A stretch of DNA of 64,000 nucleotides from Pirellula sp. (GTDB taxonomy: Bacteria > Planctomycetota > Planctomycetia > Pirellulales > Pirellulaceae): assembly GCA_021300015.1 (NCBI GenBank), contig JAJTFB010000021.1, positions 1 to 64,000 of the forward strand, given 5' to 3'. Position 1 is the stretch's first letter. Every line of letters starts with the position of its first letter. Below, piece after piece: positions 1 to 64,000 of the stretch. The position numbers were made by a program, and so were the translations under genes. The notes beneath the pieces are model-generated. The model was given only the letters and a program-made list of their open reading frames with translations. It was not told where the DNA came from and ran no database searches.

Positions 1-1
1 G

Positions 2-106
2 ATGAACATGATTGAGAAACCGATTCGAGACTACTCGCTCTCATCGTTGTCAGGCTCTCTGTTGTGGGATGACTTTGCAAACCGAGGGCGCGACTCGGGG
101 GATTAG
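2..106 (+). CDS. Short open frame at left edge, possibly the end of an upstream gene
   Basis: A frame of 34 codons runs from an ATG at position 2 to a TAG at 104-106. It is open to the window edge, so it could be the C-terminus of a gene that starts outside. The peptide is polar and has no motif I recognise. Between 107 and 337 I see no gene; this stretch must hold the promoter of the PEP-CTERM gene that follows. Low confidence that it is coding. Confidence 0.2.
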   Translation: MNMIEKPIRDYSLSSLSGSLLWDDFANRGRDSGD

Positions 107-337
107 GGAAAAGCCCCAGCAACATAAGAAACGCTAATTGCGCGTAATCAGAATGACCGGTGGTCTAGCGCTACCTGGGTGCTGCTGGCCCGCAGTGAAA
201 AAAAGAGCAACTGACATCAAGTTTCGAAAACGGGAACCGGTCCCACCCTTTTCCGTGTTCTTAGTGGTGGCAGGGATGTCCAATCGATTTCATCCGAGGG
301 ATCGGACCGTTTGTGTTTCTTTTTTAGGGGTTTTGTA

Positions 338-985
338 ATGGCTAGTTCATTTTTCTCGTTCAAGAGCTTTCGATGGGTTGCACTCCTTGCACTCCTTGGA
401 GCAAGTTTCACAGGAGCGACAGCGAAGGCTGCGGTCGTCAGCATCGATTTGACCGGTTACACGGGCGATAACGCGGGCGCCTCGGTAGGTGGGTTCCGGC
501 AGATCAGTCCGTTTGTGGCAAGTCCAACACGCCTGATGATATTCAATCAATACAGCTCAAGCGGCTTGTACACAGGGTTATCCGTGGCAGGTGGAAGTGG
601 TACTTACGGGGTTGCAAGCACAGGTGCTTCAGGTTCGAGTACTCCTTTGAAGTTTGGAGCCGGGGCGACCATTGACGGATCGGTTGTCTATGGACAAGCT
701 TTTTCCGCAACCGTATTCAGTAATCCCATACGTGGTGCCGTTGGGGACTATGGCCCGAGTTCGTATATCGGGTTCAGGACGGACGCCGGACAATATGGAT
801 ACATCGAGGTCACTTGGACGGCATCTACGAGCACCTTTCGTATGATCAGCGCTGCATACGAATCTACCGCTGGTGTAGCCATTCAAACGCCAAGTGCTCC
901 GGTTCCAGAACCAGCGAGCGCGATGATCGCATCGCTGTTTTTAGGTGGTGCTGCATTCAAGCGATGGCGTGCAAAGCGAGCCTAG
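338..985 (+). CDS. PEP-CTERM sorting domain protein
   Basis: A secreted protein of 215 residues. The ATG at 338 is chosen over an in-frame TTG at 311 because it places a clean signal peptide at the N-terminus (about residues 1-32, ending near AKAA). The middle is Gly/Ser/Thr-rich, as expected of a beta-rich extracellular domain. The C-terminus has the PEP-CTERM signature: VPEPAS, a hydrophobic stretch, then a basic RWRAKRA tail. In this family the tail is recognised by an exosortase, which anchors or exports the protein through the outer envelope; no exosortase gene lies in this window. A strong hairpin follows the stop codon. The role of the mature domain is unknown. Confidence 0.85.
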   Translation: MASSFFSFKSFRWVALLALLGASFTGATAKAAVVSIDLTGYTGDNAGASVGGFRQISPFVASPTRLMIFNQYSSSGLYTGLSVAGGSGTYGVASTGASGSSTPLKFGAGATIDGSVVYGQAFSATVFSNPIRGAVGDYGPSSYIGFRTDAGQYGYIEVTWTASTSTFRMISAAYESTAGVAIQTPSAPVPEPASAMIASLFLGGAAFKRWRAKRA

Positions 986-1044
986 CTACCCAAAGACGGT
1001 TGCCTTGCCACGGCTCTGCAGGGAGTGGCTTTGAACGAACCGAA

Positions 1045-1073
1045 GGGGGCTTCTCTTAGGCGGAGAAGCCCCC
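1045..1073 (+). terminator. Perfect 11-bp hairpin after the PEP-CTERM gene
   Basis: GGGGGCTTCTC at 1045-1055 pairs fully with GAGAAGCCCCC at 1063-1073 around a 7-base loop, 60 bases after the stop codon. No T-run follows, so termination is inferred from stem strength and position only. Confidence 0.6.
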
Positions 1074-1221
1074 GCTTGAAGGATTATGCATTCGGCCCAC
1101 CTGGGGGTGTCTAGATTTTTCGCTTTCCCCAGATCCTAAACCACGCGGATGCACTTGGGCGACGAAAAGACTTCCGGACTATCAGGCGGTTTTTGTGATT
1201 GCCCAACACCAAGGCTGGTAA

Positions 1222-1452
1222 TCACATCGCAGGCCAGCTTGTTCGCTCAGGTACGTCACCGGCGCCAGTTCCCTTGCCGATGCAAACTTTTGTATACTGA
1301 TCGGTCAAGTACCCAAGAACCCGCATCACTCCGACATCGGCCTTGGAGACGTAGATCGCCTCCTACCCGAATACCAACTCTGCTTGCCTTCGAAGGAACT
1401 GCTCAAAGCAAAGCTCCTCGAATGGCTGCGCGTGGAGGAAGCCAAGGCATGA
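1222..1452 (+). pseudogene. Decayed C-terminal gene remnant
   Basis: A frame without any ATG is open from just after a TAA at 1219 to a TGA at 1450-1452. Its last 60 or so residues look like real protein: a hydrophobic strand (FCILIGQV), an acidic loop, then PEYQLCLPSKELLKAKLLEWL with an alternating helical pattern. No in-frame start lies upstream, so this reads as the surviving 3' end of a lost gene. The 'Y-x-L-x-LPSKELL' ending vaguely recalls the ends of DUF1016/YhcG-type PDDEXK nucleases, but I would not assign it. The rest of the 1074-1465 gap shows nothing else. Confidence 0.35.
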
Positions 1453-1465
1453 AGCTGGAAACCTA

Positions 1466-2815
1466 ATGAACGAAAACAATCCCAACCCTATTCGCATCGA
1501 ACTGGAATTCGCAGAACAAGTTCAGCAACATCTGGATGCGGGAGGCTCCTGGCATGATGTGGTGATTCAACATGTGAACCTGATCCCCTTGGATGAACTC
1601 CTCGGGATGGCCAAGATTGGGGGTTGCCATTTTCTGGGATGTGAAATTGGCCCCAAGCTCGCCGCAGCGATTGCCCAAGCGGAAGTTGCGGCCAGCAGGG
1701 CGACGACTCCGCAGGAGAGGAAGGACTTTCCGTATTGCATGGTGTTGCCTCCCATGCTTTGGGTTCCGTTCAAGCCTTATCGAACGACTCTGTATCAGCC
1801 GGAAGAACTGCTGGGCGCTTTTACCACCGAAGACCCGGAAGTAGAAAAGCTGGTTTACGAGGCATCCGTGGACTGGAAGAGCTACCTCACATTCGCTGAC
1901 CCTGCGGATAATAAAGTGTTTACCAATGATTCGCTCGACACGGTCTTGGCTCGCCGCTTGCACGACACGTCGATCTCCGACGCGCTCCACGATTTACTCA
2001 GCGAGGTCAAAAAGCAGCACAAGGCGGCCAAGGTCGGCGGCATCGTGGCCATCATGGGTGGCCATGACATGCTGCGACTGGAGAAAACGAAAGGTGCTGC
2101 GGCCGGGACTGCTTTGGGAGACGAGGAATGGGAAGCCATGAGCGATGATTCGGTCTACACCCGGGTGGCTTTCCTTGCCTGGCGGCTGACAAATCTCGGA
2201 TACCTCCTTGTTTCAGGTGGCGGTCCTGGAGCAATGGAAGCTTGTAATTTGGGTGCCTATTTCGCCGCGCGGCCGCTGGAGGATTTGCGAAAGGCGATCA
2301 AAAAACTCGAGGACTTCAAGGAGTTCAAGAGCGGCAAGTCGGTCGAGTGGCTGATCCCGGCCATGAAAGTCCGGCGGGATTTTCCGCTCGACGCCGCGAT
2401 GGCAACCAAGTGCCAGAGCGTGGGGATCCCGACTTGGTTCTATGGCCACGAACCGCCTAACCCTTTTGCTACTCACATCGCGAAATACTTTGAGAACAGC
2501 GTCCGCGAAGAGGGGTTGCTGGCCATCGCCACGCATGGAGTGATTTTCGCCGAAGGCAACGCAGGTACGGTGCAGGAGATTTTCCAAGATGCCTGCCAGA
2601 ATTACTATGCGACTTACGGAACAGCCGCCCCAATGATTCTTTTTGGGCAGGATTATTGGGACCCGCCCACGATGCCATCCTACGTGAATGATAAGCGAAA
2701 GAAAGTCATGCCGCTGGTGCGCAAACTGGCAGAAGAAAAGGGCTTTACCCATCGGTTGATTGTGACCGACTCGCTCAGGGAGATCGTCAGGACAATCACC
2801 GGCTTCAAGCCCTAG
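1466..2815 (+). CDS. LOG-family Rossmann nucleotide-binding protein, long form
   Basis: A cytosolic protein of 449 residues. The C-terminal half carries LOG/lysine-decarboxylase-like features: a strand entering GGGPGAMEA (about residue 252) and later EGNAGTVQE, the counterpart of the usual PGGxGTxxE phosphoribohydrolase motif, here with E and N replacing P and G. Classical LOG enzymes release free bases from nucleoside 5'-monophosphates and are about 200 residues long. This one has about 190 extra N-terminal residues, as in a longer LOG-like subfamily of unproven function that shares the motifs WFYGHEPPN and FATHIAKYF. The altered motif makes cytokinin-type chemistry uncertain. The gene converges on pnkp, with a heptamer repeat between them. 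Confidence 0.75.
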   Translation: MNENNPNPIRIELEFAEQVQQHLDAGGSWHDVVIQHVNLIPLDELLGMAKIGGCHFLGCEIGPKLAAAIAQAEVAASRATTPQERKDFPYCMVLPPMLWVPFKPYRTTLYQPEELLGAFTTEDPEVEKLVYEASVDWKSYLTFADPADNKVFTNDSLDTVLARRLHDTSISDALHDLLSEVKKQHKAAKVGGIVAIMGGHDMLRLEKTKGAAAGTALGDEEWEAMSDDSVYTRVAFLAWRLTNLGYLLVSGGGPGAMEACNLGAYFAARPLEDLRKAIKKLEDFKEFKSGKSVEWLIPAMKVRRDFPLDAAMATKCQSVGIPTWFYGHEPPNPFATHIAKYFENSVREEGLLAIATHGVIFAEGNAGTVQEIFQDACQNYYATYGTAAPMILFGQDYWDPPTMPSYVNDKRKKVMPLVRKLAEEKGFTHRLIVTDSLREIVRTITGFKP

Positions 2816-2850
2816 TGATGGACAGTAACAGAGCTAGCTTCCAACACGTC

Positions 2851-2976
2851 ACCAATCACCAATCACCAATCACCAATCAACAATCAACAATCAACAATCA
2901 ACAATCAACAATCAACAATCAACAATCAACAATCAACAATCAACAATCAACAATCAACAATCAACAATCAACAATC
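2851..2976. repeat. 18-copy heptamer tandem repeat
   Basis: Four copies of ACCAATC are followed by fourteen uninterrupted copies of AACAATC, 126 bases in all. The array lies between the convergent LOG and pnkp genes. It extends into pnkp: the last codons and the TGA stop of that gene (2961-2976) are read from the repeat on the minus strand. Because 7 is not a multiple of 3, gain or loss of a unit would shift a frame entering the array. Heptamer arrays of this kind are typical of replication slippage. Confidence 0.95.
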
Positions 2977-5564
2977 ACGGGTTCACTCTCCAATGCCAAA
3001 ACCCCAAACACACACTCGTGCACCTTGCGCAGCGGGTCTTGTTTGACAAACCGCTCCAATCCTTCCAAACCGAGGGAAAACTCTCGTATCGCAAGCGATC
3101 GCTTACGCCCTAACCCCCGTTTTCGAAGTCTCGTCAAGTTCTCCTCGGTATCGTAATCCGGACCATAAATGATCCTTAAATACTCTTTGCCCCGACACTT
3201 TATCGCCGGCTGGACCAGTCCACTTTTGCTCCTGGCTATCCAACTCAAGGGCTTAACCACCATCCCCTCAGCCCCCAAAGATGTCTTAGCCATCCACCAT
3301 TGAGTCCCCTCGAGAATACTCTCGCTACTCGAAACATCCACCTCTAGATACTCTGTCGCCAACAGAACCTGGGAGTCTGCTTCACACAACAACCGAAGCT
3401 TATCCATGTGCCAACAATGGTCCTTGTCCGTATGCAATCGCCCCTCGGTAGCCAGCAGATGAAACGGTGCTAGTTTCCAGTCTTCCAACGACTCGACCTG
3501 CCAACAGTAACGCCGATATGCATCCACAAATCGGTCGATGGATTTTCGCCGATTCCCGAATCGTCCTTCGACATCCTCAATCAAAGCCAGTTGCTCGGGA
3601 TCCCCAATCCGCGATCGAGCTTGGGCGAGCGATCCGAGTACCGGATCTAGGTTCATCCGCCCTGCGGCTCCGACCGCAGCATATTGAGTTTTTAACAACT
3701 CCAACGCCTTGGCTGACCAAGGCATCAGTTCGCAATCCAAACAGACCCAGTCGGTCGAGAACTCTTCCCAAAAACCGCTGCGATTGCAAGCTTCTCGCAA
3801 TCTGTCGATCAGTTCTCGCTCGATTTGAATATCCGGATGAAATCGCCGACCGGTTCGTGTATAAATCACGCCCGTTCCGCCATCCTCGATCCCGAATCGA
3901 TCCAAAGCTGCCTGCGGATCCTTGCACAAGACCACGACTGCCCTGGACCCCATGTGCTTTTCCTCGCACACGACACGATGGACTCCCTGTGCGCGATAAT
4001 ACTCAAAGGCTTCTTGAGGATGTTCCAGAAGCCCCGGTTGAGACGATGTTTCGCTCGGTGACATCGTTGGAGGTAGATAAATCAACCAGCGCGGATCCAC
4101 AGCAAAGCGACTGAGCGTCTCAATAGCTGCAATTCCATTCTCCTCGCGAATCGTCACATTGGAAATCAGACCCGTGTTGATTACCCGTTTGCCCAACACA
4201 TCTTCGATATCCAGAAGATGATCACATTGCTGCTGGGCCGTCAGCGAATCGGCTTCGACAAGAAACGGTTTGCTTGGCTCGCAGTAAACTCGACGCGCGG
4301 GTACCGATACGAACTCCTGCTCGGGATACCTGAGTGCTGTCAGCGCCCCTCCAAACACACATCCAGTGTCCACGTTCACGGTGCGATTGAGCCACTCGGC
4401 TCGTGCAACAGGAGTATGCCCATAGACGACACAAGCCTCCCCGCGATACTCTCTTGCCCAATCCAATCTTATGGGCAAGCCAAATTCGTCGACCTCTCCG
4501 GTCGTATCGCCATAAAGACAAAACTCACGCACCCTGCCGCTGGTCCTGCCGTGATACTCTAGCTTCAGCCCGGCATGAGCGACGACCAACTTCCCTGCAT
4601 CAAACACCAGATGAGAGACCAAGCCATCGATGAACGACTTGAGCTCCTCCTCCAATCTCCCTCTGGATGCTTCTGGCAATCTTTCGAAATCCGCAATGGT
4701 CTCGGCCAACCCATGCTTGATCTGCACATCGCTCCCGTTGAGCTTCTTCAGCAGTTTCGTGTCGTGATTGCCCGGCAAGCAAAAGGCACTGCCATGATGC
4801 GCCATCGTCGCAACGAGTCTCAGAGTATCTACGCTACGAGGCCCTCGGTCGACGTAGTCCCCGACAAAAATCACTCTGCGCCCCTGAGGATGTTTCGGGA
4901 CCCGATCCATAAGCAGCTCGGAGTCCAGGGGCTTTTCGCAATCCTCATAGCAGTACCCGAGTTGTTCGAGCAACTCCTCTAGCTCATCACAACAACCATG
5001 CAAATCACCGATAATATCAAACGGTCCGGTCTGTGACTTGCGGTTCGTCCACAAAGGGGTTCTAACGATCTGGACCGAATCGACATCCTCTTGTGTTTTA
5101 AGAACGAACGAGTAGCGAAATCCTTCGAGTTTCAGGCGTCCGAGCCCCTTTCGGAGCAATTGCTTTTGCCGATAGATCACATTGGCCCCGAAAGATCGAT
5201 CGGGTCTTTGAAGGTTCCGTTCAATACAGATCGAGTCGGGCAGGTTGAAAACGATTCCAACGGCAAAACAGTGATGCTTTTTCGCAAGAGCGATCAGCCC
5301 TTTTCGATCCTCGGGGGCCACGTTGGTCGCATCAATGACCGTGAGCAATCCCCGACGAAGTCGAATCTCGACAAGATAATACAGAAGCTTGAATGCATCC
5401 GGACTTGCTCCCTGATCGTTCTCGTCGTTCGAGACCCAACCGCGGCATTGATCCGAAGAGATGACTTCGTGGCTCAGAAAATGTCGGCGCGCAAAAGTGC
5501 TCTTCCCAGCCCCGCTAGGCCCGATCAATAGAACCAACGCCAATTCGGGAATCTCAAGTCGCAT
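2961..5564 (-). CDS. pnkp: Polynucleotide kinase-phosphatase with ligase domain (RNA repair)
   Basis: An 867-residue three-domain bacterial Pnkp. The N-terminal 5'-OH kinase has the P-loop GPSGAGKST (K21). The central metallophosphoesterase has GDLHG (186-190), GDYVDRG (235-241), GNHD (265-268) and a later VAHAG. The C-terminal adenylyltransferase domain has EEKHMGS, with K536 as the expected AMP-accepting lysine, then EGMVVKP and a CRGKEYLRIIYGP segment. Pnkp heals 2',3'-cyclic phosphate and 5'-OH ends and, with Hen1, seals broken tRNAs. It is the last gene of the operon and overlaps the upstream nucleotidyltransferase by 11 bases. Oddity: the last five residues and the stop are encoded by the heptamer array, so the natural C-terminus seems to have been replaced. 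Confidence 0.95.
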   Translation of the reverse strand: MRLEIPELALVLLIGPSGAGKSTFARRHFLSHEVISSDQCRGWVSNDENDQGASPDAFKLLYYLVEIRLRRGLLTVIDATNVAPEDRKGLIALAKKHHCFAVGIVFNLPDSICIERNLQRPDRSFGANVIYRQKQLLRKGLGRLKLEGFRYSFVLKTQEDVDSVQIVRTPLWTNRKSQTGPFDIIGDLHGCCDELEELLEQLGYCYEDCEKPLDSELLMDRVPKHPQGRRVIFVGDYVDRGPRSVDTLRLVATMAHHGSAFCLPGNHDTKLLKKLNGSDVQIKHGLAETIADFERLPEASRGRLEEELKSFIDGLVSHLVFDAGKLVVAHAGLKLEYHGRTSGRVREFCLYGDTTGEVDEFGLPIRLDWAREYRGEACVVYGHTPVARAEWLNRTVNVDTGCVFGGALTALRYPEQEFVSVPARRVYCEPSKPFLVEADSLTAQQQCDHLLDIEDVLGKRVINTGLISNVTIREENGIAAIETLSRFAVDPRWLIYLPPTMSPSETSSQPGLLEHPQEAFEYYRAQGVHRVVCEEKHMGSRAVVVLCKDPQAALDRFGIEDGGTGVIYTRTGRRFHPDIQIERELIDRLREACNRSGFWEEFSTDWVCLDCELMPWSAKALELLKTQYAAVGAAGRMNLDPVLGSLAQARSRIGDPEQLALIEDVEGRFGNRRKSIDRFVDAYRRYCWQVESLEDWKLAPFHLLATEGRLHTDKDHCWHMDKLRLLCEADSQVLLATEYLEVDVSSSESILEGTQWWMAKTSLGAEGMVVKPLSWIARSKSGLVQPAIKCRGKEYLRIIYGPDYDTEENLTRLRKRGLGRKRSLAIREFSLGLEGLERFVKQDPLRKVHECVFGVLALESEPVIVDC

Positions 5565-6333
5565 TCTTTCGGATCCTAATCAACAGGTCATTCAAGGGTG
5601 CTTCGATTGTTGGCATCTCGGGCAATGAGGTCGATTGGAATTCGGCATGCAATCGCTGCACGAGTCTTGCGTATTCCGATTGATGGAATTCGATCGAGTC
5701 GGACTCCATCGTTTCTTTTTCTTCACCGCTGCATTTGCGATCGATTAGCTCTGAAACATACGGATGTGGGTAGATCTCGTTGAGCTCATCGAGATTCGTT
5801 CTGAGTTCTCCGGTACGCATCAAGTGAATCCCAGTCCATAGGACCCGATACACATACAGCAACGGCTTGACTCGAGGTGGCGTCTGCTTCGAGTAAAGTT
5901 TCCACTGAGTATCGGCAAAGCCTAAGTAGTGATAGGCGTGATATCGCGTGATACATCCAGGTGCAAGCTCCTTGAGCTCCTCGAACTCCGGGGTCGAATG
6001 CAACACTAAGGGAGACAGAAGCTGCTCAAGGACATACCCGTTTCGTTTGAGCAACATGCCAAAAAATTTACCCACGTCATGCGTCACCAAATCGATCTCT
6101 AACCCGTTTCGGATATTCGAATTTTCGATGGTTTCATGATGAATTCGTAAGCCTAGGATCGTGTCGAGCGGTAAACAGTGCGCACCTCGCAAATCGTAAT
6201 CGGAGTTTGCCGAAGGAAACCCGTAGATGTGGGCACCACTGATCGTTGCAAAGAGCAATGGATAGGGATGCTCGCAAACCTGAGCGGATAGCTCGGGCAA
6301 TTTTGTGATTTGCAAAACGTCGGAGGTCTTCAT
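5554..6333 (-). CDS. Pol-beta-fold nucleotidyltransferase, RNA-repair associated (second copy)
   Basis: A 259-residue protein with the nucleotidyltransferase signature GAHIYGFPSANSDYDLRG near residues 33-50; D45 and D47 are the expected metal ligands, and EIDLVTHD (about residue 80) may supply the third. The remainder is helical, as in the COG3541/RlaP-like family (predicted RNA-ligase-associated nucleotidyltransferases). It starts one base after the stop of the related gene upstream and overlaps pnkp by 11 bases, so translation is probably coupled. The substrate is unknown; by context, tRNA or RNA 3' ends are plausible. The family call is good; the function is inferred. Confidence 0.8.
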   Translation of the reverse strand: MKTSDVLQITKLPELSAQVCEHPYPLLFATISGAHIYGFPSANSDYDLRGAHCLPLDTILGLRIHHETIENSNIRNGLEIDLVTHDVGKFFGMLLKRNGYVLEQLLSPLVLHSTPEFEELKELAPGCITRYHAYHYLGFADTQWKLYSKQTPPRVKPLLYVYRVLWTGIHLMRTGELRTNLDELNEIYPHPYVSELIDRKCSGEEKETMESDSIEFHQSEYARLVQRLHAEFQSTSLPEMPTIEAPLNDLLIRIRKNAT

Positions 6334-6334
6334 G

Positions 6335-7159
6335 TCAATCGCTCAGCGCGCTCCTTCTAGCCTGGATCAGCAATTCATTGGCTTTCAAATAATCAGGTCG
6401 AATTGCGAGCAACTCATCGCGATGCTCTCCCACATCGACCGCGACTCGTTGATTTCTCAGGATGTCGATCCCGGAAATCAGTAAACGGATTAGGTGCATG
6501 GCATGCTTCCATTTGATTTGCCCCTGGTTTCGCAAATCGGTTTGCAATTTCTTGAACTGGGATGCGACGTATCCACTGTATGTCTGATAAACCAATCGGG
6601 ACAGGAAGATCGAACGATGATCGAGCAGGGCTTGAACCTCGGGTTCCTGCCGCTCGACGATCGGGGAATAGAGGCATTCGAGTGCATTTGGATTTGCCTT
6701 GAGCGCCAGGATAAGGAACTTTTGGTACTCCCAATACGCTTCCTGAGTTGCCTCGCACTCGATTTGCTCAGGGACCCCGAACAAGGACCAGTGATCCTCG
6801 GCCCTAGGGAGATAAATCCCTCGCCGATCTACATCCGAGTCTTCATTCGATAACCCGTAAGCACGCGAACCGATCACGCATTGGTAAATAACCCGGTCGT
6901 AATATCGAGCCTGCTGGAGTTGGGTCTCAGCATCCCCTTCGGTCGGCTGGCGGTATTTGGCCAACAAAGCCAAATCTGATCCCAAGAAGGCTTCTTCAGA
7001 GCCATCCATGAAGCGGACCCCGTAAGTCGCTCTGTCGGAGCTAGGTGTGCTGACAATGGTACCGACGACACCTTCGGGAAACAGATCTCTCGACCCTCCC
7101 CCGCGGACGCTTTTAAGCACGACGACTTGGCAACCGACGACATACAACGTATCAATCAC
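6335..7159 (-). CDS. Pol-beta-fold nucleotidyltransferase with N-terminal beta-barrel-like extension (first copy)
   Basis: A 274-residue protein. Residues 1-70 form a short beta-rich segment (VGCQVVVLKS, FPEGVVGTIVST, YGVRFMDGSEEAFL) that looks like a small SH3/KOW-like barrel, a fold often used to hold RNA or protein partners. The nucleotidyltransferase domain follows, with GSRAYGLSNEDSDVDRRG at about 97-114; D109 and D111 are the likely metal ligands. It is related to the next gene, which lacks the extension. It overlaps hen1 by 8 bases and ends one base before the second copy starts. The enzyme class is well supported; its task in RNA repair is inferred from the operon. Confidence 0.8.
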   Translation of the reverse strand: MIDTLYVVGCQVVVLKSVRGGGSRDLFPEGVVGTIVSTPSSDRATYGVRFMDGSEEAFLGSDLALLAKYRQPTEGDAETQLQQARYYDRVIYQCVIGSRAYGLSNEDSDVDRRGIYLPRAEDHWSLFGVPEQIECEATQEAYWEYQKFLILALKANPNALECLYSPIVERQEPEVQALLDHRSIFLSRLVYQTYSGYVASQFKKLQTDLRNQGQIKWKHAMHLIRLLISGIDILRNQRVAVDVGEHRDELLAIRPDYLKANELLIQARRSALSD

Positions 7160-8603
7160 GATGAAAGACTCCCAGTTGCGTAGGAGTGCCCCGATCAGGA
7201 TCCTCTGAACCGATCCCTTTGTACTCGACTCGGTAGCCGTAAAGCGCGGCGATGCGATTCCCCCAAGCTTGAAACTCGGCTCGGGTCCACTCGAAGCGAT
7301 GGTCCGCGTGGCGGAACTGACCTGCGGGTAAACTTTCCCAAACGCTGTTGTATTCCTTGTTGGGAGTGGTCAGCACCACATGCTTTGGGCAAGCCTGGGT
7401 GAACAGGACTTTGGCGAGCGATTCGAGTCTGTTGGGTTCCAAGTGCTCGATGACTTCGACCACAGCCGCCGCATCGAATCCCTGCAAGCGACGGTCTTTA
7501 TAGATCAGCGAACCATGGAGCAGATCGACCCGAGCTCGTTGCCGTTCATCGAAAGCATCAAACCGCAGTCGCTTGCGGGCAATCTCCAAGGATTTGTACG
7601 AGACATCCATACCTACGATCCGCTCGAATTGAGAATTCTTGACCAGATCACGCAAGAGTCGACCTTCGCCACACCCAAGGTCCAAAACGGACTTGGCGCC
7701 GCAGGCGACGAGTTCCTCGAGCACGGCCGCGTAGCGCTGCGTGTTGAGCCTTGCGGGCAGCTCAGGATCGGTAGCTCCAGGAGTCTCTTTGTTATCGTCT
7801 CTATAGGTCAGATCTTGCGCAGGGCTGATCGCCACGTCAGCAAGAGGGGGCTCATCGGGTTCATTCGACGCATCGGCTTCGATCAATCGCTCCAGCGCAC
7901 TGCGGACCAAGTTCGCTCGACCGCGTAGATAGCGTCGAGCGATCCATTCCTTATGGGGATGTGATGCAAGCCAACCTTGGCCCCTCTCCAGAAGCTTATC
8001 GAGTTCCTCTTCGCCAACGAAGTAGTGTTTGTTGTTGTCAAAGGCGGGGATTAGGACATACAGATGCGTGAGCAACTCGGAGAGTAAACAGGTCTTGGAC
8101 AGCACCGTTGGTACGTAGGGACTGACGCCCCACTGCGGGAACTGCGAATCGAGCAACTCGAAGCGCGTGGAGACCGTGTACCCGAGCGGTTCAAACACCC
8201 TTTCTACCCACTGGGAATCGCCACGGGTCGCAAGCGAATCAATCCTGGCTGTCCACGGAAAAGGCGTCGAGGCCAACTGCGGATAGTCCTTGCATTTTCC
8301 CCCAATGGCTGACGAGTAGACTTGGGCGATCGCTACACTCATAAACGACGATGCTACAAAGGGTCGATCATTGACGTACTGACCGAGCATAAAATCCGAG
8401 TCGCGGTAAGCCCCCCGAAGCATTCCAACCGGGTCGACCTCAAGTAGCATGCATGCGACCGCGCAGTCGGATTCATACCTCGGATAGTACACATGCACCT
8501 TACCAAAACTCATCGAGAACGATTGCACCTTGTCGGGGTGCTTGTGAAGCAGGTAGCTGAGCTTGGTTGCCTCAGGCCCGGTGGTCTCAAGTGTCAAAAG
8601 CAC
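7152..8603 (-). CDS. hen1: 3'-terminal RNA ribose 2'-O-methyltransferase Hen1
   Basis: Bacterial Hen1 of about 483 residues, first gene of the operon. The N-terminal half (Hen1-L) contains YLLHKHPDKVQSF and FGKVHVYYP and is known to activate the Pnkp ligase domain. The C-terminal half is a SAM methyltransferase with DLGCGEG (about 308-314), EVIEHLE (metal-binding E and H) and LTTPNKEYN, followed by HADHRFEWTR. It methylates the 2'-OH at the 3' end of the broken RNA before sealing, which protects the joint from renewed cleavage. Start choice: GTG at 8603 has GAGGTGAG six bases upstream and gives the usual Hen1 N-terminus; an in-frame GTG at 8612 would add three residues but has poor spacing. 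A disordered acidic linker (about 245-285) joins the halves. Confidence 0.95.
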   Translation of the reverse strand: MLLTLETTGPEATKLSYLLHKHPDKVQSFSMSFGKVHVYYPRYESDCAVACMLLEVDPVGMLRGAYRDSDFMLGQYVNDRPFVASSFMSVAIAQVYSSAIGGKCKDYPQLASTPFPWTARIDSLATRGDSQWVERVFEPLGYTVSTRFELLDSQFPQWGVSPYVPTVLSKTCLLSELLTHLYVLIPAFDNNKHYFVGEEELDKLLERGQGWLASHPHKEWIARRYLRGRANLVRSALERLIEADASNEPDEPPLADVAISPAQDLTYRDDNKETPGATDPELPARLNTQRYAAVLEELVACGAKSVLDLGCGEGRLLRDLVKNSQFERIVGMDVSYKSLEIARKRLRFDAFDERQRARVDLLHGSLIYKDRRLQGFDAAAVVEVIEHLEPNRLESLAKVLFTQACPKHVVLTTPNKEYNSVWESLPAGQFRHADHRFEWTRAEFQAWGNRIAALYGYRVEYKGIGSEDPDRGTPTQLGVFHRD

Positions 8604-8867
8604 AGTTCTCACCTCGTGATAGCTGAGGATCGGGGTCTAGCATTCTTCGCAAAAAGAAATGGGTGTGTTTGGTGCCTTGACGCGAAAGTCAGAAGGCTGC
8701 CTATAGGCTAGGAATAAGCTACGATTAGTTTAGCAGATATCCAGAGCCATTACCCGGAGGTTATCGCCGGAAAACACGCCTTGTCGAGTGCAGCGAGACG
8801 ATCCGGGCAGTTTTTTTGAGACAAAGCGGCGAGATTCGGCGCGGTTTCATGGCTATAGTTGTTATCC

Positions 8868-10254
8868 ATGAACATGAAAACACTTCCCGATTTTTGGTTC
8901 GAGCCGCTTCCTTGGATCGACGGCCAATGGCATCCTGGCGGCGAAACCGTCACCGTTCGCAATCCCGCCACGGGGGAGAAAATCGCCGACGTGTCGCGTG
9001 CGGATGCCGCCGTTGTCACGCTGGCCATCGAGGGCGCGGTGAAGGCTCAGCGCACCTGGCGCGAGGTATCCGCAGTCGAACGCGGCATGATTTTGAAACG
9101 CACCGCCGCGCTGCTGTTGGCGCAGAAGGATGAGTTCGCCCGGTTGCTCACCGCCGAGCAGGGCAAGCCGTATGCCCAGGCGGTCGGCGAGGTGGAGTAT
9201 GCCGCCAGCTTTTTCCAATGGTTCGGCGAAGAGGCGCGGCGCGTCTATGGCCGCATCGCTGGGCATCCCGAAGCGGGGCGCGAGTTTTTTATCGAGCACA
9301 AACCAGCCGGCGTGGCCGGTCTGATCACGCCATGGAATTTCCCCCTGGCGCAGGGTGCGAAGAAAGTCGCCGCCGCACTCGCGGCCGGATGCAGTGCGGT
9401 GTGGAAGCCTGCGGAACTCACCCCGCTGATCGCCCTGGCCATCGGGCCTTTAATGCGTCAAGCGGGTCTGCCCGATGGTGTGCTGCAAATCGTGCCCGGA
9501 CGTGGATCCGTGGTCGGCGCGGTCCTCGCGGAGCATCCGGCGGTGCGCGTGCTGAGTCTCACCGGTTCGACCGCCACCGGTAGCGCGCTCATGGTCGCCG
9601 CCGCGCCGGGCATCAAGCGGCTCTCGCTCGAACTCGGAGGCAACGCTCCTTTCATCGTGCTGCCGGATGCCGATCTGGACTTCGTCGCCGAGCAGCTTAT
9701 GCGTTTGAAGCTGTTCGTCTCTGGACAGGTCTGCGTCACCGCCAATCGCGTTTTTGTACACGCCGATGCCGAGTCCGCGCTGGCGGAGAAACTCGCACCG
9801 ACTCGTCGAGCAAGCGGTAGCCGAGGGAGCAAAAATCGTCGCTGAAAATCGCAGCTACGAAAGGGATGCGACTCTGCGCGAAGGTAGCTTTTTCCCGCCC
9901 ACATTGCTCACCGGCGTGCGGGATGAGATGCGCGTGGCGCAAGAGGAAATCTTCGGCCCCGTCATCCCGTTGCTGCGATATACCAGCGTCTCCGACGTCG
10001 TGCGGCGCGCCAATGACACGCCCTATGGCCTTGCCTCGTATGTGTATGGTCGCGACCTTGCGCAATGCCGCGCCGTGGCCTCCGCCATCGAAGCTGGAAT
10101 CGTCGGCGTGAACGAATGGCGACCGCTGAAAGCCGAGATCCCTTTCGGCGGCATCAAGCACAGTGGCATCGGCGCCGAAGGGGGCGAAGAAGGCATTCGC
10201 GAATTCCTCGAAACCCAGGTCATCTCCATGCCTAAACCAACCCTTGCAACATGA
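8868..10254 (+). pseudogene. Succinate-semialdehyde dehydrogenase-like gene, frameshifted with an internal deletion
   Basis: An NAD(P)-aldehyde dehydrogenase split over two frames. The first part (ATG at 8868) has PWNFPLAQ, the LSLELGGNAP motif with the catalytic Glu, and GQVCVTANR with the catalytic Cys. It runs out of frame after AEKLA near 9800 and stops at 9845. The second frame resumes at about LVEQAVAEGAKIV and carries EEIFGPV, NDTPYGL and the C-terminal PFGGIKHSGIG to the TGA at 10254. Compared with the family, some 30 residues between these points are missing, so this is a deletion plus a frameshift and not a single-base error. The gene is clearly richer in G and C than its neighbours, which suggests transfer. 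It is a single gene facing away from the RNA-repair operon. Confidence 0.8.
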
Positions 10255-10367
10255 AACGTCGCTCCGAACCATGGTGGATGCGATCCCTTCGAGCCGATCT
10301 CCCCAATGCGTGACTGAGCCATCGCCGATTTGAGCACTCGACCGAATCTTCACGGCAAGGGATGAGG

Positions 10368-11774
10368 TTAGAAGTCGATCTTCGCCCGAAGGCCGAAGAG
10401 AAGCGACGAGTCTGCCCGTTCGCGGAACGGATCAAGAACCTGAAGGTCCGGCGTGATCTGACACCAACGGGTCGCTTGCACGTTGTAGTAAAGTTCGACG
10501 CCGTTTTCGTTCTGCAACGGAAACAGGTTCGGAGCGAGGCTTTTCAGCGGATCGCTTACACCGACGTAAAAATAACCGATACCGAAAGTGTCCGCTTTTC
10601 GTACCGTGAATGGGCTGCTTCCACTGATGCCAGCACTGCCAAACCAATTGATTGGGCTTGGGTTGCTATCCGCGATTCCTAGGGTACTGAATACGCCCCA
10701 TTTCCGCTGCGGGTTATCCGGTGAAACGTAGAATGCCTGATCAGAATTGTATGCCATACTCCACGAGCCGGTTTTGGGAGTAGTCGCGATCACCAACCCG
10801 TCGATTGGGTCGAGATAAGCCGAGGGAGTAAGGTCCGTGTATGTTCCGCTGCTGTAGGTCCCCGAAACGCCTTGGTGCCCCGGCAGACCAAAGAATCTAG
10901 TCTGCAGATTCAACTGAGCGAAGACCGTTGCCCCGTTGTCAAAGAACGTATCAAATCCACTCACAGTAGGAGTGTTGTTCGTGTCGAACACGGCCGCTGC
11001 GAACAACGGCTCCATGTTCTCAAGGTAGGCAAAGCCGGCCCCGAATGTCGAATAAGGCACTGTGCGGGCATAAATGGGATTGAGCATCAACGCGCTGTTT
11101 TGGAAACCGTTGAGCGTGCCCGCACCCGTGATTGGTTGTTTGAAATCGTCCAGCGTGTTGATCTTCCCTGCGTAAACCAGCGATTGCTCGGACAAAAACT
11201 GGGTCAATTTCACTCCGGTCAAAGCGGTGACCGTTCCGTTCGGCTGAGGCACCGCCAACATGAGGTTGACCGGCATCAGGGCACCTGTGAGCGAATTGGC
11301 CGAATCACCGTATCGGGTTTCCCCGTGCAAAGTCATGAATGACCCCTTCGAGAGTCCGACCTTTTCGCCGTCGACGTTCAAAAAGTAATCATTGCGTCCA
11401 CCGTAGCGAAAGGCTTGCTCAAGTCCACCGCTGGTTACCCCCTGATGGTACTGGGTATTGCTGACGTCGATTCCGATCCCGTTTCCCGCAAGCGCAGATC
11501 GGGTGCCGAACCAATCGCCGGTTAGCTTCGGTCGTTCGTACCATGGCCCACCGAACAGCGAAGTCGGGGTTTGCGATAGGGAATCAGCTTCGGCGATCTC
11601 AGAACCGATCTCAGAACCAAGCATGGGCTCGGTTTCGGTCACAAGCGGCGGCTGTGTCATGGATATCGAGGGATCGGTCGGCTCTTGGGCCTGCGCCGAT
11701 GCAGCGACCATGTAGACGGCGACTGCTTGCAAAATGCAGGCAGCGGAATTTGCAAATCGAGGAAAAGACAGCAT
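10368..11774 (-). CDS. Carbohydrate-selective porin, OprB family
   Basis: A 468-residue outer-membrane protein. A signal peptide (about 1-29, ending AQAQ) and a short polar linker precede the OprB pattern: KLTGDWFGTR, a 'GIGIDVSNTQYHQG' strand, YGGRNDYFLNVDGEK, GSFMTLHGETRYG and YAGKINTLDDF. The chain ends in an aromatic residue (AKIDF), as expected for a beta-barrel inserted by the Bam machinery. OprB proteins admit sugars and related small solutes across the outer membrane. It is a single-gene unit, facing away from the secreted protein at 12.4 kb. Its substrate cannot be told from the sequence. Confidence 0.85.
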   Translation of the reverse strand: MLSFPRFANSAACILQAVAVYMVAASAQAQEPTDPSISMTQPPLVTETEPMLGSEIGSEIAEADSLSQTPTSLFGGPWYERPKLTGDWFGTRSALAGNGIGIDVSNTQYHQGVTSGGLEQAFRYGGRNDYFLNVDGEKVGLSKGSFMTLHGETRYGDSANSLTGALMPVNLMLAVPQPNGTVTALTGVKLTQFLSEQSLVYAGKINTLDDFKQPITGAGTLNGFQNSALMLNPIYARTVPYSTFGAGFAYLENMEPLFAAAVFDTNNTPTVSGFDTFFDNGATVFAQLNLQTRFFGLPGHQGVSGTYSSGTYTDLTPSAYLDPIDGLVIATTPKTGSWSMAYNSDQAFYVSPDNPQRKWGVFSTLGIADSNPSPINWFGSAGISGSSPFTVRKADTFGIGYFYVGVSDPLKSLAPNLFPLQNENGVELYYNVQATRWCQITPDLQVLDPFRERADSSLLFGLRAKIDF

Positions 11775-12378
11775 CGGAGAGGGTTCCTGAGTAGTTCATG
11801 CAGACCCACCGGAAACGATTTGAGCGGGATATCGGGTTGTATCGAATGCCGGTTTGGATCGAAACTACCGTCTGTTACGGATATGCTTCGAAGATCGATA
11901 AATGCCTACCGGTTGTGAGGATTGGGCGATGTCGAAGACGGAAGCATGCGAGTGTTTCCAAGACCGTTATGCGTTCTTGTCAACTTTTGGGGAACGAAGG
12001 GGGCTGTGTACTGTCGTTTGGCCCTTGAGACCGATTCGCTTGACTACTGGCTGTTTTGCGAACTAAACGATCCTGTTAGAATCCCCTGGGTCACCTCGGT
12101 GTAGGGATCGTAACCATCGAGTTCCTTTTGAACGTGCAGGAATTTCCTACTCGCATCACACGGACATGGCAATGGCTCCGGAGGATCCTCTTTTTTGATG
12201 GGATGTGGCGTCAATCAGATTCGAGGAATTGATGGATCAATTCCAGTGCGAATCCACCCTTACGCAACCCTGGTTGCCTCATCTAACCTTACATTATCCA
12301 GTTGCTCGGGTTTTTTTAAAAGTCACTTTCGACTCGGTATCACGGCCATGGCGGTACTCGCACTCCAAGAATAATTTT
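11775..12378. other. Long non-coding interval between divergent genes
   Basis: About 600 bases between the porin start and the chosen start of the next gene. It must contain promoters for both, but I could not identify a convincing -35/-10 pair. An in-frame GTG at 12205 would lengthen the downstream protein by 58 residues; those residues are polar and precede the signal peptide, so I treat them as leader. No RNA gene was seen. Confidence 0.5.
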
Positions 12379-15108
12379 ATGTTTAGCGCATCTTCTTTTT
12401 CACACAAACTTCCCGGTTACCAGGGCATGGTGCTCCTTGTTTCCATCGTTCTGGTATGTGACACTCCCATCCAAGGACAGGAAAATGAAAAAACCGACAC
12501 GTTATCACCCAAGGTGAGCTTGCGATGGAAGTTCCTTCCGGATCAGCTCTTTTTAGGCAAGATCGCATCTGGGATTCGAACCCTAGACAACTATCCGCAA
12601 CATACAACCGATGTACAGGACTTCCAATGGAGTGTTCAGTCGGTCGATGAGAATGGAAACGCAACGGTCAAGGTTGCATTGCATCGATCCCGATTTCGTC
12701 ATCGGAGCGATCAGGTCAAGATCGACTACGATAGCATCCACGATGCGGAGTTTTCACCTTCAGAAAAAGAGCTCTCGGAGATCGATTGGATTTTGAAATC
12801 CTTTCGCCGCTTTCACGAAAATGAATATCTGTTTCGTTTCTCGGATCGCGGTGAAATGCGAAAGCTGGAAAACTACCCCAGCATACCAGCCCAACTGATC
12901 GATTGGCCTGAGTTGCCCGAGCAACCTGTCGGAGTCGGTGATACCTGGATCGGAGATAGATCTCAAGACAAACCCATTGTGTTTGAATTGGTACGTTTGG
13001 AAGAGTTCGATGGAGAGAACATTGCTTGGATTGAGAATAAATCCAACACCATGCGTTATCGCTTCCTGGTCCATGCGGGCAGGTACTTGGACAATGTCGG
13101 CTGGGACATATTGAGCACACCGCCGGAAGCGGAAAAGCAGATTGTGCAACATAGGTCCCAACGCCTTCGGCTTGAACTCTCCGAGGAAAAAGGAAGATTC
13201 GACCGCTTGATCGCCTTGCAGCCCAACCAGCCAGGTCGGGCGCTGAATTTGGTTTCAAGTTCATACAAGGAGACGGATTCAATCAATGAGTCTCTAATCG
13301 GCGAGAAGGGGATGCTACGGGGAATCCAAGAGAGACTTTGGATTGAGCATGTCGACCAACTCGCTATAACGGACAAAGATCGATGGAATACATTCGATCG
13401 ACTTTTGTTTGCTCGGTATTTCCAACGCCAAGGCGACATCGAAAGCTATCGGCAACTGATCAAGGAAGGCGCACAGGCTTTAGCGATCGATCTGGAGCGG
13501 AACTCACTTGCGAGAAACTTTCATTTACTTGAATTCGCAGTTTTGCTCGCAAGTCTCGGGGAATTTGATGCGGCTAGGCAAGCTTGTTTTGCAATTCCCC
13601 CTGATGCATCCTCAGGACTTTCCATCACGATCCATGGGCCCGTCGAGGTCCCGAAATCCGCATTGCGGGATTACGCACTCTTCTTAGTCGCCAAAGAGCT
13701 GGCCAAGTCTGGGGTGGTTGGGCAATCAACGGCTACAGCCCAAATGATCACAAGCAAACCCGATAGGTCCGCAGCCTTTTGGGTCATCTCCATGCATCTA
13801 GCGGAGCAGGGGAGAGCTCAAGACGCAGTGGATCATGCAGCAAAAGCGCAGGAGTCTTATGTCGCAGGTGCTAACGCTTTGGAATTTGACACCAATGGTC
13901 CCCTTGAGGTCCCAATCCACGAGTACCGGACCCTTGCGCTAGGTAAACTGGCGATCTGCCAGGCTAAACTGCAGGATGAAAAAGCCATGCGCAAAACGCT
14001 GTCCATGCTCATGGACAGGAAGGAGAAAATCGCTGTACTGGTCGACTTGATCACAACTCTCGATAAGGACGGATTGAGCCAACAAGCGGACAAGCTCTCT
14101 GCCGAATTGTCCAAGCCTACCCAATCGCTCGCAACATCCGTACGTATCTCGATGCGACTTAAGTCAAATGCCTTAGCCGAAGCAGAGAGGATGATTGAAT
14201 CCATCAGCGATCCTCAATGGAATGCGGCTAGTCGCATACAATATGCCTTAGCGATTCGGTTCGATGCCAATCGTGCGAACGATCTGCAGAAACAACTCGA
14301 TTTAGCAGGAGCCGCTATCCGGGAGATATCGGACCCAGGAGTCAAAGCCAGAGTGAGCACCCAGTATGCAGGTGCTTTGTTCAAAACAGGTAGAAATGAC
14401 CAAGCCCAGAAGGAGTTGAATGTAGCTTTGGAACTTGTGGAACGCTCAGAGATGGAGGATTCAACGCGATCAGAGACGATCTTGGGATTGGCAGAGATTC
14501 TTCCAAGGGTTCCAGGCACCATGGAATTTGAAAAGCTGTTGGCAAGGTTCGAAAACATCTTGAATAGGCAGCAATTGCACGGCCATGGGGCAGTTCAGCA
14601 CATCGTTGTGAATATTTATCTAGAAAGGGGAGAGATGGAAAAAGCGGAGACGCTTGCTAAAGGGATTGAGGAAGCCTCGTCTCGGTGCCAAGCATTGTCT
14701 GCAATAGGAAGTCGCTACGGCAAACTACTTGAATTGGAGCGAAGCCGGGAGGTGTTTTCAGATGCCTACGAATCGGCAATGCAAGTGATCGATGTCCTTG
14801 GTTTGGATACCGTCGGATCGAAAGGGGGAGCGGTCCGGTTCGTCGGACAGCAACAAGGGGAGTGCGACTTAGAAGGCTTAGTCCATTACTTGCAGGCATC
14901 TCGAAACGCCAATATCCGAGCCTACGGATTCCTTGGCGGTGCAGAGGCGATCGACCCACAAGCTGCCAACACTGCGATGAGAACGGCACGGATCCCCGAA
15001 GGGATTTTGAAGGAAATCTGCGAATCGAATGTCGCATGCAAGATTCTTCAAAAAAGGGCTCAACTGCTCGAAACGCTTTCTGAGACTGCTAAAAAAGATC
15101 GTCCGTAA
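12379..15108 (+). CDS. Large secreted protein with helical (TPR-like) repeats, function unknown
   Basis: A 909-residue protein from the ATG at 12379, which gives a signal peptide (MVLLVSIVLVCDTPIQGQ). Residues about 30-330 are beta-rich (LRWKFLPDQLFLGKI, WPELPEQPVGVGDTW) and resemble planctomycete secreted domains of the DUF6263 kind, though I am not sure of that assignment. From about residue 350 the sequence is a series of paired amphipathic helices rich in Ala, Leu and Glu, such as EFAVLLASLGEFDAARQACF and QYAGALFKTGRNDQAQKEL, consistent with TPR-like repeats for protein binding. The gene stands alone, with no operon partner. An upstream GTG at 12205 is possible but would bury the signal peptide. 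Confidence 0.7.
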   Translation: MFSASSFSHKLPGYQGMVLLVSIVLVCDTPIQGQENEKTDTLSPKVSLRWKFLPDQLFLGKIASGIRTLDNYPQHTTDVQDFQWSVQSVDENGNATVKVALHRSRFRHRSDQVKIDYDSIHDAEFSPSEKELSEIDWILKSFRRFHENEYLFRFSDRGEMRKLENYPSIPAQLIDWPELPEQPVGVGDTWIGDRSQDKPIVFELVRLEEFDGENIAWIENKSNTMRYRFLVHAGRYLDNVGWDILSTPPEAEKQIVQHRSQRLRLELSEEKGRFDRLIALQPNQPGRALNLVSSSYKETDSINESLIGEKGMLRGIQERLWIEHVDQLAITDKDRWNTFDRLLFARYFQRQGDIESYRQLIKEGAQALAIDLERNSLARNFHLLEFAVLLASLGEFDAARQACFAIPPDASSGLSITIHGPVEVPKSALRDYALFLVAKELAKSGVVGQSTATAQMITSKPDRSAAFWVISMHLAEQGRAQDAVDHAAKAQESYVAGANALEFDTNGPLEVPIHEYRTLALGKLAICQAKLQDEKAMRKTLSMLMDRKEKIAVLVDLITTLDKDGLSQQADKLSAELSKPTQSLATSVRISMRLKSNALAEAERMIESISDPQWNAASRIQYALAIRFDANRANDLQKQLDLAGAAIREISDPGVKARVSTQYAGALFKTGRNDQAQKELNVALELVERSEMEDSTRSETILGLAEILPRVPGTMEFEKLLARFENILNRQQLHGHGAVQHIVVNIYLERGEMEKAETLAKGIEEASSRCQALSAIGSRYGKLLELERSREVFSDAYESAMQVIDVLGLDTVGSKGGAVRFVGQQQGECDLEGLVHYLQASRNANIRAYGFLGGAEAIDPQAANTAMRTARIPEGILKEICESNVACKILQKRAQLLETLSETAKKDRP

Positions 15109-15221
15109 TACTGCTTGGAAGGGTGTCAGGAAGTCTCTCTAGACGAACGAGAGCCATCCGGCTAGCAGCCGAGTACCTTGTGACGTTGCCCTTGGATTTC
15201 AGATGAAGTACAATCGGCAGT

Positions 15222-15611
15222 ATGGAACATGCGATGATTGTGTTTTTGATGATTGCGAATCTGCTGATTTGCCCGCTTCGGTGTGCTGGGCAATGCGAGG
15301 CAGCTTGCGAGCCTGCACCCACAGGTTGTGGTTGCTGTGCTGTCGACGTTTGCGATTCAGCCCCCGAACCGCCTGCCCCACCGGACGAAGATTGTGGCTG
15401 TCCGAACTGCATCTGCGAGGGAGCGTTGGTGCAACTGAAAGTTCAATTGCCGGAGCCTGCTTGGAAGGTCATTTGGTTTGGCTGGCGCAGCGTCACTCCT
15501 TCTGCGGTAGAAAAAGTGACAATCCATCTTCTTACCCATGCCGACCGTGCTAATCGTCTGTTTTCTTCTGCTCGCAGCGCGCAGATTGCGCTGCAATCTT
15601 GGCAGATTTGA
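15222..15611 (+). CDS. Small Cys-rich secreted or membrane-associated protein
   Basis: A 129-residue protein with a short hydrophobic N-terminus (MIVFLMIANLLICPLRC) and 12 cysteines within the first 70 residues, arranged as C-x-CC and C-x-C-xx-C-x-C groups around a Pro/Glu-rich stretch. Such clustering suggests metal binding or disulfides. The C-terminal half lacks Cys and has no recognisable domain. It lies upstream of an HlyD/ABC export cluster on the same strand, although 420 bases away, so a link with efflux is a guess from context. Specific family not recognised. Confidence 0.6.
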   Translation: MEHAMIVFLMIANLLICPLRCAGQCEAACEPAPTGCGCCAVDVCDSAPEPPAPPDEDCGCPNCICEGALVQLKVQLPEPAWKVIWFGWRSVTPSAVEKVTIHLLTHADRANRLFSSARSAQIALQSWQI

Positions 15612-16031
15612 TCGAAAGCCTGCTCCCAGCGAACCTGCTTGCGGCCAATACCGTCAAATCGGGACATTGATGAAGTTGCATTTCCTTGTAATCGGCAAAT
15701 GAATAGCTGAGCAGCGCAAGCTGCCCGGTGAGTCTAAATATCCAGTGGTTTTCTGAGTGTTCGAGCGTGGAACACTACACTTGACCCTTCAACGGAGGGC
15801 TTGCTCCCAACCGCTTTCAAAAACCCCTCGGCATGCGCCGAAAACCATTCAAATCCAATCTTTCCTAAAATGATCCAAATGTCGATTTGACGGTATGGTG
15901 CTTGCTGCCTCCTGCACCGGCTTTGAGCTTTAACCGCTTTTTTGAATGTTGGCTCCATTTTGATGCACGCTCGCCGCTGCGCGATGGCTGTGTGTGCGCA
16001 TGATGGCACCAACCAAGGTCCGATCCGAAAA
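15612..16031. other. Gap before the export cluster
   Basis: About 420 bases without a convincing gene. A frame on the minus strand is open here, but its peptide is basic and low in structure and most of it lies opposite the permease gene, so I reject it. The permease reading frame is open back to 15942, but residues there lack the expected N-terminal membrane segment. Confidence 0.45.
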
Positions 16032-17042
16032 ATGTTACTCCCTTTCGAATACGCATTTCGCAACCTCTCCAGCTCCGAAGACAACCTGGAGAACTCCTCG
16101 ATTGCGGCGCGAACCCCCGCGCTCCTGACGGCCAGTTTGGATGGAGCCTTGGAACGATTCGGGATCAAGCATGTTTCACCCGAGTTGGTCTTAGGCACTC
16201 GGGTCTCCAGCGCGAACGATCCTGTTGGCCTTGGACTCCTACGCGGTGTGACCCTCAATGCACCTTTAGTACGCCGAGCGATTCGGCTCGAGGAAGGCAA
16301 CTGGCCCGGTCCGGGAGAGGTGATGGCGGGCAAGTTGGTCGCGGCAAAACTCGGCTGTGATGAGACCTCCCTGGCAGTGGGAAATCCAATCGATTTCGAG
16401 GGCCGAACCTGGCGGATCAGTGGGAGATTCGCCGCAGGTGGGACAGCTTATGAAGCGGAGCTTTGGTGTCGGCTGGAGGACTTTCAATCGGCCACCAAGC
16501 GACAGGATTTGAGTCTGATCGCGATGTTGCTCAAGCCTCAATGTTCAGCCGCAGAGGTCGAGCTGTTTTGTAAAGAGCGGACCGATCTGGAGCTGCGAGC
16601 GATTCGCGAAACCGAGTACTACGCCAGCCTCGAGCAGCATTACCAACCGGTTCGCATGCTAGCTTGGCTGGTTGTTTGGCTCGTTTCGGCGGCCGGTGTT
16701 TTTACAGGTCTCAACATGATGTACGGTGCTGTGGCTGGTCGCGTGCGGGAAATCGCTACGCTGCAAACGATTGGCTACCGTCGGCGGGCGATTTTGTTGA
16801 GCTTGGTTCAGGAAGGTGTTCTGCTCGCTGCGGCTAGCTCGCTGGTTGCTGGCACGATCGCATTGATATTGTTCAACGGGTTAGCTGTCCGGTTCACGAT
16901 GGGAGCGTTTGCGCTGCGGATCGACAGCATCTCGATTTTAACGGGCTGTGGAGTCGGCTTGCTCCTCGGAGTCCTAGGTTCCTTGCCTCCGGCTCTCAAG
17001 GCGTTACGAACCGAAGTGGCGTCTGCCTTAAAAGCCATTTAA
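16032..17042 (+). CDS. ABC transporter permease (FtsX/MacB-like), apparently lacking the first helix
   Basis: A 336-residue permease from the ATG at 16032 ([12 protein letters not shown]). The periplasmic domain is present, and three C-terminal membrane segments follow ([46 protein letters not shown]), with the FtsX-type [17 protein letters not shown] loop between. The usual fold has a helix directly after the 'RNL..S' start; the second permease of this cluster has one ([19 protein letters not shown]). Here the sequence goes straight from RNLSSSEDN into the soluble domain, so the first helix seems deleted in frame. The protein may be inactive, or may depend on its partner. It starts the permease-lipoprotein-adaptor-ATPase-permease run. 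Confidence 0.75.
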
Positions 17043-17073
17043 TGTTACTTTCCAATTCCAAAGGAGATTCGAG

Positions 17074-17598
17074 ATGAGAATCGTTTTCACGATCGTTGTC
17101 CTGTGCTCGCTATTGACCCCGCTATTGACCTCGATTGGATGCCAACCAAACAAGGAGAAAGCTCCAACCGCTAGGGCCGCTGGATCGGCCTTTGTGCTGG
17201 CCAAGGAACCTGGGGAGGCCATACCCGTTGGGACCGCTAAAGAGTCAACTAAAGACGGTGATGACGTGGTCGTCTTGGGACTTGTAGGTGGCTCGACCAA
17301 GCCATTCGTCGAGGGTTTGGCCGCATTCACGATCGTCGACCCCAAAGTCCCTTACTGCGCTGATGATGAGGGTTGCCCAACACCTTGGGATTACTGCTGC
17401 CAGAGCGATGCTGTTCGACAGAACATCGCGACGGTAAAGCTAGTCGATTCAAGCGGCAAGCCAGTCATGCAAGGGGCTCGCGAGCTCTTGCCCGTCAAGG
17501 AGCTGTCTACGGTTGTCGTTCAGGGGATCGCCAAACGGGACGAACAGGGGAATCTGACGATCGCTGCCCATCACGTATTTGTAAGGCCGGGTAAGTAG
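17074..17598 (+). CDS. Lipoprotein of an export cluster
   Basis: A 174-residue protein with a lipoprotein signal peptide: hydrophobic core, then LTSIGC with the lipidated Cys at about residue 23. After a linker, a compact beta-rich domain follows (VVVLGLVGGSTKPFVEG, AAFTIVDPKV), then a Cys cluster CADDEGCPTPWDYCC and LSTVVVQGIAKRDEQGNL. The pattern suggests an OB-like fold with a disulfide or metal site. It sits 31 bases after the first permease and 34 bases before the HlyD adaptor, so it probably belongs to the exporter. Proteins of this type recur beside efflux genes in planctomycetes, as far as I recall; no biochemical role is known to me. Confidence 0.7.
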   Translation: MRIVFTIVVLCSLLTPLLTSIGCQPNKEKAPTARAAGSAFVLAKEPGEAIPVGTAKESTKDGDDVVVLGLVGGSTKPFVEGLAAFTIVDPKVPYCADDEGCPTPWDYCCQSDAVRQNIATVKLVDSSGKPVMQGARELLPVKELSTVVVQGIAKRDEQGNLTIAAHHVFVRPGK

Positions 17599-17632
17599 TG
17601 ATGGAGAAGCCGAAGCTTGATTTAAATGGCTG

Positions 17633-19096
17633 ATGCGGTACTTGGTTCCCGGAAGCCTGCTGCTTGGATTTGCCGCTTTGGTGATCACTGCGGCGGGCAC
17701 TCAGTTCCTGCCTACTCAAGCGGTGAGTGTCATTCCGGTTTTGGTCAAACGTGCAGAAGCAGCCCGCACGGGTGAGCCTCTTTTTCAAACTCCCGGTTGG
17801 ATTGAACCGCGTCCGACAGCGATTGGAGTGACCGCCATGACGCCAGGAGTGATCGAAGAGCTGATGGTAGTCGCTGGGCAACGGCTGGAAAAAGATGAGC
17901 CGATCGCTCGACTCATTTCCATCGATGCCGAGCTCGCCGTAGAGCAGGCTCGCAATGGATTGGCGATCAGCCAGGGGGAACTGAATCGAGCGAATGCCGA
18001 GTTGAATGCGGCTCGATCCCGTCTGGAGCAGCCCGTTCATCTGCAGGCGATTTTGGCCGATTCCCGGGTCGCATTGGCCATTGCCGAGACACAGCTCGCC
18101 AAGCTTCCTTTTTTGATCAAAGCAGCCGAATCTGACTTGGCTTATGCTCAGAGCAATCTGGAAAGCAAGCGGTCTGCTCGAGAAGTTATTTCGCAAAACG
18201 TGATCGACTTGGCTCAAAAAGACGAGGCCGTTGCTCAGGCCAATCTAGCCGAACTCCAACAACGCCGTCCTCACTTGGAACGCGAAATACTCGCTTTGCG
18301 AGAGAAGGTACAGGCGATTGCCAAACAAGCCGAATTGCTGATCGACGAAACTCGCCAGGTTCAAGAGGCGGAGGCAAAGTGTCAATCCGCAACGGGAGTC
18401 AAAGAAGACGCAGCCGTACGATTGAGGCAAGCTGAACTTGCACTCGAAAGAACGGTGGTACGTTCGCCGATCCACGGGCAAGTTCTACGATTGGTCGCTG
18501 CTCCAGGGACTCGCGTTATGGGCCTAGAGGGGCCCGCCGGCCAGGGAGCAAGCACCGTCATTGAGATGTTCGAGCCTACTCGCTTGCAAGTGCGGGCGGA
18601 TGTCCGGCTCGAGGACGTGCCCTTGGTCCTTCCAGGCCAACTCGTGGAAGTCAAGACCGCTTCATCGAAAGAGGTCCTATCGGGACGCGTGCTACAGATA
18701 ACCAGTCAGGCCAATATCCAGAAAAACACTTTGGAAGTGAAAGTGGAATTGATCGAACCGCCCGCGACGGTCCGACCGGAGATGCTGGTGACATCGACTT
18801 TTCTTTCGATGAACAGCCAGCAAAGCGATGACAGTGTAGGCAAACGCGAGGGCATTTATGTTCCGGAGACCTTGATTCAGAGTGCCCAAGGCAGCGCGGG
18901 CCTGTGGCTAGTCGATAGCGCATCGACCGCACACCTGCGATCGGTTCAAGTCGGCGCCAAGGCAGAGGGTGGATTGGTGGAAATCAAGTCTGGGCTACAG
19001 GTCACCGACAAGCTGATTGTGACCGGCGTTGAAGGATTGAGAAATGGCGCAAGGGTACGAATTGTTGGCGAAGATTCCAGTTTAGGAGTCCATTGA
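17633..19096 (+). CDS. HlyD/MacA-type periplasmic adaptor subunit
   Basis: A 487-residue membrane-fusion protein. One N-terminal membrane segment (YLVPGSLLLGFAALVITAAG) precedes the first half of the lipoyl domain (GVTAMTPGVIEELMVVAGQRLEKDEPIARL). A long alpha-helical hairpin follows (about 100-265; Ala, Glu, Gln and Arg heptads), then the second lipoyl half (ERTVVRSPIHGQVLRLVAAPGTRV), a beta-barrel (LVLPGQLVEVKT) and a membrane-proximal domain ending GLRNGARVRIVGE. It would bridge the ABC permeases to an outer-membrane channel, which is not encoded in this window. Its stop codon directly abuts the ATG of the ATPase gene. Confidence 0.88.
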   Translation: MRYLVPGSLLLGFAALVITAAGTQFLPTQAVSVIPVLVKRAEAARTGEPLFQTPGWIEPRPTAIGVTAMTPGVIEELMVVAGQRLEKDEPIARLISIDAELAVEQARNGLAISQGELNRANAELNAARSRLEQPVHLQAILADSRVALAIAETQLAKLPFLIKAAESDLAYAQSNLESKRSAREVISQNVIDLAQKDEAVAQANLAELQQRRPHLEREILALREKVQAIAKQAELLIDETRQVQEAEAKCQSATGVKEDAAVRLRQAELALERTVVRSPIHGQVLRLVAAPGTRVMGLEGPAGQGASTVIEMFEPTRLQVRADVRLEDVPLVLPGQLVEVKTASSKEVLSGRVLQITSQANIQKNTLEVKVELIEPPATVRPEMLVTSTFLSMNSQQSDDSVGKREGIYVPETLIQSAQGSAGLWLVDSASTAHLRSVQVGAKAEGGLVEIKSGLQVTDKLIVTGVEGLRNGARVRIVGEDSSLGVH

Positions 19097-19792
19097 ATGG
19101 CACTGGTTGAATTGCATGGAGTCTCCAAGAGCTTTCGCAAAGGAGAGGAGATCATACGGCCGCTTGAGAATGTGGATTTACAGATCGAGGCCGGAGAATT
19201 CCTCTGCTTGATGGGGCCAAGCGGGACAGGCAAAAGCACCTTGCTGAATCTCGTCAGCGGGATCGATCGTCCAGACTCAGGAAAAATCTTGGTGGACGGT
19301 ATAGAAATCACGCGCCTTAGTCGCTCGCAATTGGCCGACTGGAGGGCTTCGAATCTGGGTTATATCTTTCAGACGCACAACCTGATTCCAGTCCTGACGG
19401 CTTATGAGAATGTCGAACTGCCGACGTTGCTATTGAAGTTGACTTCGGCCGAGCGACGTCAGCGGGTTGAGCTCGCTTTGGAAGCAGTGGGGCTAAGCGA
19501 TCGAGCTCGCCACTATCCTCGGCAACTCTCGGGGGGCCAAGAGCAGCGTGTTGGCATCGCTCGGGCGATTGTGGCTCATCCCAAAGTCGTGGTCGCCGAT
19601 GAACCTACAGGCAGCCTGGATGCGACCACCAGTGAGCAGGTTCAGGACCTGCTGCAACGGCTTAATCGGGAACTCAACATCACCATGTTGATGGTGACCC
19701 ACGATAGTGACGTTGCGAGGATTGCCGCAAGGCAACTGCGGCTCGATCGGGGTACCTTTGTCGAAAGCCACGGGGAGGTGCCCCGATGCTGA
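19097..19792 (+). CDS. ABC transporter ATP-binding protein, LolD/MacB type
   Basis: A 231-residue ATPase with all motifs: Walker [10 protein letters not shown] (40-48), Q-loop in [17 protein letters not shown], signature [15 protein letters not shown] (about 142-156), Walker [13 protein letters not shown], and the H-loop in [10 protein letters not shown]. The length and the 'PTGSLD' form match the LolD/MacB/FtsE group that energises FtsX-fold permeases. It begins immediately after the adaptor's stop codon and overlaps the second permease by 7 bases, so the three genes are almost certainly translated together. It is the only ATPase of the cluster and must serve both permeases. Confidence 0.92.
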
Positions 19793-20919
19793 TGTACGTT
19801 ATGAAGACTCTCTGGCGACACTCAACGAGAACTACCTTGACGGTGCTGGGCTCAGCCGTTGCGATGTTTGTTTTTTGCATGGTAGGGGCTGTCCAAGAAG
19901 GGCTGGATCGCTTGGCCAGCGGACTCGATGCGGACCGGAACCTGATCGTCTTTCAGGAGAACCGGTTTTGCCCCACCACCAGTCGCTTGCCTGAAGATTA
20001 CGATCGGATAATCCGCGAAGTTCCTGGTGTTAGCGACGTGATGCCAATCCAGGTTTGGACCAACAATTGCCGAGCTAGCCTGGATATTGTGGTCTTCCAG
20101 GGTGCCAATCCAGAGCAAATTCGAACTTCGCGACCGCTGCGATTGGTGACGGGAGATTGGGACCGGTTTGCCTCTCAACCAGACGCGGCGATTGTCGGAA
20201 CGAACATTGCCAAGCGACGCCGACTGGCAGTCGGCGACCAGTTTTCTATCGGGGAACTCTCGGTCAGAGTCGTGGGAGTCTTTGAGTCGCGAGTACCTTC
20301 CGAGGAGAACCTGATCTACACGAATTTAGCATTCCTGCAACTGGCGCGAGGCCAGGATGGCGCAGGTCTGGTCACTCAACACGAGGTTGCCTTGGCACCG
20401 CAAGCAGATGCCGACCGAGTCGCCACGGAAATTGATGCTCGCCTGCGCGCCCAGTCCATTGCGACCAAAACACGACGCAAAGGTGCGTTTCAGGCCAGTA
20501 CACTCTCGGACTTGGTCGACTTGATCGGCTTTGCCCATTGGCTGGGATACGCTTGCGTCGGACTGGTCTTGTCGTTGGTCGCCACGACCACCCTGATGAG
20601 TGTGCAGGATCGATTCAAAGAATACGCCGTCTTGCAAACGATTGGTTTTCGACCTCTCAGGACGATGCGGTTGGTTCTGCTCGAGAGCCTGCTGCTTTGT
20701 CTTGTCGGTGGCAGCACGGGAACATTTTCGGCGTTGACGATGTTAGCCTTGGGGGGTTTTGCCATTGGGGCAGAGGGGGCGACCATCGCGTTTGAACCGA
20801 CAGTCAACCTCGGTGCAACAGGGCTACTAGTCTCAGCGTTGCTGGGCTTGCTGGCTGGGATCGCACCTGCCCTTGGGGTTTCGCGTCTTTCGATCGTTAG
20901 TGCCCTGCGTCAACCTTGA
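19786..20919 (+). CDS. ABC transporter permease (FtsX/MacB-like)
   Basis: A complete 377-residue permease. The first helix ([19 protein letters not shown]) precedes a large periplasmic domain with a Cys pair (NRFCPTTS and TNNCRAS), and three C-terminal helices follow ([55 protein letters not shown]). The coupling loop [21 protein letters not shown] is typical of the FtsX fold. It overlaps the ATPase gene by 7 bases and is the last gene of the cluster. It probably forms the membrane part of a MacAB-like exporter, with or without the shortened permease at 16.0 kb. The substrate is unknown. Confidence 0.88.
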
Positions 20920-21072
20920 GCTCAGCCGTTCTGATCCCGGTGAGCGAAGGTCGATTGATCATCAACCCCAAAAAGGCCATCGACGAATGTATCGTTTCTT
21001 GTCTCGTCGTTTTCGACTACACTGTGGTCTTCAGTAAGCTACCGGAATCCCCATTTATTGAAGGAGACTACC

Positions 21073-22461
21073 ATGCCCCGAAAGTTACGATTCGAGCAAC
21101 TCGATGCGAGAACCCTCTTTGCCGTAGACTTTGACATCGATGCCAATGGACGCATCGACAGCCTCGATCCACTTGCCATTGTCGATTCGATCAACGGAGC
21201 TCGGAAATTCGATTCAAGGATGGACATAGATGGCGACGGCAAGGTTTCCGCGACCGATCTGATGAAAGTGACCGATCGATTGAACTCGGATCTCGATCAA
21301 AGCATCAGCCCGATGGGCAAGGGTGGCGGTGGCGGTGGCGGTGGCGGTGGCGGTGGCGGGACAAAGGTCACGTATCAGTATTGGCGTTCCGGATCATCGG
21401 CCGACTCTCAAGCAACCTCGGTCTCCGGAGGCCTTGGGCTCATGGGTGGTGGACTGGATGTCGATCGGCTCTTCGAATGGATGGGTCAAAAGAGTTTCCC
21501 TAGAGACAACTCAGGCAATCTTATACCGACAGGAATTGGTGGCGATTTCCTGGTGCTCCGCGCAGCGGGTACTGAAGCGTACAACCCATACATCCAATCG
21601 CTTGTGAATATGAATTCTGTATCGACGCTGTTGCTGCCGGATCGAGCAAGCGCTAGCAATCCGACTGTCTTGGAGATCATCAGCAAGGCTGAAGCGATCT
21701 TCATTGCAGGGGGCGACCAAGCGCAGTACTTCAGCTACTGGAATGAAACACCCGTCGAGGACTCGATCTATGAGGCAATCCAACGGTCTGTCCCAATCGG
21801 GGGCACCAGTGCTGGTCTGGCGGTGCTTGGTGATTACGACTTTACAGCTTCAACTGGAAGTACGATTGTATCAAACGATGCGTTGCTAAACCCCTACAAT
21901 ACGGCCATCACCATCGATGGCAACAACAAATCCGACGGGTTCCTTACACCCCGAGATACAACGGTTGCAAACAACTCAAACGTAACGAGTCTATTGAACC
22001 ACCTTTCGAACACCATTACCGATTCGCACTTCCGCCAGCGCGATCGCCTTGGCAGACTCGTTACGTTCATGGCCAGGCTCGATGCCGATGACTTGGTAAA
22101 ACAATCGCCAGGTGCGAATGTTCGCGGAATCGGCATCAATGAACAGACCGCTTTGCTGATCGAAACCAATGGAAGTTCCATGGTTGTGGGCAATAACCTT
22201 ACCAGTTCGACGGATCTACCTCGATCGGTCTACTTCATGGAACACACCGTAACGGCTGGAACCGAGCAACTCACCTCTCCGTTGACCTACACGAATACGC
22301 AAGTCACTCGGGTCGATTACGAGCTTGGAGCAAATCCGTTTACGATCTGGTCAAGTTTCCCAACGACAGCCAAAAAATATACCGTCAGTGCGACCGGCAA
22401 GATGGCGACCCGCAAAACCGCTGAGCTAACGTCCACCTCTGGTGCTGGACTCTACGGATAA
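21073..22461 (+). CDS. Secreted dockerin/cyanophycinase-like (peptidase S51) fusion
   Basis: A 462-residue protein. The ATG at 21073 has AAGGAGA just upstream and is preferred over the TTG at 21058. The N-terminus carries the planctomycete box FEQLDARTLFA, then two Ca-binding dockerin-like loops (DIDANGRIDSLD and DIDGDGKVSATD), then 13 consecutive glycines. The C-terminal domain is cyanophycinase-like: FIAGGDQAQYF, IGGTSAGLAVLG with the expected catalytic Ser246, and DSHFRQRDRLGRL. Cyanophycinases are serine exopeptidases that cut multi-Arg-poly-Asp into beta-Asp-Arg. No cyanophycin synthetase is in view, and an extracellular copy may use another isoaspartyl substrate. An ordinary Sec or Tat signal is not obvious in front of the box. 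Confidence 0.85.
   Translation: MPRKLRFEQLDARTLFAVDFDIDANGRIDSLDPLAIVDSINGARKFDSRMDIDGDGKVSATDLMKVTDRLNSDLDQSISPMGKGGGGGGGGGGGGGTKVTYQYWRSGSSADSQATSVSGGLGLMGGGLDVDRLFEWMGQKSFPRDNSGNLIPTGIGGDFLVLRAAGTEAYNPYIQSLVNMNSVSTLLLPDRASASNPTVLEIISKAEAIFIAGGDQAQYFSYWNETPVEDSIYEAIQRSVPIGGTSAGLAVLGDYDFTASTGSTIVSNDALLNPYNTAITIDGNNKSDGFLTPRDTTVANNSNVTSLLNHLSNTITDSHFRQRDRLGRLVTFMARLDADDLVKQSPGANVRGIGINEQTALLIETNGSSMVVGNNLTSSTDLPRSVYFMEHTVTAGTEQLTSPLTYTNTQVTRVDYELGANPFTIWSSFPTTAKKYTVSATGKMATRKTAELTSTSGAGLYG
21322..21360 (+). repeat. GGTGGC hexamer repeat coding for polyglycine
   Basis: Six GGTGGC units and a final GGG encode 13 glycines, which link the dockerin-like module to the peptidase domain. Hexamer copy changes would keep the frame and simply alter linker length. 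Confidence 0.95.
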
Positions 22462-22564
22462 GCGACACTCCCGATCCATCACCTTCCTGTTCTATCCGAA
22501 GTGCTGAACATCCAGGGGTGATGTCCTCGGCGAATATCACTAGCGGGATCCAGAGCGGTTGGGT

Positions 22565-22710
22565 TTAAACATGGGCCATGGCGTGGCCAACATCCATATA
22601 GACTTCGGCTTTGCCCCCGTAATGGCCATTTCCACTGCAGCCTTGGACCACCACTTCACTTTGACGGCTTCACCTAACGTACCCCGAACGAATTTTGCGT
22701 TCGGAGCATT
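22565..22710 (-). pseudogene. Fragment of a sialate O-acetylesterase-like gene
   Basis: On the minus strand this stretch encodes NAPNAKF, then GTLGEA, then, after a gap and frame change, SGNGHYGGKAEVYMDVG followed by a TAA at 22565-22567. The same three segments occur in the intact esterase at 33791-34918, where they are some 55-60 residues further apart. So this is the C-terminal end of a paralogue with an internal deletion and divergent third positions. It ends exactly where the DUF2293 fragment begins. Confidence 0.85.
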
Positions 22711-22989
22711 GGCTAGTTCAAGAAAAGAAGGGACGCAAGGTATTCTCGAAGGGAATTTGGGCGCCCTTGGCCACCATTGCGAGGATTAAGAAGGACTTGG
22801 AGACAGAGCGATCGACCGAAAGCTTTCCTAAACGCAAGGAAGCCGATGCACAAAGGCGTCGGAAGGTTCAGTCGGAATATGTCGAAGACTTCACTGAGGC
22901 AGTGGCTAGCGAGGTATCGCCAAGGGGAACCCAGCGATAGCAATTGCCCACTTGCTATCTCTCTGAAAAAGCCTCATTTGGCCCCCTAA
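22707..22989 (+). pseudogene. DUF2293 gene remnant with an internal deletion
   Basis: Reads HWLVQEKKGRKVFSKGIWAP, ETERSTESFPKRKEADAQRR, EYVEDFTEAV, then in another frame RYRQGEPSDSNCPLAISLKKP and a stop. These match the intact DUF2293 protein at 47277-47951 (WVVQEIKGRKAFSKGVWAP, RYRKGEIIDANCPLAIALAKP), but about 90 middle residues are missing. No start codon with an N-terminal region remains: the 5' side is replaced by the esterase fragment, with a junction at about 22707-22710. Clearly non-functional. Confidence 0.88.
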
Positions 22990-22995
22990 TCAGCG

Positions 22996-25167
22996 TTAGG
23001 ACACACCGACAGTCGCGTTTCTTTTTCTCCACAGTTCAAACCAATCCTCGGAAGATAACTGTACGCTCATTCGGAAATCGGGATCCTCCCCAGACGGCTT
23101 GGATTCATTGGCCTCTTGGATATTGATCCAGTTGATAACTGCCAAAACATCCAAAGGAGTGATCACTCCATCGTCATCTACGTCGCAGTAGTGTTCCCCG
23201 ACATTCACCGTCTGACGTGAACCGTACTGATTGATCTGATCGATCATGATGAGGATATCCAAAGGCGATACAAACTCGTCATCATCGACATCCATAGGCG
23301 AATCGAAGTTATGCCACGTGTTGTTGACGGTTGCGGCGTTGAGGCTCTCGTCGAGTATTGTGAACGATGGAATCCCATTCGACGGCATGTGAATGACAAC
23401 CACTCTTTTACTCGTCAATTGTTGAATGGAGTAAGCCGTCCCACCGTTCCATTGCATAACATTCCTGGGCTCGAAGGTATTGCCTACCCACTCTTGTAAT
23501 TGGGGAACGCCGGCGATGTTTCGGATACTTACCCATCGTCCTGCGAACCAGACAGCATCGGCGAAATTATTGGCCAATGCGTAGGTCATTCGTTTGAGAG
23601 TGTTGGCATCGTACATCACCCCTGAGCTCAAAAGAACCGTTTTTCCATCAAAAGTTAGATGGATGGGCGGGATTAGATCAGTCGAGGCATAGTAGCTTGA
23701 AGTGAATGGTGCTTTGAGTATTCCGTGATAGTCAATCTCCTGATAAAACAGATTGCTTGGATATCCACCTCCTTGAGTAAAGTAAATACATCGATTGACT
23801 GGATTCCAAACAAACTCCGTCGCACTGTAGTAAAAACTCCATGTACTCAGAGTATCTCCATCTTGAGAGAGAACCCGATAAGTGTAGTTGTAATCGTTGA
23901 CTGGTCGATCGACAGCAAAGATAAAGTCCGAAGCGATCGTCAAAGCGTGTGGCTTTCCAGGCAGCCTGGTAAACGCTGTTTCTTTTGGATCAGCCGACTG
24001 CAGGTCGATTTTGTAAACCAACCCAGATTCGTAAGCGACATAGACCAGATCGGATACTCGATCGTAGGTCAAGGCGCTGGGACTTCCAAGCAATCCGATG
24101 CTCCGCTGATAGGTCCGCCCCATCGGATTCCATATAAAGATATTTTGATGAGTCTTGCTCAAAAGCAACACACTTCCTTGATTCGTCACTTCCGTCCAAT
24201 CTGGAGTAAAGACCAATCCTGTCGGGTCGATCGGTTCATTCGGATCGGCGGGATTAAAGCTTGAGACCAGGAAGACCTGGGTTCGGTAGCCATGATCTGC
24301 CGACTGGTCCTGAAAAAACGCAATGAGCGACAAATCATTCACGAAGATCTTAGTCGCTGGGGAAATCAGTACCTTTTTTCCTGTCGGTAGAAAAGCTTTG
24401 TTGTAAGCAGTAAGCTCGTTCTCCTTAAGCGTAAAGAGTAGTTGATCTTCCAAGAAATCGAGGTCATCGATATGGGATAGCCGATTGATGAACCGAAGAT
24501 CAGATGTAGCGAAAATGTTTCCAGCGTCGTCCATAAACTTGGAATCGTCGGGAAAGACCCATGTGCGTGTGACGATGCTGTAATCACCGTAGTAAGACGA
24601 GGAGTTGCTCGTCCCAGTAAACTTCCCTGTATCGCTGTAGGTGATGCGATAAAGCGACCAACCAGAGCCTGCAGATGATCGACAAAGAATAGAATTCAAG
24701 CTTGTTGCGATAGAACAGGTGAAAGCCCCCCAATAATAGTTTGGGTTGTCCAGTGCATCGACGAGAAGATTATCCGTTTTGTTGATACTAGCCCATCGAA
24801 GGTAGGACGAGTTGCTGTAGTCAAGAAACAGTAGGCTCCCGTCCGAGTAAATCCCCGTTACGGGTGACTGAAGATTGATCAAATGGGATTTGCCACTCCC
24901 ATCCGATTGGTATCTATAAACCGACTGCCCAAACGCAGCGTAGATCCCGTCGGCGTCGACGTGGACGACCAGTGGGCCAGAGAGCGTGTTTTGCAGCGCG
25001 ATCGCATCAATCCAGCTTTCGTGCTCAATATCGTATCTTTGAACGATGTTGCTATCGGAGTTGAAAAAGTATCCGATGTCATCGTATTCGACGATGGAGG
25101 TCGCAAGCGCCAGTCGATTCTCCAAACATTCGAAACCTAGTTTTTTTCTCTTGTGCATCGCATCCAC
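22996..25167 (-). CDS. Secreted protein with C-terminal dockerin-like loops, function unknown
   Basis: A 723-residue protein. The N-terminus is the planctomycete secreted box (KKLGFECLENRLALA). The long middle is beta-rich, with many Tyr, Trp, Ser and Asp residues and repeated short strands, such as YDRVSDLVYVAYESGLVYKI and WNPVNRCIYFTQGG, which could be a propeller but has no family motif I recognise. Near the C-terminus two dockerin-like loops appear (DVDDDEFVSPLDILIMIDQIN and DVDDDGVITPLDVLAVINWIN), followed by a 40-residue tail. Dockerins bind Ca and usually dock to cohesin-like partners; none is seen here. It converges on the pseudogene pair and has no operon partner. Confidence 0.75.
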   Translation of the reverse strand: MDAMHKRKKLGFECLENRLALATSIVEYDDIGYFFNSDSNIVQRYDIEHESWIDAIALQNTLSGPLVVHVDADGIYAAFGQSVYRYQSDGSGKSHLINLQSPVTGIYSDGSLLFLDYSNSSYLRWASINKTDNLLVDALDNPNYYWGAFTCSIATSLNSILCRSSAGSGWSLYRITYSDTGKFTGTSNSSSYYGDYSIVTRTWVFPDDSKFMDDAGNIFATSDLRFINRLSHIDDLDFLEDQLLFTLKENELTAYNKAFLPTGKKVLISPATKIFVNDLSLIAFFQDQSADHGYRTQVFLVSSFNPADPNEPIDPTGLVFTPDWTEVTNQGSVLLLSKTHQNIFIWNPMGRTYQRSIGLLGSPSALTYDRVSDLVYVAYESGLVYKIDLQSADPKETAFTRLPGKPHALTIASDFIFAVDRPVNDYNYTYRVLSQDGDTLSTWSFYYSATEFVWNPVNRCIYFTQGGGYPSNLFYQEIDYHGILKAPFTSSYYASTDLIPPIHLTFDGKTVLLSSGVMYDANTLKRMTYALANNFADAVWFAGRWVSIRNIAGVPQLQEWVGNTFEPRNVMQWNGGTAYSIQQLTSKRVVVIHMPSNGIPSFTILDESLNAATVNNTWHNFDSPMDVDDDEFVSPLDILIMIDQINQYGSRQTVNVGEHYCDVDDDGVITPLDVLAVINWINIQEANESKPSGEDPDFRMSVQLSSEDWFELWRKRNATVGVS

Positions 25168-25642
25168 CCGGAGTTTCAGAATCAGGTTGCTACCACATTG
25201 AATTCTTAGCGATGAGTTTTGTCCAAACCATCGGGGCTAATCCTAGGAACCGATGGTTGAATCCACCACTTGAGACTATTGTGGTGGTAAGCGATACTCC
25301 ACAGACGCACCTCGACGCTGGTAAGGGGACGTCGCTCAGTCCCACGCATTGATCCTCGCAACCTAGGATGGCGGTTCGACCCAATGCGAGGTTCATTGTC
25401 AAGACAACGGATGGGGGCAAGACCTGGTTTGTCAATCATTTACTAAGCTAAACCTAACCAACGTTTACGCTACTTACGCTGAGCCAAAACATTCTTACAG
25501 ATCATTGCGAGCGCGGTTCTCGCTCGATAAACTAAGGGACTCGGATTTACGCTTTCCATAGGAATCGGATCAAACGGGAATCCTGCCCCTCCAACACAGC
25601 ACAAGAACCCCGCAGGGAGAAGCTTTGATAAACAAGGCCATC
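25168..25642. other. Long upstream region between divergent genes
   Basis: About 470 bases with no gene that I can support. Minus-strand frames of about 80 codons exist (25190-25439), with mildly protein-like composition but no start context, motif or neighbour to support them. The region must hold the promoters of the dockerin protein and of the DUF1592 gene. No RNA structure was recognised. Confidence 0.4.
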
Positions 25643-28129
25643 ATGAAATGTTCCTTCGTCCAAGCTTCGACCACCGCGCACTGGGTGCATGAACTGCGAT
25701 TGCTCGTGCTGCTTGTCGTGCTACCGATGGGATTCGTTTTGGATCGATCCTCCAATGCCGCTGAACCCTTGGAGCAGTTCCTTCAAGAGCATTGCATTCG
25801 TTGCCACGGTCCGCAAAAAGAGCTTAGCAGCGTGCGTATCGACCAACTCTCGCGCGATTTCCGCATGGGGCCCGACTCGGATCGCTGGGGTGAAATCCTC
25901 GAAAAGATCAACAGCGGCCAGATGCCTCCGGAGCCAGAGCCTCGACCTAGCCAGCAGCAGATCGCTCAGTTCGTTACCGATCTTGATGCAAGACTCAAAG
26001 AGGGTCGCGCTGCGCGAATGGCAGCAAGACCCACAGTTGCCCATTACCGATTGAGTCGCAAAGAGTATCAAAATACCGTCTACGACTTGCTCGGTGTTCG
26101 CTACGATCCGACCAAGCCCGGGGAATTGAACGAAGACACGCTCTGGCATGGCTTCGAACGGATCGGCTCGGAACTTTCGCTCTCCGCCTCGCATGTCGAT
26201 CGCTATTATCGAGCTGCTGGATTGGTTCTCGACCGCGTAGTGGCCGGTTCCTCGTCCGAGGCTCGCATCGTTCGGAAAACGGCTTCCGAGTTGCGTTACA
26301 ACGGCGGCAAGGAGCAGCAGAAGATTCTCGACCGTTTCGGAATCAAGCGACCGCTCCGTTATTTGCTGTTTCCGGGACGAGTTCAGACGGCCTTATCGCC
26401 CAATTGGTTTGGCAAGACAGGTCCTGAGCATAGCGGTCTATACAAGGTGCGTTTGCAAGCGAGCGGTATTCGTCCCTTAGGGGGCCAACCCGCCCACCTG
26501 AGCATCGGGAAACAGACCGGCGAAGAGACCGTCGAGAGCCTCCTCGATTTCGACCTTAGAGCTTCGGAAGACCATCCTGAGGTCTATGAGTTCGAAGTGT
26601 TTCTAGAAATGCCGACCTCCTTGGACTTCTGCGTGGTATCCACCGATGGAGTGGATCGACGGCAGGGAGCCGCGTTTCGCAACGCGCTGACCAGCCAAAA
26701 TGGATACCTCTTTACGCACAGCAGCGAGACATTTCTGCTCAGTGCAAACGCTCCGCAAATGTTCGACAACCGTGGGAACGGCCTTTTTTCGACGGTCATT
26801 CTCGATTGGATCGAATGGGAAGGGCCCATCGTATCGGATCAGGAGCGGGAACGGCAAAGCGGGCTGATTCCAACGGAAGATGCGACGGCACAGGTCGTTG
26901 CAGAGCACCTACAGCGATTTGCCGAACGCGCCTGGCGCCGGAAGGTATCGTTCGAGGAACTGACCAGTTATTTGAACGCCTTCCAAGCCGAACGCGATGC
27001 GGGCGAGACAATGGCAGAGGCCTACCGCGTAGCTCTGCAAGGAGTACTCACTTCAAGGCACTTTTTCTATATTGTCGAGGGATCTTTGCAGGCGCGCGAA
27101 ACGCTCACCGACTCGGAACTCGCCACCCGGTTGTCTTATTTTCTTTGGAGCTCCATGCCGGACGAAAACCTTTTGACCTTAGCGAATAGCAACTCGCTTA
27201 CCAACGGCAACCTGGCCCAAGAAGTGGATCGGATGATGGCGTCGGGAAAGATGGATCGCTTTATCGAAGACTTTTCGCGTCAGTGGTTGCAATTGCATCG
27301 CTTAGGGATGTTTCCGCCCGACAAAAAACTATACCCAAACTACGATGCTTGGCTGGAAGTCAGCTTGCGGCGCGAACCCATCGAGTACTTCCGCGAATTG
27401 GTTTCAAACAATACGTCGATCGATAGCCTGATCGATTCGGATTGGACGATGGCCAATTCCAGACTGTGCGAGTTCTATGGTCTTAATGAGCCGAGACAGG
27501 ACGGGTTTCAACGCGTGGCTCTCAAACCCGAGGACCATCGAGGTGGACTATTGACCATGGGAGCGATCCTCGGATTGACCTCCGACGGGACTCGACAACG
27601 CCCGGTCCATCGCGGGGTGTGGGTCAGCGAAGCGATTTTCAGTAAAACGCCACCATCACCGCCGGCGAACGTCGAGCCTATTGAGCCCAACGCTCCGGAT
27701 GGTCCCAAGACGACCATCCGCCAAAAAATCGAAGCACATCGCACCAATGCCAATTGCGCTGCCTGCCACGCAACGATCGATCACTTCGGGATCGCATGGG
27801 ACAATTATGATGCGATCGGACAGTGGCGAACTTTCGAGAAAGTCGAAAAGGGGGTCGGTGACGATCCGCAGATCGATGCCTCGGGTAAAATGCCTGATGG
27901 ACGGACATTTGAGGATCCTGTCCAATTCAAGAAACGCCTGCTCGAGGATCGCGAACCGATCGCTCGAGCCCTGATCGAGCATCTTTGCACGTATGCACTC
28001 CGTCGCGTCCTGACCTTGGACGATTCGGAGGATCTCCAAAAGATCGAAGCCGAGGCCAAGAAGCATGAATATCGCATCCGAGATATCGTACGCGCAGTGG
28101 CCTTGTCGGATCTTTTGAGAAAGCGTTGA
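25643..28129 (+). CDS. DUF1592-type planctomycete cytochrome c-like protein (PSD domains)
   Basis: About 828 residues with a signal peptide ending near SSNAAEP. A c-type heme motif CIRCH is at 51-55. After it come the planctomycete domains in their usual order: DUF1587 ([18 protein letters not shown]), DUF1595 ([18 protein letters not shown]), DUF1592 ([20 protein letters not shown]), DUF1588 ([21 protein letters not shown] and a second heme-type motif CAACH), and a C-terminal DUF1585 ([14 protein letters not shown]). Their reaction is unknown; redox or heme-linked polymer degradation is often proposed. It lies 52 bases before a DUF1552 gene, its common partner. An in-frame TTG at 25625 has GGGAGA upstream and would add six residues. 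Confidence 0.88.
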
Positions 28130-28181
28130 GTCCTATGTGGGATGATCATGTCTGTTGGCGATTGAACCGAGGAACGAATCG

Positions 28182-29534
28182 ATGAATTTTTTGTCTCAGT
28201 CTTGGTTGATCGACCGTCGCCATGCGTTACGAGCATTAGGTAGCTGCATATCCCTCCCTTTTCTCGAGTGCATGGTACCTTTGCGAGCCGCCGAGCAAGC
28301 TCCCTCGCCCCGGCGGAGCGCCTTTGTCTACTTGGCAAACGGTGTGCATTCGCTCAATTACCAAATCACCCAGTCGGGCAAGGATTACCAGTTTTCACGA
28401 TCGCTCAAACCTTTGGAGAAGCACCGCAGTGTGATCACCCCGATCAGCGGATTGCATCACCCCGGTGCCTTAGGTCATCATCACAACTGCATCTCGGTAT
28501 GGTTGACCGGTGGAAAGCTCGGTCCGTCGGATCGAAATACCGTATCGATCGACCAGCAGATGGCTGGAGTAACTGCCAAACACACACGGTATCCTTCGAT
28601 GGAGATCGCACTGACGGGTGAATCGCTCAGTTGGACCCCTGATGGTGTCCGCTTGCCATCCATGCGGCGATGCAGCGAAATCTTCGCATCTCTTTTTGAG
28701 GAGCCCAAGGGGGGCACCACCGCGCAGCGCAAGGCTTTGCGCCGCAAGGGGAGCGTTCTGGATGCAAATCTATCCGAAGTACGTCGGCTCGAGGAAGCGA
28801 TAGGAGCAGCCGACAAAGGACGGCTCGATCAGTACCTTACCTCGGTCCGAGAGGCTGAGATCCGCACCCGTCGAGCCGATGCGTGGCTCGACACCCCACT
28901 TCCGAAGATTGCCGAGAGCGATCGCCAACGGACCAATCGGGACATCGCTGCGACCCTTGCAGGTGAGTATTTCCGAACGGTCTACGACCTGATTGTCCTA
29001 GCGTTTCAAACCGACGTGACGCGCATCGCCACCTTCAGCCTCGGAGGAGAAGGGGACGCATTCTCGATTCCGGAGATCGGAATCACCGAGTCACGCCACC
29101 AACTGAGCCATCATGGAGGGGACCCAGGGTACATGGAGAAGCTGACCAAGTACGACACCTTTGCCATCGAGCAATTCAGCTATTTCCTCTCACGATTGCA
29201 GGAGGCCAAAGATCTCAACGGCCAACCGTTGCTCAACACAACCATGGCTCTCTTTGGCAGCGGCATGTGCTATGGTCACAGTCACGGTAATGCGAATCTC
29301 CCATTGGTTCTCGCTGGAGGATCCGATCTGGGTCTCAGGCACGGCCGTCACCTCGATTTCAATGAGGGTCATTTCCAAGGATACCAACTCGACAAGCCCG
29401 GCGAACACTACGCACTGTGCAGTCGCCCTGCAAATTCCGAAGCTCACATGAGCAATCTGCTATTGATGATGGCGCAGCGTATGGGCGTCGAGACCGACAA
29501 GTTTGGGGACAGCAATTCTGCGATCGATTTATGA
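28182..29534 (+). CDS. DUF1552 protein with twin-arginine-like signal
   Basis: A 450-residue protein from the ATG at 28182; the open frame extends back to 28155 but adds only polar residues. The N-terminus has a Tat-like [10 protein letters not shown] followed by a hydrophobic stretch, so export in folded form is likely. DUF1552 hallmarks follow: [10 protein letters not shown], the [10 protein letters not shown] site, the middle helix [11 protein letters not shown] and the late [18 protein letters not shown]1552 proteins resemble the alkaline-phosphatase/sulfatase-like DUF1501 group in general plan, but no activity has been shown to my knowledge. It follows the DUF1592 gene and overlaps the next gene's ATG by 4 bases, so it is the middle gene of a three-gene operon. 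Confidence 0.88.
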
Positions 29535-30805
29535 AACCATTTTGCATCTTGAATTCACTGTTGAGCCTTTGCCTTGGTGCGTACTTGGTGTTAGCTCCCA
29601 CGAGTTTTGCCGACGAACCGTTTCGACCTCAGGCCGGCAGCTTCCCACCGTTGGACAAGTCGCACAGCTATAAAGGGGAGTTGGTGTTTGTAGATCACGC
29701 CAATCGTCGAGGTAGTCTGCGGGTCGCCGGATCGGGTATGTTTTTCCGGAACGATCCCCATCCATTTGCGATGCTTCCCTATGGAGTTCTACGCTTCCGA
29801 GGTGGTCCGGCGGACCTAAGAGACATTCCGCTTGGGACCCTCTTGCATGTCCATGCCTTCTTGCCGCCCGACCCAAAGATATCCTCGGTGCCTGTTTTGC
29901 CCGTTGACAACAAGGACAAAGATGCCAATCACAATCGTGGCGCAGGGGTAGCACCGGCCGAGAATCATGTTCTGCTCATGGAGGACGAGCCGAGTCGGTG
30001 CATGCGTCAGGGTCTGATTTGGAGGTTGAGGGGCTTAGAGATTCAGAACAAGGAGGGGAAGATAACCGCCGTCTGCGAATCGAAACAGAGTCCAGATCCG
30101 AACGTATCCGAGCAAACGATGACCTTTGATGCTGCGACTCGCATCTGGCGGGGGCGAGAGGCTTTGTGCATCGATGATTTGATTGCCGAAGGTAGTTGGC
30201 CTTCCAACGGCAAGAAATCGCTCGATGGCCAAGTGGTCTTGCTGGGGATTACATGGAAACCCACGCCCGATGGCGTTTTCACTCGTTTTCATATTTCCGA
30301 TATCTGGTGGGATGAAGCGTCGTTTCAGCGCGCAGCGGATCTTCAATCCGAGGTGCACCGAGCGTTCATCCGCAGTCGCTGGATGCCCGCATGGATCGAT
30401 GAAGTGGAGTATGGCAAGTTTGGCCGAGCGACCGTGACGGCCACTTTGTTCGGAGGAATGGATGACGCCTTGTACAGTGATTTCAAGCAGGGTGTGCCGG
30501 CCATGATGAATGCGGTTGAAAATACTCTCAAGCACATTCATGGTGCGTATAGTCCAGCGCACATGGCATCGCGGGGTACGATCTTGGAAGTCCAAAAGGC
30601 TTCCGATGCCCCCCCGGTCGGTAGCAGTGGCGTTCAGATTCGTTTTGAAACAGACTTGGTGATCGAGGGGATTCGACCCGGGAGGATCGTGCGTGTTCGA
30701 CCCAATTCTTGGCCGCAAGTCGATGTCCCTCGCGAGGAGTATCTCAACGACTCGAACGACATTGAGGAGCGATTTCCCAGTCCTGCGATCTTTCCGAAGT
30801 ACTAG
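29531..30805 (+). CDS. Secreted protein of unknown function, third gene of the DUF1592/DUF1552 operon
   Basis: A 424-residue protein from the ATG at 29531, which overlaps the DUF1552 stop as ATGA. A signal peptide ([20 protein letters not shown]) is followed by a beta-rich domain beginning [20 protein letters not shown], which looks like a small barrel, and later [25 protein letters not shown] and [19 protein letters not shown] do not recognise the family. Translational coupling to DUF1552 argues for a shared task with the cytochrome-like protein. The second DUF1592/DUF1552 pair at 50.4 kb has no equivalent third gene, so this protein may define the substrate or partner of the first pair. Confidence 0.7.
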
Positions 30806-30826
30806 CAGATCGAGTACTGCGATAGC

Positions 30827-30997
30827 CGCCGCCAACGGCTTTGAAGTTGCGCTATTCGCATATTCGGAGTTTCAATCGATGTTTCCCCTGGCTTTTCGTA
30901 CTCGTACTCCGCGTCAGCAGTACTCGTGCTCGTGCTCGAAGATACACCATCGAGTACGATAAAAGTCAAACCAGCGCAACTTCAAAAGCCAGCGGCG
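30827..30997. repeat. Imperfect 24-26 bp inverted repeat enclosing simple-sequence DNA
   Basis: In the 373-base gap between the operon above and the GDPD gene, CGCCGCCAACGGCTTTGAAG... at 30827-30852 is the near complement of the stretch at 30974-30997; they share GGCTTTGAAGTTGCGC, with one extra T on one side. The interior of about 120 bases holds short TACTCG/TGCTCG runs (30895-30945). It could be a terminator-like large hairpin or a decayed non-autonomous element. The remainder of the gap to 31178 shows no gene. Confidence 0.6.
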
Positions 30998-31178
30998 AGG
31001 AAGTCGCTATTGTGCACTGAGCACGAGCACGGCGAAATCCGATGCAAGGCACGAAACCCGTTTACGCTGAACGAATCCAGTCTGACGAAAACTCCACGAG
31101 GACCCGTTTTTGAATCTCATGGCAACGCTAAACTGAACGCCTCGAATCCCTCCTGTCTAAACCATAACCCGTTGCCCC

Positions 31179-32980
31179 ATGTCGACCCGAGTTCTCATCG
31201 ATCGATCGCTTGATAACCTTTCCAAATGCTGGCGATCCTTGGTACGGACGGACCTGATTTACAAGCTGCTGGCTTTTTGCCTTTTGTCTCCGTTTTTTAC
31301 CCTTTTGTTGGGGTATGCGCTAGCTCTGAGCGGCAACCGAGTCTTAACCGATCTCGACATCGTGCATTTCCTAGCAGGCCCATTGGGCCTGTTCATCTCG
31401 GTGCTTCTGGGTGCCTTATGGCTTGGACTATTGGCCATCGAGCAAGCCTCGTTGTTGGGAGTCTTGGCCGCAGAAAGCCAAGGAAAGAAACTCGGACCGA
31501 TCCCGGCTTTGCTGTTTGCTATCGCGCACAGTCCGACAATCCTCCAGCTCACTGGCCGATTGATCATCAAGACGGCCGCGATAGCTACCCCCTTTCTGCT
31601 GATAGCCGGCGCAATCTACTTTTTTGCTCTGGGGGATCACGATATCAATTTTTATCTGCATGCGTGGCCTTTGAAATTTCGGATCGCCATCGCATTCGGA
31701 ATCGCCTTAGCCCTCGGCTTGATCGGTCTGTTCTTGCGATTTCTTTCATCTTGGTTTTTGGCTCTGCCGTTGATTCTCTTTGAACGGATGTCTGCCAAAG
31801 AGGCGCTCCGGGTCAGTTCTCAGAAAACTCTCGGCAATCGATTCAGGGTATTCTGGCGACTTGTGCTTTGGCTGCTCCTGATCTTGACCGCCCATTTTTT
31901 AGCGACCTGGGGCATCGGTCGGACCGCTGCTTGGTTGGTGCCAAGCTCCATTGGATCACTTGCCGTGCTGGCAGGTCGCGTCGGCTCGATGTTGGTCATC
32001 CTGGCGATTACCAGTATCGCTTTGAATGTTTTGGCTTCGATCAGTTTTGCGATCCTGCTGTTTGGATGTTTTCGGGAATTCTGCCCGGAATGGAGTCGAT
32101 CGCTCGGCTCAACGAACTTGGATTCCTATTCCAAGCCTGCAGCCAGATATTTACTAACCAAATCACGTATGATTTCCGGAGGATTCATCGGGCTTCCCGC
32201 CGTGGCATTGATTGGGTTCTGGGCGGTCGAATCCTTGGAACTGACCGACCACACCCAGATCATGGCGCACCGAGGCTCGTCGAAGGCAGCCCCTGAAAAT
32301 TCACTCGCTGCGATCCAACAGGCGATCGCGGATCGGTCCGATTGGGTCGAAATTGATGTTCAAGAGACCCTTGATGGCCAAGTCGTCGTGGTGCATGACA
32401 GCGACTTGATGAAACTAGCCAAAAGCCCTATCCGAAGTTTTCCAACGAGCGAGTCCCCACCCTTGAGGAAGTGCTCAATCTCTGCCGCGATCGCATCGGG
32501 GTTATCATCGAATTGAAGTACTATGGGCACAACCAACGGCTCGAACAGCGGGTCGTCGAATTGGTCGAACAGACTGGCATGACACGACAGGTCATGATCA
32601 TGTCGTTGAAACCCGAGGGGATCAAGAAACTCAGAGCCCTACGTCCGGCGTGGAAGTGTGGTCTTTTGCTATCGGTAGCCGTCGGAGATCTAAAGACCGT
32701 CGATGCCGATTTTTTGGCCGTGAACGCAAAGTTCGCCTCTCGCGCCTTGGTCCAGCAAACCCACTCGGCTGGAAAACAGATCTTTGTTTGGACCGTCGAC
32801 GAACCCGCAGCGATGTCGAGCTTAATGAATCGAGGGGTCGATGGTATTCTGACGAATCGACCCGAGATTGCCCGAAGGGTCATCGAAAGTCGCGCTCAGA
32901 TGAGCCTTACCGAGCGACTGCTGACCGAGCTTGCAGCGATGCTTCGAGCCGACAAAAAGCAAATTCCCGAAGAACCCTAG
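31179..32980 (+). pseudogene. Membrane-anchored glycerophosphodiester phosphodiesterase, frameshifted
   Basis: The first frame (31179-32516) has a polytopic N-terminal domain of the GPDPase_memb type, with about seven hydrophobic segments up to residue 350. It is followed by the start of the GDPD barrel: MAHRGSSKAAPENSLAAI with the catalytic His-Arg, EIDVQETLDGQ and VVVHDSDLMKLA. It then loses frame near 32425. The second frame carries PKFSNERVPTLEEVL, the metal-site IELKYYG and the end of the barrel (VFVWTVDEP, GVDGILTNRP) to 32980. Some 20 residues that normally sit between the HD motif and 'FxxERVPTLEEVL' are missing, so a short deletion broke the frame. GDPDs cut glycerophosphodiesters to glycerol-3-phosphate and an alcohol. 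Unless frameshifting occurs, it is inactive. Confidence 0.78.
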
Positions 32981-33039
32981 TCCCAAGCCAACAAAAACAG
33001 TAGGTCGGCCTTCCTTCGGATCGGACAATCAAGAACCTC

Positions 33040-33756
33040 ATGGCAAAAAAAATCCTATTCCTTCACGGTTGGCGCAGCGTACCGGGCGGGGTCAAATCGA
33101 CCTATCTCAAAGACCACGGGTACGAGGTGATCGCACCGGTCCTCGATGACGAGGACTTTGAGGTCGCTCTAGCGACCGCACAAGCGCAGTTCGATCTCCA
33201 CAAGCCCGAGGTGATTGTCGGTAGCTCTCGCGGGGGGGCGCTGGCGATGAACATCCAGAGTTCCGACGCGAAGTTGGTTTTGCTATGCCCCGCATGGAAA
33301 AAATGGGGTGTTGCCAAGACACTCAGGGCCGATTCGGTGATTCTCCACAGCCGGGCCGATGATGTCGTGGCGTTCTCGGATTCCGAGGAATTGGTCGCCT
33401 GTAGCGGGCTACCTTGCGAATCCCTCATCGAGATCGGAAACGATCACCGCTTGGCCGATGCTGCTTCGTTGTCCGTGATGCTATGGGTCTGCAATTTGTT
33501 CGCATCTGGACAAAAGCTCCCAGGTATTGAAGGGCAACACCCAAGCGATGGGGATGCCAGTTCTCATGAAGAAGCCAGCTATGTCTGCGATGCTTGCGGA
33601 GAGGAGATCGTCATCCCGCTGGACCTGACCGAAGGCTCGAGTCAGACTTATGTTGAGGACTGTCCTGTCTGCTGCCGAGCCAACACAATTCACGTTCAAA
33701 TCGATGACCATGGGAACGCCCAAGTCTGGGCGGAACCTGAGCAAGACTACGACTGA
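33040..33756 (+). CDS. Alpha/beta-hydrolase (RBBP9-like) fused to a CPXCG zinc ribbon
   Basis: A 238-residue cytosolic protein with two parts. Residues 1-155 are a small alpha/beta hydrolase: a strand ILFLHGWRS, the nucleophile elbow GSSRGG (S63), an acidic residue in SRADDVV (about D107) and His136 in NDHRLAD. After a polar linker, residues 180-235 are a CPXCG domain: CDAC (C183, C186), TEGSSQTYVEDCPVCC (C208, C211, C212) and IHVQIDDHGNAQV. CPXCG proteins are usually stand-alone ribbons of about 60 residues. The fusion suggests that the ribbon brings the hydrolase to a partner or substrate. The gene starts 59 bases after the GDPD remnant and converges on the esterase gene. Confidence 0.82.
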   Translation: MAKKILFLHGWRSVPGGVKSTYLKDHGYEVIAPVLDDEDFEVALATAQAQFDLHKPEVIVGSSRGGALAMNIQSSDAKLVLLCPAWKKWGVAKTLRADSVILHSRADDVVAFSDSEELVACSGLPCESLIEIGNDHRLADAASLSVMLWVCNLFASGQKLPGIEGQHPSDGDASSHEEASYVCDACGEEIVIPLDLTEGSSQTYVEDCPVCCRANTIHVQIDDHGNAQVWAEPEQDYD

Positions 33757-33769
33757 TGCGCAAAGTCGG

Positions 33770-33788
33770 CTAGGACTATCGATCCTAG
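33770..33788. terminator. Small hairpin between convergent genes
   Basis: CTAGGA at 33770-33775 pairs with TCCTAG at 33783-33788 around a 7-base loop, within the 34-base gap between two convergent stop codons. The stem is short and has no T-run, so a bidirectional terminator is only a suggestion. Confidence 0.3.
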
Positions 33789-33790
33789 AG

Positions 33791-34918
33791 CTAATTTCGC
33801 GCAGCGCCGCTCAAGAGCCCGACCATGGCTTGCCCCATGGCTTGGCCAACATCCATGTAGACTTCGGCTTTACCTCCGTAATGACCATTGCCGCTACCCC
33901 CTTGTGCCATCGGATGGGTATAGACGGTCGCAACATTCCCCCGGAACTCCGGATGCTTGCCTGCACTTCCATCGACGGCCAAATGGGCATCGAGGACCAA
34001 ACCTCCCGGTCCGGTGCTACCCATGGCCGCTTCGCCTAACGTCCCGCAGACAAATTTTGCATTCGGTGCGTTGAACTCGTTGCGCAGCGCGTTGATGAAT
34101 GCGACCAAGTTCTTTTCGTAATGGGCAGCGTGCCCGGCGTTACCCGCATCGCGCTCTCCTTGCCAAAAGAAGAATCCAGCTACTTCATAGTCTTTGGCAT
34201 CCGGGTAGTGTTTGCCAAGATCCGCGAGCGCTCGTTTGGCATCCCCGATGTCGGTATCCCACTGCTTGCCTGCGTACCAATCGATCGGCTTTCCATTCTT
34301 ATCCAGCCAGGGTGCAGGCTGGGTATTCAAGCCCAATTCAGGGTCCATGGGCCAATTCTCAGGTCTATCCTTGTAGCCGGCATAGACGAGCCGTTGCTCG
34401 TTGCCCGATTTGTCTTTGCTCAGAAACTCCGAGCGCGGACTTCCAGGTGGCAACAGATCCCAACCTAAGGCTCGGTTGCCGATGCAGCACTTGAGGATCA
34501 ATACGGGTGCATCGATCGCATTGCCGAGTCGATGACCGATCCCATATTCCGGTCCGAGGTTCCCGCCTGCGACGCTCATCCATTCATTGCGCAGTGGGCC
34601 TTTTCCGGACATGTACTGAACATATCGGACATCTTTGCGCTCTACCCAAGCTCCTGAGTCATCGACCAGATAGGTGTACTTTTTCTTCTCCCTGACGGCA
34701 TGCTCCAACGAGACCTCCCCTCCTTTGACTTTACCGAGTCCGACCATGTTCGATTGGCCCAACAAGAGAAACACCTGAACCGGCTTGGTCATATCGGCCG
34801 GTTTGCCATCGTGCCTTGGTATCGCCGTAGTCGTTTCTTGGGCATGCGTTTGGGCCACCGAGCCTTGTGCAAACGCCCAGAGACCAAGGACCACCATTCG
34901 AACAAAAAACATCGTCAT
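33791..34918 (-). CDS. Secreted sialate O-acetylesterase-like SGNH hydrolase
   Basis: A 375-residue protein with a signal peptide (VVLGLWAFAQGSVAQTHAQ). The SGNH block I motif GQSNMVG lies at 54-60 with nucleophile S56. GPEYGIGHRLG and FFFWQGERDAG follow, the latter being the block-III-like segment typical of the DUF303/sialate O-acetylesterase group, and THPMAQGGSGNGHYGG comes near the end. Such enzymes remove acetyl groups from sialic acids or, more broadly in planctomycetes, from plant or algal polysaccharides. It is a single-gene unit. A damaged copy of its C-terminal end lies at 22.6 kb, so the family has been duplicated in this genome. Confidence 0.88.
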   Translation of the reverse strand: MTMFFVRMVVLGLWAFAQGSVAQTHAQETTTAIPRHDGKPADMTKPVQVFLLLGQSNMVGLGKVKGGEVSLEHAVREKKKYTYLVDDSGAWVERKDVRYVQYMSGKGPLRNEWMSVAGGNLGPEYGIGHRLGNAIDAPVLILKCCIGNRALGWDLLPPGSPRSEFLSKDKSGNEQRLVYAGYKDRPENWPMDPELGLNTQPAPWLDKNGKPIDWYAGKQWDTDIGDAKRALADLGKHYPDAKDYEVAGFFFWQGERDAGNAGHAAHYEKNLVAFINALRNEFNAPNAKFVCGTLGEAAMGSTGPGGLVLDAHLAVDGSAGKHPEFRGNVATVYTHPMAQGGSGNGHYGGKAEVYMDVGQAMGQAMVGLLSGAARN

Positions 34919-35126
34919 CGAAGCAACTCCCGATAGGCACAGGTCACCGGATCAAAGGTTCCGGTAAGATGCGATTATACTGGATCTCAGCTACATCGAT
35001 ACTGAATCAACATATCACCGAAAAAACACCGAAACAACACCGAAACATCAGATCGACAGCCATGCGATTCCCGAAAGCGAGCGCGATCGAGCGTTCCGAA
35101 AACCTCCCTACCCAAAGATTTCCCAA

Positions 35127-37286
35127 ATGCGTGCACCTCAAATAGTCCTGGGCTTTTTCCTGCTCCTGGGGCATCTTGGATGGGCGGAACTTGTCGCCCA
35201 AGACGTCCTCGTGGCGGACTTTGAAAGCGACACCTACGGAACCTGGAAAGTCACCGGAGAGGCCTTCGGACCGGGGCCGGCTCGTGGGAAGCTTCCCGGC
35301 CAAATGGCCGTCAGCGGCTTTCAAGGCGAGCGCTTGGTGAACTCGTTTTTTCAGGGTGACGACGCGACCGGATCGCTGACTTCGCCCGAATTCACGATCG
35401 ATCGCAAGTTCCTTGTGTTTCTTCTCGGCGGGGGAAAGAGCAGCAAGCTTAGCCTTGACCTATGGATCGAGGGGCAAATGGTGCGCACCGCCACAGGGGC
35501 CAACGACCAACCTGGAGGTAGCGAGGAACTCTCGCAGCAGTTTTGGGATGTATCGCAGTGGGTTGGAAAAAAGGGAATCTTGCGGATCCTCGACGATGCC
35601 AAGGGTAGTTGGGGCCACATCAACGTCGACCACATTCTGCTGACCGACACAAAACCCAAAGAATTTTTGATCGATGCCGAACGGACCTTCAAGGCCACGG
35701 AGCGTTACTTGCATCTACCGATCAAGAATGGCGGTCCCAAGCGGGTCGTCACTTTACTTGTCGATGGACGCCGCACGGTTCGTAACGACATCGAACTGGC
35801 CGACGGAGAACCCGATTGGTGGGCACCGATGGATGTGAGTGCGTGGAGGGGACAGACACTGACCCTGCGAGTCGACAAATTGCGTGAGGACTCCACGGCG
35901 CTCGCACGGATCGAGCAGAGCGATGCGATCAAAAACATCGAAGATCTTTACCGTGAGCCCAAGCGGGGGCTGTTTCACTTTTCGCCCAAGCGTGGATGGA
36001 ACAACGATCCGAATGGCTGCGTGTATTACAACGGAGAGTACCACCTTTTCTTCCAGCACAATCCTTACGGATGGTCCTGGGGAAATATGCACTGGGGACA
36101 TGCTGTCAGCAAGGATCTAGTCCACTGGGAGGAGATTGGCGATGTGTTGCTGCCCGACGAGATGGGACCGATGTTCAGTGGCAGCGCGGTGGTCGACTCG
36201 AAGAATACCAGCGGATTTGGGAAAGATGGCCAAGCCCCTTTGGTCCTGATCTATACCGCTGCGGGGAACCCGACGGTCCAGGGAATCGCTTATAGCACCG
36301 ACGGTCGTCATTTCACCAAGTATTCAGGAAACCCGGTGCTAGGGCAAGTTACAGGAGGGAACCGGGACCCGAAGGTGATTTGGGATGAAGCCACTCAACG
36401 ATGGGTCATGGTTCTGTATGTCGAATGGCAAGGCAAGCACACGGTTCATTTTTTCAATTCACCGAACCTCAAGGACTGGACTCTGGCGAGCATCGTCAAT
36501 GGCGATGCGCCCGGCTCTGGATTTCTTTACGAGTGCCCCGATTTTTTTCCGTTGCCTGTCGGTGGTCAGCCAGAGCGTACGAAGTGGGTGCTCCTTGGGG
36601 CGAACTCAGAGTATGCGATTGGGGATTTTGCATCAGGGCGATTTTTAGTGGACGCGACTCGGCTCAAGGGGCATCGAGGTAAAGGTTTTTACGCAGCGCA
36701 GAGTTTCAGCGATGTACCCGACTCACGGCGGATCCTCATCGGCTGGTGGCAAACCGAGACGAGCGGGATGCCTTTTAATCAAAGCATGTCTTTGCCCCTT
36801 GAACTCGGACTGATCCAAACCGACGATGGGCCTCGCATGACTTACGCACCGATCAAAGAACTGGAAAAGCTACGCGTCCGAAAGCACACGCTCGGCGAAC
36901 TATCGCTCAAGCAAGGCGACAGCAATCCTTTGGAGTCCATTCGAAGCGAGCTCTTAGAGATCCGTACGGAAATCGAGCCCGGCGATGCAAAGCAAATCGT
37001 GATGAACTTGCGCGATGTGATGATCGAATACGATCCTATCGAGCAGGAGCTGAGCGTCGCCGGGCAGCGTGCATCAGCCCCGTTGAGGGACGGCAAGTTG
37101 CGGCTGACGATTTATCTCGACCGAACGGGGGTCGAAGTCTTTGCAAGCGACGGGCTATGTTACGTCCCGATGCCATTCCAGATGAATCCGGAGAATACGA
37201 AACTTTTCCTCGAAGTGCGTCAAGGGCAGGCCAAGATACTTTCGCTCGATGTGCATGAACTGCGGTCTGCTTGGATGGCCAAGTAG
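35127..37286 (+). CDS. Secreted glycoside hydrolase family 32 (levanase/invertase type)
   Basis: A 719-residue protein with a signal peptide (IVLGFFLLLGHLGWAELVAQ). Residues 25-270 form extra beta-sandwich material (FLVFLLGGGKSSKLSLDLWI is typical) before the GH32 five-bladed propeller. The catalytic triad of the family is visible: the nucleophile D294 in WNNDPNG, the stabiliser in NRDP (D414), and the acid/base E469 in YECPDF. A beta-sandwich C-terminal domain follows, ending FLEVRQGQAKILSLDVHEL. GH32 enzymes release fructose from sucrose, levan or inulin; secretion favours a polymer substrate. It stands 32 bases before a capsule-type gene, but no sugar transporter is nearby. Confidence 0.9.
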   Translation: MRAPQIVLGFFLLLGHLGWAELVAQDVLVADFESDTYGTWKVTGEAFGPGPARGKLPGQMAVSGFQGERLVNSFFQGDDATGSLTSPEFTIDRKFLVFLLGGGKSSKLSLDLWIEGQMVRTATGANDQPGGSEELSQQFWDVSQWVGKKGILRILDDAKGSWGHINVDHILLTDTKPKEFLIDAERTFKATERYLHLPIKNGGPKRVVTLLVDGRRTVRNDIELADGEPDWWAPMDVSAWRGQTLTLRVDKLREDSTALARIEQSDAIKNIEDLYREPKRGLFHFSPKRGWNNDPNGCVYYNGEYHLFFQHNPYGWSWGNMHWGHAVSKDLVHWEEIGDVLLPDEMGPMFSGSAVVDSKNTSGFGKDGQAPLVLIYTAAGNPTVQGIAYSTDGRHFTKYSGNPVLGQVTGGNRDPKVIWDEATQRWVMVLYVEWQGKHTVHFFNSPNLKDWTLASIVNGDAPGSGFLYECPDFFPLPVGGQPERTKWVLLGANSEYAIGDFASGRFLVDATRLKGHRGKGFYAAQSFSDVPDSRRILIGWWQTETSGMPFNQSMSLPLELGLIQTDDGPRMTYAPIKELEKLRVRKHTLGELSLKQGDSNPLESIRSELLEIRTEIEPGDAKQIVMNLRDVMIEYDPIEQELSVAGQRASAPLRDGKLRLTIYLDRTGVEVFASDGLCYVPMPFQMNPENTKLFLEVRQGQAKILSLDVHELRSAWMAK

Positions 37287-37318
37287 ATTTCAGAACAAAC
37301 AGACCGTAGGAGTTGATC

Positions 37319-38611
37319 GTGCGAGACAGGACCATACTTTTACCGGGACAAACAGGAACTTGGTTGAACGTCGATTTCGATCAGGTTCGCTCCTTGCTGG
37401 AGAAGCATGGGATTCGATGCGAGACGATGGAAGTGGACTTCAAGGACCTAGTCCCTTTACCGCCCTCAAAATCCAAGTACTCGATCGACTCCGAGCGTCA
37501 TTGCCCGGACTATCTTCGGTACTACATGAGCTTGGTGACCACCGAGCACTGGCAAGACATTCCTGCTGCCGAAAGGCTTGAATGGATTTATCGCTACGGG
37601 GATAGTTTTCAAGAGCAAATCGATCGTCTCGCTTTGCAGATCCAGGATCGGATCGACGGAGTTGTGATTGTCCAAGGATATGAACCGTCGAATGCCTTCA
37701 TCCGAGCCGCGGCGATTCGGCAGGGGATCGGCACTCTGGCACTCGAGAACACCATGCTTTCGGACCGGCTCATCTGGGATAGCGTCTCGGGGATCACCCC
37801 CAATCGCAACTTAGCGAAAAACTACTTTTGGAGATACTCCGAATTCGTCGAACCGAGCAAGGTGGAGGCCTACATAGGCAGCTTGATCACGAACACAGCG
37901 GTACTCAAGTCCTTGCAGCATACGACTCCCGTAGAACATCCATCTGGCGAAAAATCAACGATTGAGAACTCCGATAAAGATGTTTTGAAATCGATGAGCG
38001 GAAGGCCTTATTGCCTTTTTCTAGGTCAAGTTTACACCGACAGCTCGCTGGTGTTTGGGCTTGGGAATTGGAGGAATCCACTGGAACCACTTTTAAAGAC
38101 CTACCGATGGTCACAGCGCAACGGATTGGATTTGGTCGTCAAATTGCATCCGAAAGAGGATCAGGGTCTGGCCCCAGGAACTCTTGAACCCTACGACCGG
38201 ATGACTTGGAGAAAAATACAGGGTTCGGACCTGTTTCAAGAGTTTCTGCAGGACAGCCGAGTGAGCATCGACTACCGCAACGAGTGCAATACTTATGCAT
38301 TGATCGAACGAGCGCATTGCGTTGCAACGATCAATTCGCAGTCGGGGCTCGAGGCGGCGATCCGGGGAAAGCCAGTACTGGTCCTGGGCGATGCGTTCTA
38401 TTCGGGGTTGGGCTTTACCAACGATTGGAATTTCCCGGTACTCCTGGAGTCGCTCGGGCCCGACGACATGGTCAGCGACGTGGCGATGGCTCGTCGCTTC
38501 GGCTATATCTTTCTCGAGCTTTACTGTCGGAGAAAAACGCCGGAGGAAGTCGCTTCGTTGGTTCAAAGTACGATGGGTTCGATCACTCCTCCCAGGTCTG
38601 TATACCGGTGA
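37319..38611 (+). CDS. Capsule polysaccharide biosynthesis-like protein
   Basis: About 430 residues. GTG at 37319 is preferred over the in-frame TTG at 37313 because TAGGAG ends exactly six bases before it. The chain is soluble and of Rossmann-like alternation: VVIVQGYEPSNAFIRAAAI, GIGTLALENT, PYCLFLGQVYTDSSL, LDLVVKLHPKED and HCVATINSQSGLEAAIRGKPVLVLGDAFYSG. The last two segments are the signature of Capsule_synth/Kdo-transferase-like glycosyltransferases, with a 'KxHPxE' and an 'N-S-x-x-GLEA' loop. A role in making or modifying a surface glycan is likely. Its 3' end overlaps the convergent giant membrane gene by 29 bases. Confidence 0.75.
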   Translation: MRDRTILLPGQTGTWLNVDFDQVRSLLEKHGIRCETMEVDFKDLVPLPPSKSKYSIDSERHCPDYLRYYMSLVTTEHWQDIPAAERLEWIYRYGDSFQEQIDRLALQIQDRIDGVVIVQGYEPSNAFIRAAAIRQGIGTLALENTMLSDRLIWDSVSGITPNRNLAKNYFWRYSEFVEPSKVEAYIGSLITNTAVLKSLQHTTPVEHPSGEKSTIENSDKDVLKSMSGRPYCLFLGQVYTDSSLVFGLGNWRNPLEPLLKTYRWSQRNGLDLVVKLHPKEDQGLAPGTLEPYDRMTWRKIQGSDLFQEFLQDSRVSIDYRNECNTYALIERAHCVATINSQSGLEAAIRGKPVLVLGDAFYSGLGFTNDWNFPVLLESLGPDDMVSDVAMARRFGYIFLELYCRRKTPEEVASLVQSTMGSITPPRSVYR

Positions 38612-41600
38612 TCATTTTCTTGAGTTCCTCTCGGCGTTTTTCGAACAAGCCAAACACGAAGAGCATCGTCGCGCCGAGGATAATCCCGCAGACATACCAT
38701 AGCCAGGTTTGTTCGAGATCTACAGCGGCATACCATAGGATGCTAAACATCGAAACGGCCAGGAACATCGAGCCTAGCCACAGCATCGAGCGGATGCGAG
38801 AGGCGATACCGAAGAGAATTCCTAAAATGGAAAACACAGCCAGGACGATCGGCAACCAGGGAGCTTTGGCGATCCCTTGGAGAAAGATCTCGCTGGTGGA
38901 TGCAACGTAGATCGATCCGATCGAAGCGTAACGGATCGAGGCGAGCTGTGACGAGGTCAATCGATCTTTGAAGTATTGGCATGCTGCAAACACACAAAGA
39001 GCTGGCGGAATCACCCACAATTGGGGATGCTGAGCGAACGACAGATCCCTTTTGTGCAGCAACTGCCAGGACGCGAGATTGGCACAAACGATTGCCGCAG
39101 TGATGTAGATCGGTGAGGATCGCATGAAACCAAACATGCCATATCCAACCGCAGAAACTAGCATGGTCACGCCATGATCCACCTGCGAGGGGGCGATCCA
39201 GGGAGCGAGGATTGGCAAGAGTGGAAGCAGACTGCCGCTGTTGCGAAGCGGGTTTGCCAGTACAGCCCACCCGCGACGTTCGGCCCATTCTCCGACTCCC
39301 ACTCCAGCGAATCCAAGCAGTACGGCGAGCATGGGCCAAATGCTTTGAAACCATCCACCGAATAGGTAGGGCATCGTAACTCGCAGATGAATGACCAGCA
39401 TGAGCAAGATCGCTTGGGCACCGTACACATAGACCTCGCGGTATTTTTCGGACAAACCGAACGGATCTTTGCCCGGGAGAACCGCCGCGCCAAGGCACAA
39501 TACGATCGAGATCGAAAAACTCACAAGGACACAAATCGTCGAATAGCTATCGAAAGGTTGCGAGCGCCCCGAATAGGACGATTCGATTTCAAAAAACACC
39601 GTAAAAGCACCGACGACGATCGATAGAGCGACGACCCATGGGCTTACGATCAAGCTCGCTTGTTCCCACTCCGATTTGCCACCGAGCCATTTGATCAAAC
39701 CAAGTCCATACAAGCACGCCGTCAGGACCAGCGGGAGCGAAGCAACAGCGATCCGCGATACCCAAGCGGTTCCGGTGGGTTGAGCATGCCAGAACAATGC
39801 GATCGCATAGACGAGCCCCAGAGCTAAGGCGAACACGCGCATCGGAGCGGCCGATGCTCGGGGGGTTGCGTACCTTGCGATCAATCCGATCGCAAATGCC
39901 ACCGCCATGATCGCATTGGCCGATAGGAATCGGAAATTCTGTGCCCCTTGGACGAATTGAGACAGCAATCCCAAAGAAGCGACGCCGAGGGCCAGTAACG
40001 CATTCATCGGAACGATCCACATCGAACGTGGTTTGTCCGGGGTCTTGAATCCCGCGAGCAAGCCGCTGAGTTCTTCTTGGATCCGTTCGCCGGATCGCCA
40101 GAGGAAGCTTGTGGCCAAGCAGTAGGCAGCTAAAACGATGGTCGCAAGCCACAAGAGAACCGAACCCGATGCACCCGTCCACTGCAGTAACCACACGGTG
40201 CTGCATAAACCCGCTAGGTAGATCACCGCATGTTCGTCCCTGGATCGTGGATTCCAAAAACCGGTGATGCCTCCGAAAAGACAAGCGGTAATCGCCAACG
40301 CAAACGAACCAGAATGCGGGACCATCCATTGGTTATTTCCGGGGGTGTTCAGCGATCGCAATAACCAGAAGGCGCTGATTGCAAACAGGCACCCGGTTGC
40401 CAGGATCAACGGAATACGCGACCTGCGTCCAAGTCCGCTTAGCGTCCCGACCGCAGACGAAATGGCTGCGATTGCGATCTGTAAATACATCGCATCGAGC
40501 ATCTGGGCGCCAAATAGCCGAGGCAGGCTGAAAGCCATAAAACCTCCCAATTGTGCCAGGAGCAGGCTCCAGATCCAAGTCCAACGATCCGAATGGAACC
40601 AGGTCGTTGCGACGGACAATGCCCAAGCACCGCAAAGTATCGCCACAGGAACGATCCGCTCACCCAAACCCACCGGGTTCCATGGTCTGGAGTCAAAATA
40701 GAGTCGGAAGCTCATCCATACGGCGATCGCAAGTAGACTTCCTAGAACGAATCTGAGGCTGCCAGGCTTTTTGCTTAGTGCATCGGTACGGGTCGAATTC
40801 GCGATGACGGCAACTCCAGCGACGAGTAGGACAACGGCACTGGCGCCAAGCGATTCGGAGAGCGAGGAGAATAAAGGAGCGACCACACCCATACCCGCTG
40901 CCCCGGCCGCTGCGATCCAAGGTCCGATATCAACACTACGGTCTCGCTGAAATGCTTGTACAAAGTGCAGGAGTATAGCAACGAGAATTCCCAAAGCCCC
41001 CCAAACGAATCCTGATGTAAAGACGCTCAGCGTCAGAACCCCCAGAACGATTATTCCAAGTCCCGCGAGTGCGAACCCAGCGCTGATTTGACTCAATGCA
41101 TTTTGCCAGCTTTTGCGTACCTCAGCGATCGGTTGACCTTGCCAATCGAGTGCGGATGCGGAACGAAGATCGTTTGCAGTGAGGGCTTGCCAAGCAAGGA
41201 CGTAGATCGATGCCGTAAGCGACAGGATCGCACAGAGTCCGATCCATGACGGGATAAAGATGCCTTGGGCTTTCAGCAGCATCATGTAACCGGCTAGAGC
41301 GCTCAGCAGGAGAAATAATGCAGCGATGAATCCAAGGTAGGGGCTAGGTCGAGAAGCGGCCACGCCAATCAATCCGATGGAAACCAAGAGAATGGGAACG
41401 GCATACGAACCGGCTAAGCCCAGACTAGCAAAGAAGGTATCTGGGTTTGGACCCGTCAGAGGATGGACCATCACCGTCACGGCGATCTGCAGCAGGGCCC
41501 ATGCCACCAGCGGCGAGATCAGCAGGGTCGAAGCGACGATCGGCATTTTGGAGTTTCCTGTATTTGAGTCTCCTGATTCCTTGAGCAGATACCACGGAAG

Positions 41601-44600
41601 GATCACGAGGACAGGAAGCGCGAGCACCAGGGTCGATCCCCAAACCACCCCGGACCATGGAGTCAATTCTGTTTGCAGCAGTACAGCACCCAATACGATC
41701 GCACCGATGATCAGCCATGGGGCTGCCGTATGGATCGAGAGGCTCGAAAAAAGAGAGTCGAAGCGATCGATAGACGCAGTGGCCGAAGGCTCGTTTTGCC
41801 GATCGATCCGCCGGATCCAGAAGCAAAGAGCCAGACAGCCCAAGAGGAACACGATCGTGGTGATCCATCGGAGGGCTGAGGCGACAGCGACACCCGACTC
41901 GGCCAGAGTCGCACAGGGGTACCAAAGTGAAATAGCGATTGCGAAAAACAGGTCCCATCGGGTGTTGCCCGAGGAGTCGTCGGTCTTTGTGAAGCGTGAG
42001 CCAAGGGTCCAGGTGGCCAAGAGCCCCAAGGTCCAGATCGCGAAGATCGGCGGCAAACCCCAGACTCGGTACTTGCTGCTGTCGCGTCCCCAGGAGGCTG
42101 CCGCATGGGGGAGGCCAGGGACCTCCAGAGCTTGTAGTTCTGGCACCATTCGCTCGCCTGTCACTCCGGCTTGGACGAACGAAACCGATTCCGTTTTTGA
42201 GATGAAATCTCGGGGTAGAACCTCTTGAGAAACCCCTGGCATCGCGCCGTAGGCCATAATCCCGAGAGTCAAAGCAGCGCCGGTACCTATCGCGATTCTC
42301 GCGACGCTCGAGTCATGCAGCCGCTTGATCGGTCCGGCGATCGCCAATGCGAACGCTCCAGTGTTTCGTCGCAGCAGTCCGTCGAGCAGCACAGCACCGA
42401 GGCCAAAGATAAAGAGGGTCAGCGCCGCGTACTGCAGAAACATCGGATGAGCGTAACCGAGCAACCAATTGGAGGGCTCGTTCGGCCACCAAGTCGAGGC
42501 GACCGATGCATGGATCACTCCCGCAAACGCGCTGGCCAACCCGACGATTTGAGCGATTTTCCAGAACGTGCCATCGCTTCGGAACCAAGCCAGAACAAAC
42601 CACAGCAAGCTCGCTGACATCAACGGATTGAATCCGTCGGATCGGGATCGGGTTACCGCGATGAGTGTGAACACCAGAATGGAAAGCAACGAGGCGATCG
42701 ATAGCGGCTGCATATCGCTTGCTGCATTCCCGAGAGCGTGCTGAACCATCAGGACGACAATCAAGGCGATAGAAACACTCAAGGAGCATGCGTAGATTCG
42801 GGTCGCGAAATCGAAGTCGGTCCAGCCGACGACGATCCACTGAAAGGCCGCTGAGGCCAAGAAAGCAATCGCTAGGGTCTCCAGCCAAGGAACGCGGCGC
42901 GCTCGACTCCATCCAAAAGCGACGGTGGCGTATACCAAATAGATCGCTGCCAAGCTTTCCGAATAGGCTTCCCTACCGAAGCCGAAGGCCGTCAGAAGAA
43001 TCGTGCCAAATGTACCGCTGAGCATCGCCGAGCGAAGGAGTCCCAAAGAAAGGATCGGTTTGCCTAATCTGTTGAAGACTGCCGAAATCAACAGGCAGAC
43101 CAGACTGTAGGCGACCCAGACGAATCCCGTCGTCGGCGTTGCTAGGGTTTCCAAGAGCTTTGGTACAGATCGGTTCATCCAGTCGATTTGTCCTTGGACA
43201 CCGTACCAAGTCAGAACGAGCAATACACTTAGGACCACGCTGATTGGATAGACCAACTCAGCGCGTCGCAGACTCACGGCACTAACGGCAAGCAGAGCGA
43301 GCAGTCCACAACCCGTACCGATCATCAAGAGAGGGGCCGGCCAGGAGAACAGGATCGCAACACCGCTCAGGGCGATTGCCGAGGTTCCCACCAAGATCAT
43401 CGGGATCAAGAGGCCAGAGGGTTTCTCCAAGCGTTTACCGACTTCCAAAGCAACAAACAAAGCTGGTGTAGCCAAGAGAGTCAGCAGCGGACTGAGCAAG
43501 CGAAACGCTTCCATCGGTTGGCCAGAACATTTCAGGAGTAAACCCAGAGCGAGTACGACCCCAAAGGTGTTCAATGCGAAGAAAACCAAGCTGGAACCAT
43601 ACCGCCCCATGGCACCGGTGATCAGCGGTCTTTTTCCCAAGGCGACTAGGAACGCATAGACCGCGATGAGCCCTAGCCCCCAGGCGTAAAGTACCGGTGT
43701 CGATGCACCTTGATCCACCGTACGACGAACCAGCAGGTTTGCGAATCCGAAAACGACGGGAGTGCAAGTAGTCAGTGCGATCGAGTTGGGAGTTAAAATC
43801 CTGGCGGCCAGGAATGCAAAGTAGCCGAGCATGGCCATCGAGAGCACCTCCCCGGCAACCGTTGGCCAATGCCACCCCATGCCCAGCGTAAACAGAGCAA
43901 AGGCCAGGAAATTCAAGGGCATTTGCATCATAGCAATCACGAGTATCCCTCGACTCGTCGTCGGCAATTTCCAGCGATGCCAAGCATAGAGGCCCAGGGC
44001 GAACGTTGTCACATTGATCCCAGTAAACACCGAGAACTTGAGCCATATGCGTGTGGCGATCTGATCCCAGAAACTGATCACCAACGCCGTCGAACAGCAG
44101 ACGATCAACAACCCACCGAGGATCTCACCCCAGCGGATGTTGCTCTCTTCCATGAAGGTACTGAGAAGTTCAGTCCATTTCTTACTGGGTTGTTTGGTAT
44201 CTAACTTCGATTGCGGCTTGGGATCGTCGCAGGTGCGATCCAACGCGTGGACCAAGCTTTCCGGGGATTGGGGGGGCATTGGCCCCGCAGTTCGGGTCGG
44301 GGGGACGATCGGAGGTCGAGGTTGATCTGGGGCGGCTGGCTTATCAAGCGGCCTCTGGGATACCTTTTCGGGCTGCATTTCGAGCGGCTTCTCGGGTGAT
44401 ATCTCAGAAGGTTTCGCAGTTGGTCTCGCCGCTGGTTTCACAGGTGGTTTTGCAAGCAGGGCGAGAACTTCGATTCCACGTTGCATCGTTGCCGGGTCGA
44501 TGAGCTCGCGTTTCATGGCTGCCAGGAGCGCCTGCTTGCAGATCCGGTTGGCTTGCTCAAGGTTCGGGGGGATAGAGGTCCAGCCGCAATGCCGGCACGC

Positions 44601-44747
44601 TTTGTCATCGGGGTAGATCATCGCCTTGCATTTTTCGCAAGGTTTTTTCGAGGACTGGGAAAAGGGGTAGGCGATAACCACCCAGATCAAGTGTCCGACG
44701 AACGCCCAAAGGACAAACCCAATCAACGAAATGATGATCCAACCCAT
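38583..44747 (-). CDS. Giant polytopic membrane protein with N-terminal zinc ribbon, function unknown
   Basis: A 2054-residue protein. One N-terminal helix (WIIISLIGFVLWAFVGHLIWVV) is followed by a zinc ribbon with C37-x2-C40 and C51-x2-C54, a helical segment, and a Pro/Lys-rich linker (about 95-165). From about residue 210 to the end there is a nearly unbroken succession of hydrophobic helices, many tens in number, separated by short polar loops and a few longer periplasmic ones. No catalytic motif was found. It may be built from duplicated membrane modules, but I could not show this by eye. The uniform reading frame over 6.1 kb and the strong codon pattern leave no doubt that it is a gene. 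Confidence 0.85.
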   Translation of the reverse strand: MGWIIISLIGFVLWAFVGHLIWVVIAYPFSQSSKKPCEKCKAMIYPDDKACRHCGWTSIPPNLEQANRICKQALLAAMKRELIDPATMQRGIEVLALLAKPPVKPAARPTAKPSEISPEKPLEMQPEKVSQRPLDKPAAPDQPRPPIVPPTRTAGPMPPQSPESLVHALDRTCDDPKPQSKLDTKQPSKKWTELLSTFMEESNIRWGEILGGLLIVCCSTALVISFWDQIATRIWLKFSVFTGINVTTFALGLYAWHRWKLPTTSRGILVIAMMQMPLNFLAFALFTLGMGWHWPTVAGEVLSMAMLGYFAFLAARILTPNSIALTTCTPVVFGFANLLVRRTVDQGASTPVLYAWGLGLIAVYAFLVALGKRPLITGAMGRYGSSLVFFALNTFGVVLALGLLLKCSGQPMEAFRLLSPLLTLLATPALFVALEVGKRLEKPSGLLIPMILVGTSAIALSGVAILFSWPAPLLMIGTGCGLLALLAVSAVSLRRAELVYPISVVLSVLLVLTWYGVQGQIDWMNRSVPKLLETLATPTTGFVWVAYSLVCLLISAVFNRLGKPILSLGLLRSAMLSGTFGTILLTAFGFGREAYSESLAAIYLVYATVAFGWSRARRVPWLETLAIAFLASAAFQWIVVGWTDFDFATRIYACSLSVSIALIVVLMVQHALGNAASDMQPLSIASLLSILVFTLIAVTRSRSDGFNPLMSASLLWFVLAWFRSDGTFWKIAQIVGLASAFAGVIHASVASTWWPNEPSNWLLGYAHPMFLQYAALTLFIFGLGAVLLDGLLRRNTGAFALAIAGPIKRLHDSSVARIAIGTGAALTLGIMAYGAMPGVSQEVLPRDFISKTESVSFVQAGVTGERMVPELQALEVPGLPHAAASWGRDSSKYRVWGLPPIFAIWTLGLLATWTLGSRFTKTDDSSGNTRWDLFFAIAISLWYPCATLAESGVAVASALRWITTIVFLLGCLALCFWIRRIDRQNEPSATASIDRFDSLFSSLSIHTAAPWLIIGAIVLGAVLLQTELTPWSGVVWGSTLVLALPVLVILPWYLLKESGDSNTGNSKMPIVASTLLISPLVAWALLQIAVTVMVHPLTGPNPDTFFASLGLAGSYAVPILLVSIGLIGVAASRPSPYLGFIAALFLLLSALAGYMMLLKAQGIFIPSWIGLCAILSLTASIYVLAWQALTANDLRSASALDWQGQPIAEVRKSWQNALSQISAGFALAGLGIIVLGVLTLSVFTSGFVWGALGILVAILLHFVQAFQRDRSVDIGPWIAAAGAAGMGVVAPLFSSLSESLGASAVVLLVAGVAVIANSTRTDALSKKPGSLRFVLGSLLAIAVWMSFRLYFDSRPWNPVGLGERIVPVAILCGAWALSVATTWFHSDRWTWIWSLLLAQLGGFMAFSLPRLFGAQMLDAMYLQIAIAAISSAVGTLSGLGRRSRIPLILATGCLFAISAFWLLRSLNTPGNNQWMVPHSGSFALAITACLFGGITGFWNPRSRDEHAVIYLAGLCSTVWLLQWTGASGSVLLWLATIVLAAYCLATSFLWRSGERIQEELSGLLAGFKTPDKPRSMWIVPMNALLALGVASLGLLSQFVQGAQNFRFLSANAIMAVAFAIGLIARYATPRASAAPMRVFALALGLVYAIALFWHAQPTGTAWVSRIAVASLPLVLTACLYGLGLIKWLGGKSEWEQASLIVSPWVVALSIVVGAFTVFFEIESSYSGRSQPFDSYSTICVLVSFSISIVLCLGAAVLPGKDPFGLSEKYREVYVYGAQAILLMLVIHLRVTMPYLFGGWFQSIWPMLAVLLGFAGVGVGEWAERRGWAVLANPLRNSGSLLPLLPILAPWIAPSQVDHGVTMLVSAVGYGMFGFMRSSPIYITAAIVCANLASWQLLHKRDLSFAQHPQLWVIPPALCVFAACQYFKDRLTSSQLASIRYASIGSIYVASTSEIFLQGIAKAPWLPIVLAVFSILGILFGIASRIRSMLWLGSMFLAVSMFSILWYAAVDLEQTWLWYVCGIILGATMLFVFGLFEKRREELKKMITGIQTWEE

Positions 44748-44977
44748 GAGGAATACTCCCGCACCGACGAAATGGCCAAAACCGGGGAATGACTCCCTGG
44801 TAGGCTAGATGCCTTCTTCATCCAACGATGACGCGAAAAATATTGAAAAGTCTAGGGCCAAGTCAAAAACCCCTGAAACAATTCGGAAAATCAACCGCCT
44901 GTGATCGCAATTCGGATCAAATTAAGGACGGTTGCGCAGCGGCAATGGCAGCGGGATTTGAATAATCCGAGCGCTTC

Positions 44978-46525
44978 TTAACGTTCGCGATAGGTGAACA
45001 AATTGCGAACCTTAAAGATTAAGCTTGTGAGAGTCAGGCATTGGATGCCTAGAAAACAGACAAAGAGGATCCGGAAAGAGGCTCTTTCGAATGAGGGGTC
45101 CTCGATCAGCCCGGTCAGGACTAAGAAGGCCAGGATGCAAGCGGTGGTCATGAGGATGACAAACCGTGTTCGGTAGAACAAGGCGCTTGCGGTGATCATC
45201 AAAGGATAGGCGACAAGCAGCAGACTTCGTGGTGGTCCGGCAGTGGCGATGAGCCAAGAAACGCAGAACAGATCGATCAGTCCCCAGAGGATTGCTGGCA
45301 CGGTGGTATCTTTGCTTTGCAGGATCCAGCGTTGGAGCGGGAAGCAAATAAGGAGCCAGGTCAAGAGCACCGTGAGTTGAGTCGGTAGGTGGGCCAGAGA
45401 GTAACCCAAAAGGTGGGACATCAGCACGACGAGGATCACGACGCAAATAGCAACGGCGTGAGAAACAAGTCCGGGTTCTTGTTTCCACCATCGAATCCAA
45501 CGGATCCAAGGTGATTTCGTCGGAGAGGACACCGCGCTGCCGTTGATCCAACGCTCAAGATCTTGCCCGAACTCTGCAGCGGTCGTATAGCGTTCGCTTG
45601 GAATTTTCTCCATGGCCCTCAAGCAGATCGTGTCGAGTTCGCGGTCGACTTGCCGATTGAGCCGCGATGGACGAACCGGCTGGCGGTCTTTGAGTTGGAG
45701 CATGATGTCGAAGTTTGTTGGTCCGACGAACGGTGGGCGGCCGACGAGCAAGCAGTAGAAAACGGCGCCGAGGGAGTAGATATCCGAGAGGCGCAAATCA
45801 TGATCGTGATGGTATTGGATCTGCTCGGGGGCCATGTAGGAAGGTGTCCCTAGCATGGCACCGGTTTGGGTTAAATCCGATTCGGCATGCGTCGATTTCG
45901 CCAATCCGAAATCGATCAAAATTGGGGAGCCGTGCAGATCGATAAGAATATTGCTGGGCTTGATGTCGCGATGCGCGACGCCTTGGCCATGTGCGTATTG
46001 AAGTGCCTGAGTCAATTGATAAACGAGTTGTACCTTGGCTGCAATCGATAGCGTTGGAGAGCGAGCGAGCTCAAGCAATGGGCAACCTTCGACGAACGCC
46101 ATGGTGTAATAGATCAAATTGTTTCGCTCGCCGATTTCGTAGATCGGAACGATTCCTGGATGGACCAACTGAGCTGCGATCTGAGCCTCGCGACGGAATC
46201 GAGCTATTTCGTTCCCATTGGCGAATTCGCCGGACCGAATGATTTTTAAAGCGACGATTCGATTGAGTTCTTTGTGTTTAGCGCGGTAGACAATCCCCAT
46301 CCCTCCTCGGTCGACTTCGTCGAGGATTTCATAAGAGTCCCAGTCGGAAAGGAATCGTGTCGAATCTGAACTCTTCGAGCAGCTCATTTGGCGATGCAGC
46401 TCCCAGCATTCTGTGATCTCTTCGGCCCAACGGGGATTTTCTGAGATCAGCCTATGGATTTGGAGCGTCGCATGCTCGTCGACTTGGATCTCCAGAACCT
46501 TGGTGAGAATCTCTTCGAGTTCCAT
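44978..46525 (-). CDS. Membrane Ser/Thr protein kinase of the Hanks type
   Basis: A 515-residue kinase. Residues 1-60 form a helical N-terminal domain, often seen in planctomycete kinases encoded beside ECF sigma factors. The kinase domain has GGMGIVYRA, K94 in VALKII, HRDIKPSN (185-192), DFGLA (205-209) and the activation-loop end GTPSYMAPEQ, so it should be active. After the domain (about residue 330) come several hydrophobic helices (AVAICVVILVVLMSHLLGYSL, LLLVAYPLMITASALFYRT, FLVLTGLIE) with no sensor domain evident, which places the kinase on the cytosolic side of the membrane. It starts 3 bases after the sigma factor's stop, so the two are one operon. Confidence 0.92.
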   Translation of the reverse strand: MELEEILTKVLEIQVDEHATLQIHRLISENPRWAEEITECWELHRQMSCSKSSDSTRFLSDWDSYEILDEVDRGGMGIVYRAKHKELNRIVALKIIRSGEFANGNEIARFRREAQIAAQLVHPGIVPIYEIGERNNLIYYTMAFVEGCPLLELARSPTLSIAAKVQLVYQLTQALQYAHGQGVAHRDIKPSNILIDLHGSPILIDFGLAKSTHAESDLTQTGAMLGTPSYMAPEQIQYHHDHDLRLSDIYSLGAVFYCLLVGRPPFVGPTNFDIMLQLKDRQPVRPSRLNRQVDRELDTICLRAMEKIPSERYTTAAEFGQDLERWINGSAVSSPTKSPWIRWIRWWKQEPGLVSHAVAICVVILVVLMSHLLGYSLAHLPTQLTVLLTWLLICFPLQRWILQSKDTTVPAILWGLIDLFCVSWLIATAGPPRSLLLVAYPLMITASALFYRTRFVILMTTACILAFLVLTGLIEDPSFERASFRILFVCFLGIQCLTLTSLIFKVRNLFTYRER

Positions 46526-46528
46526 GAT

Positions 46529-47062
46529 CTAAGCGGATTTCGACCGCAGGACCTTCATTCCACGATAGAGCAAGCTTGCGACGGCATCGGGTGATTTGTC
46601 CATCAGTTTTGCGATTTCTTCTAGGGGCTTGTCCTGCCAGTAACGCATCACGATCGCGCGGCGTTGCTCTTCGCTGAGCGACTCGATCAGCTCAGCGACT
46701 TTTTGATTCTCTTCGACTTGTCGCAGACCGTAAGAGGGACTCGCGTGGCTATCGTCGATCGCTAAGCCCATTCGCGAAGGGGAGGATGCGTCGAGTGGTC
46801 GTTCGAGCGCGATGTCTCTGCGGTCAGTGCGATAACGTCGCATCCAACCGAGGACAACATTCCTGAGAATCGATTTGAGCCAACCGGCTTTGGCCCCGTC
46901 GGAGTTCCCGCGATATTGCGATTGGGACTCGATCGCTTGGAGCATGGTTTGTTGAACCAGATCCGATGCGTCAACTTTCTTTCTCAGGTCCGAATAGAGC
47001 ATCTCTTCGGCAAGTGCCCGAAGCAGTGGTCGGAAGCGTTGAAGATCGTCCTGGGGTTCCAT
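46529..47062 (-). CDS. ECF-type RNA polymerase sigma factor
   Basis: A 177-residue sigma factor. Region 2 covers about residues 12-85 (ASDLVQQTMLQAIES, then GWLKSILRNVVLGWMRRYR). Region 4 covers about 125-172 (LSEEQRRAIVMRYWQDKPL then MDKSPDAVASLLYRGMKVLR). No anti-sigma gene is adjacent; instead the Ser/Thr kinase gene follows by 3 bases. In planctomycetes such pairs are thought to signal by phosphorylation of the sigma factor or of associated proteins. The target promoters cannot be read from this window. Confidence 0.92.
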   Translation of the reverse strand: MEPQDDLQRFRPLLRALAEEMLYSDLRKKVDASDLVQQTMLQAIESQSQYRGNSDGAKAGWLKSILRNVVLGWMRRYRTDRRDIALERPLDASSPSRMGLAIDDSHASPSYGLRQVEENQKVAELIESLSEEQRRAIVMRYWQDKPLEEIAKLMDKSPDAVASLLYRGMKVLRSKSA

Positions 47063-47276
47063 ACTCGACGACTTGGGCTTTCTAAGGGCATTTGGGTAGG
47101 AATTCCGAACCGGAAGTTAGTATAACCTCAGGACATGCTACTCGAAACAACCTATTTCTCATGCCTTAGCGGGTCTAGCCACGAGCCAAAGGGTCGGATT
47201 GGCATCAAGTCGGATAATCGGGCTGGCCGATAGGGACTCCAACGTTGAAAGAATCGAGAAAAAAGAAGCATTTCGA

Positions 47277-47951
47277 ATGTCAAAAATCTATTCCCCTGGT
47301 CCGACCTCCAACAGCGTTCGCAGCTCCGATGGCCGGGTCCTGACGGCACCGGCAGACTGGTCACTTTTACCTCCGGGCGACGCGGCTTTGACACGTCGGG
47401 TCAAGGCCGATGGCGATCATTGGGTCGTCCAGGAAATCAAGGGGCGAAAGGCATTTTCCAAGGGGGTTTGGGCACCGGCATCGACGATCGAGCGAATCCA
47501 AAGGGATCTTGAGCAGGAGCGTTCGACGGAGAGCTTCGCCAAACGTAAGGAAGCCGACGCGAGACGTCGCGAGAAGACCCAGGTAGCTTATGTCGAGGAT
47601 TTCACGCAAGCTGTTTTTGATTTCCTTGCCTTTGCTCCATGCCATGAACCGATCGCCAAGCGACTTGCGCAATGGGTCGCCGACCATGCGACCCCCGTAG
47701 GAAGTGGAACGGTGGCCCGCACCAAGCGGATTCCGGTCGAGCAGCGAGCCGAGGCGGCTGTGATTGCTTGGATGCGTCATCAAACAACTGGATACGATTC
47801 GATGGTCATCCCTCGAGTCAAGGGGAAGCGTCGCGAGGTGCGGAGGATGCTTGCGCAGCGTTCAAAAGAGCTACTTGCTCGCTACCGCAAGGGGGAGATC
47901 ATTGATGCGAATTGCCCATTGGCGATCGCTTTAGCGAAACCTCGTTCATAG
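47277..47951 (+). CDS. DUF2293 domain protein
   Basis: A 224-residue, highly charged protein from the ATG at 47277; the frame is open to 47199, but the upstream residues lack homology-like character and AAAAAAGAAG lies just ahead of this ATG. The N-terminal half has the pattern WVVQEIKGRKAFSKGVWAP and ERSTESFAKRKEADARR. The C-terminal half has the DUF2293 core RAEAAVIAWMRHQTTGYDSM then RREVRRMLAQRSKELLARYR. The family is short, basic and helical; its function is unknown, and nucleic-acid binding has been suggested from composition only. A broken paralogue is at 22.7 kb. It stands alone and diverges from the sigma factor gene. Confidence 0.82.
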   Translation: MSKIYSPGPTSNSVRSSDGRVLTAPADWSLLPPGDAALTRRVKADGDHWVVQEIKGRKAFSKGVWAPASTIERIQRDLEQERSTESFAKRKEADARRREKTQVAYVEDFTQAVFDFLAFAPCHEPIAKRLAQWVADHATPVGSGTVARTKRIPVEQRAEAAVIAWMRHQTTGYDSMVIPRVKGKRREVRRMLAQRSKELLARYRKGEIIDANCPLAIALAKPRS

Positions 47952-47967
47952 AGTCGTAAAGAAATAA

Positions 47968-47996
47968 ACGCAAGGACGCAAAGGCGCAAAGACGCG
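47968..47996. repeat. CGCAAAG-type short intergenic repeat
   Basis: Consecutive near-copies (ACGCAAGG, ACGCAAAGG, CGCAAAG, ACGCGG) follow the DUF2293 gene. This kind of sequence recurs in many environmental bacterial genomes and gives rise to false frames reading like LCAFASLRLF, as on the minus strand here. Confidence 0.7.
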
Positions 47997-48119
47997 GGGG
48001 AAGAAGAACGCAGAGGCACGAATGCAGTGGTTTAGCGTAAAGAGGATAGGGGATCTCCCGCAGAGATCCACTACGGGAGGGCGCTGAAGCGAGGACGGAA
48101 CGGATCCGTGAGGTTTTAG

Positions 48120-48797
48120 CTACTTGTCGCTCGCGGGTTTCTTGTTCAGAAACGGGACCGGTCTGAGTTCGACTTGTTTGACCGATTGCAAATAGTCGAG
48201 CGTCTCTTTGGACTTTTCTCCACCTACTTGCGCGTGGAAATGCAGACTGAAACCATGCGGCCCCTTGGCATCGATCAACGCGGGCTGCAATGCAAGGAAA
48301 CTCCGAATCGCTTCGGTCTGGCCTTGCATGGCCGCGCAAAACAAATCGATCCTCGCTCCACGACTGAGCAAAAACTCCACAATGTCGTGACGGCCCATGT
48401 GGGACGCTCCCCCGAGGGCAGTCTCCCAATCCCCAGCCCCCCAATCGATCGAGGATTGGATCAACCCCGGTTCACGCTCCAAGAGCTTCTTGGTCATCTC
48501 CAAATCCGAGTGCGCATAAATAATGAAGTCCTGAGCCAGGAGCCGATTGACTTGCGGCTTTTTCCACGATGGCTTGAACGAAGGTGGTTCGTAGTCTCTC
48601 TCGAATGGACTTTCGGTCGGTCCACTCTCGGGCTTGGCAGTCACTGCTGGACTCGCTGGGTCTTGAGCCATGAGCCTTTGGCCCTGAGCATCCAAAAGCC
48701 CCGCCCCTAGAGCGGTGCCTGCAGTAAAACTCGCTGCCGATGCAAAAAACGATCGTCTCGGAATCGATGGATTGGACTGGTCGGAAAAATGATTCAT
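48120..48797 (-). CDS. Ankyrin-repeat protein with Tat-like signal
   Basis: A 225-residue protein. The N-terminus SIPRRSFFASAASFTAGTALGAGLL has a twin-arginine pattern, which suggests export in folded form. A linker of about 50 residues precedes two to three ankyrin units: DLEMTKKLLEREPGLIQS, then DWETALGGASHMGRHDIVEFLLSRGARID and LFCAAMQGQTEAIRSFLALQP. The end (PHGFSLHFHAQVGG) departs from the repeat. Ankyrin repeats bind proteins; there is no catalytic motif. It lies 45 bases downstream of the PQQ-propeller gene on the same strand, so they may be co-transcribed. Confidence 0.82.
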   Translation of the reverse strand: MNHFSDQSNPSIPRRSFFASAASFTAGTALGAGLLDAQGQRLMAQDPASPAVTAKPESGPTESPFERDYEPPSFKPSWKKPQVNRLLAQDFIIYAHSDLEMTKKLLEREPGLIQSSIDWGAGDWETALGGASHMGRHDIVEFLLSRGARIDLFCAAMQGQTEAIRSFLALQPALIDAKGPHGFSLHFHAQVGGEKSKETLDYLQSVKQVELRPVPFLNKKPASDK

Positions 48798-48842
48798 GGT
48801 GCTCGAAGAAATCTATGAGTTTGTAAATCAGAACTTTCGCAT

Positions 48843-50165
48843 TTAGCGAATCGCGTACAGTGTGTCGCCCCGCCGGATCAATAGCGTATCGCCCGCCTTG
48901 ACCGCAGCATAGAGAACCGCTCCGCCCCCTGCGGCGGGCGTTTCGGAAGCCGCATCATCCCAAGTCGTGCAGGAGGCCAGCTCGCTTGCGTTGGATAAAT
49001 CGATGATCGAAGTTGTCCCCTTTTGGCCAAAAAGGTAGAGATTTTCTGCTGTCGCTAACGGTGGCGCCCAAACACTCCCGGCCGAAACCCGCTCGGCCGA
49101 AAGCTGCTTGCCGGTCGCCAACTCCAGTTGATACAGCACTCCTGTGCGATTGACGATCCAAACCTTGTCGGCCGCGACGATCGGACTACCGAAGCTACAG
49201 GTAGCCTTTTCTGCTCGCCAAACATAATCCACGGTGAACTTGCCATCACCTTTCGGCTTGACCTCGATCAGACCATTGGACGCTGCCGCTTTGCCTGCCG
49301 ACTGCTCACCTCGACCATCCGAAGCACCTAGGAGAAAGCGGCCCTCAGAAACCGGGATGGGGGTGCAGGTGGTATTGTTCGAAACGTCGGTAAACTCCCA
49401 GAGTTTTTCGCCGTTGGCAACATCGTAACCAACAATCTTGCCACTGGCACTGCATACCAGATGGGTTCTGCCCGCTACGCTCAGACGCCTTGGACTGCTC
49501 CAACCCGACGAACCGACTCCGACGGATTTCCAGACCATCTCGCCAGTTTGTTTGCTCAGGGCGAGCACATAAGGATCCTGCTCGCGCTCGACCCAAACAT
49601 AGACATTCGCGTCGTCATGCTCGAGCGAAGCGGCTAGTCCATGACGGGCTTTGATCGGTCCATACATATCGACCAAATTCTTTTCCCACAGAAGCTTGCC
49701 GTCGAATGCGAAGGCCGCCACGAGGCCGCCTTCAAAGCTGACTACAAGACGTTGGCCGTCGATCACCGGGCTCGGCGCAGCACGGCTGACATAGCTGTTG
49801 TTCTCCTCGGGAGTTGGGTTTTTCATGTCCTTTTGCCAACGCTTGGTTCCGTCGGCCAACGCATAAGCCGCAACGTGGCAGGTTTCTTTGTTCTTACCAC
49901 TTGTAGAGGTCACAAAAACTTGGTCGCCTGCGACCACAGGCGTGGATTGACCGTAGCCTTCGATGGAGGTTTTCCAAGCCACATTTTCACCCTGTGCATT
50001 CCATGTTTTGGGCAAACTTGGGACAATCAATCGGCCTCCGTTTTGAAAGCCATTCCATGTTTCTTCGGCATGAGCCAACTGCGCGGAGCCCAACGCGGCA
50101 GAAAGACCGGAAACCGCAAGAGGGGCGAGGATAAGCCAAGCGGATCGTTTTTTGGATGAAATCAT
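48843..50165 (-). CDS. Secreted PQQ-like beta-propeller protein
   Basis: A 440-residue protein with a signal peptide (LAPLAVSGLSAALGSAQLAHA). The rest shows the repeated PQQ/BamB blade pattern 'A-x-DG-x-x-W' or 'ANGEKLW-x-F': ALADGTKRWQKDM, AFDGKLLWEKN, ALSKQTGEMVWKS, VANGEKLWEF and ELATGKQL. About seven blades fit the length. Such proteins in planctomycetes are common and mostly of unknown role; BamB-like scaffolding is possible, but there is no lipobox, and real PQQ dehydrogenase residues were not found. It precedes the ankyrin gene by 45 bases and diverges from the DUF1592 gene at 50.4 kb. Confidence 0.82.
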   Translation of the reverse strand: MISSKKRSAWLILAPLAVSGLSAALGSAQLAHAEETWNGFQNGGRLIVPSLPKTWNAQGENVAWKTSIEGYGQSTPVVAGDQVFVTSTSGKNKETCHVAAYALADGTKRWQKDMKNPTPEENNSYVSRAAPSPVIDGQRLVVSFEGGLVAAFAFDGKLLWEKNLVDMYGPIKARHGLAASLEHDDANVYVWVEREQDPYVLALSKQTGEMVWKSVGVGSSGWSSPRRLSVAGRTHLVCSASGKIVGYDVANGEKLWEFTDVSNNTTCTPIPVSEGRFLLGASDGRGEQSAGKAAASNGLIEVKPKGDGKFTVDYVWRAEKATCSFGSPIVAADKVWIVNRTGVLYQLELATGKQLSAERVSAGSVWAPPLATAENLYLFGQKGTTSIIDLSNASELASCTTWDDAASETPAAGGGAVLYAAVKAGDTLLIRRGDTLYAIR

Positions 50166-50427
50166 TGTTCCTTCGATTCCTATTTTGCTTTGTTTTTATC
50201 TTTTGTTTTTGGTTTTTGGGTTGCTCAAGCAGACCTAGTTGTGCAAGTAATGACGCTTGCGATGCCGCAGGACATTCACCCTTTGAAATCGGACACGAGA
50301 TCTATGGGATGGTAAACCGACTATAGTATAGCAGCAAGAGAATCGTCTCGAGACGCACAGGCCATCTGTTGGGCGATGAATGAACTGAAATCAGCTACGA
50401 CTCCCACCCTTACTCCGATTCCCATCG

Positions 50428-53148
50428 ATGCGAACCCTCTCAAATCCGACGATGCATTCTGCGAACTTGCTCCTCGGGGGACTGCTCCTCGGGGGACTAT
50501 GCTTAGTCGTTTTACCGCTTGGATCTGTCGTCGGGTCAGAACCCGAAACACCATCGGTTCGTGAAATCACTAAGCCAGAGTCCCTTCAGAGCGCGCGTCA
50601 ATCCGGTCGAAACAATTCACGTATGCTTCGTCAAAGGGACTCGGCGGGAGGGACTGCGGCTGCCGAAGCTTCAGGGATCCCCGAAGCGAACTTAGACGAT
50701 TTCCAACGATTCGTCTCTCCGATCCTGAATCAAAGTTGCCTTCCATGCCATGGCCCACTAAGGTCCGAGGGTCAACTGCGCATCGATGCATTGTCCCCGG
50801 ATCTGATTCAAGGAGCCGACTCGGAGAAGTGGCGTGAAGTCTACAACGCGGTAGGCAACTCGGAGATGCCGCCTGAGGATGAGCCTGCTTGCCAACTGAG
50901 CGACGAGGATCGAGTAAGGATCATCGACTGGATCAGCCAGGAGTTGAGCAAGGCACCGATTGCCGTTCGGGACAAAACCCAGTCTTCGTCATTTCGAAGG
51001 ATGACCAAATACGAGTACCGCAATGCCCTCGAGGACTTGCTTTCCGTTTCCCTCTCGACGACGAATCGTTTGCCTCAAGAAGTCGCCTCCGAGGACGGCT
51101 TCAAAAACAGTTCCGCATTGCTCCAGATGTCGGCCATGCAATTCGAGACGCATCGCGATATAGGGCTGGATGCTCTGCATCGAGCGATCGTACTTGGGGA
51201 TCGCCCCGAGCCGGTGCGTTATCGCATCTCGATGCTCGATCAAATCGGAAAGCCACCATCGAAAAAGAAGAAGCCCAAGGACAGTGAGTTCTTTGACAAA
51301 GACGACAGCGATTACGACAAGAAACGCCGAGGTCGAGTTTTGCTCAACTTGGAAACCGGACAGGGGATCGCATTCCAGGAAGGCTCGGCAAGCCCGATTG
51401 CCGAACCCTCAGAGGAAAAGCCCACCGAAGAGGAGCTTGGTGCGGTTTCCCCGGTCGTTCTTGTTCTGCCCGCTTCCAACGAAGTGAAATGGAATCTTGA
51501 TCGGTTTTTGCCTGACGAAGGGACCATGCGGGTGAGGATCCGCGTCGGGAGGTCCAATAGCAACCCTCAGCAGCATGCGGCCTTGCGATTAATCTTCAGC
51601 GCCCATACCAGCAACGACGCGAACTTTTCCCAAGTCATCAGCCAACACGACATCCCTGTGATAGCTTCGGCCGACAAGCCCGAGTGCATCTGCTTCGATA
51701 TCCAGTTGCAGGACATCCAACGCAATCCGTTCCGAAAACTCGCGACGACCTTCCCACGACGCGACGAGTTCCTATCGATTCGAAACGTGTCGAATGCCAA
51801 GGGCCAGGACGACCCTCTGTGCGTATGGATCAACGACATCGAGATCACCGCCCCCTACTATGAGAGCTGGCCTCCGAAATCCCATACAGACATCTTCCTG
51901 CCGAGCAACAGCTATGCCGATGAGGCCGTCTACGGACGAGAGGTCTTATCGAAGTTCCTACGGAGGGCTTGGCGGCGTTCGGTGAGCCCCGCGGAGCTCG
52001 AGCCGTTCATGGAGCTTTTTTCAAAGTATCGACCGGAGTTTTCCAGTTTCGAAGCTGCCATGACCGAAGTGCTCGCCGCTGGACTTGCCTCTCCTGAGTT
52101 TCTTTACATCACTCAAAGAGACGCTTCGACCGGGGACCCAGCGGGCCAGCAGACCATCAGCCTTATCGAACTGGCGAGCCGACTCTCGTTCTTCCTCTGG
52201 TCGAGCATCCCCGACGAAGAACTCCTGGACCTTGCCGAACAAGGAAGCCTGGCCAATCCGAGCGTCCTGAAAGAGCAAGTCATTCGGATGCTTGCCGATC
52301 CGAGATCGAGCCGATTGGCCGAAACGTTTGTCCCTCAATGGCTAGGAACCGACGGTCTCGACAGCGTGACCCATATCACCGACGGATCTCTCAAAGAATC
52401 GATGCGGGAAGAACCGATCGCGTTTTTCAGAGAAGTCCTCAGCAGCAATTCAAGCTGCTTGGACTTCATCCATTCGCCCTATGTGGTCATCAACGAAACG
52501 CTGGCCAACCACTACCGAATCGCCGGGGTCAGCGGTCCTGAATTCAGAAAGGTAGCTCTCGAGGAGTCGGCCCATCGCGGCGGAATTTTGACCAATGCGG
52601 CGGTCCTAGCGATGAACTCCGATGGGAAAGATTCCCATCCCCTCAAGCGGGGCGTATGGATGCTCAAACGCATCCTTCAGGACCCTCCACCACCCCCTCC
52701 TCCGAATGTTCCCGAAGTGGACCTGACCGACCCTGAAATTCTAAAAATGAGTTTAAAAGATAGGATTGCAGACCATCGAAACAAACCTGCATGCGTTTCT
52801 TGCCATGCGAAAATCGATCCGTGGGGAATCGCCTTTGAAAACTTCGATGCGATGGGCAAATTCCGCACAGAGATCCAGGGCCAACCGATCGACGCGAAAT
52901 CCCTCTTGTTGAACAAACAAGAACTGGATGGGATCGAAGGACTCAAACGCTTCCTGCTAGTGCATCGGCAAGATCAACTTTGCCGCTCGATGGTCGATAA
53001 GCTCTGTGGTTATGCGTTAGGTCGACCGATGACCAGCGCCGATAGGGCCCAGGTCGACCGAATTACCCTTGAGTTTCGCAAACAGGACGATCGCTTGGGG
53101 GATCTGATCCAACTGATCGTCAGCAGCAACCTATTCAAGTCTCGATAG
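50428..53148 (+). CDS. DUF1592-type planctomycete cytochrome c-like protein (second copy)
   Basis: A 906-residue protein. The signal peptide includes LLLGGLLLGGL, coded by a 15-base tandem duplication. The heme motif CLPCH is at 104-108; the DUF1587 segment MTKYEYRNALEDLLSV follows, then a longer insert with a Lys/Asp-rich patch (KKKKPKDSEFFDKDDSDYDKK in part) and a beta domain not present in the first copy. After these come DUF1595 (RRAWRRSVSPAELEPF), DUF1592 (ELASRLSFFLWSSIPDEEL), DUF1588 (RGGILTNAAVLAMNSDGKDS, with CVSCH) and DUF1585 (MVDKLCGYALGRPM). Either ATG at 50428 or 50452 could start it. It forms a two-gene unit with the DUF1552 gene 16 bases downstream. Confidence 0.88.
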   Translation: MRTLSNPTMHSANLLLGGLLLGGLCLVVLPLGSVVGSEPETPSVREITKPESLQSARQSGRNNSRMLRQRDSAGGTAAAEASGIPEANLDDFQRFVSPILNQSCLPCHGPLRSEGQLRIDALSPDLIQGADSEKWREVYNAVGNSEMPPEDEPACQLSDEDRVRIIDWISQELSKAPIAVRDKTQSSSFRRMTKYEYRNALEDLLSVSLSTTNRLPQEVASEDGFKNSSALLQMSAMQFETHRDIGLDALHRAIVLGDRPEPVRYRISMLDQIGKPPSKKKKPKDSEFFDKDDSDYDKKRRGRVLLNLETGQGIAFQEGSASPIAEPSEEKPTEEELGAVSPVVLVLPASNEVKWNLDRFLPDEGTMRVRIRVGRSNSNPQQHAALRLIFSAHTSNDANFSQVISQHDIPVIASADKPECICFDIQLQDIQRNPFRKLATTFPRRDEFLSIRNVSNAKGQDDPLCVWINDIEITAPYYESWPPKSHTDIFLPSNSYADEAVYGREVLSKFLRRAWRRSVSPAELEPFMELFSKYRPEFSSFEAAMTEVLAAGLASPEFLYITQRDASTGDPAGQQTISLIELASRLSFFLWSSIPDEELLDLAEQGSLANPSVLKEQVIRMLADPRSSRLAETFVPQWLGTDGLDSVTHITDGSLKESMREEPIAFFREVLSSNSSCLDFIHSPYVVINETLANHYRIAGVSGPEFRKVALEESAHRGGILTNAAVLAMNSDGKDSHPLKRGVWMLKRILQDPPPPPPPNVPEVDLTDPEILKMSLKDRIADHRNKPACVSCHAKIDPWGIAFENFDAMGKFRTEIQGQPIDAKSLLLNKQELDGIEGLKRFLLVHRQDQLCRSMVDKLCGYALGRPMTSADRAQVDRITLEFRKQDDRLGDLIQLIVSSNLFKSR
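50468..50497 (+). repeat. 15-base tandem duplication in the signal peptide
   Basis: TGCTCCTCGGGGGAC occurs twice without a gap and lengthens the hydrophobic core of the signal peptide by five residues (LLLGG twice). It looks like a recent slippage event that stays in frame. Confidence 0.9.
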
Positions 53149-53164
53149 GAAATAGGAATTGGCA

Positions 53165-54562
53165 ATGAGTCGAAAGAACGCTTTATGGAAACGCCGACAG
53201 TTTCTACAAGGGACCGGACTTGCCCTGTCCCTTCCATGGCTTGAAACTTATGCCAAAACGCACCGAGTCGAGTCTCAGACCCCTCGGCGATTCGTGAGCA
53301 TCTACCATCCCGATGGGGTCGGTTTACCACTCAAGACCGATCCGGCTTGGAAGGACTGGAGTTGGTTCCCTCGGGGTGGCGAACGGGACTTTGAACTGAC
53401 CAAGGTGCTCGATGTGCTAGAGCCATTGCGCAACGATATCACGATCTACTCAGGCCTATCTCACCCCGCTGCGCGCACCGTGCATGGCCACTCCAACGCC
53501 GACCAATATCTCACGGGTGCGACCATCGGCGGCCATGGACCTTACAAGAATACGGTTTCTGTCGATCAAGTTTACGCGATGCATATTGGTGAAGCGACCC
53601 GACACGCTTCTCTTGTGCTCTCGACCAACGGTGGGATCGGAGGCCCTCGCGGCGCGCAGACTCAATCGTTCAACAGCGAAGGTCGGCCGATTCCAGCGAT
53701 GAATAAACCCAAAGATGTCTTCGATATGCTCTTTGTGACAAGCAACAAAGATGCCGCAGCGCGATTGGCTCGCAGCAAAAGCGCTCTGGACCTTCTGATC
53801 GCCAACACAAAAGCCTTGAATCGCGAGCTTTCGAGCCACGACCAACAAACACTCCAGCAATACCTCGACGCGGTCCGCGATACCGAGGTCAAATTGACGA
53901 AGGCTCAAAAGTGGATCGACACGCCATTTCCGACCGTCGATACAAAATACCTGACTCTCGATGCCGAGCCCAAAGAAGCCCGTCTCTACTTCCAAACCAT
54001 GTACGAGCTGATCTACCTGGCGTTTTTGAGCGATTCGACGCGCGTTGCGACTTTCCAATTGGGGCGCGAGAACGGGGAAGGCCCCCATGACTTGCTCTCG
54101 TTGGCCGTTGGACTTGGGCCTGCTCACGGCCTGACCCACGCGGTAAAACAACCAGACGGTTGGAAAAACCTAGGGACCTACAACCGCTACCAGGTCGAGG
54201 AGTTCTCGCGATTCCTCCACAGGCTCAAGGAAACTTCAGAGCCCTCGGGTGATGGCAATATGCTCGATAACACCTTTGCCATGCACGGATCTGCTTCAAG
54301 CAGTTTCCACCTGTCTCGCAACTATCCCATCCTCTCGGCGGGTGGAAAGAACTTTGGTTTTTCCAACGGACGGTATTTGAAATTCGGTAAGGGGAACGAA
54401 GACAACCAAGCTGGTGCCGGGATCGATACCGATTCGGGCTGGCAGGGCAAGGTCGAAGTCGAAGAGCTACCGTTGTCCCAAATGTTCGTCACCGTGCTCC
54501 AGAGGCTCGGCGTCGAGACCGACTCGTTCGGGGGCGTGCAAGGCACATTGACGGGCCTCTAA
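53165..54562 (+). CDS. DUF1552 protein with twin-arginine signal (second copy)
   Basis: A 465-residue protein from the ATG at 53165, just after AGGAAATAGGAA. The N-terminus KRRQFLQGTGLALSLPWLE is a good Tat signal. Family features: FVSIYHPDGVGLPL, LSHPAARTVHGHSNADQYLTG, the helix DQQTLQQYLDAVRDTEVKL and a late MHGSASSSFHLSRNYP. It shares the plan of the gene at 28.2 kb but is clearly divergent, so the two pairs are old paralogues and not a recent copy. It is the last gene of its operon and converges on the small lipoprotein gene. Confidence 0.88.
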   Translation: MSRKNALWKRRQFLQGTGLALSLPWLETYAKTHRVESQTPRRFVSIYHPDGVGLPLKTDPAWKDWSWFPRGGERDFELTKVLDVLEPLRNDITIYSGLSHPAARTVHGHSNADQYLTGATIGGHGPYKNTVSVDQVYAMHIGEATRHASLVLSTNGGIGGPRGAQTQSFNSEGRPIPAMNKPKDVFDMLFVTSNKDAAARLARSKSALDLLIANTKALNRELSSHDQQTLQQYLDAVRDTEVKLTKAQKWIDTPFPTVDTKYLTLDAEPKEARLYFQTMYELIYLAFLSDSTRVATFQLGRENGEGPHDLLSLAVGLGPAHGLTHAVKQPDGWKNLGTYNRYQVEEFSRFLHRLKETSEPSGDGNMLDNTFAMHGSASSSFHLSRNYPILSAGGKNFGFSNGRYLKFGKGNEDNQAGAGIDTDSGWQGKVEVEELPLSQMFVTVLQRLGVETDSFGGVQGTLTGL

Positions 54563-54578
54563 CGATCCGAACTTAGGC

Positions 54579-54992
54579 TCACTTTGCTTTGGGTGCCGCA
54601 GCGAATTTCTCTGCGGAGAGCTTCATTACTTTTCCATTCTCCAAGAGTACCCAGCAACCGTCGGCGTCCATGGTTTTTTGGTGCGCGATGATCCGCTCAC
54701 CGCCATCGGCAAGACCAGAACCCCAGAAGTAAACCAGTTCGCCGTTGATCAGGTACTCGGCAGCAACCGGTGCCATGGGTTCAAGCGGCATGAAGGCTGC
54801 GACATCCTTAGGCGGTTGCAGGTTGTCTGTAGGCAGGTTCTTGAGGAACTGGTGGAAGTCCTCCAAAGCGCCACGAAGGGGTTGCTCGACCGGCCCGGAT
54901 TTTGTTCCGCCGCAACCTATTGCGGTCAACGCCAGACATCCGAACCAGCAGATCAGAGCAAACTCGCGTCGGAAAATCGTTTGGGAGAACAT
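54579..54992 (-). CDS. Small lipoprotein of unknown function
   Basis: A 137-residue protein. The signal peptide ends in LTAIGC with the lipidated Cys at about residue 27. The mature part is short: a helix (ALEDFHQFLKNL), a Pro-rich stretch, then strands ELVYFWGSGLADGGERIIAH and GCWVLLENGKVMKLSAEKF. No family was recognised. It starts 246 bases from the end of the DUF1559 gene on the same strand, so a shared transcript is possible but unproven. Confidence 0.7.
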   Translation of the reverse strand: MFSQTIFRREFALICWFGCLALTAIGCGGTKSGPVEQPLRGALEDFHQFLKNLPTDNLQPPKDVAAFMPLEPMAPVAAEYLINGELVYFWGSGLADGGERIIAHQKTMDADGCWVLLENGKVMKLSAEKFAAAPKAK

Positions 54993-55162
54993 AGGATGAC
55001 TAGCACTTTTTAGAGTAGCAAAGCAAAGAGCAGCCGAGCAAAAAGCTCGACGATCGGCTCTTCAAAAAAAGGGGAGGCTGATACGCTCAGCCAAAGGGTA
55101 CATGGGCTGGAATCCAGGAGGGGCAGGGGAGAGCCAATATTTCAAGCATATCAAGCATGCTC

Positions 55163-55189
55163 CCTCCCGTGGCCTAAAGCCACGGGAGG
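55163..55189. repeat. Perfect 11-bp palindrome, REP-like or terminator
   Basis: CCTCCCGTGGC (55163-55173) pairs fully with GCCACGGGAGG (55179-55189) around CTAAA. It lies 50 bases beyond the end of the DUF1559 gene and may end its transcript. The 'CCGTGGC..GCCACGG' form resembles intergenic palindromes that I recall from planctomycete genomes, so it could also be one copy of a dispersed repeat. Confidence 0.65.
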
Positions 55190-55238
55190 TGCAATTCATA
55201 GATTGCTTGCGATGTGTCGCAAGGACTCTACCCGAGAA

Positions 55239-56270
55239 CTACTCTTCGATCGCGACGGTTTCACCCCCGGCGCGTGTCCCGGCAGCATACCAAACCTCGA
55301 ACGATGTCGATTCGCTGACGTATCGGACCGAGCCATCGACAAAGCAACTGTTCACACCGCCGGAATGGTAGCTGCTGGCGCCGATATGAGCGCGTCGGAA
55401 CGAGGCATCTCCACAGGTGTACTGCTGCGTCAAAGGGTTGTTCACGTTGCGGTTCCAGTTGATTGGAAGAGTATGCGAATAGAGGGTGTTGTGGTTGATG
55501 CCCCCTCGATAGTACTGCAATCCAACATAGTTGATCCGAGTACCGGCGGTGCTACCGGCTCGGCAACCGGGGTCATTTCGCCCGTCGATCAATCCAACGC
55601 CTTGGGAGATGTCTCCCGAGGCTCGATTGGTCGTGTAGTTGACCACCGAGGTATCCCCAAATTTCCGCATCACTTCAGTGAAAATCGCGGTGTTGCTCGT
55701 TCCATCGCGCACCGAAGCCATCTTGATCCCCTTGGGGGTCTGATTCAGAGCAACGCTGCTAAAGTTGCCATTGAAAATTCCCCCTCGGTCATCCAGGACG
55801 CGGCAATCAGCAACCCCGCCGATGCTACCGAAGTAGCTCAAGCGACCGACGGTCACTCCGCTGGCAGTGAACTGAGCATCGGAAGGGTCCGAGGGGCAAA
55901 GAAAGGTCGGGACGTCTTGCTGACGGGCAGCTAGATTTCTTGCATGCGTATTGACATCCAAGGTAAAGTCGAACTGATTGAACTTGGTCGATTGCTCGAG
56001 GAACGTCAAGACGATGGTCGTCCAAGCCGGACGGCTCGTCGCGGCAGTCGTCGATGCTCGCGTCCATTCTCCGGGGGGAAGCGATTTATAGGCCGACTCA
56101 AAGTTTTGAGCTCCTAGGCCTAATTGCTTGAGATTGTTGCTACAGCTCATCCTCCGAGCCGCCTCGCGGGCCGCCTGAACAGCCGGCAAGAGCAAGCCGA
56201 CCAGTACGCCGATGATCGCGATGACCACCAGCAATTCGACAAGCGTAAAACCCCTTTTCGTGGTTTTCAT
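55239..56270 (-). CDS. DUF1559 protein with type IV prepilin-like N-terminus
   Basis: A 343-residue protein. The ATG at 56270 is chosen because GAGGGA lies nine bases upstream and it gives the exact prepilin leader [20 protein letters not shown], cleaved after Gly by a prepilin peptidase; the open frame 29 codons further back has no such context. Then come the DUF1559 marks: [44 protein letters not shown] and, at the C-terminus, [20 protein letters not shown]. These are major pseudopilin-like surface proteins, present in dozens of copies in planctomycetes. Function is unknown. It stands alone. Confidence 0.92.
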
Positions 56271-56546
56271 CAAAAGTCCCTCAACACCATAAAAAATTAA
56301 AAAAACAACCCTGATACGGGCTCTCCGGGGGATCGAACGAATCCCCAGGCTATACAAATAATCCTAATGGCGTGAATCTGACAAGTCAACCGAAAGCAAG
56401 GGAGGAGAATCACCCTCTGCCTTTGAGCTAAGAGAGAGTTAAACCCCGTTAGACCCAAAACAAGGGCTACTGTTTGTGCGCTGTAACCAAGAATCCCAGC
56501 CGAAAAAACGCCGAAAAACCGAGATGAAAATCACAAAACCGTAATC

Positions 56547-57443
56547 TTAATGGCCCATCAGGCCGAATCGCTCAAGTGTACCTCGGAGAACGTCCAGCTC
56601 TGCTGGCTCGAGAGCCGTCATCGGCAGGCGAAGCTCCCCGGTATCGCGTCGAAGGAGCATCATGGCAGCTTTGACCGGAATTGGATTGGTTGCCAACGAG
56701 AGCATATCCCTACAAAGCGGGAAGAGCTTGTGGTGCCATTTGGCTGCCAGGACGAAATCGCCGTCCAAAGCCGCCTTGACCATCGCCAGCAGATCTCCTG
56801 GAACGATGTTGCCAGCCACCGAAATGACCCCTTGGGCTCCGATGCTCATCATCGGCAAGGTCAACGAGTCATCGCCGCTGAGGACCGTCAGGTTCGTTGT
56901 GTTGAGGATTTGAGAGCACTGATCGAGCGATCCGGTGGCTTCCTTGACCATCGTGATGTTCGGAATATCCGCAAGCTTGGCAATCGTCTCGGGCTCGATA
57001 TTCTTGGCAGAACGGCCAGGAATGTTGTAGACACAGTGGGGGATGCCGACTTCCGAGGCGATCGCTTTGAAGTGCTCGTAGAAGCCTCGTTGGGTGGGTT
57101 TGTTGTAGTACGGAGCGACTTGCAAGGATGCATCTGCACCTTCCTTGGCTGCCCAACGGGTCAAACGCAGGGCTTCTGCCGTGCAGTTGCTGCCGGTTCC
57201 AGCCATGACTTTGCAACGGCCGCGAGCCGCTTGGATGACTTCGCTGATGACGCGCTCATGCTCGTCGTGGGATAGAGTTGGCGACTCCCCTGTAGTTCCT
57301 ACGGGGACCAGGAAAGTCACCCCGGAGCTGATCTGGAAATCGATCTGTTCCTGGAGCCGTTTGATATCGAGTTTACCGTCGCGAAACGGAGTGACTATCG
57401 CAACTCCAACGCCCGCAAAATCGCTTCCCTTGCGAGAACCCAT
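56547..57443 (-). CDS. dapA: 4-hydroxy-tetrahydrodipicolinate synthase
   Basis: A 298-residue TIM-barrel enzyme that condenses pyruvate with aspartate semialdehyde in the lysine/diaminopimelate pathway. Key residues are all present: T50-T51 in GTTGE, Y139 and R144 in YNIPGRS, and the Schiff-base lysine K167 in MVKEATG. The NKPTQRG loop is also typical. It starts 14 bases after atpC ends, on the same strand, so it is probably read from the ATP synthase operon, which is an unusual position. The members of this fold (sialate lyase, KDG aldolase) differ around Y139/R144, and the intact DapA set makes the assignment good. Confidence 0.9.
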
Positions 57444-57457
57444 GAGCTGATTTGCCT

Positions 57458-57856
57458 TTAGCTACTGATCCTGAGTTTACCGCGAGCTTGGGCCAACGCC
57501 CGCTCTTTGACGCTGCGTGTTTGAGGCGTATTTGCGACCATTTCGGTGGCCTTTTGCAATTCTTCCTCGGCGCTTTTTCGATCGATCTGCTCGGGTTTGA
57601 GCAACCGGTTCGTCAGTACATAGACTCCATCGCGAGTCACCTGAACGAACCCTCCCTCGACAAACCAGGATTGCTCGCCAGTGGCCGACTGGAGTTTGAG
57701 CAAACCGAACCCGATCCGTCCGACCATCGGTGCGCGGCCCGGCAGAATACCCAACTCACCGTCGTACATCGGAAGTTTGAGCGATTCGCATTGAGCATCG
57801 AGCTCCGTTCTTTCCGGAGTCACGACGATGCAATGGACAGATGTGTCTGAACTCAT
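57458..57856 (-). CDS. atpC: ATP synthase F1 subunit epsilon
   Basis: A 132-residue subunit with the N-terminal beta-sandwich: [36 protein letters not shown] and [20 protein letters not shown]-terminal helical hairpin follows ([14 protein letters not shown], then [14 protein letters not shown]). It is part of the rotor stalk and regulates ATP hydrolysis. It begins 2 bases after the beta-subunit stop codon. Confidence 0.92.
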
Positions 57857-57858
57857 GG

Positions 57859-59334
<1,476 letters not shown>

Positions 59335-59451
59335 CTAAAAAAAGGTATGTGTTGAAAAAGTTTTCAATGAAAAGTTATCTAATCAACGCGTCGCAGGAAC
59401 CGTCGGATTCGCACAACGCTGTACCACCCCAGCGGTTTAACCGCCGAGATT

Positions 59452-60366
59452 TTAACCGAGGGCTTCAACCCCTCCGATGATTTCCATGATCTCTTGGGTG
59501 ATCTTGCTCTGTCGGGCACGGTTGTACGTTCGCGACAATCCCTTGATGATGTCCCCTGCATTTTCCGTCGCGCTTTTCATAGCGACCATCCGTGCGATTT
59601 GCTCGCTGACGGCCGCATCCAAAAAGCACTTGAACAGCCTAGCTCGGAAACTTGCCGGTACGACTTCCTGGAGAATCGCCGAGGCGTTGGGCAGAAATTC
59701 GTAATCGTCACGCACCTTGTTCTCTTGACCGGTGCTTTGGGTTTCAGTGCTGGAACTCACGGTAGCCGGGGAACTGACGTCGAGTCCGGCAAACGGGAGC
59801 AAGGTCTCAACAACAGGGACTTGTTTGGAACTGCTAATAAATCGCGTGTAGGCCACGTCGACGCGATCGACTTGACCCGATACGAAACGATAAATCAGCT
59901 CGTCGGCAATCTTGGCAACGGCGTCAAAGCTCGGCTGGTCATCGAATTCCGTGTAGGTCTTTTCGATGGGGATGCCGGCATAACGAAAGGCTGAAATCCC
60001 TCGCTTGCCGCTGACGGAGGTTTGCCCCGCATCGGCTTGCTCTTGGATTTCGCTTCGGCGTTGGGCCGCAACGCGTACGAGCGAACCGTTGTACCCGCCG
60101 CACAAGCCACGGTTGGCCGTGAGCACAAGGATATCGACGGCCTTGACCGTATCGTGGGCTACGAGCAACGGATGAGATACACTCGCACCGCTATTGGCCA
60201 AATCTTGTACGATCTGGGTAATACGCTTGGTGTAGTCGGTCGCAGCCGCCGCGCGGTCCATCGCTTTTTTAAAGCGGGCCGTCGCAATGAGCTCCATCGT
60301 CCGGGTGATCTTGCGAATATTCCGGACGCTCTTTCGACGTTTATCGAGTTGACGAATGTTTGCCAT
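59452..60366 (-). CDS. atpG: ATP synthase F1 subunit gamma
   Basis: The 304-residue central-stalk subunit. N-terminal helix: IRQLDKRRKSVRNIRKITRTMELIATARFKKA. The C-terminal helix (RMVAMKSATENAGDII, SRTYNRARQSKITQEIMEI) completes the coiled coil. The middle has an insertion rich in Ser and Thr (about 200-215) that makes it slightly longer than the E. coli protein. It lies between alpha and beta, as in most operons. Confidence 0.94.
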   Translation of the reverse strand: MANIRQLDKRRKSVRNIRKITRTMELIATARFKKAMDRAAAATDYTKRITQIVQDLANSGASVSHPLLVAHDTVKAVDILVLTANRGLCGGYNGSLVRVAAQRRSEIQEQADAGQTSVSGKRGISAFRYAGIPIEKTYTEFDDQPSFDAVAKIADELIYRFVSGQVDRVDVAYTRFISSSKQVPVVETLLPFAGLDVSSPATVSSSTETQSTGQENKVRDDYEFLPNASAILQEVVPASFRARLFKCFLDAAVSEQIARMVAMKSATENAGDIIKGLSRTYNRARQSKITQEIMEIIGGVEALG

Positions 60367-60390
60367 TGCCAGTGATTTCCTCGTCTAGGG

Positions 60391-61899
60391 TTACGCTCGG
60401 AAGGTCGCTTTGAAGGCGCTGATCGTCGACTTGATCATCTCTTCGACTTCAGGAGTCAAATCGGCGACATCACTGATCTTCTGGAGAACATCCCCTTTTC
60501 GATCCCTCAAGAAATCCAGAAGCCCGGTTTCGAACTCGCGAACCTTCGCAACTGGGATATCATCGAGATGTCCACGGGTACCGGCGTAGATGCTGACAAT
60601 CTGCTCGGCAACACTCATGGGCTGGAATTGCGGCTGCTTGAGCAATTCGACCATGCGGTAACCACGATCCAATTTGGCTTGCGTTGCCGGATCGAGTTCA
60701 GTCCCGAGTTGCGCGAAGGCTTCCAACTCGCGAAACGCAGCCAAGTCCAATCGCAAACCGCCGGCAACCTTCTTCATCGCCTTGATCTGGGCATTTCCAC
60801 CCACGCGCGATACCGAAATACCGACGTTCATCGCAGGTCGAATACCGGCGAAGAACAAGTCAGGTTGAAGGTAAATCTGACCGTCCGTGATCGAAATCAC
60901 ATTCGTGGGAATGTACGCCGAAACTTCCCCTTCGAGGGTTTCGATGATCGGAAGACTCGTCAAAGAGCCACTTCCAAGAGCCTTCGAGAGTTTTGCCGAA
61001 CGCTCAAGCAGTCGACTGTGGCAGTAAAACACGTCCCCAGGGAACGCTTCGCGTCCTGGTGGGCGTCGCATGAGCAAGCTCAATTGACGATAAGCGACGG
61101 CTTGCTTGCTCAAGTCATCGTAGACGATCAATGCATGTTGGCCGTTGAACATGAAGTGTTCGGCCATCGCGGTTCCTGCGTAAGGTGCAACGTATTGCAA
61201 AGGGGCAGGGGCACTGGCTCCCGAAACGATCACCGTGGTGTATTCCATCGCCCCGGCTTTGTCCAAAGCATCGATGAGCAATGCCACCGAGGATTCCTTT
61301 TGACCGATAGCGACATAGAAGCACTTTACTCCCTTGCCTTTTTGATTGATGATCGCATCGATCGCAATCGCGGTCTTGCCGGTCTTGCGGTCGCCGATGA
61401 TCAATTCCCGCTGTCCGCGTCCGATAGGAGTCATCGCGTCGATGGCCTTGATCCCGGTTTGCATCGGCTCGTTGACCGGATGCCGTTCGGCCACTCCCGT
61501 CGCGATGATTTCGACCGGGCGGCGAATGTTGGTGGTCACTGGTCCTTTGCCGTCCATGGGATTCCCGAGCGGATCGAGAACGCGCCCGACAACGGCATCG
61601 CCGGCCGGGACGCTCAAAAGCGTTCCAAGAGCACGGACTTCATCCCCTTCTTTGATGCTCAGGTAGTCACCGAGGATGATGACCCCGACGGATTTCTCTT
61701 CGAGGTTAAAGGCCAACCCGATCACGCCGCTGGGGAATTCGACCATCTCGCCGGACATTACCCCCGAGAGTCCGTAGACACGGGCGATACCATCACCGAC
61801 CTCAAGGACCGTTCCTACTTCGCGTACGTCAACCTGGCTACCGAACTGCTCGATTTCCTTTTGAATGACGCTTGCAATTTCATCCGAGTTAAACTTCAT
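60391..61899 (-). CDS. atpA: ATP synthase F1 subunit alpha
   Basis: The 502-residue nucleotide-binding subunit with Walker [16 protein letters not shown] and the alpha-specific [24 protein letters not shown] and [19 protein letters not shown]. The N-terminal helix ([15 protein letters not shown]) that contacts delta is intact. GAGG lies a few bases ahead of the ATG. A 487-codon frame opposite this gene is a shadow. Confidence 0.96.
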
Positions 61900-62020
61900 T
61901 TCTTCAACCTCGCAAACCCCTGCCCATCGGCAAACTGCCTGTGCTCGGGGGGAACCTTGTATTCAAACTTAATGATTCAGACCAAAACGTTGATTTCTCG
62001 TGTCCGCCCTGCCGGGATCC

Positions 62021-62647
62021 TTAGGTCGTAGTGACCATGGAGTCGGCGATCGATCGGACTGCATTTTCGGCGCGCTGAGTGACGACTTTTCGCAGCGAGC
62101 GAAGCTGTCCATCGATGCTGCCATCGTAAACCGTATCGCCGATCCTGACGACCAATCCGCCGAGGATTTGAGGGTCGACCTTCACAACGATGCGGACTTG
62201 TTTCTTTAAAAGCGATTCGAGCTTCTTGACCAGTGCCTGCTCGGATTCCGCGTTGAGCTTATCCGAAACAGTGACGACCGCTTGGACCCTTCCGGCCATC
62301 TCGTCGGAAAGATCGCTGGTTGAGCCCTGGATGGCTCGTATGGAATTGAGCCTCTGTCGCCGACCGAGCACCTTGAGGAAAGTCAGCAGCGTGGGATCCA
62401 TATTGCCCTTGAAGATCTTATCGATCAGCGCGTTTTTTTCCTCGGCAGACAGCTTGGGATTAGCGATTGCCGTCTCGAGTTTCGGGTGTTTGTCCAACAC
62501 GTCAACGATCAGAGACTGAAACTCTTGGACCACCAGATCGACTTTGTCCTTAGGCACCGACGCCAACAACGCCCGGGCGTAGACCTCGCCGATCTGCTGC
62601 TCGTCGCTGTCGAAAACCGTTGGGATTTTAGTAGCTTTGTCAGCCAT
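62021..62647 (-). CDS. atpH: ATP synthase F1 subunit delta
   Basis: A 208-residue subunit that links the peripheral stalk to the F1 head. The N-terminal helical domain (IGEVYARALLASVPKDKVD, LVVQEFQSLIVDVL, NPKLSAEEKNALIDKIF, FLKVLGRRQRL) is typical. The C-terminal domain has QVRIVVKVDPQILGGLVVRIGDTVYDGSI. It starts 21 bases after atpF. Confidence 0.92.
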   Translation of the reverse strand: MADKATKIPTVFDSDEQQIGEVYARALLASVPKDKVDLVVQEFQSLIVDVLDKHPKLETAIANPKLSAEEKNALIDKIFKGNMDPTLLTFLKVLGRRQRLNSIRAIQGSTSDLSDEMAGRVQAVVTVSDKLNAESEQALVKKLESLLKKQVRIVVKVDPQILGGLVVRIGDTVYDGSIDGQLRSLRKVVTQRAENAVRSIADSMVTTT

Positions 62648-62668
62648 AATCTTTGATCTTTGATGGAC

Positions 62669-63310
62669 TTAGTTGTTGCTGTTGCCGCTTGGAAGCCGTC
62701 CGAGTGCGTCCTTGATCAACTGCTCGTGATCGGAGGTTTTGAGCTCCCGACCGATGACCTTACGAGCAAGGCCAAATGCGATGTCGGTGCTCTTGAGCGA
62801 AAGCTCGCTCAAAGCCGATTGCTTAGCCGTCTCGATTTCGGATCGTGCTCGATCGAGCAAGCGTTCTGCATTGGTCTGCGCCTCGGTCTTGATGCGCTCG
62901 GCGACATGCTCGGCGTCTCGCTTGGCTTGCACGACCATGTCCTGGGCTTGGACGGCCGCATCGGCCAGCTTTGCCTCGTATTCCTTGAGCTTGGCTGCCG
63001 CTTGCTCAGAGGCGACTCGAGCTTCCTCAACTTGTCCGGAAATCAGACGTTCGCGAAGATCCAAACCCTTCATCAGCGGCTTCCACGCCAAAGCGTACAA
63101 AACCGCAAGAAGAGCCAGGAACACCAGAAGTGAAAAGATCGCGAAGTCCGTCCTAAGTTCTAGGGGGTTCGCCATCTCCGAAGAGGCATTCGCGTGGGTC
63201 GGGTCGCTGTGCCCCCCTTCGCTGGCATGGAGAACACCAAGCCCAAACGTAAGGGACAAACCCAAAACGAGCAGCAATGACAACACGTTGTTTCGCAGAC
63301 CAAGGATCAT
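62669..63310 (-). CDS. atpF: ATP synthase Fo subunit b
   Basis: A 213-residue peripheral-stalk subunit. The N-terminus has a hydrophobic stretch (LLLVLGLSLTFGLGVLHASEGG) that looks like a cleavable signal, then a polar His/Ser-rich segment, and only after that the usual membrane helix (FAIFSLLVFLALLAVLYALAW) and the long coiled coil (120 residues of Ala, Glu, Lys and Arg). GAGGGG lies upstream of the ATG. The extra N-terminal signal is longer than in E. coli b. The intervening 63311-63549 holds no gene. Confidence 0.92.
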   Translation of the reverse strand: MILGLRNNVLSLLLVLGLSLTFGLGVLHASEGGHSDPTHANASSEMANPLELRTDFAIFSLLVFLALLAVLYALAWKPLMKGLDLRERLISGQVEEARVASEQAAAKLKEYEAKLADAAVQAQDMVVQAKRDAEHVAERIKTEAQTNAERLLDRARSEIETAKQSALSELSLKSTDIAFGLARKVIGRELKTSDHEQLIKDALGRLPSGNSNN

Positions 63311-63549
63311 TTCTACAGCCCCTCAAAACGGTGCTTACGGTCAAGCACCCTCTGAATTCAGAACAAGTTACAAGCCAATCACAGGAATACGACCCCAAAG
63401 CCATCGCCCACCCACCCAAGGATAGGTTGCAACAAGCAATGAAAGAACCGAATGCCCAAGCCTCACCTTAGAGCCGACGAACGGCCTAACACAAAACCTC
63501 TGGAAGCTTCAAGCCAAACAAAATTGCCCAGCCTGACGCATCGAGCCTA

Positions 63550-63864
<315 letters not shown>

Positions 63865-63910
63865 TCAAACAGACGACTGAACAAAAAAGGTTTACTGAAC
63901 CAAAAACACC

Positions 63911-64000
63911 TTAGTGGTGATGGATCGACGACGAGATAAACAGACCAGCGAGAAACGTAAACATCGCGGCCTGAAGGAAAGCGATAAAGAGCTCAAGCAA
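63911..64000 (-). CDS. atpB: ATP synthase Fo subunit a, C-terminal end (partial)
   Basis: The last 29 codons of atpB before a TAA at 63911-63913; the gene continues past the window edge. The peptide LLELFIAFLQAAMFTFLAGLF in part is the final membrane helix of subunit a, with the conserved Gln in the helix, followed by SSSIHHH. It lies 58 bases upstream of atpE in the normal B-E-F-H-A-G-D-C order. Confidence 0.88.
   Translation of the reverse strand: MLELFIAFLQAAMFTFLAGLFISSSIHHH

Follow-up and report, generated by a model that had tools for sequence, protein, structure and literature searches.

The window, a 64,000-nucleotide stretch of a Pirellula sp. contig, carries a Pnkp/Hen1 RNA-repair operon in which two genes for RlaP-type nucleotidyltransferases (NTases; hereafter, NT1 and NT2) lie between hen1 and pnkp. 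We tentatively read it, with somewhat less than even confidence, as a repair operon with an accessory two-subunit terminal nucleotidyltransferase, in which NT1 and NT2 are predicted to refill RNA ends before sealing and NT2 would be the catalytic partner. Both proteins are members of the Pfam family RlaP ("RNA repair pathway DNA polymerase beta family"); the literature had therefore already predicted the core of this idea. The RlaP family and its placement beside RNA ligases are already known, and the name is said to come from a 2016 RNA-repair survey by Burroughs and Aravind. An ordered, sometimes fused pair drawn from two clades, with an altered NT1 site and co-occurrence with Hen1 and Thg1, provisionally appears to be an undescribed variant, though the 2016 survey might cover part of the pairing.

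A four-gene RNA-repair operon

All four genes are encoded on the minus strand in the order hen1, NT1, NT2, pnkp; hen1 and NT1 overlap by 8 bp, NT1 and NT2 are 1 bp apart, and NT2 and pnkp overlap by 11 bp. The hen1 gene (positions 7152-8612) encodes a protein of 486 aa that scores 627.2 bits against TIGR04074 (cut-off 340) and 316.5 bits against PF12623, the Hen1_L region. The pnkp gene (positions 2961-5564) encodes a protein of 867 aa combining a polynucleotide 5'-kinase, a metallophosphatase and an RNA ligase (PF13671, PF00149, PF16542), with 1334.2 bits against TIGR04075 (cut-off 750). Both proteins are thus above the equivalog cut-offs of their profiles, and their motifs are kept: ExxEH at residue 386 and DLGCG at residue 311 in Hen1; the P-loop, the phosphatase motifs GDxHG/GDYxDRGP/GNHD and the ligase motif around EEKHMGSR in Pnkp.

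Between them, NT1 (positions 6335-7159; 274 aa) has an N-terminal SH3-like domain and is C-terminally damaged in the assembly, and NT2 (positions 5554-6333; 259 aa) is of full length. They match PF10127 with 131.6 and 162.4 bits, respectively (cut-off 23 for both), the NT2 match extending over profile positions 8-248 of 249. Coordinates and profile scores together bear out the preliminary description, which had proposed a Hen1-NTase-NTase-Pnkp operon with genes overlapping or 1 bp apart, and had seen in it an RNA-repair operon with NTases of a family predicted beside RNA ligases. NT1 and NT2 are the only RlaP genes in the genome assembly of the window, which is 81% complete. Those near relatives that bear names are Pirellula and Planctomycetota metagenome assemblies.

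The window had zero tRNA, tmRNA or Rfam matches, and its promoter and terminator counts were not above those of shuffled sequence. PADLOC reported for the window just a weak mad2 match, to the methyltransferase domain of Hen1.

NT1 and NT2 as an ordered pair

A profile search of 392 planctomycete genomes detected RlaP in 81, and 37 of them have an NT1-NT2 doublet as counted from the match table. Of the 41 loci compared, which were examined in full, 40 have NT1 ahead of NT2 with both on one strand, and the gap between the two domains is usually ~100 bp. In four planctomycete genomes from four families (L046, L055, L057, L064), NT1 and NT2 are encoded in a single ORF. The maximum-likelihood tree placed NT1 and NT2 on separate sides with supports of 100/96 and 99/98, one label (L057) being an artefact of the fused ORF. 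The NT1 clade and the NT2 clade each span Planctomycetota, Deinococcota and Actinomycetota, indicating that the duplication predates the transfers and that both copies were kept. The "two different copies" of the preliminary description are accordingly the members of two ancient clades.

From these two copies, the preliminary description had suggested two steps, which stands as one option; the fusions and the fixed order equally suggest one two-subunit enzyme. In its full form, the former option holds that NT1 and NT2 are sequential enzymes for separate steps (e.g., 3'-side rebuilding, and end marking or capping) and form no heteromer. The deep divergence of the clades and the differences between their catalytic-site residues agree with it, whereas the near-fixed NT1>NT2 order, the ~100-bp spacing and the single-ORF fusions favour a physical unit, within which two activities would still be possible. 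We regard two separate enzymes as unlikely.

A different RlaP pair is found in Pontibacter (L141) with RtcB, TROVE, hen1 and pnkp; we rejected it as an instance of the same doublet, as its partners are a single-type RlaP and a diverged NT1-like protein. Distant single RlaPs do occur in phages, NT1 matching 273 records of which none spans 80% of its length, and no relatives were found in viral contigs searched with single-protein queries.

Active sites and the N-terminal domain of NT1

The GS/GA-x-G...DxD metal-binding motif of RlaP is present and near-invariant in both NT1 and NT2. The aspartates named in the preliminary description were found at the positions it gave and are conserved: in NT1, D109-x-D111 (positions 6827-6835, minus strand) has D109 in 39 and D111 in all 40 of the 40 homologues, and in NT2, D45-x-D47 (positions 6193-6201, minus strand) has each aspartate in 42 of 43 homologues, with one gap. 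A third catalytic carboxylate is normally used by pol-beta-type transferases. In NT2 it is D81, in an h-D-h strand (positions 6091-6093, minus strand), where the homologues have D in 41 cases and E in 2 (n = 43). In NT1 the corresponding position is Gln139, and its homologues have Q (28), E (7), D (4) or S (1) there (n = 40). The earlier statement that the metal ligands are intact in both enzymes, which considered two of the three usual carboxylates, is thus not borne out. The next residue, E140, is Glu in 35 of 40 homologues and could serve as a substitute third carboxylate, given a shift of the strand by one residue.

AlphaFold models of medium quality were obtained for NT1 from L081 (pLDDT 70.9) and for NT2 from the window (pLDDT 72.8). 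The active-site region of the NT1 model has pLDDT <50, so the placement of E140 is beyond the model.

The N-terminal SH3/Tudor-like barrel of NT1 (approximately residues 8-72; positions 6944-7138, minus strand) has conserved G/V/P/D-G positions between residues 9 and 53, shared by at least 34 of the 37-38 NT1 proteins with residues there. Residues 11-81 of the NT1 model match SH3/Tudor-like folds, weakly (Z 5-6). This domain of ~70 aa, which the preliminary description had not noted, is missing from NT2 and also from the NT1 of Thermomonospora (L121).

Association with Hen1, Pnkp and Thg1

On plasmid pDFI2 of Deinococcus ficus, the genes hen1, NT1, NT2, an ORF of 237 aa with no Pfam match, and pnkp follow one another with 4-bp overlaps. 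A Thg1 gene lies close to hen1-NT1-NT2 in D. taeanensis, and the gene order in Thermomonospora is hen1, pnkp, NT1, NT2. Planctomycetes of three or more families, and an actinomycete, have pairs next to hen1/pnkp. Because the operon order recurs on pDFI2 and such pairs adjoin hen1/pnkp in several families, we reject the possibility, raised in the preliminary description, that such NTases flank pnkp/hen1 only in this genome.

Across the planctomycete genomes, Hen1 was present in 18 of the 37 doublet genomes versus 21 of the 355 others (odds ratio 15, p = 8e-11) and, by genus, in 13 of 30 doublet genera versus 19 of 237 (p = 3e-6), and the tRNA 5'-end polymerase Thg1 was present in 12 of 37 versus 12 of 355 genomes (odds ratio 14, p = 1e-7; genus level, p = 1e-4), in tests that assume independent genomes or genera, an independence that is not full. 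High-scoring single RlaPs (23 genomes of the Planctomycetota sample) showed no association with Hen1 or Thg1.

The doublet lies within ~10 kb of hen1 in 12 of the 18 Hen1-bearing doublet genomes, such that 12 of all 37 doublet genomes have the two adjacent; two genomes (G391, G361) have Hen1 but carry the doublet demonstrably elsewhere. Few of the 71 Hen1 loci, which come from many phyla, have the pair nearby, and most Hen1-Pnkp systems consist of two genes side by side. As most Hen1-Pnkp loci are without the doublet and most doublets are away from Hen1-Pnkp, the pair is best described as an accessory module.

Among the 25 doublet genomes in which adjacency to hen1/pnkp was not shown, the pair lies beside RtcB in one and beside an RNA ligase in one, and beside neither in the other 23. 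RtcB gave no clear signal as a partner, being encoded in 23 of these 25 genomes versus 217 of 294 genomes generally, and the RNA_ligase family PF09414 occurs in 6 of the 25, its adjacent case being G442. At single loci, L048 has the pair together with a ligase of the Rnl type and an HD-plus-kinase protein, L063 has it with RtcA, RtcB and a Band-7 protein, and in L024 a kinase and Thg1 accompany the pair beside hen1/pnkp. Clustering detected no conserved third gene beside the stand-alone doublets, and most of the clusters that recurred consisted of antisense ORFs from genomes of high GC content or of genes that are general neighbours within one genus. Anticodon nucleases of the RloC/PrrC type (PF13166) were found in 7 of 392 genomes, one of them with a doublet, showing no enrichment in what is a weak test with two candidates scored per genome.

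Apparent damage to NT1 and loss of the pair in relatives

Alignment with L031, L032 and L033 revealed an in-frame 96-bp deletion in the NT1 gene of the window (junction at positions 6398-6399, minus strand). Compared with these three relatives, the window protein is without 32 residues, equivalent to residues 263-294 of L081, which make up a conserved C-terminal helix. The missing segment holds helix 269-289 of the L081 model (pLDDT >90) and includes the conserved G265, E266, W269, R276, A286, L292 and P293. Between the window and L079, dN/dS is 0.08 for NT1 and 0.12 for both hen1 and pnkp; the strong purifying selection on the remainder of NT1 suggests that the helix was lost recently or that its absence is an assembly error. 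A nearby aldehyde dehydrogenase gene on the same contig is also without ~92 bp, which keeps the option of an assembly error open for the NT1 deletion. The NT1-NT2 pair may be impaired in the window's genome.

Several relatives have lost parts of the pair. L033 is without NT2 owing to a 675-bp in-frame deletion between copies of a short repeat, L034 is missing 412 bp of hen1 and ~1.1 kb of NT1/NT2, L030 is missing ~1.5 kb across NT1-NT2, and in L076 the N-terminus of NT1 is fused to NT2. Two members of the window's own genus (L028, L029) have hen1-pnkp only. An NT2 scrap lies between hen1 and pnkp in a Chloroflexota locus (L129), and an RlaP scrap lies downstream of hen1 in G348. These varied deletions and remnants indicate that several Hen1-Pnkp pairs persist without the NTases. 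A necessity of the NTases, as might be read into the preliminary description, is not supported, given the absence of the pair from most Hen1-Pnkp loci, its loss from several, and the location of most doublets elsewhere.

The same losses raise the question of whether the two genes are dispensable passengers or decaying genes that are being lost in the genus, with little or no function in the window. The absence of the conserved helix from the window NT1, the deletions in L033, L034 and L030, the remnants in L129 and G348 and the bare hen1-pnkp of L028 and L029 would all fit such decay. We consider it quite unlikely, however, given that the low dN/dS of NT1 indicates constraint until recently, that intact pairs persist in three phyla, and that some of the gaps are possibly assembly errors, as the aldehyde dehydrogenase gene suggests.

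Structural similarity and alternative activities

Searching the PDB by sequence gave no matches. Among PDB chains, HalB was the best Foldseek match for both NTase models (E 0.025-0.034) and also gave the highest Z (8.2 for NT1, 8.4 for NT2), though these scores are weak; the next-best folds were other nucleotidyltransferases, among them the adenylyltransferases that act on aminoglycosides or spectinomycin. In the NT2 model, the C-terminal half is helical and resembles HEPN-type bundles (Z 5-7.4). Such matches of predicted models point, weakly, to a fold and not to a function.

With HalB as the top match of both models, NT1 and NT2 might, like HalB in Hailong, make a free oligonucleotide that serves as a signal or guard, and adjoin the repair genes through a shared response to attack; the frequent occurrence of doublets on their own in the genome would fit as well. 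We give this a slim chance. The Z of ~8 and the Foldseek E >0.02 are weak and come from models with pLDDT of 71-73, HalB scores only slightly above the aminoglycoside and spectinomycin adenylyltransferases, no conserved effector (channel, nuclease) adjoins the pair, and the co-occurrence with Hen1 and Thg1 would be left unexplained.

In our judgement, nucleotidylation (AMPylation) of a protein or toxin by the NTases, comparable to the action of MntA on the HEPN toxin HepT, is very improbable. RlaP does share the pol-beta superfamily with the MNT enzymes, and the HEPN-type helical half of the NT2 model could be taken as a further link, but no HEPN toxin or conserved small partner was recognised beside the pair, and it is RNA-end enzymes with which the pair has a conserved association. 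The window operon has no HEPN gene, its junctions being overlaps or a gap of 1 bp and its other three proteins having no Pfam HEPN domain.

Proposed role in RNA repair

The substrate of Pnkp is a cleaved RNA, in the typical case a tRNA severed within its anticodon loop; Pnkp adds a phosphate to its 5' end and removes the phosphate from its 3' end. Hen1 places a 2'-O-methyl group on the 3'-terminal ribose and also activates the ligase of Pnkp. In the established sequence of events, Pnkp heals, Hen1 methylates and activates, and Pnkp seals (PMC4411300), and RlaP has been predicted to restore nucleotides lost from broken RNA ends before ligation (PMC7824862). If the pair refills ends, the Pnkp phosphatase would heal the 3' end to a 3'-OH, and NT1 and NT2, acting as one heteromeric enzyme on this healed end, would re-add the nucleotide(s) lost to the nuclease; Hen1 would then methylate and Pnkp would seal, such that the full length is restored. 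NT2, with its complete D-D-D triad, would be the likely catalytic subunit, and NT1, with the SH3-like domain and the altered third carboxylate, would be a likely substrate-positioning or specialised subunit. We infer the putative heteromer, its substrate and the order of steps from gene identities, pairing, conservation and co-occurrence.

Several points weigh against refilling: most Hen1-Pnkp loci are without the pair, the NT1 carboxylate is altered, the window NT1 carries a deletion, RtcB or an RNA ligase rarely adjoins the doublets not shown to be beside hen1/pnkp (one of 25 each), the weak test for PF13166 nucleases gave no enrichment, and HalB, the closest fold among solved structures, produces signal oligonucleotides.

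A more far-reaching proposal takes NT1-NT2 for an obligate terminal RNA nucleotidyltransferase of two subunits, one paralogue of which lost the normal pol-beta triad and gained an SH3-like domain. It would rebuild trimmed tRNA ends, with Thg1 serving the 5' side, and would be a portable module added to or dropped from different sealing systems. We hold this to be rather doubtful.

Pnkp/Hen1 can seal clean cuts, but a tRNA whose cut end has also been trimmed by the nuclease is too short to function. Refilling of the gap by the RlaP pair, if it occurs, would account for the reversal of excision-type tRNA damage in bacteria and, if true, would assign an activity to the widespread RlaP family. The single-ORF fusions and the Deinococcus operon are directly testable constructs.

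Comparison with known systems

HalB of the Hailong antiphage system (PDB 9dbh, 9dbi, 9dbj) is the best solved fold for both NTase models, but it has 10-14% identity to them with weak scores, and the pair differs from it in having RNA-repair neighbours, among which no HalA-like partner was recognised when they were inspected by eye. The CCA-adding enzyme and Thg1 resemble the pair in the proposed rebuilding of tRNA ends, and Thg1 co-occurs with the doublet; they belong to different profile families, and NT1 and NT2 match neither.

The heal-methylate-seal logic is common to the window operon and the Pnkp1-Rnl-Hen1 complex (PMC4411300). In that complex, the ligase is a protein of its own and the phosphatase comes from a different superfamily, whereas the window has the fused Pnkp type. 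Both genes of the Pnkp/Hen1 operon (TIGR04074/TIGR04075) are present in the window, co-oriented and with intact motifs, and the difference from typical loci is the insertion of two NTase genes between them. Both of these are members of RlaP (PF10127, COG3541-like) by curated score. Compared with RlaP in general, they are two deeply diverged paralogues that form an ordered pair, sometimes fused, in which NT1 has an SH3-like N-terminus and an altered third carboxylate; and the doublet, unlike the single RlaPs of Planctomycetota, tracks Hen1 and Thg1.

Loss of the nucleotidyltransferase genes and other local differences among close relatives

Differing deletions have removed one or both of the RlaP-family nucleotidyltransferase genes NT1 and NT2 in closely related genomes (loci L033/L079, L034/L082, L030/L080 and L076). 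Several of these deletions are in frame, some lie between short direct repeats, and the local loss rate at NT1 and NT2 is unusually high in these genomes. Directly downstream of pnkp, and overlapping its 3' end, is a heptanucleotide tandem repeat, (TCAACAA)18, at 2849-2977 of the window, and homology to the close relatives ends at its start (2974).

The aldehyde dehydrogenase gene (8859-10254) is broken into two frames at 9796-9801, where the relatives L078 and L082 have ~92 extra bases. As with the gap in NT1, this could be either a real deletion or an assembly error. In the same two relatives ~20 kb of the window (about 10254-31061) is missing from this position, their sequence joining 10.2 kb straight to 31.06 kb in window coordinates; this segment carries FtsX/HlyD-like export genes, a dockerin protein gene and a PSD/cytochrome gene. 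A 2054-aa ORF on the minus strand (38583-44747) had no Pfam match.

RNA-repair genes in Pontibacter and Deinococcus

Four Pontibacter loci (L141, L142, L146 and L108) have RNA-repair islands close to hen1-pnkp. In L141 and L108, the two whose gene content was read, the island holds a TROVE/Ro60-like gene together with two RlaPs; L141 also has RtcB. The genes lying in between are a 1224-aa gene in L141 and AAA/reverse-transcriptase-like genes in L108. The Deinococcus ficus operon (L149) encodes a 237-aa protein between NT2 and pnkp (11676-12389), which had no Pfam match and is possibly a fifth component.
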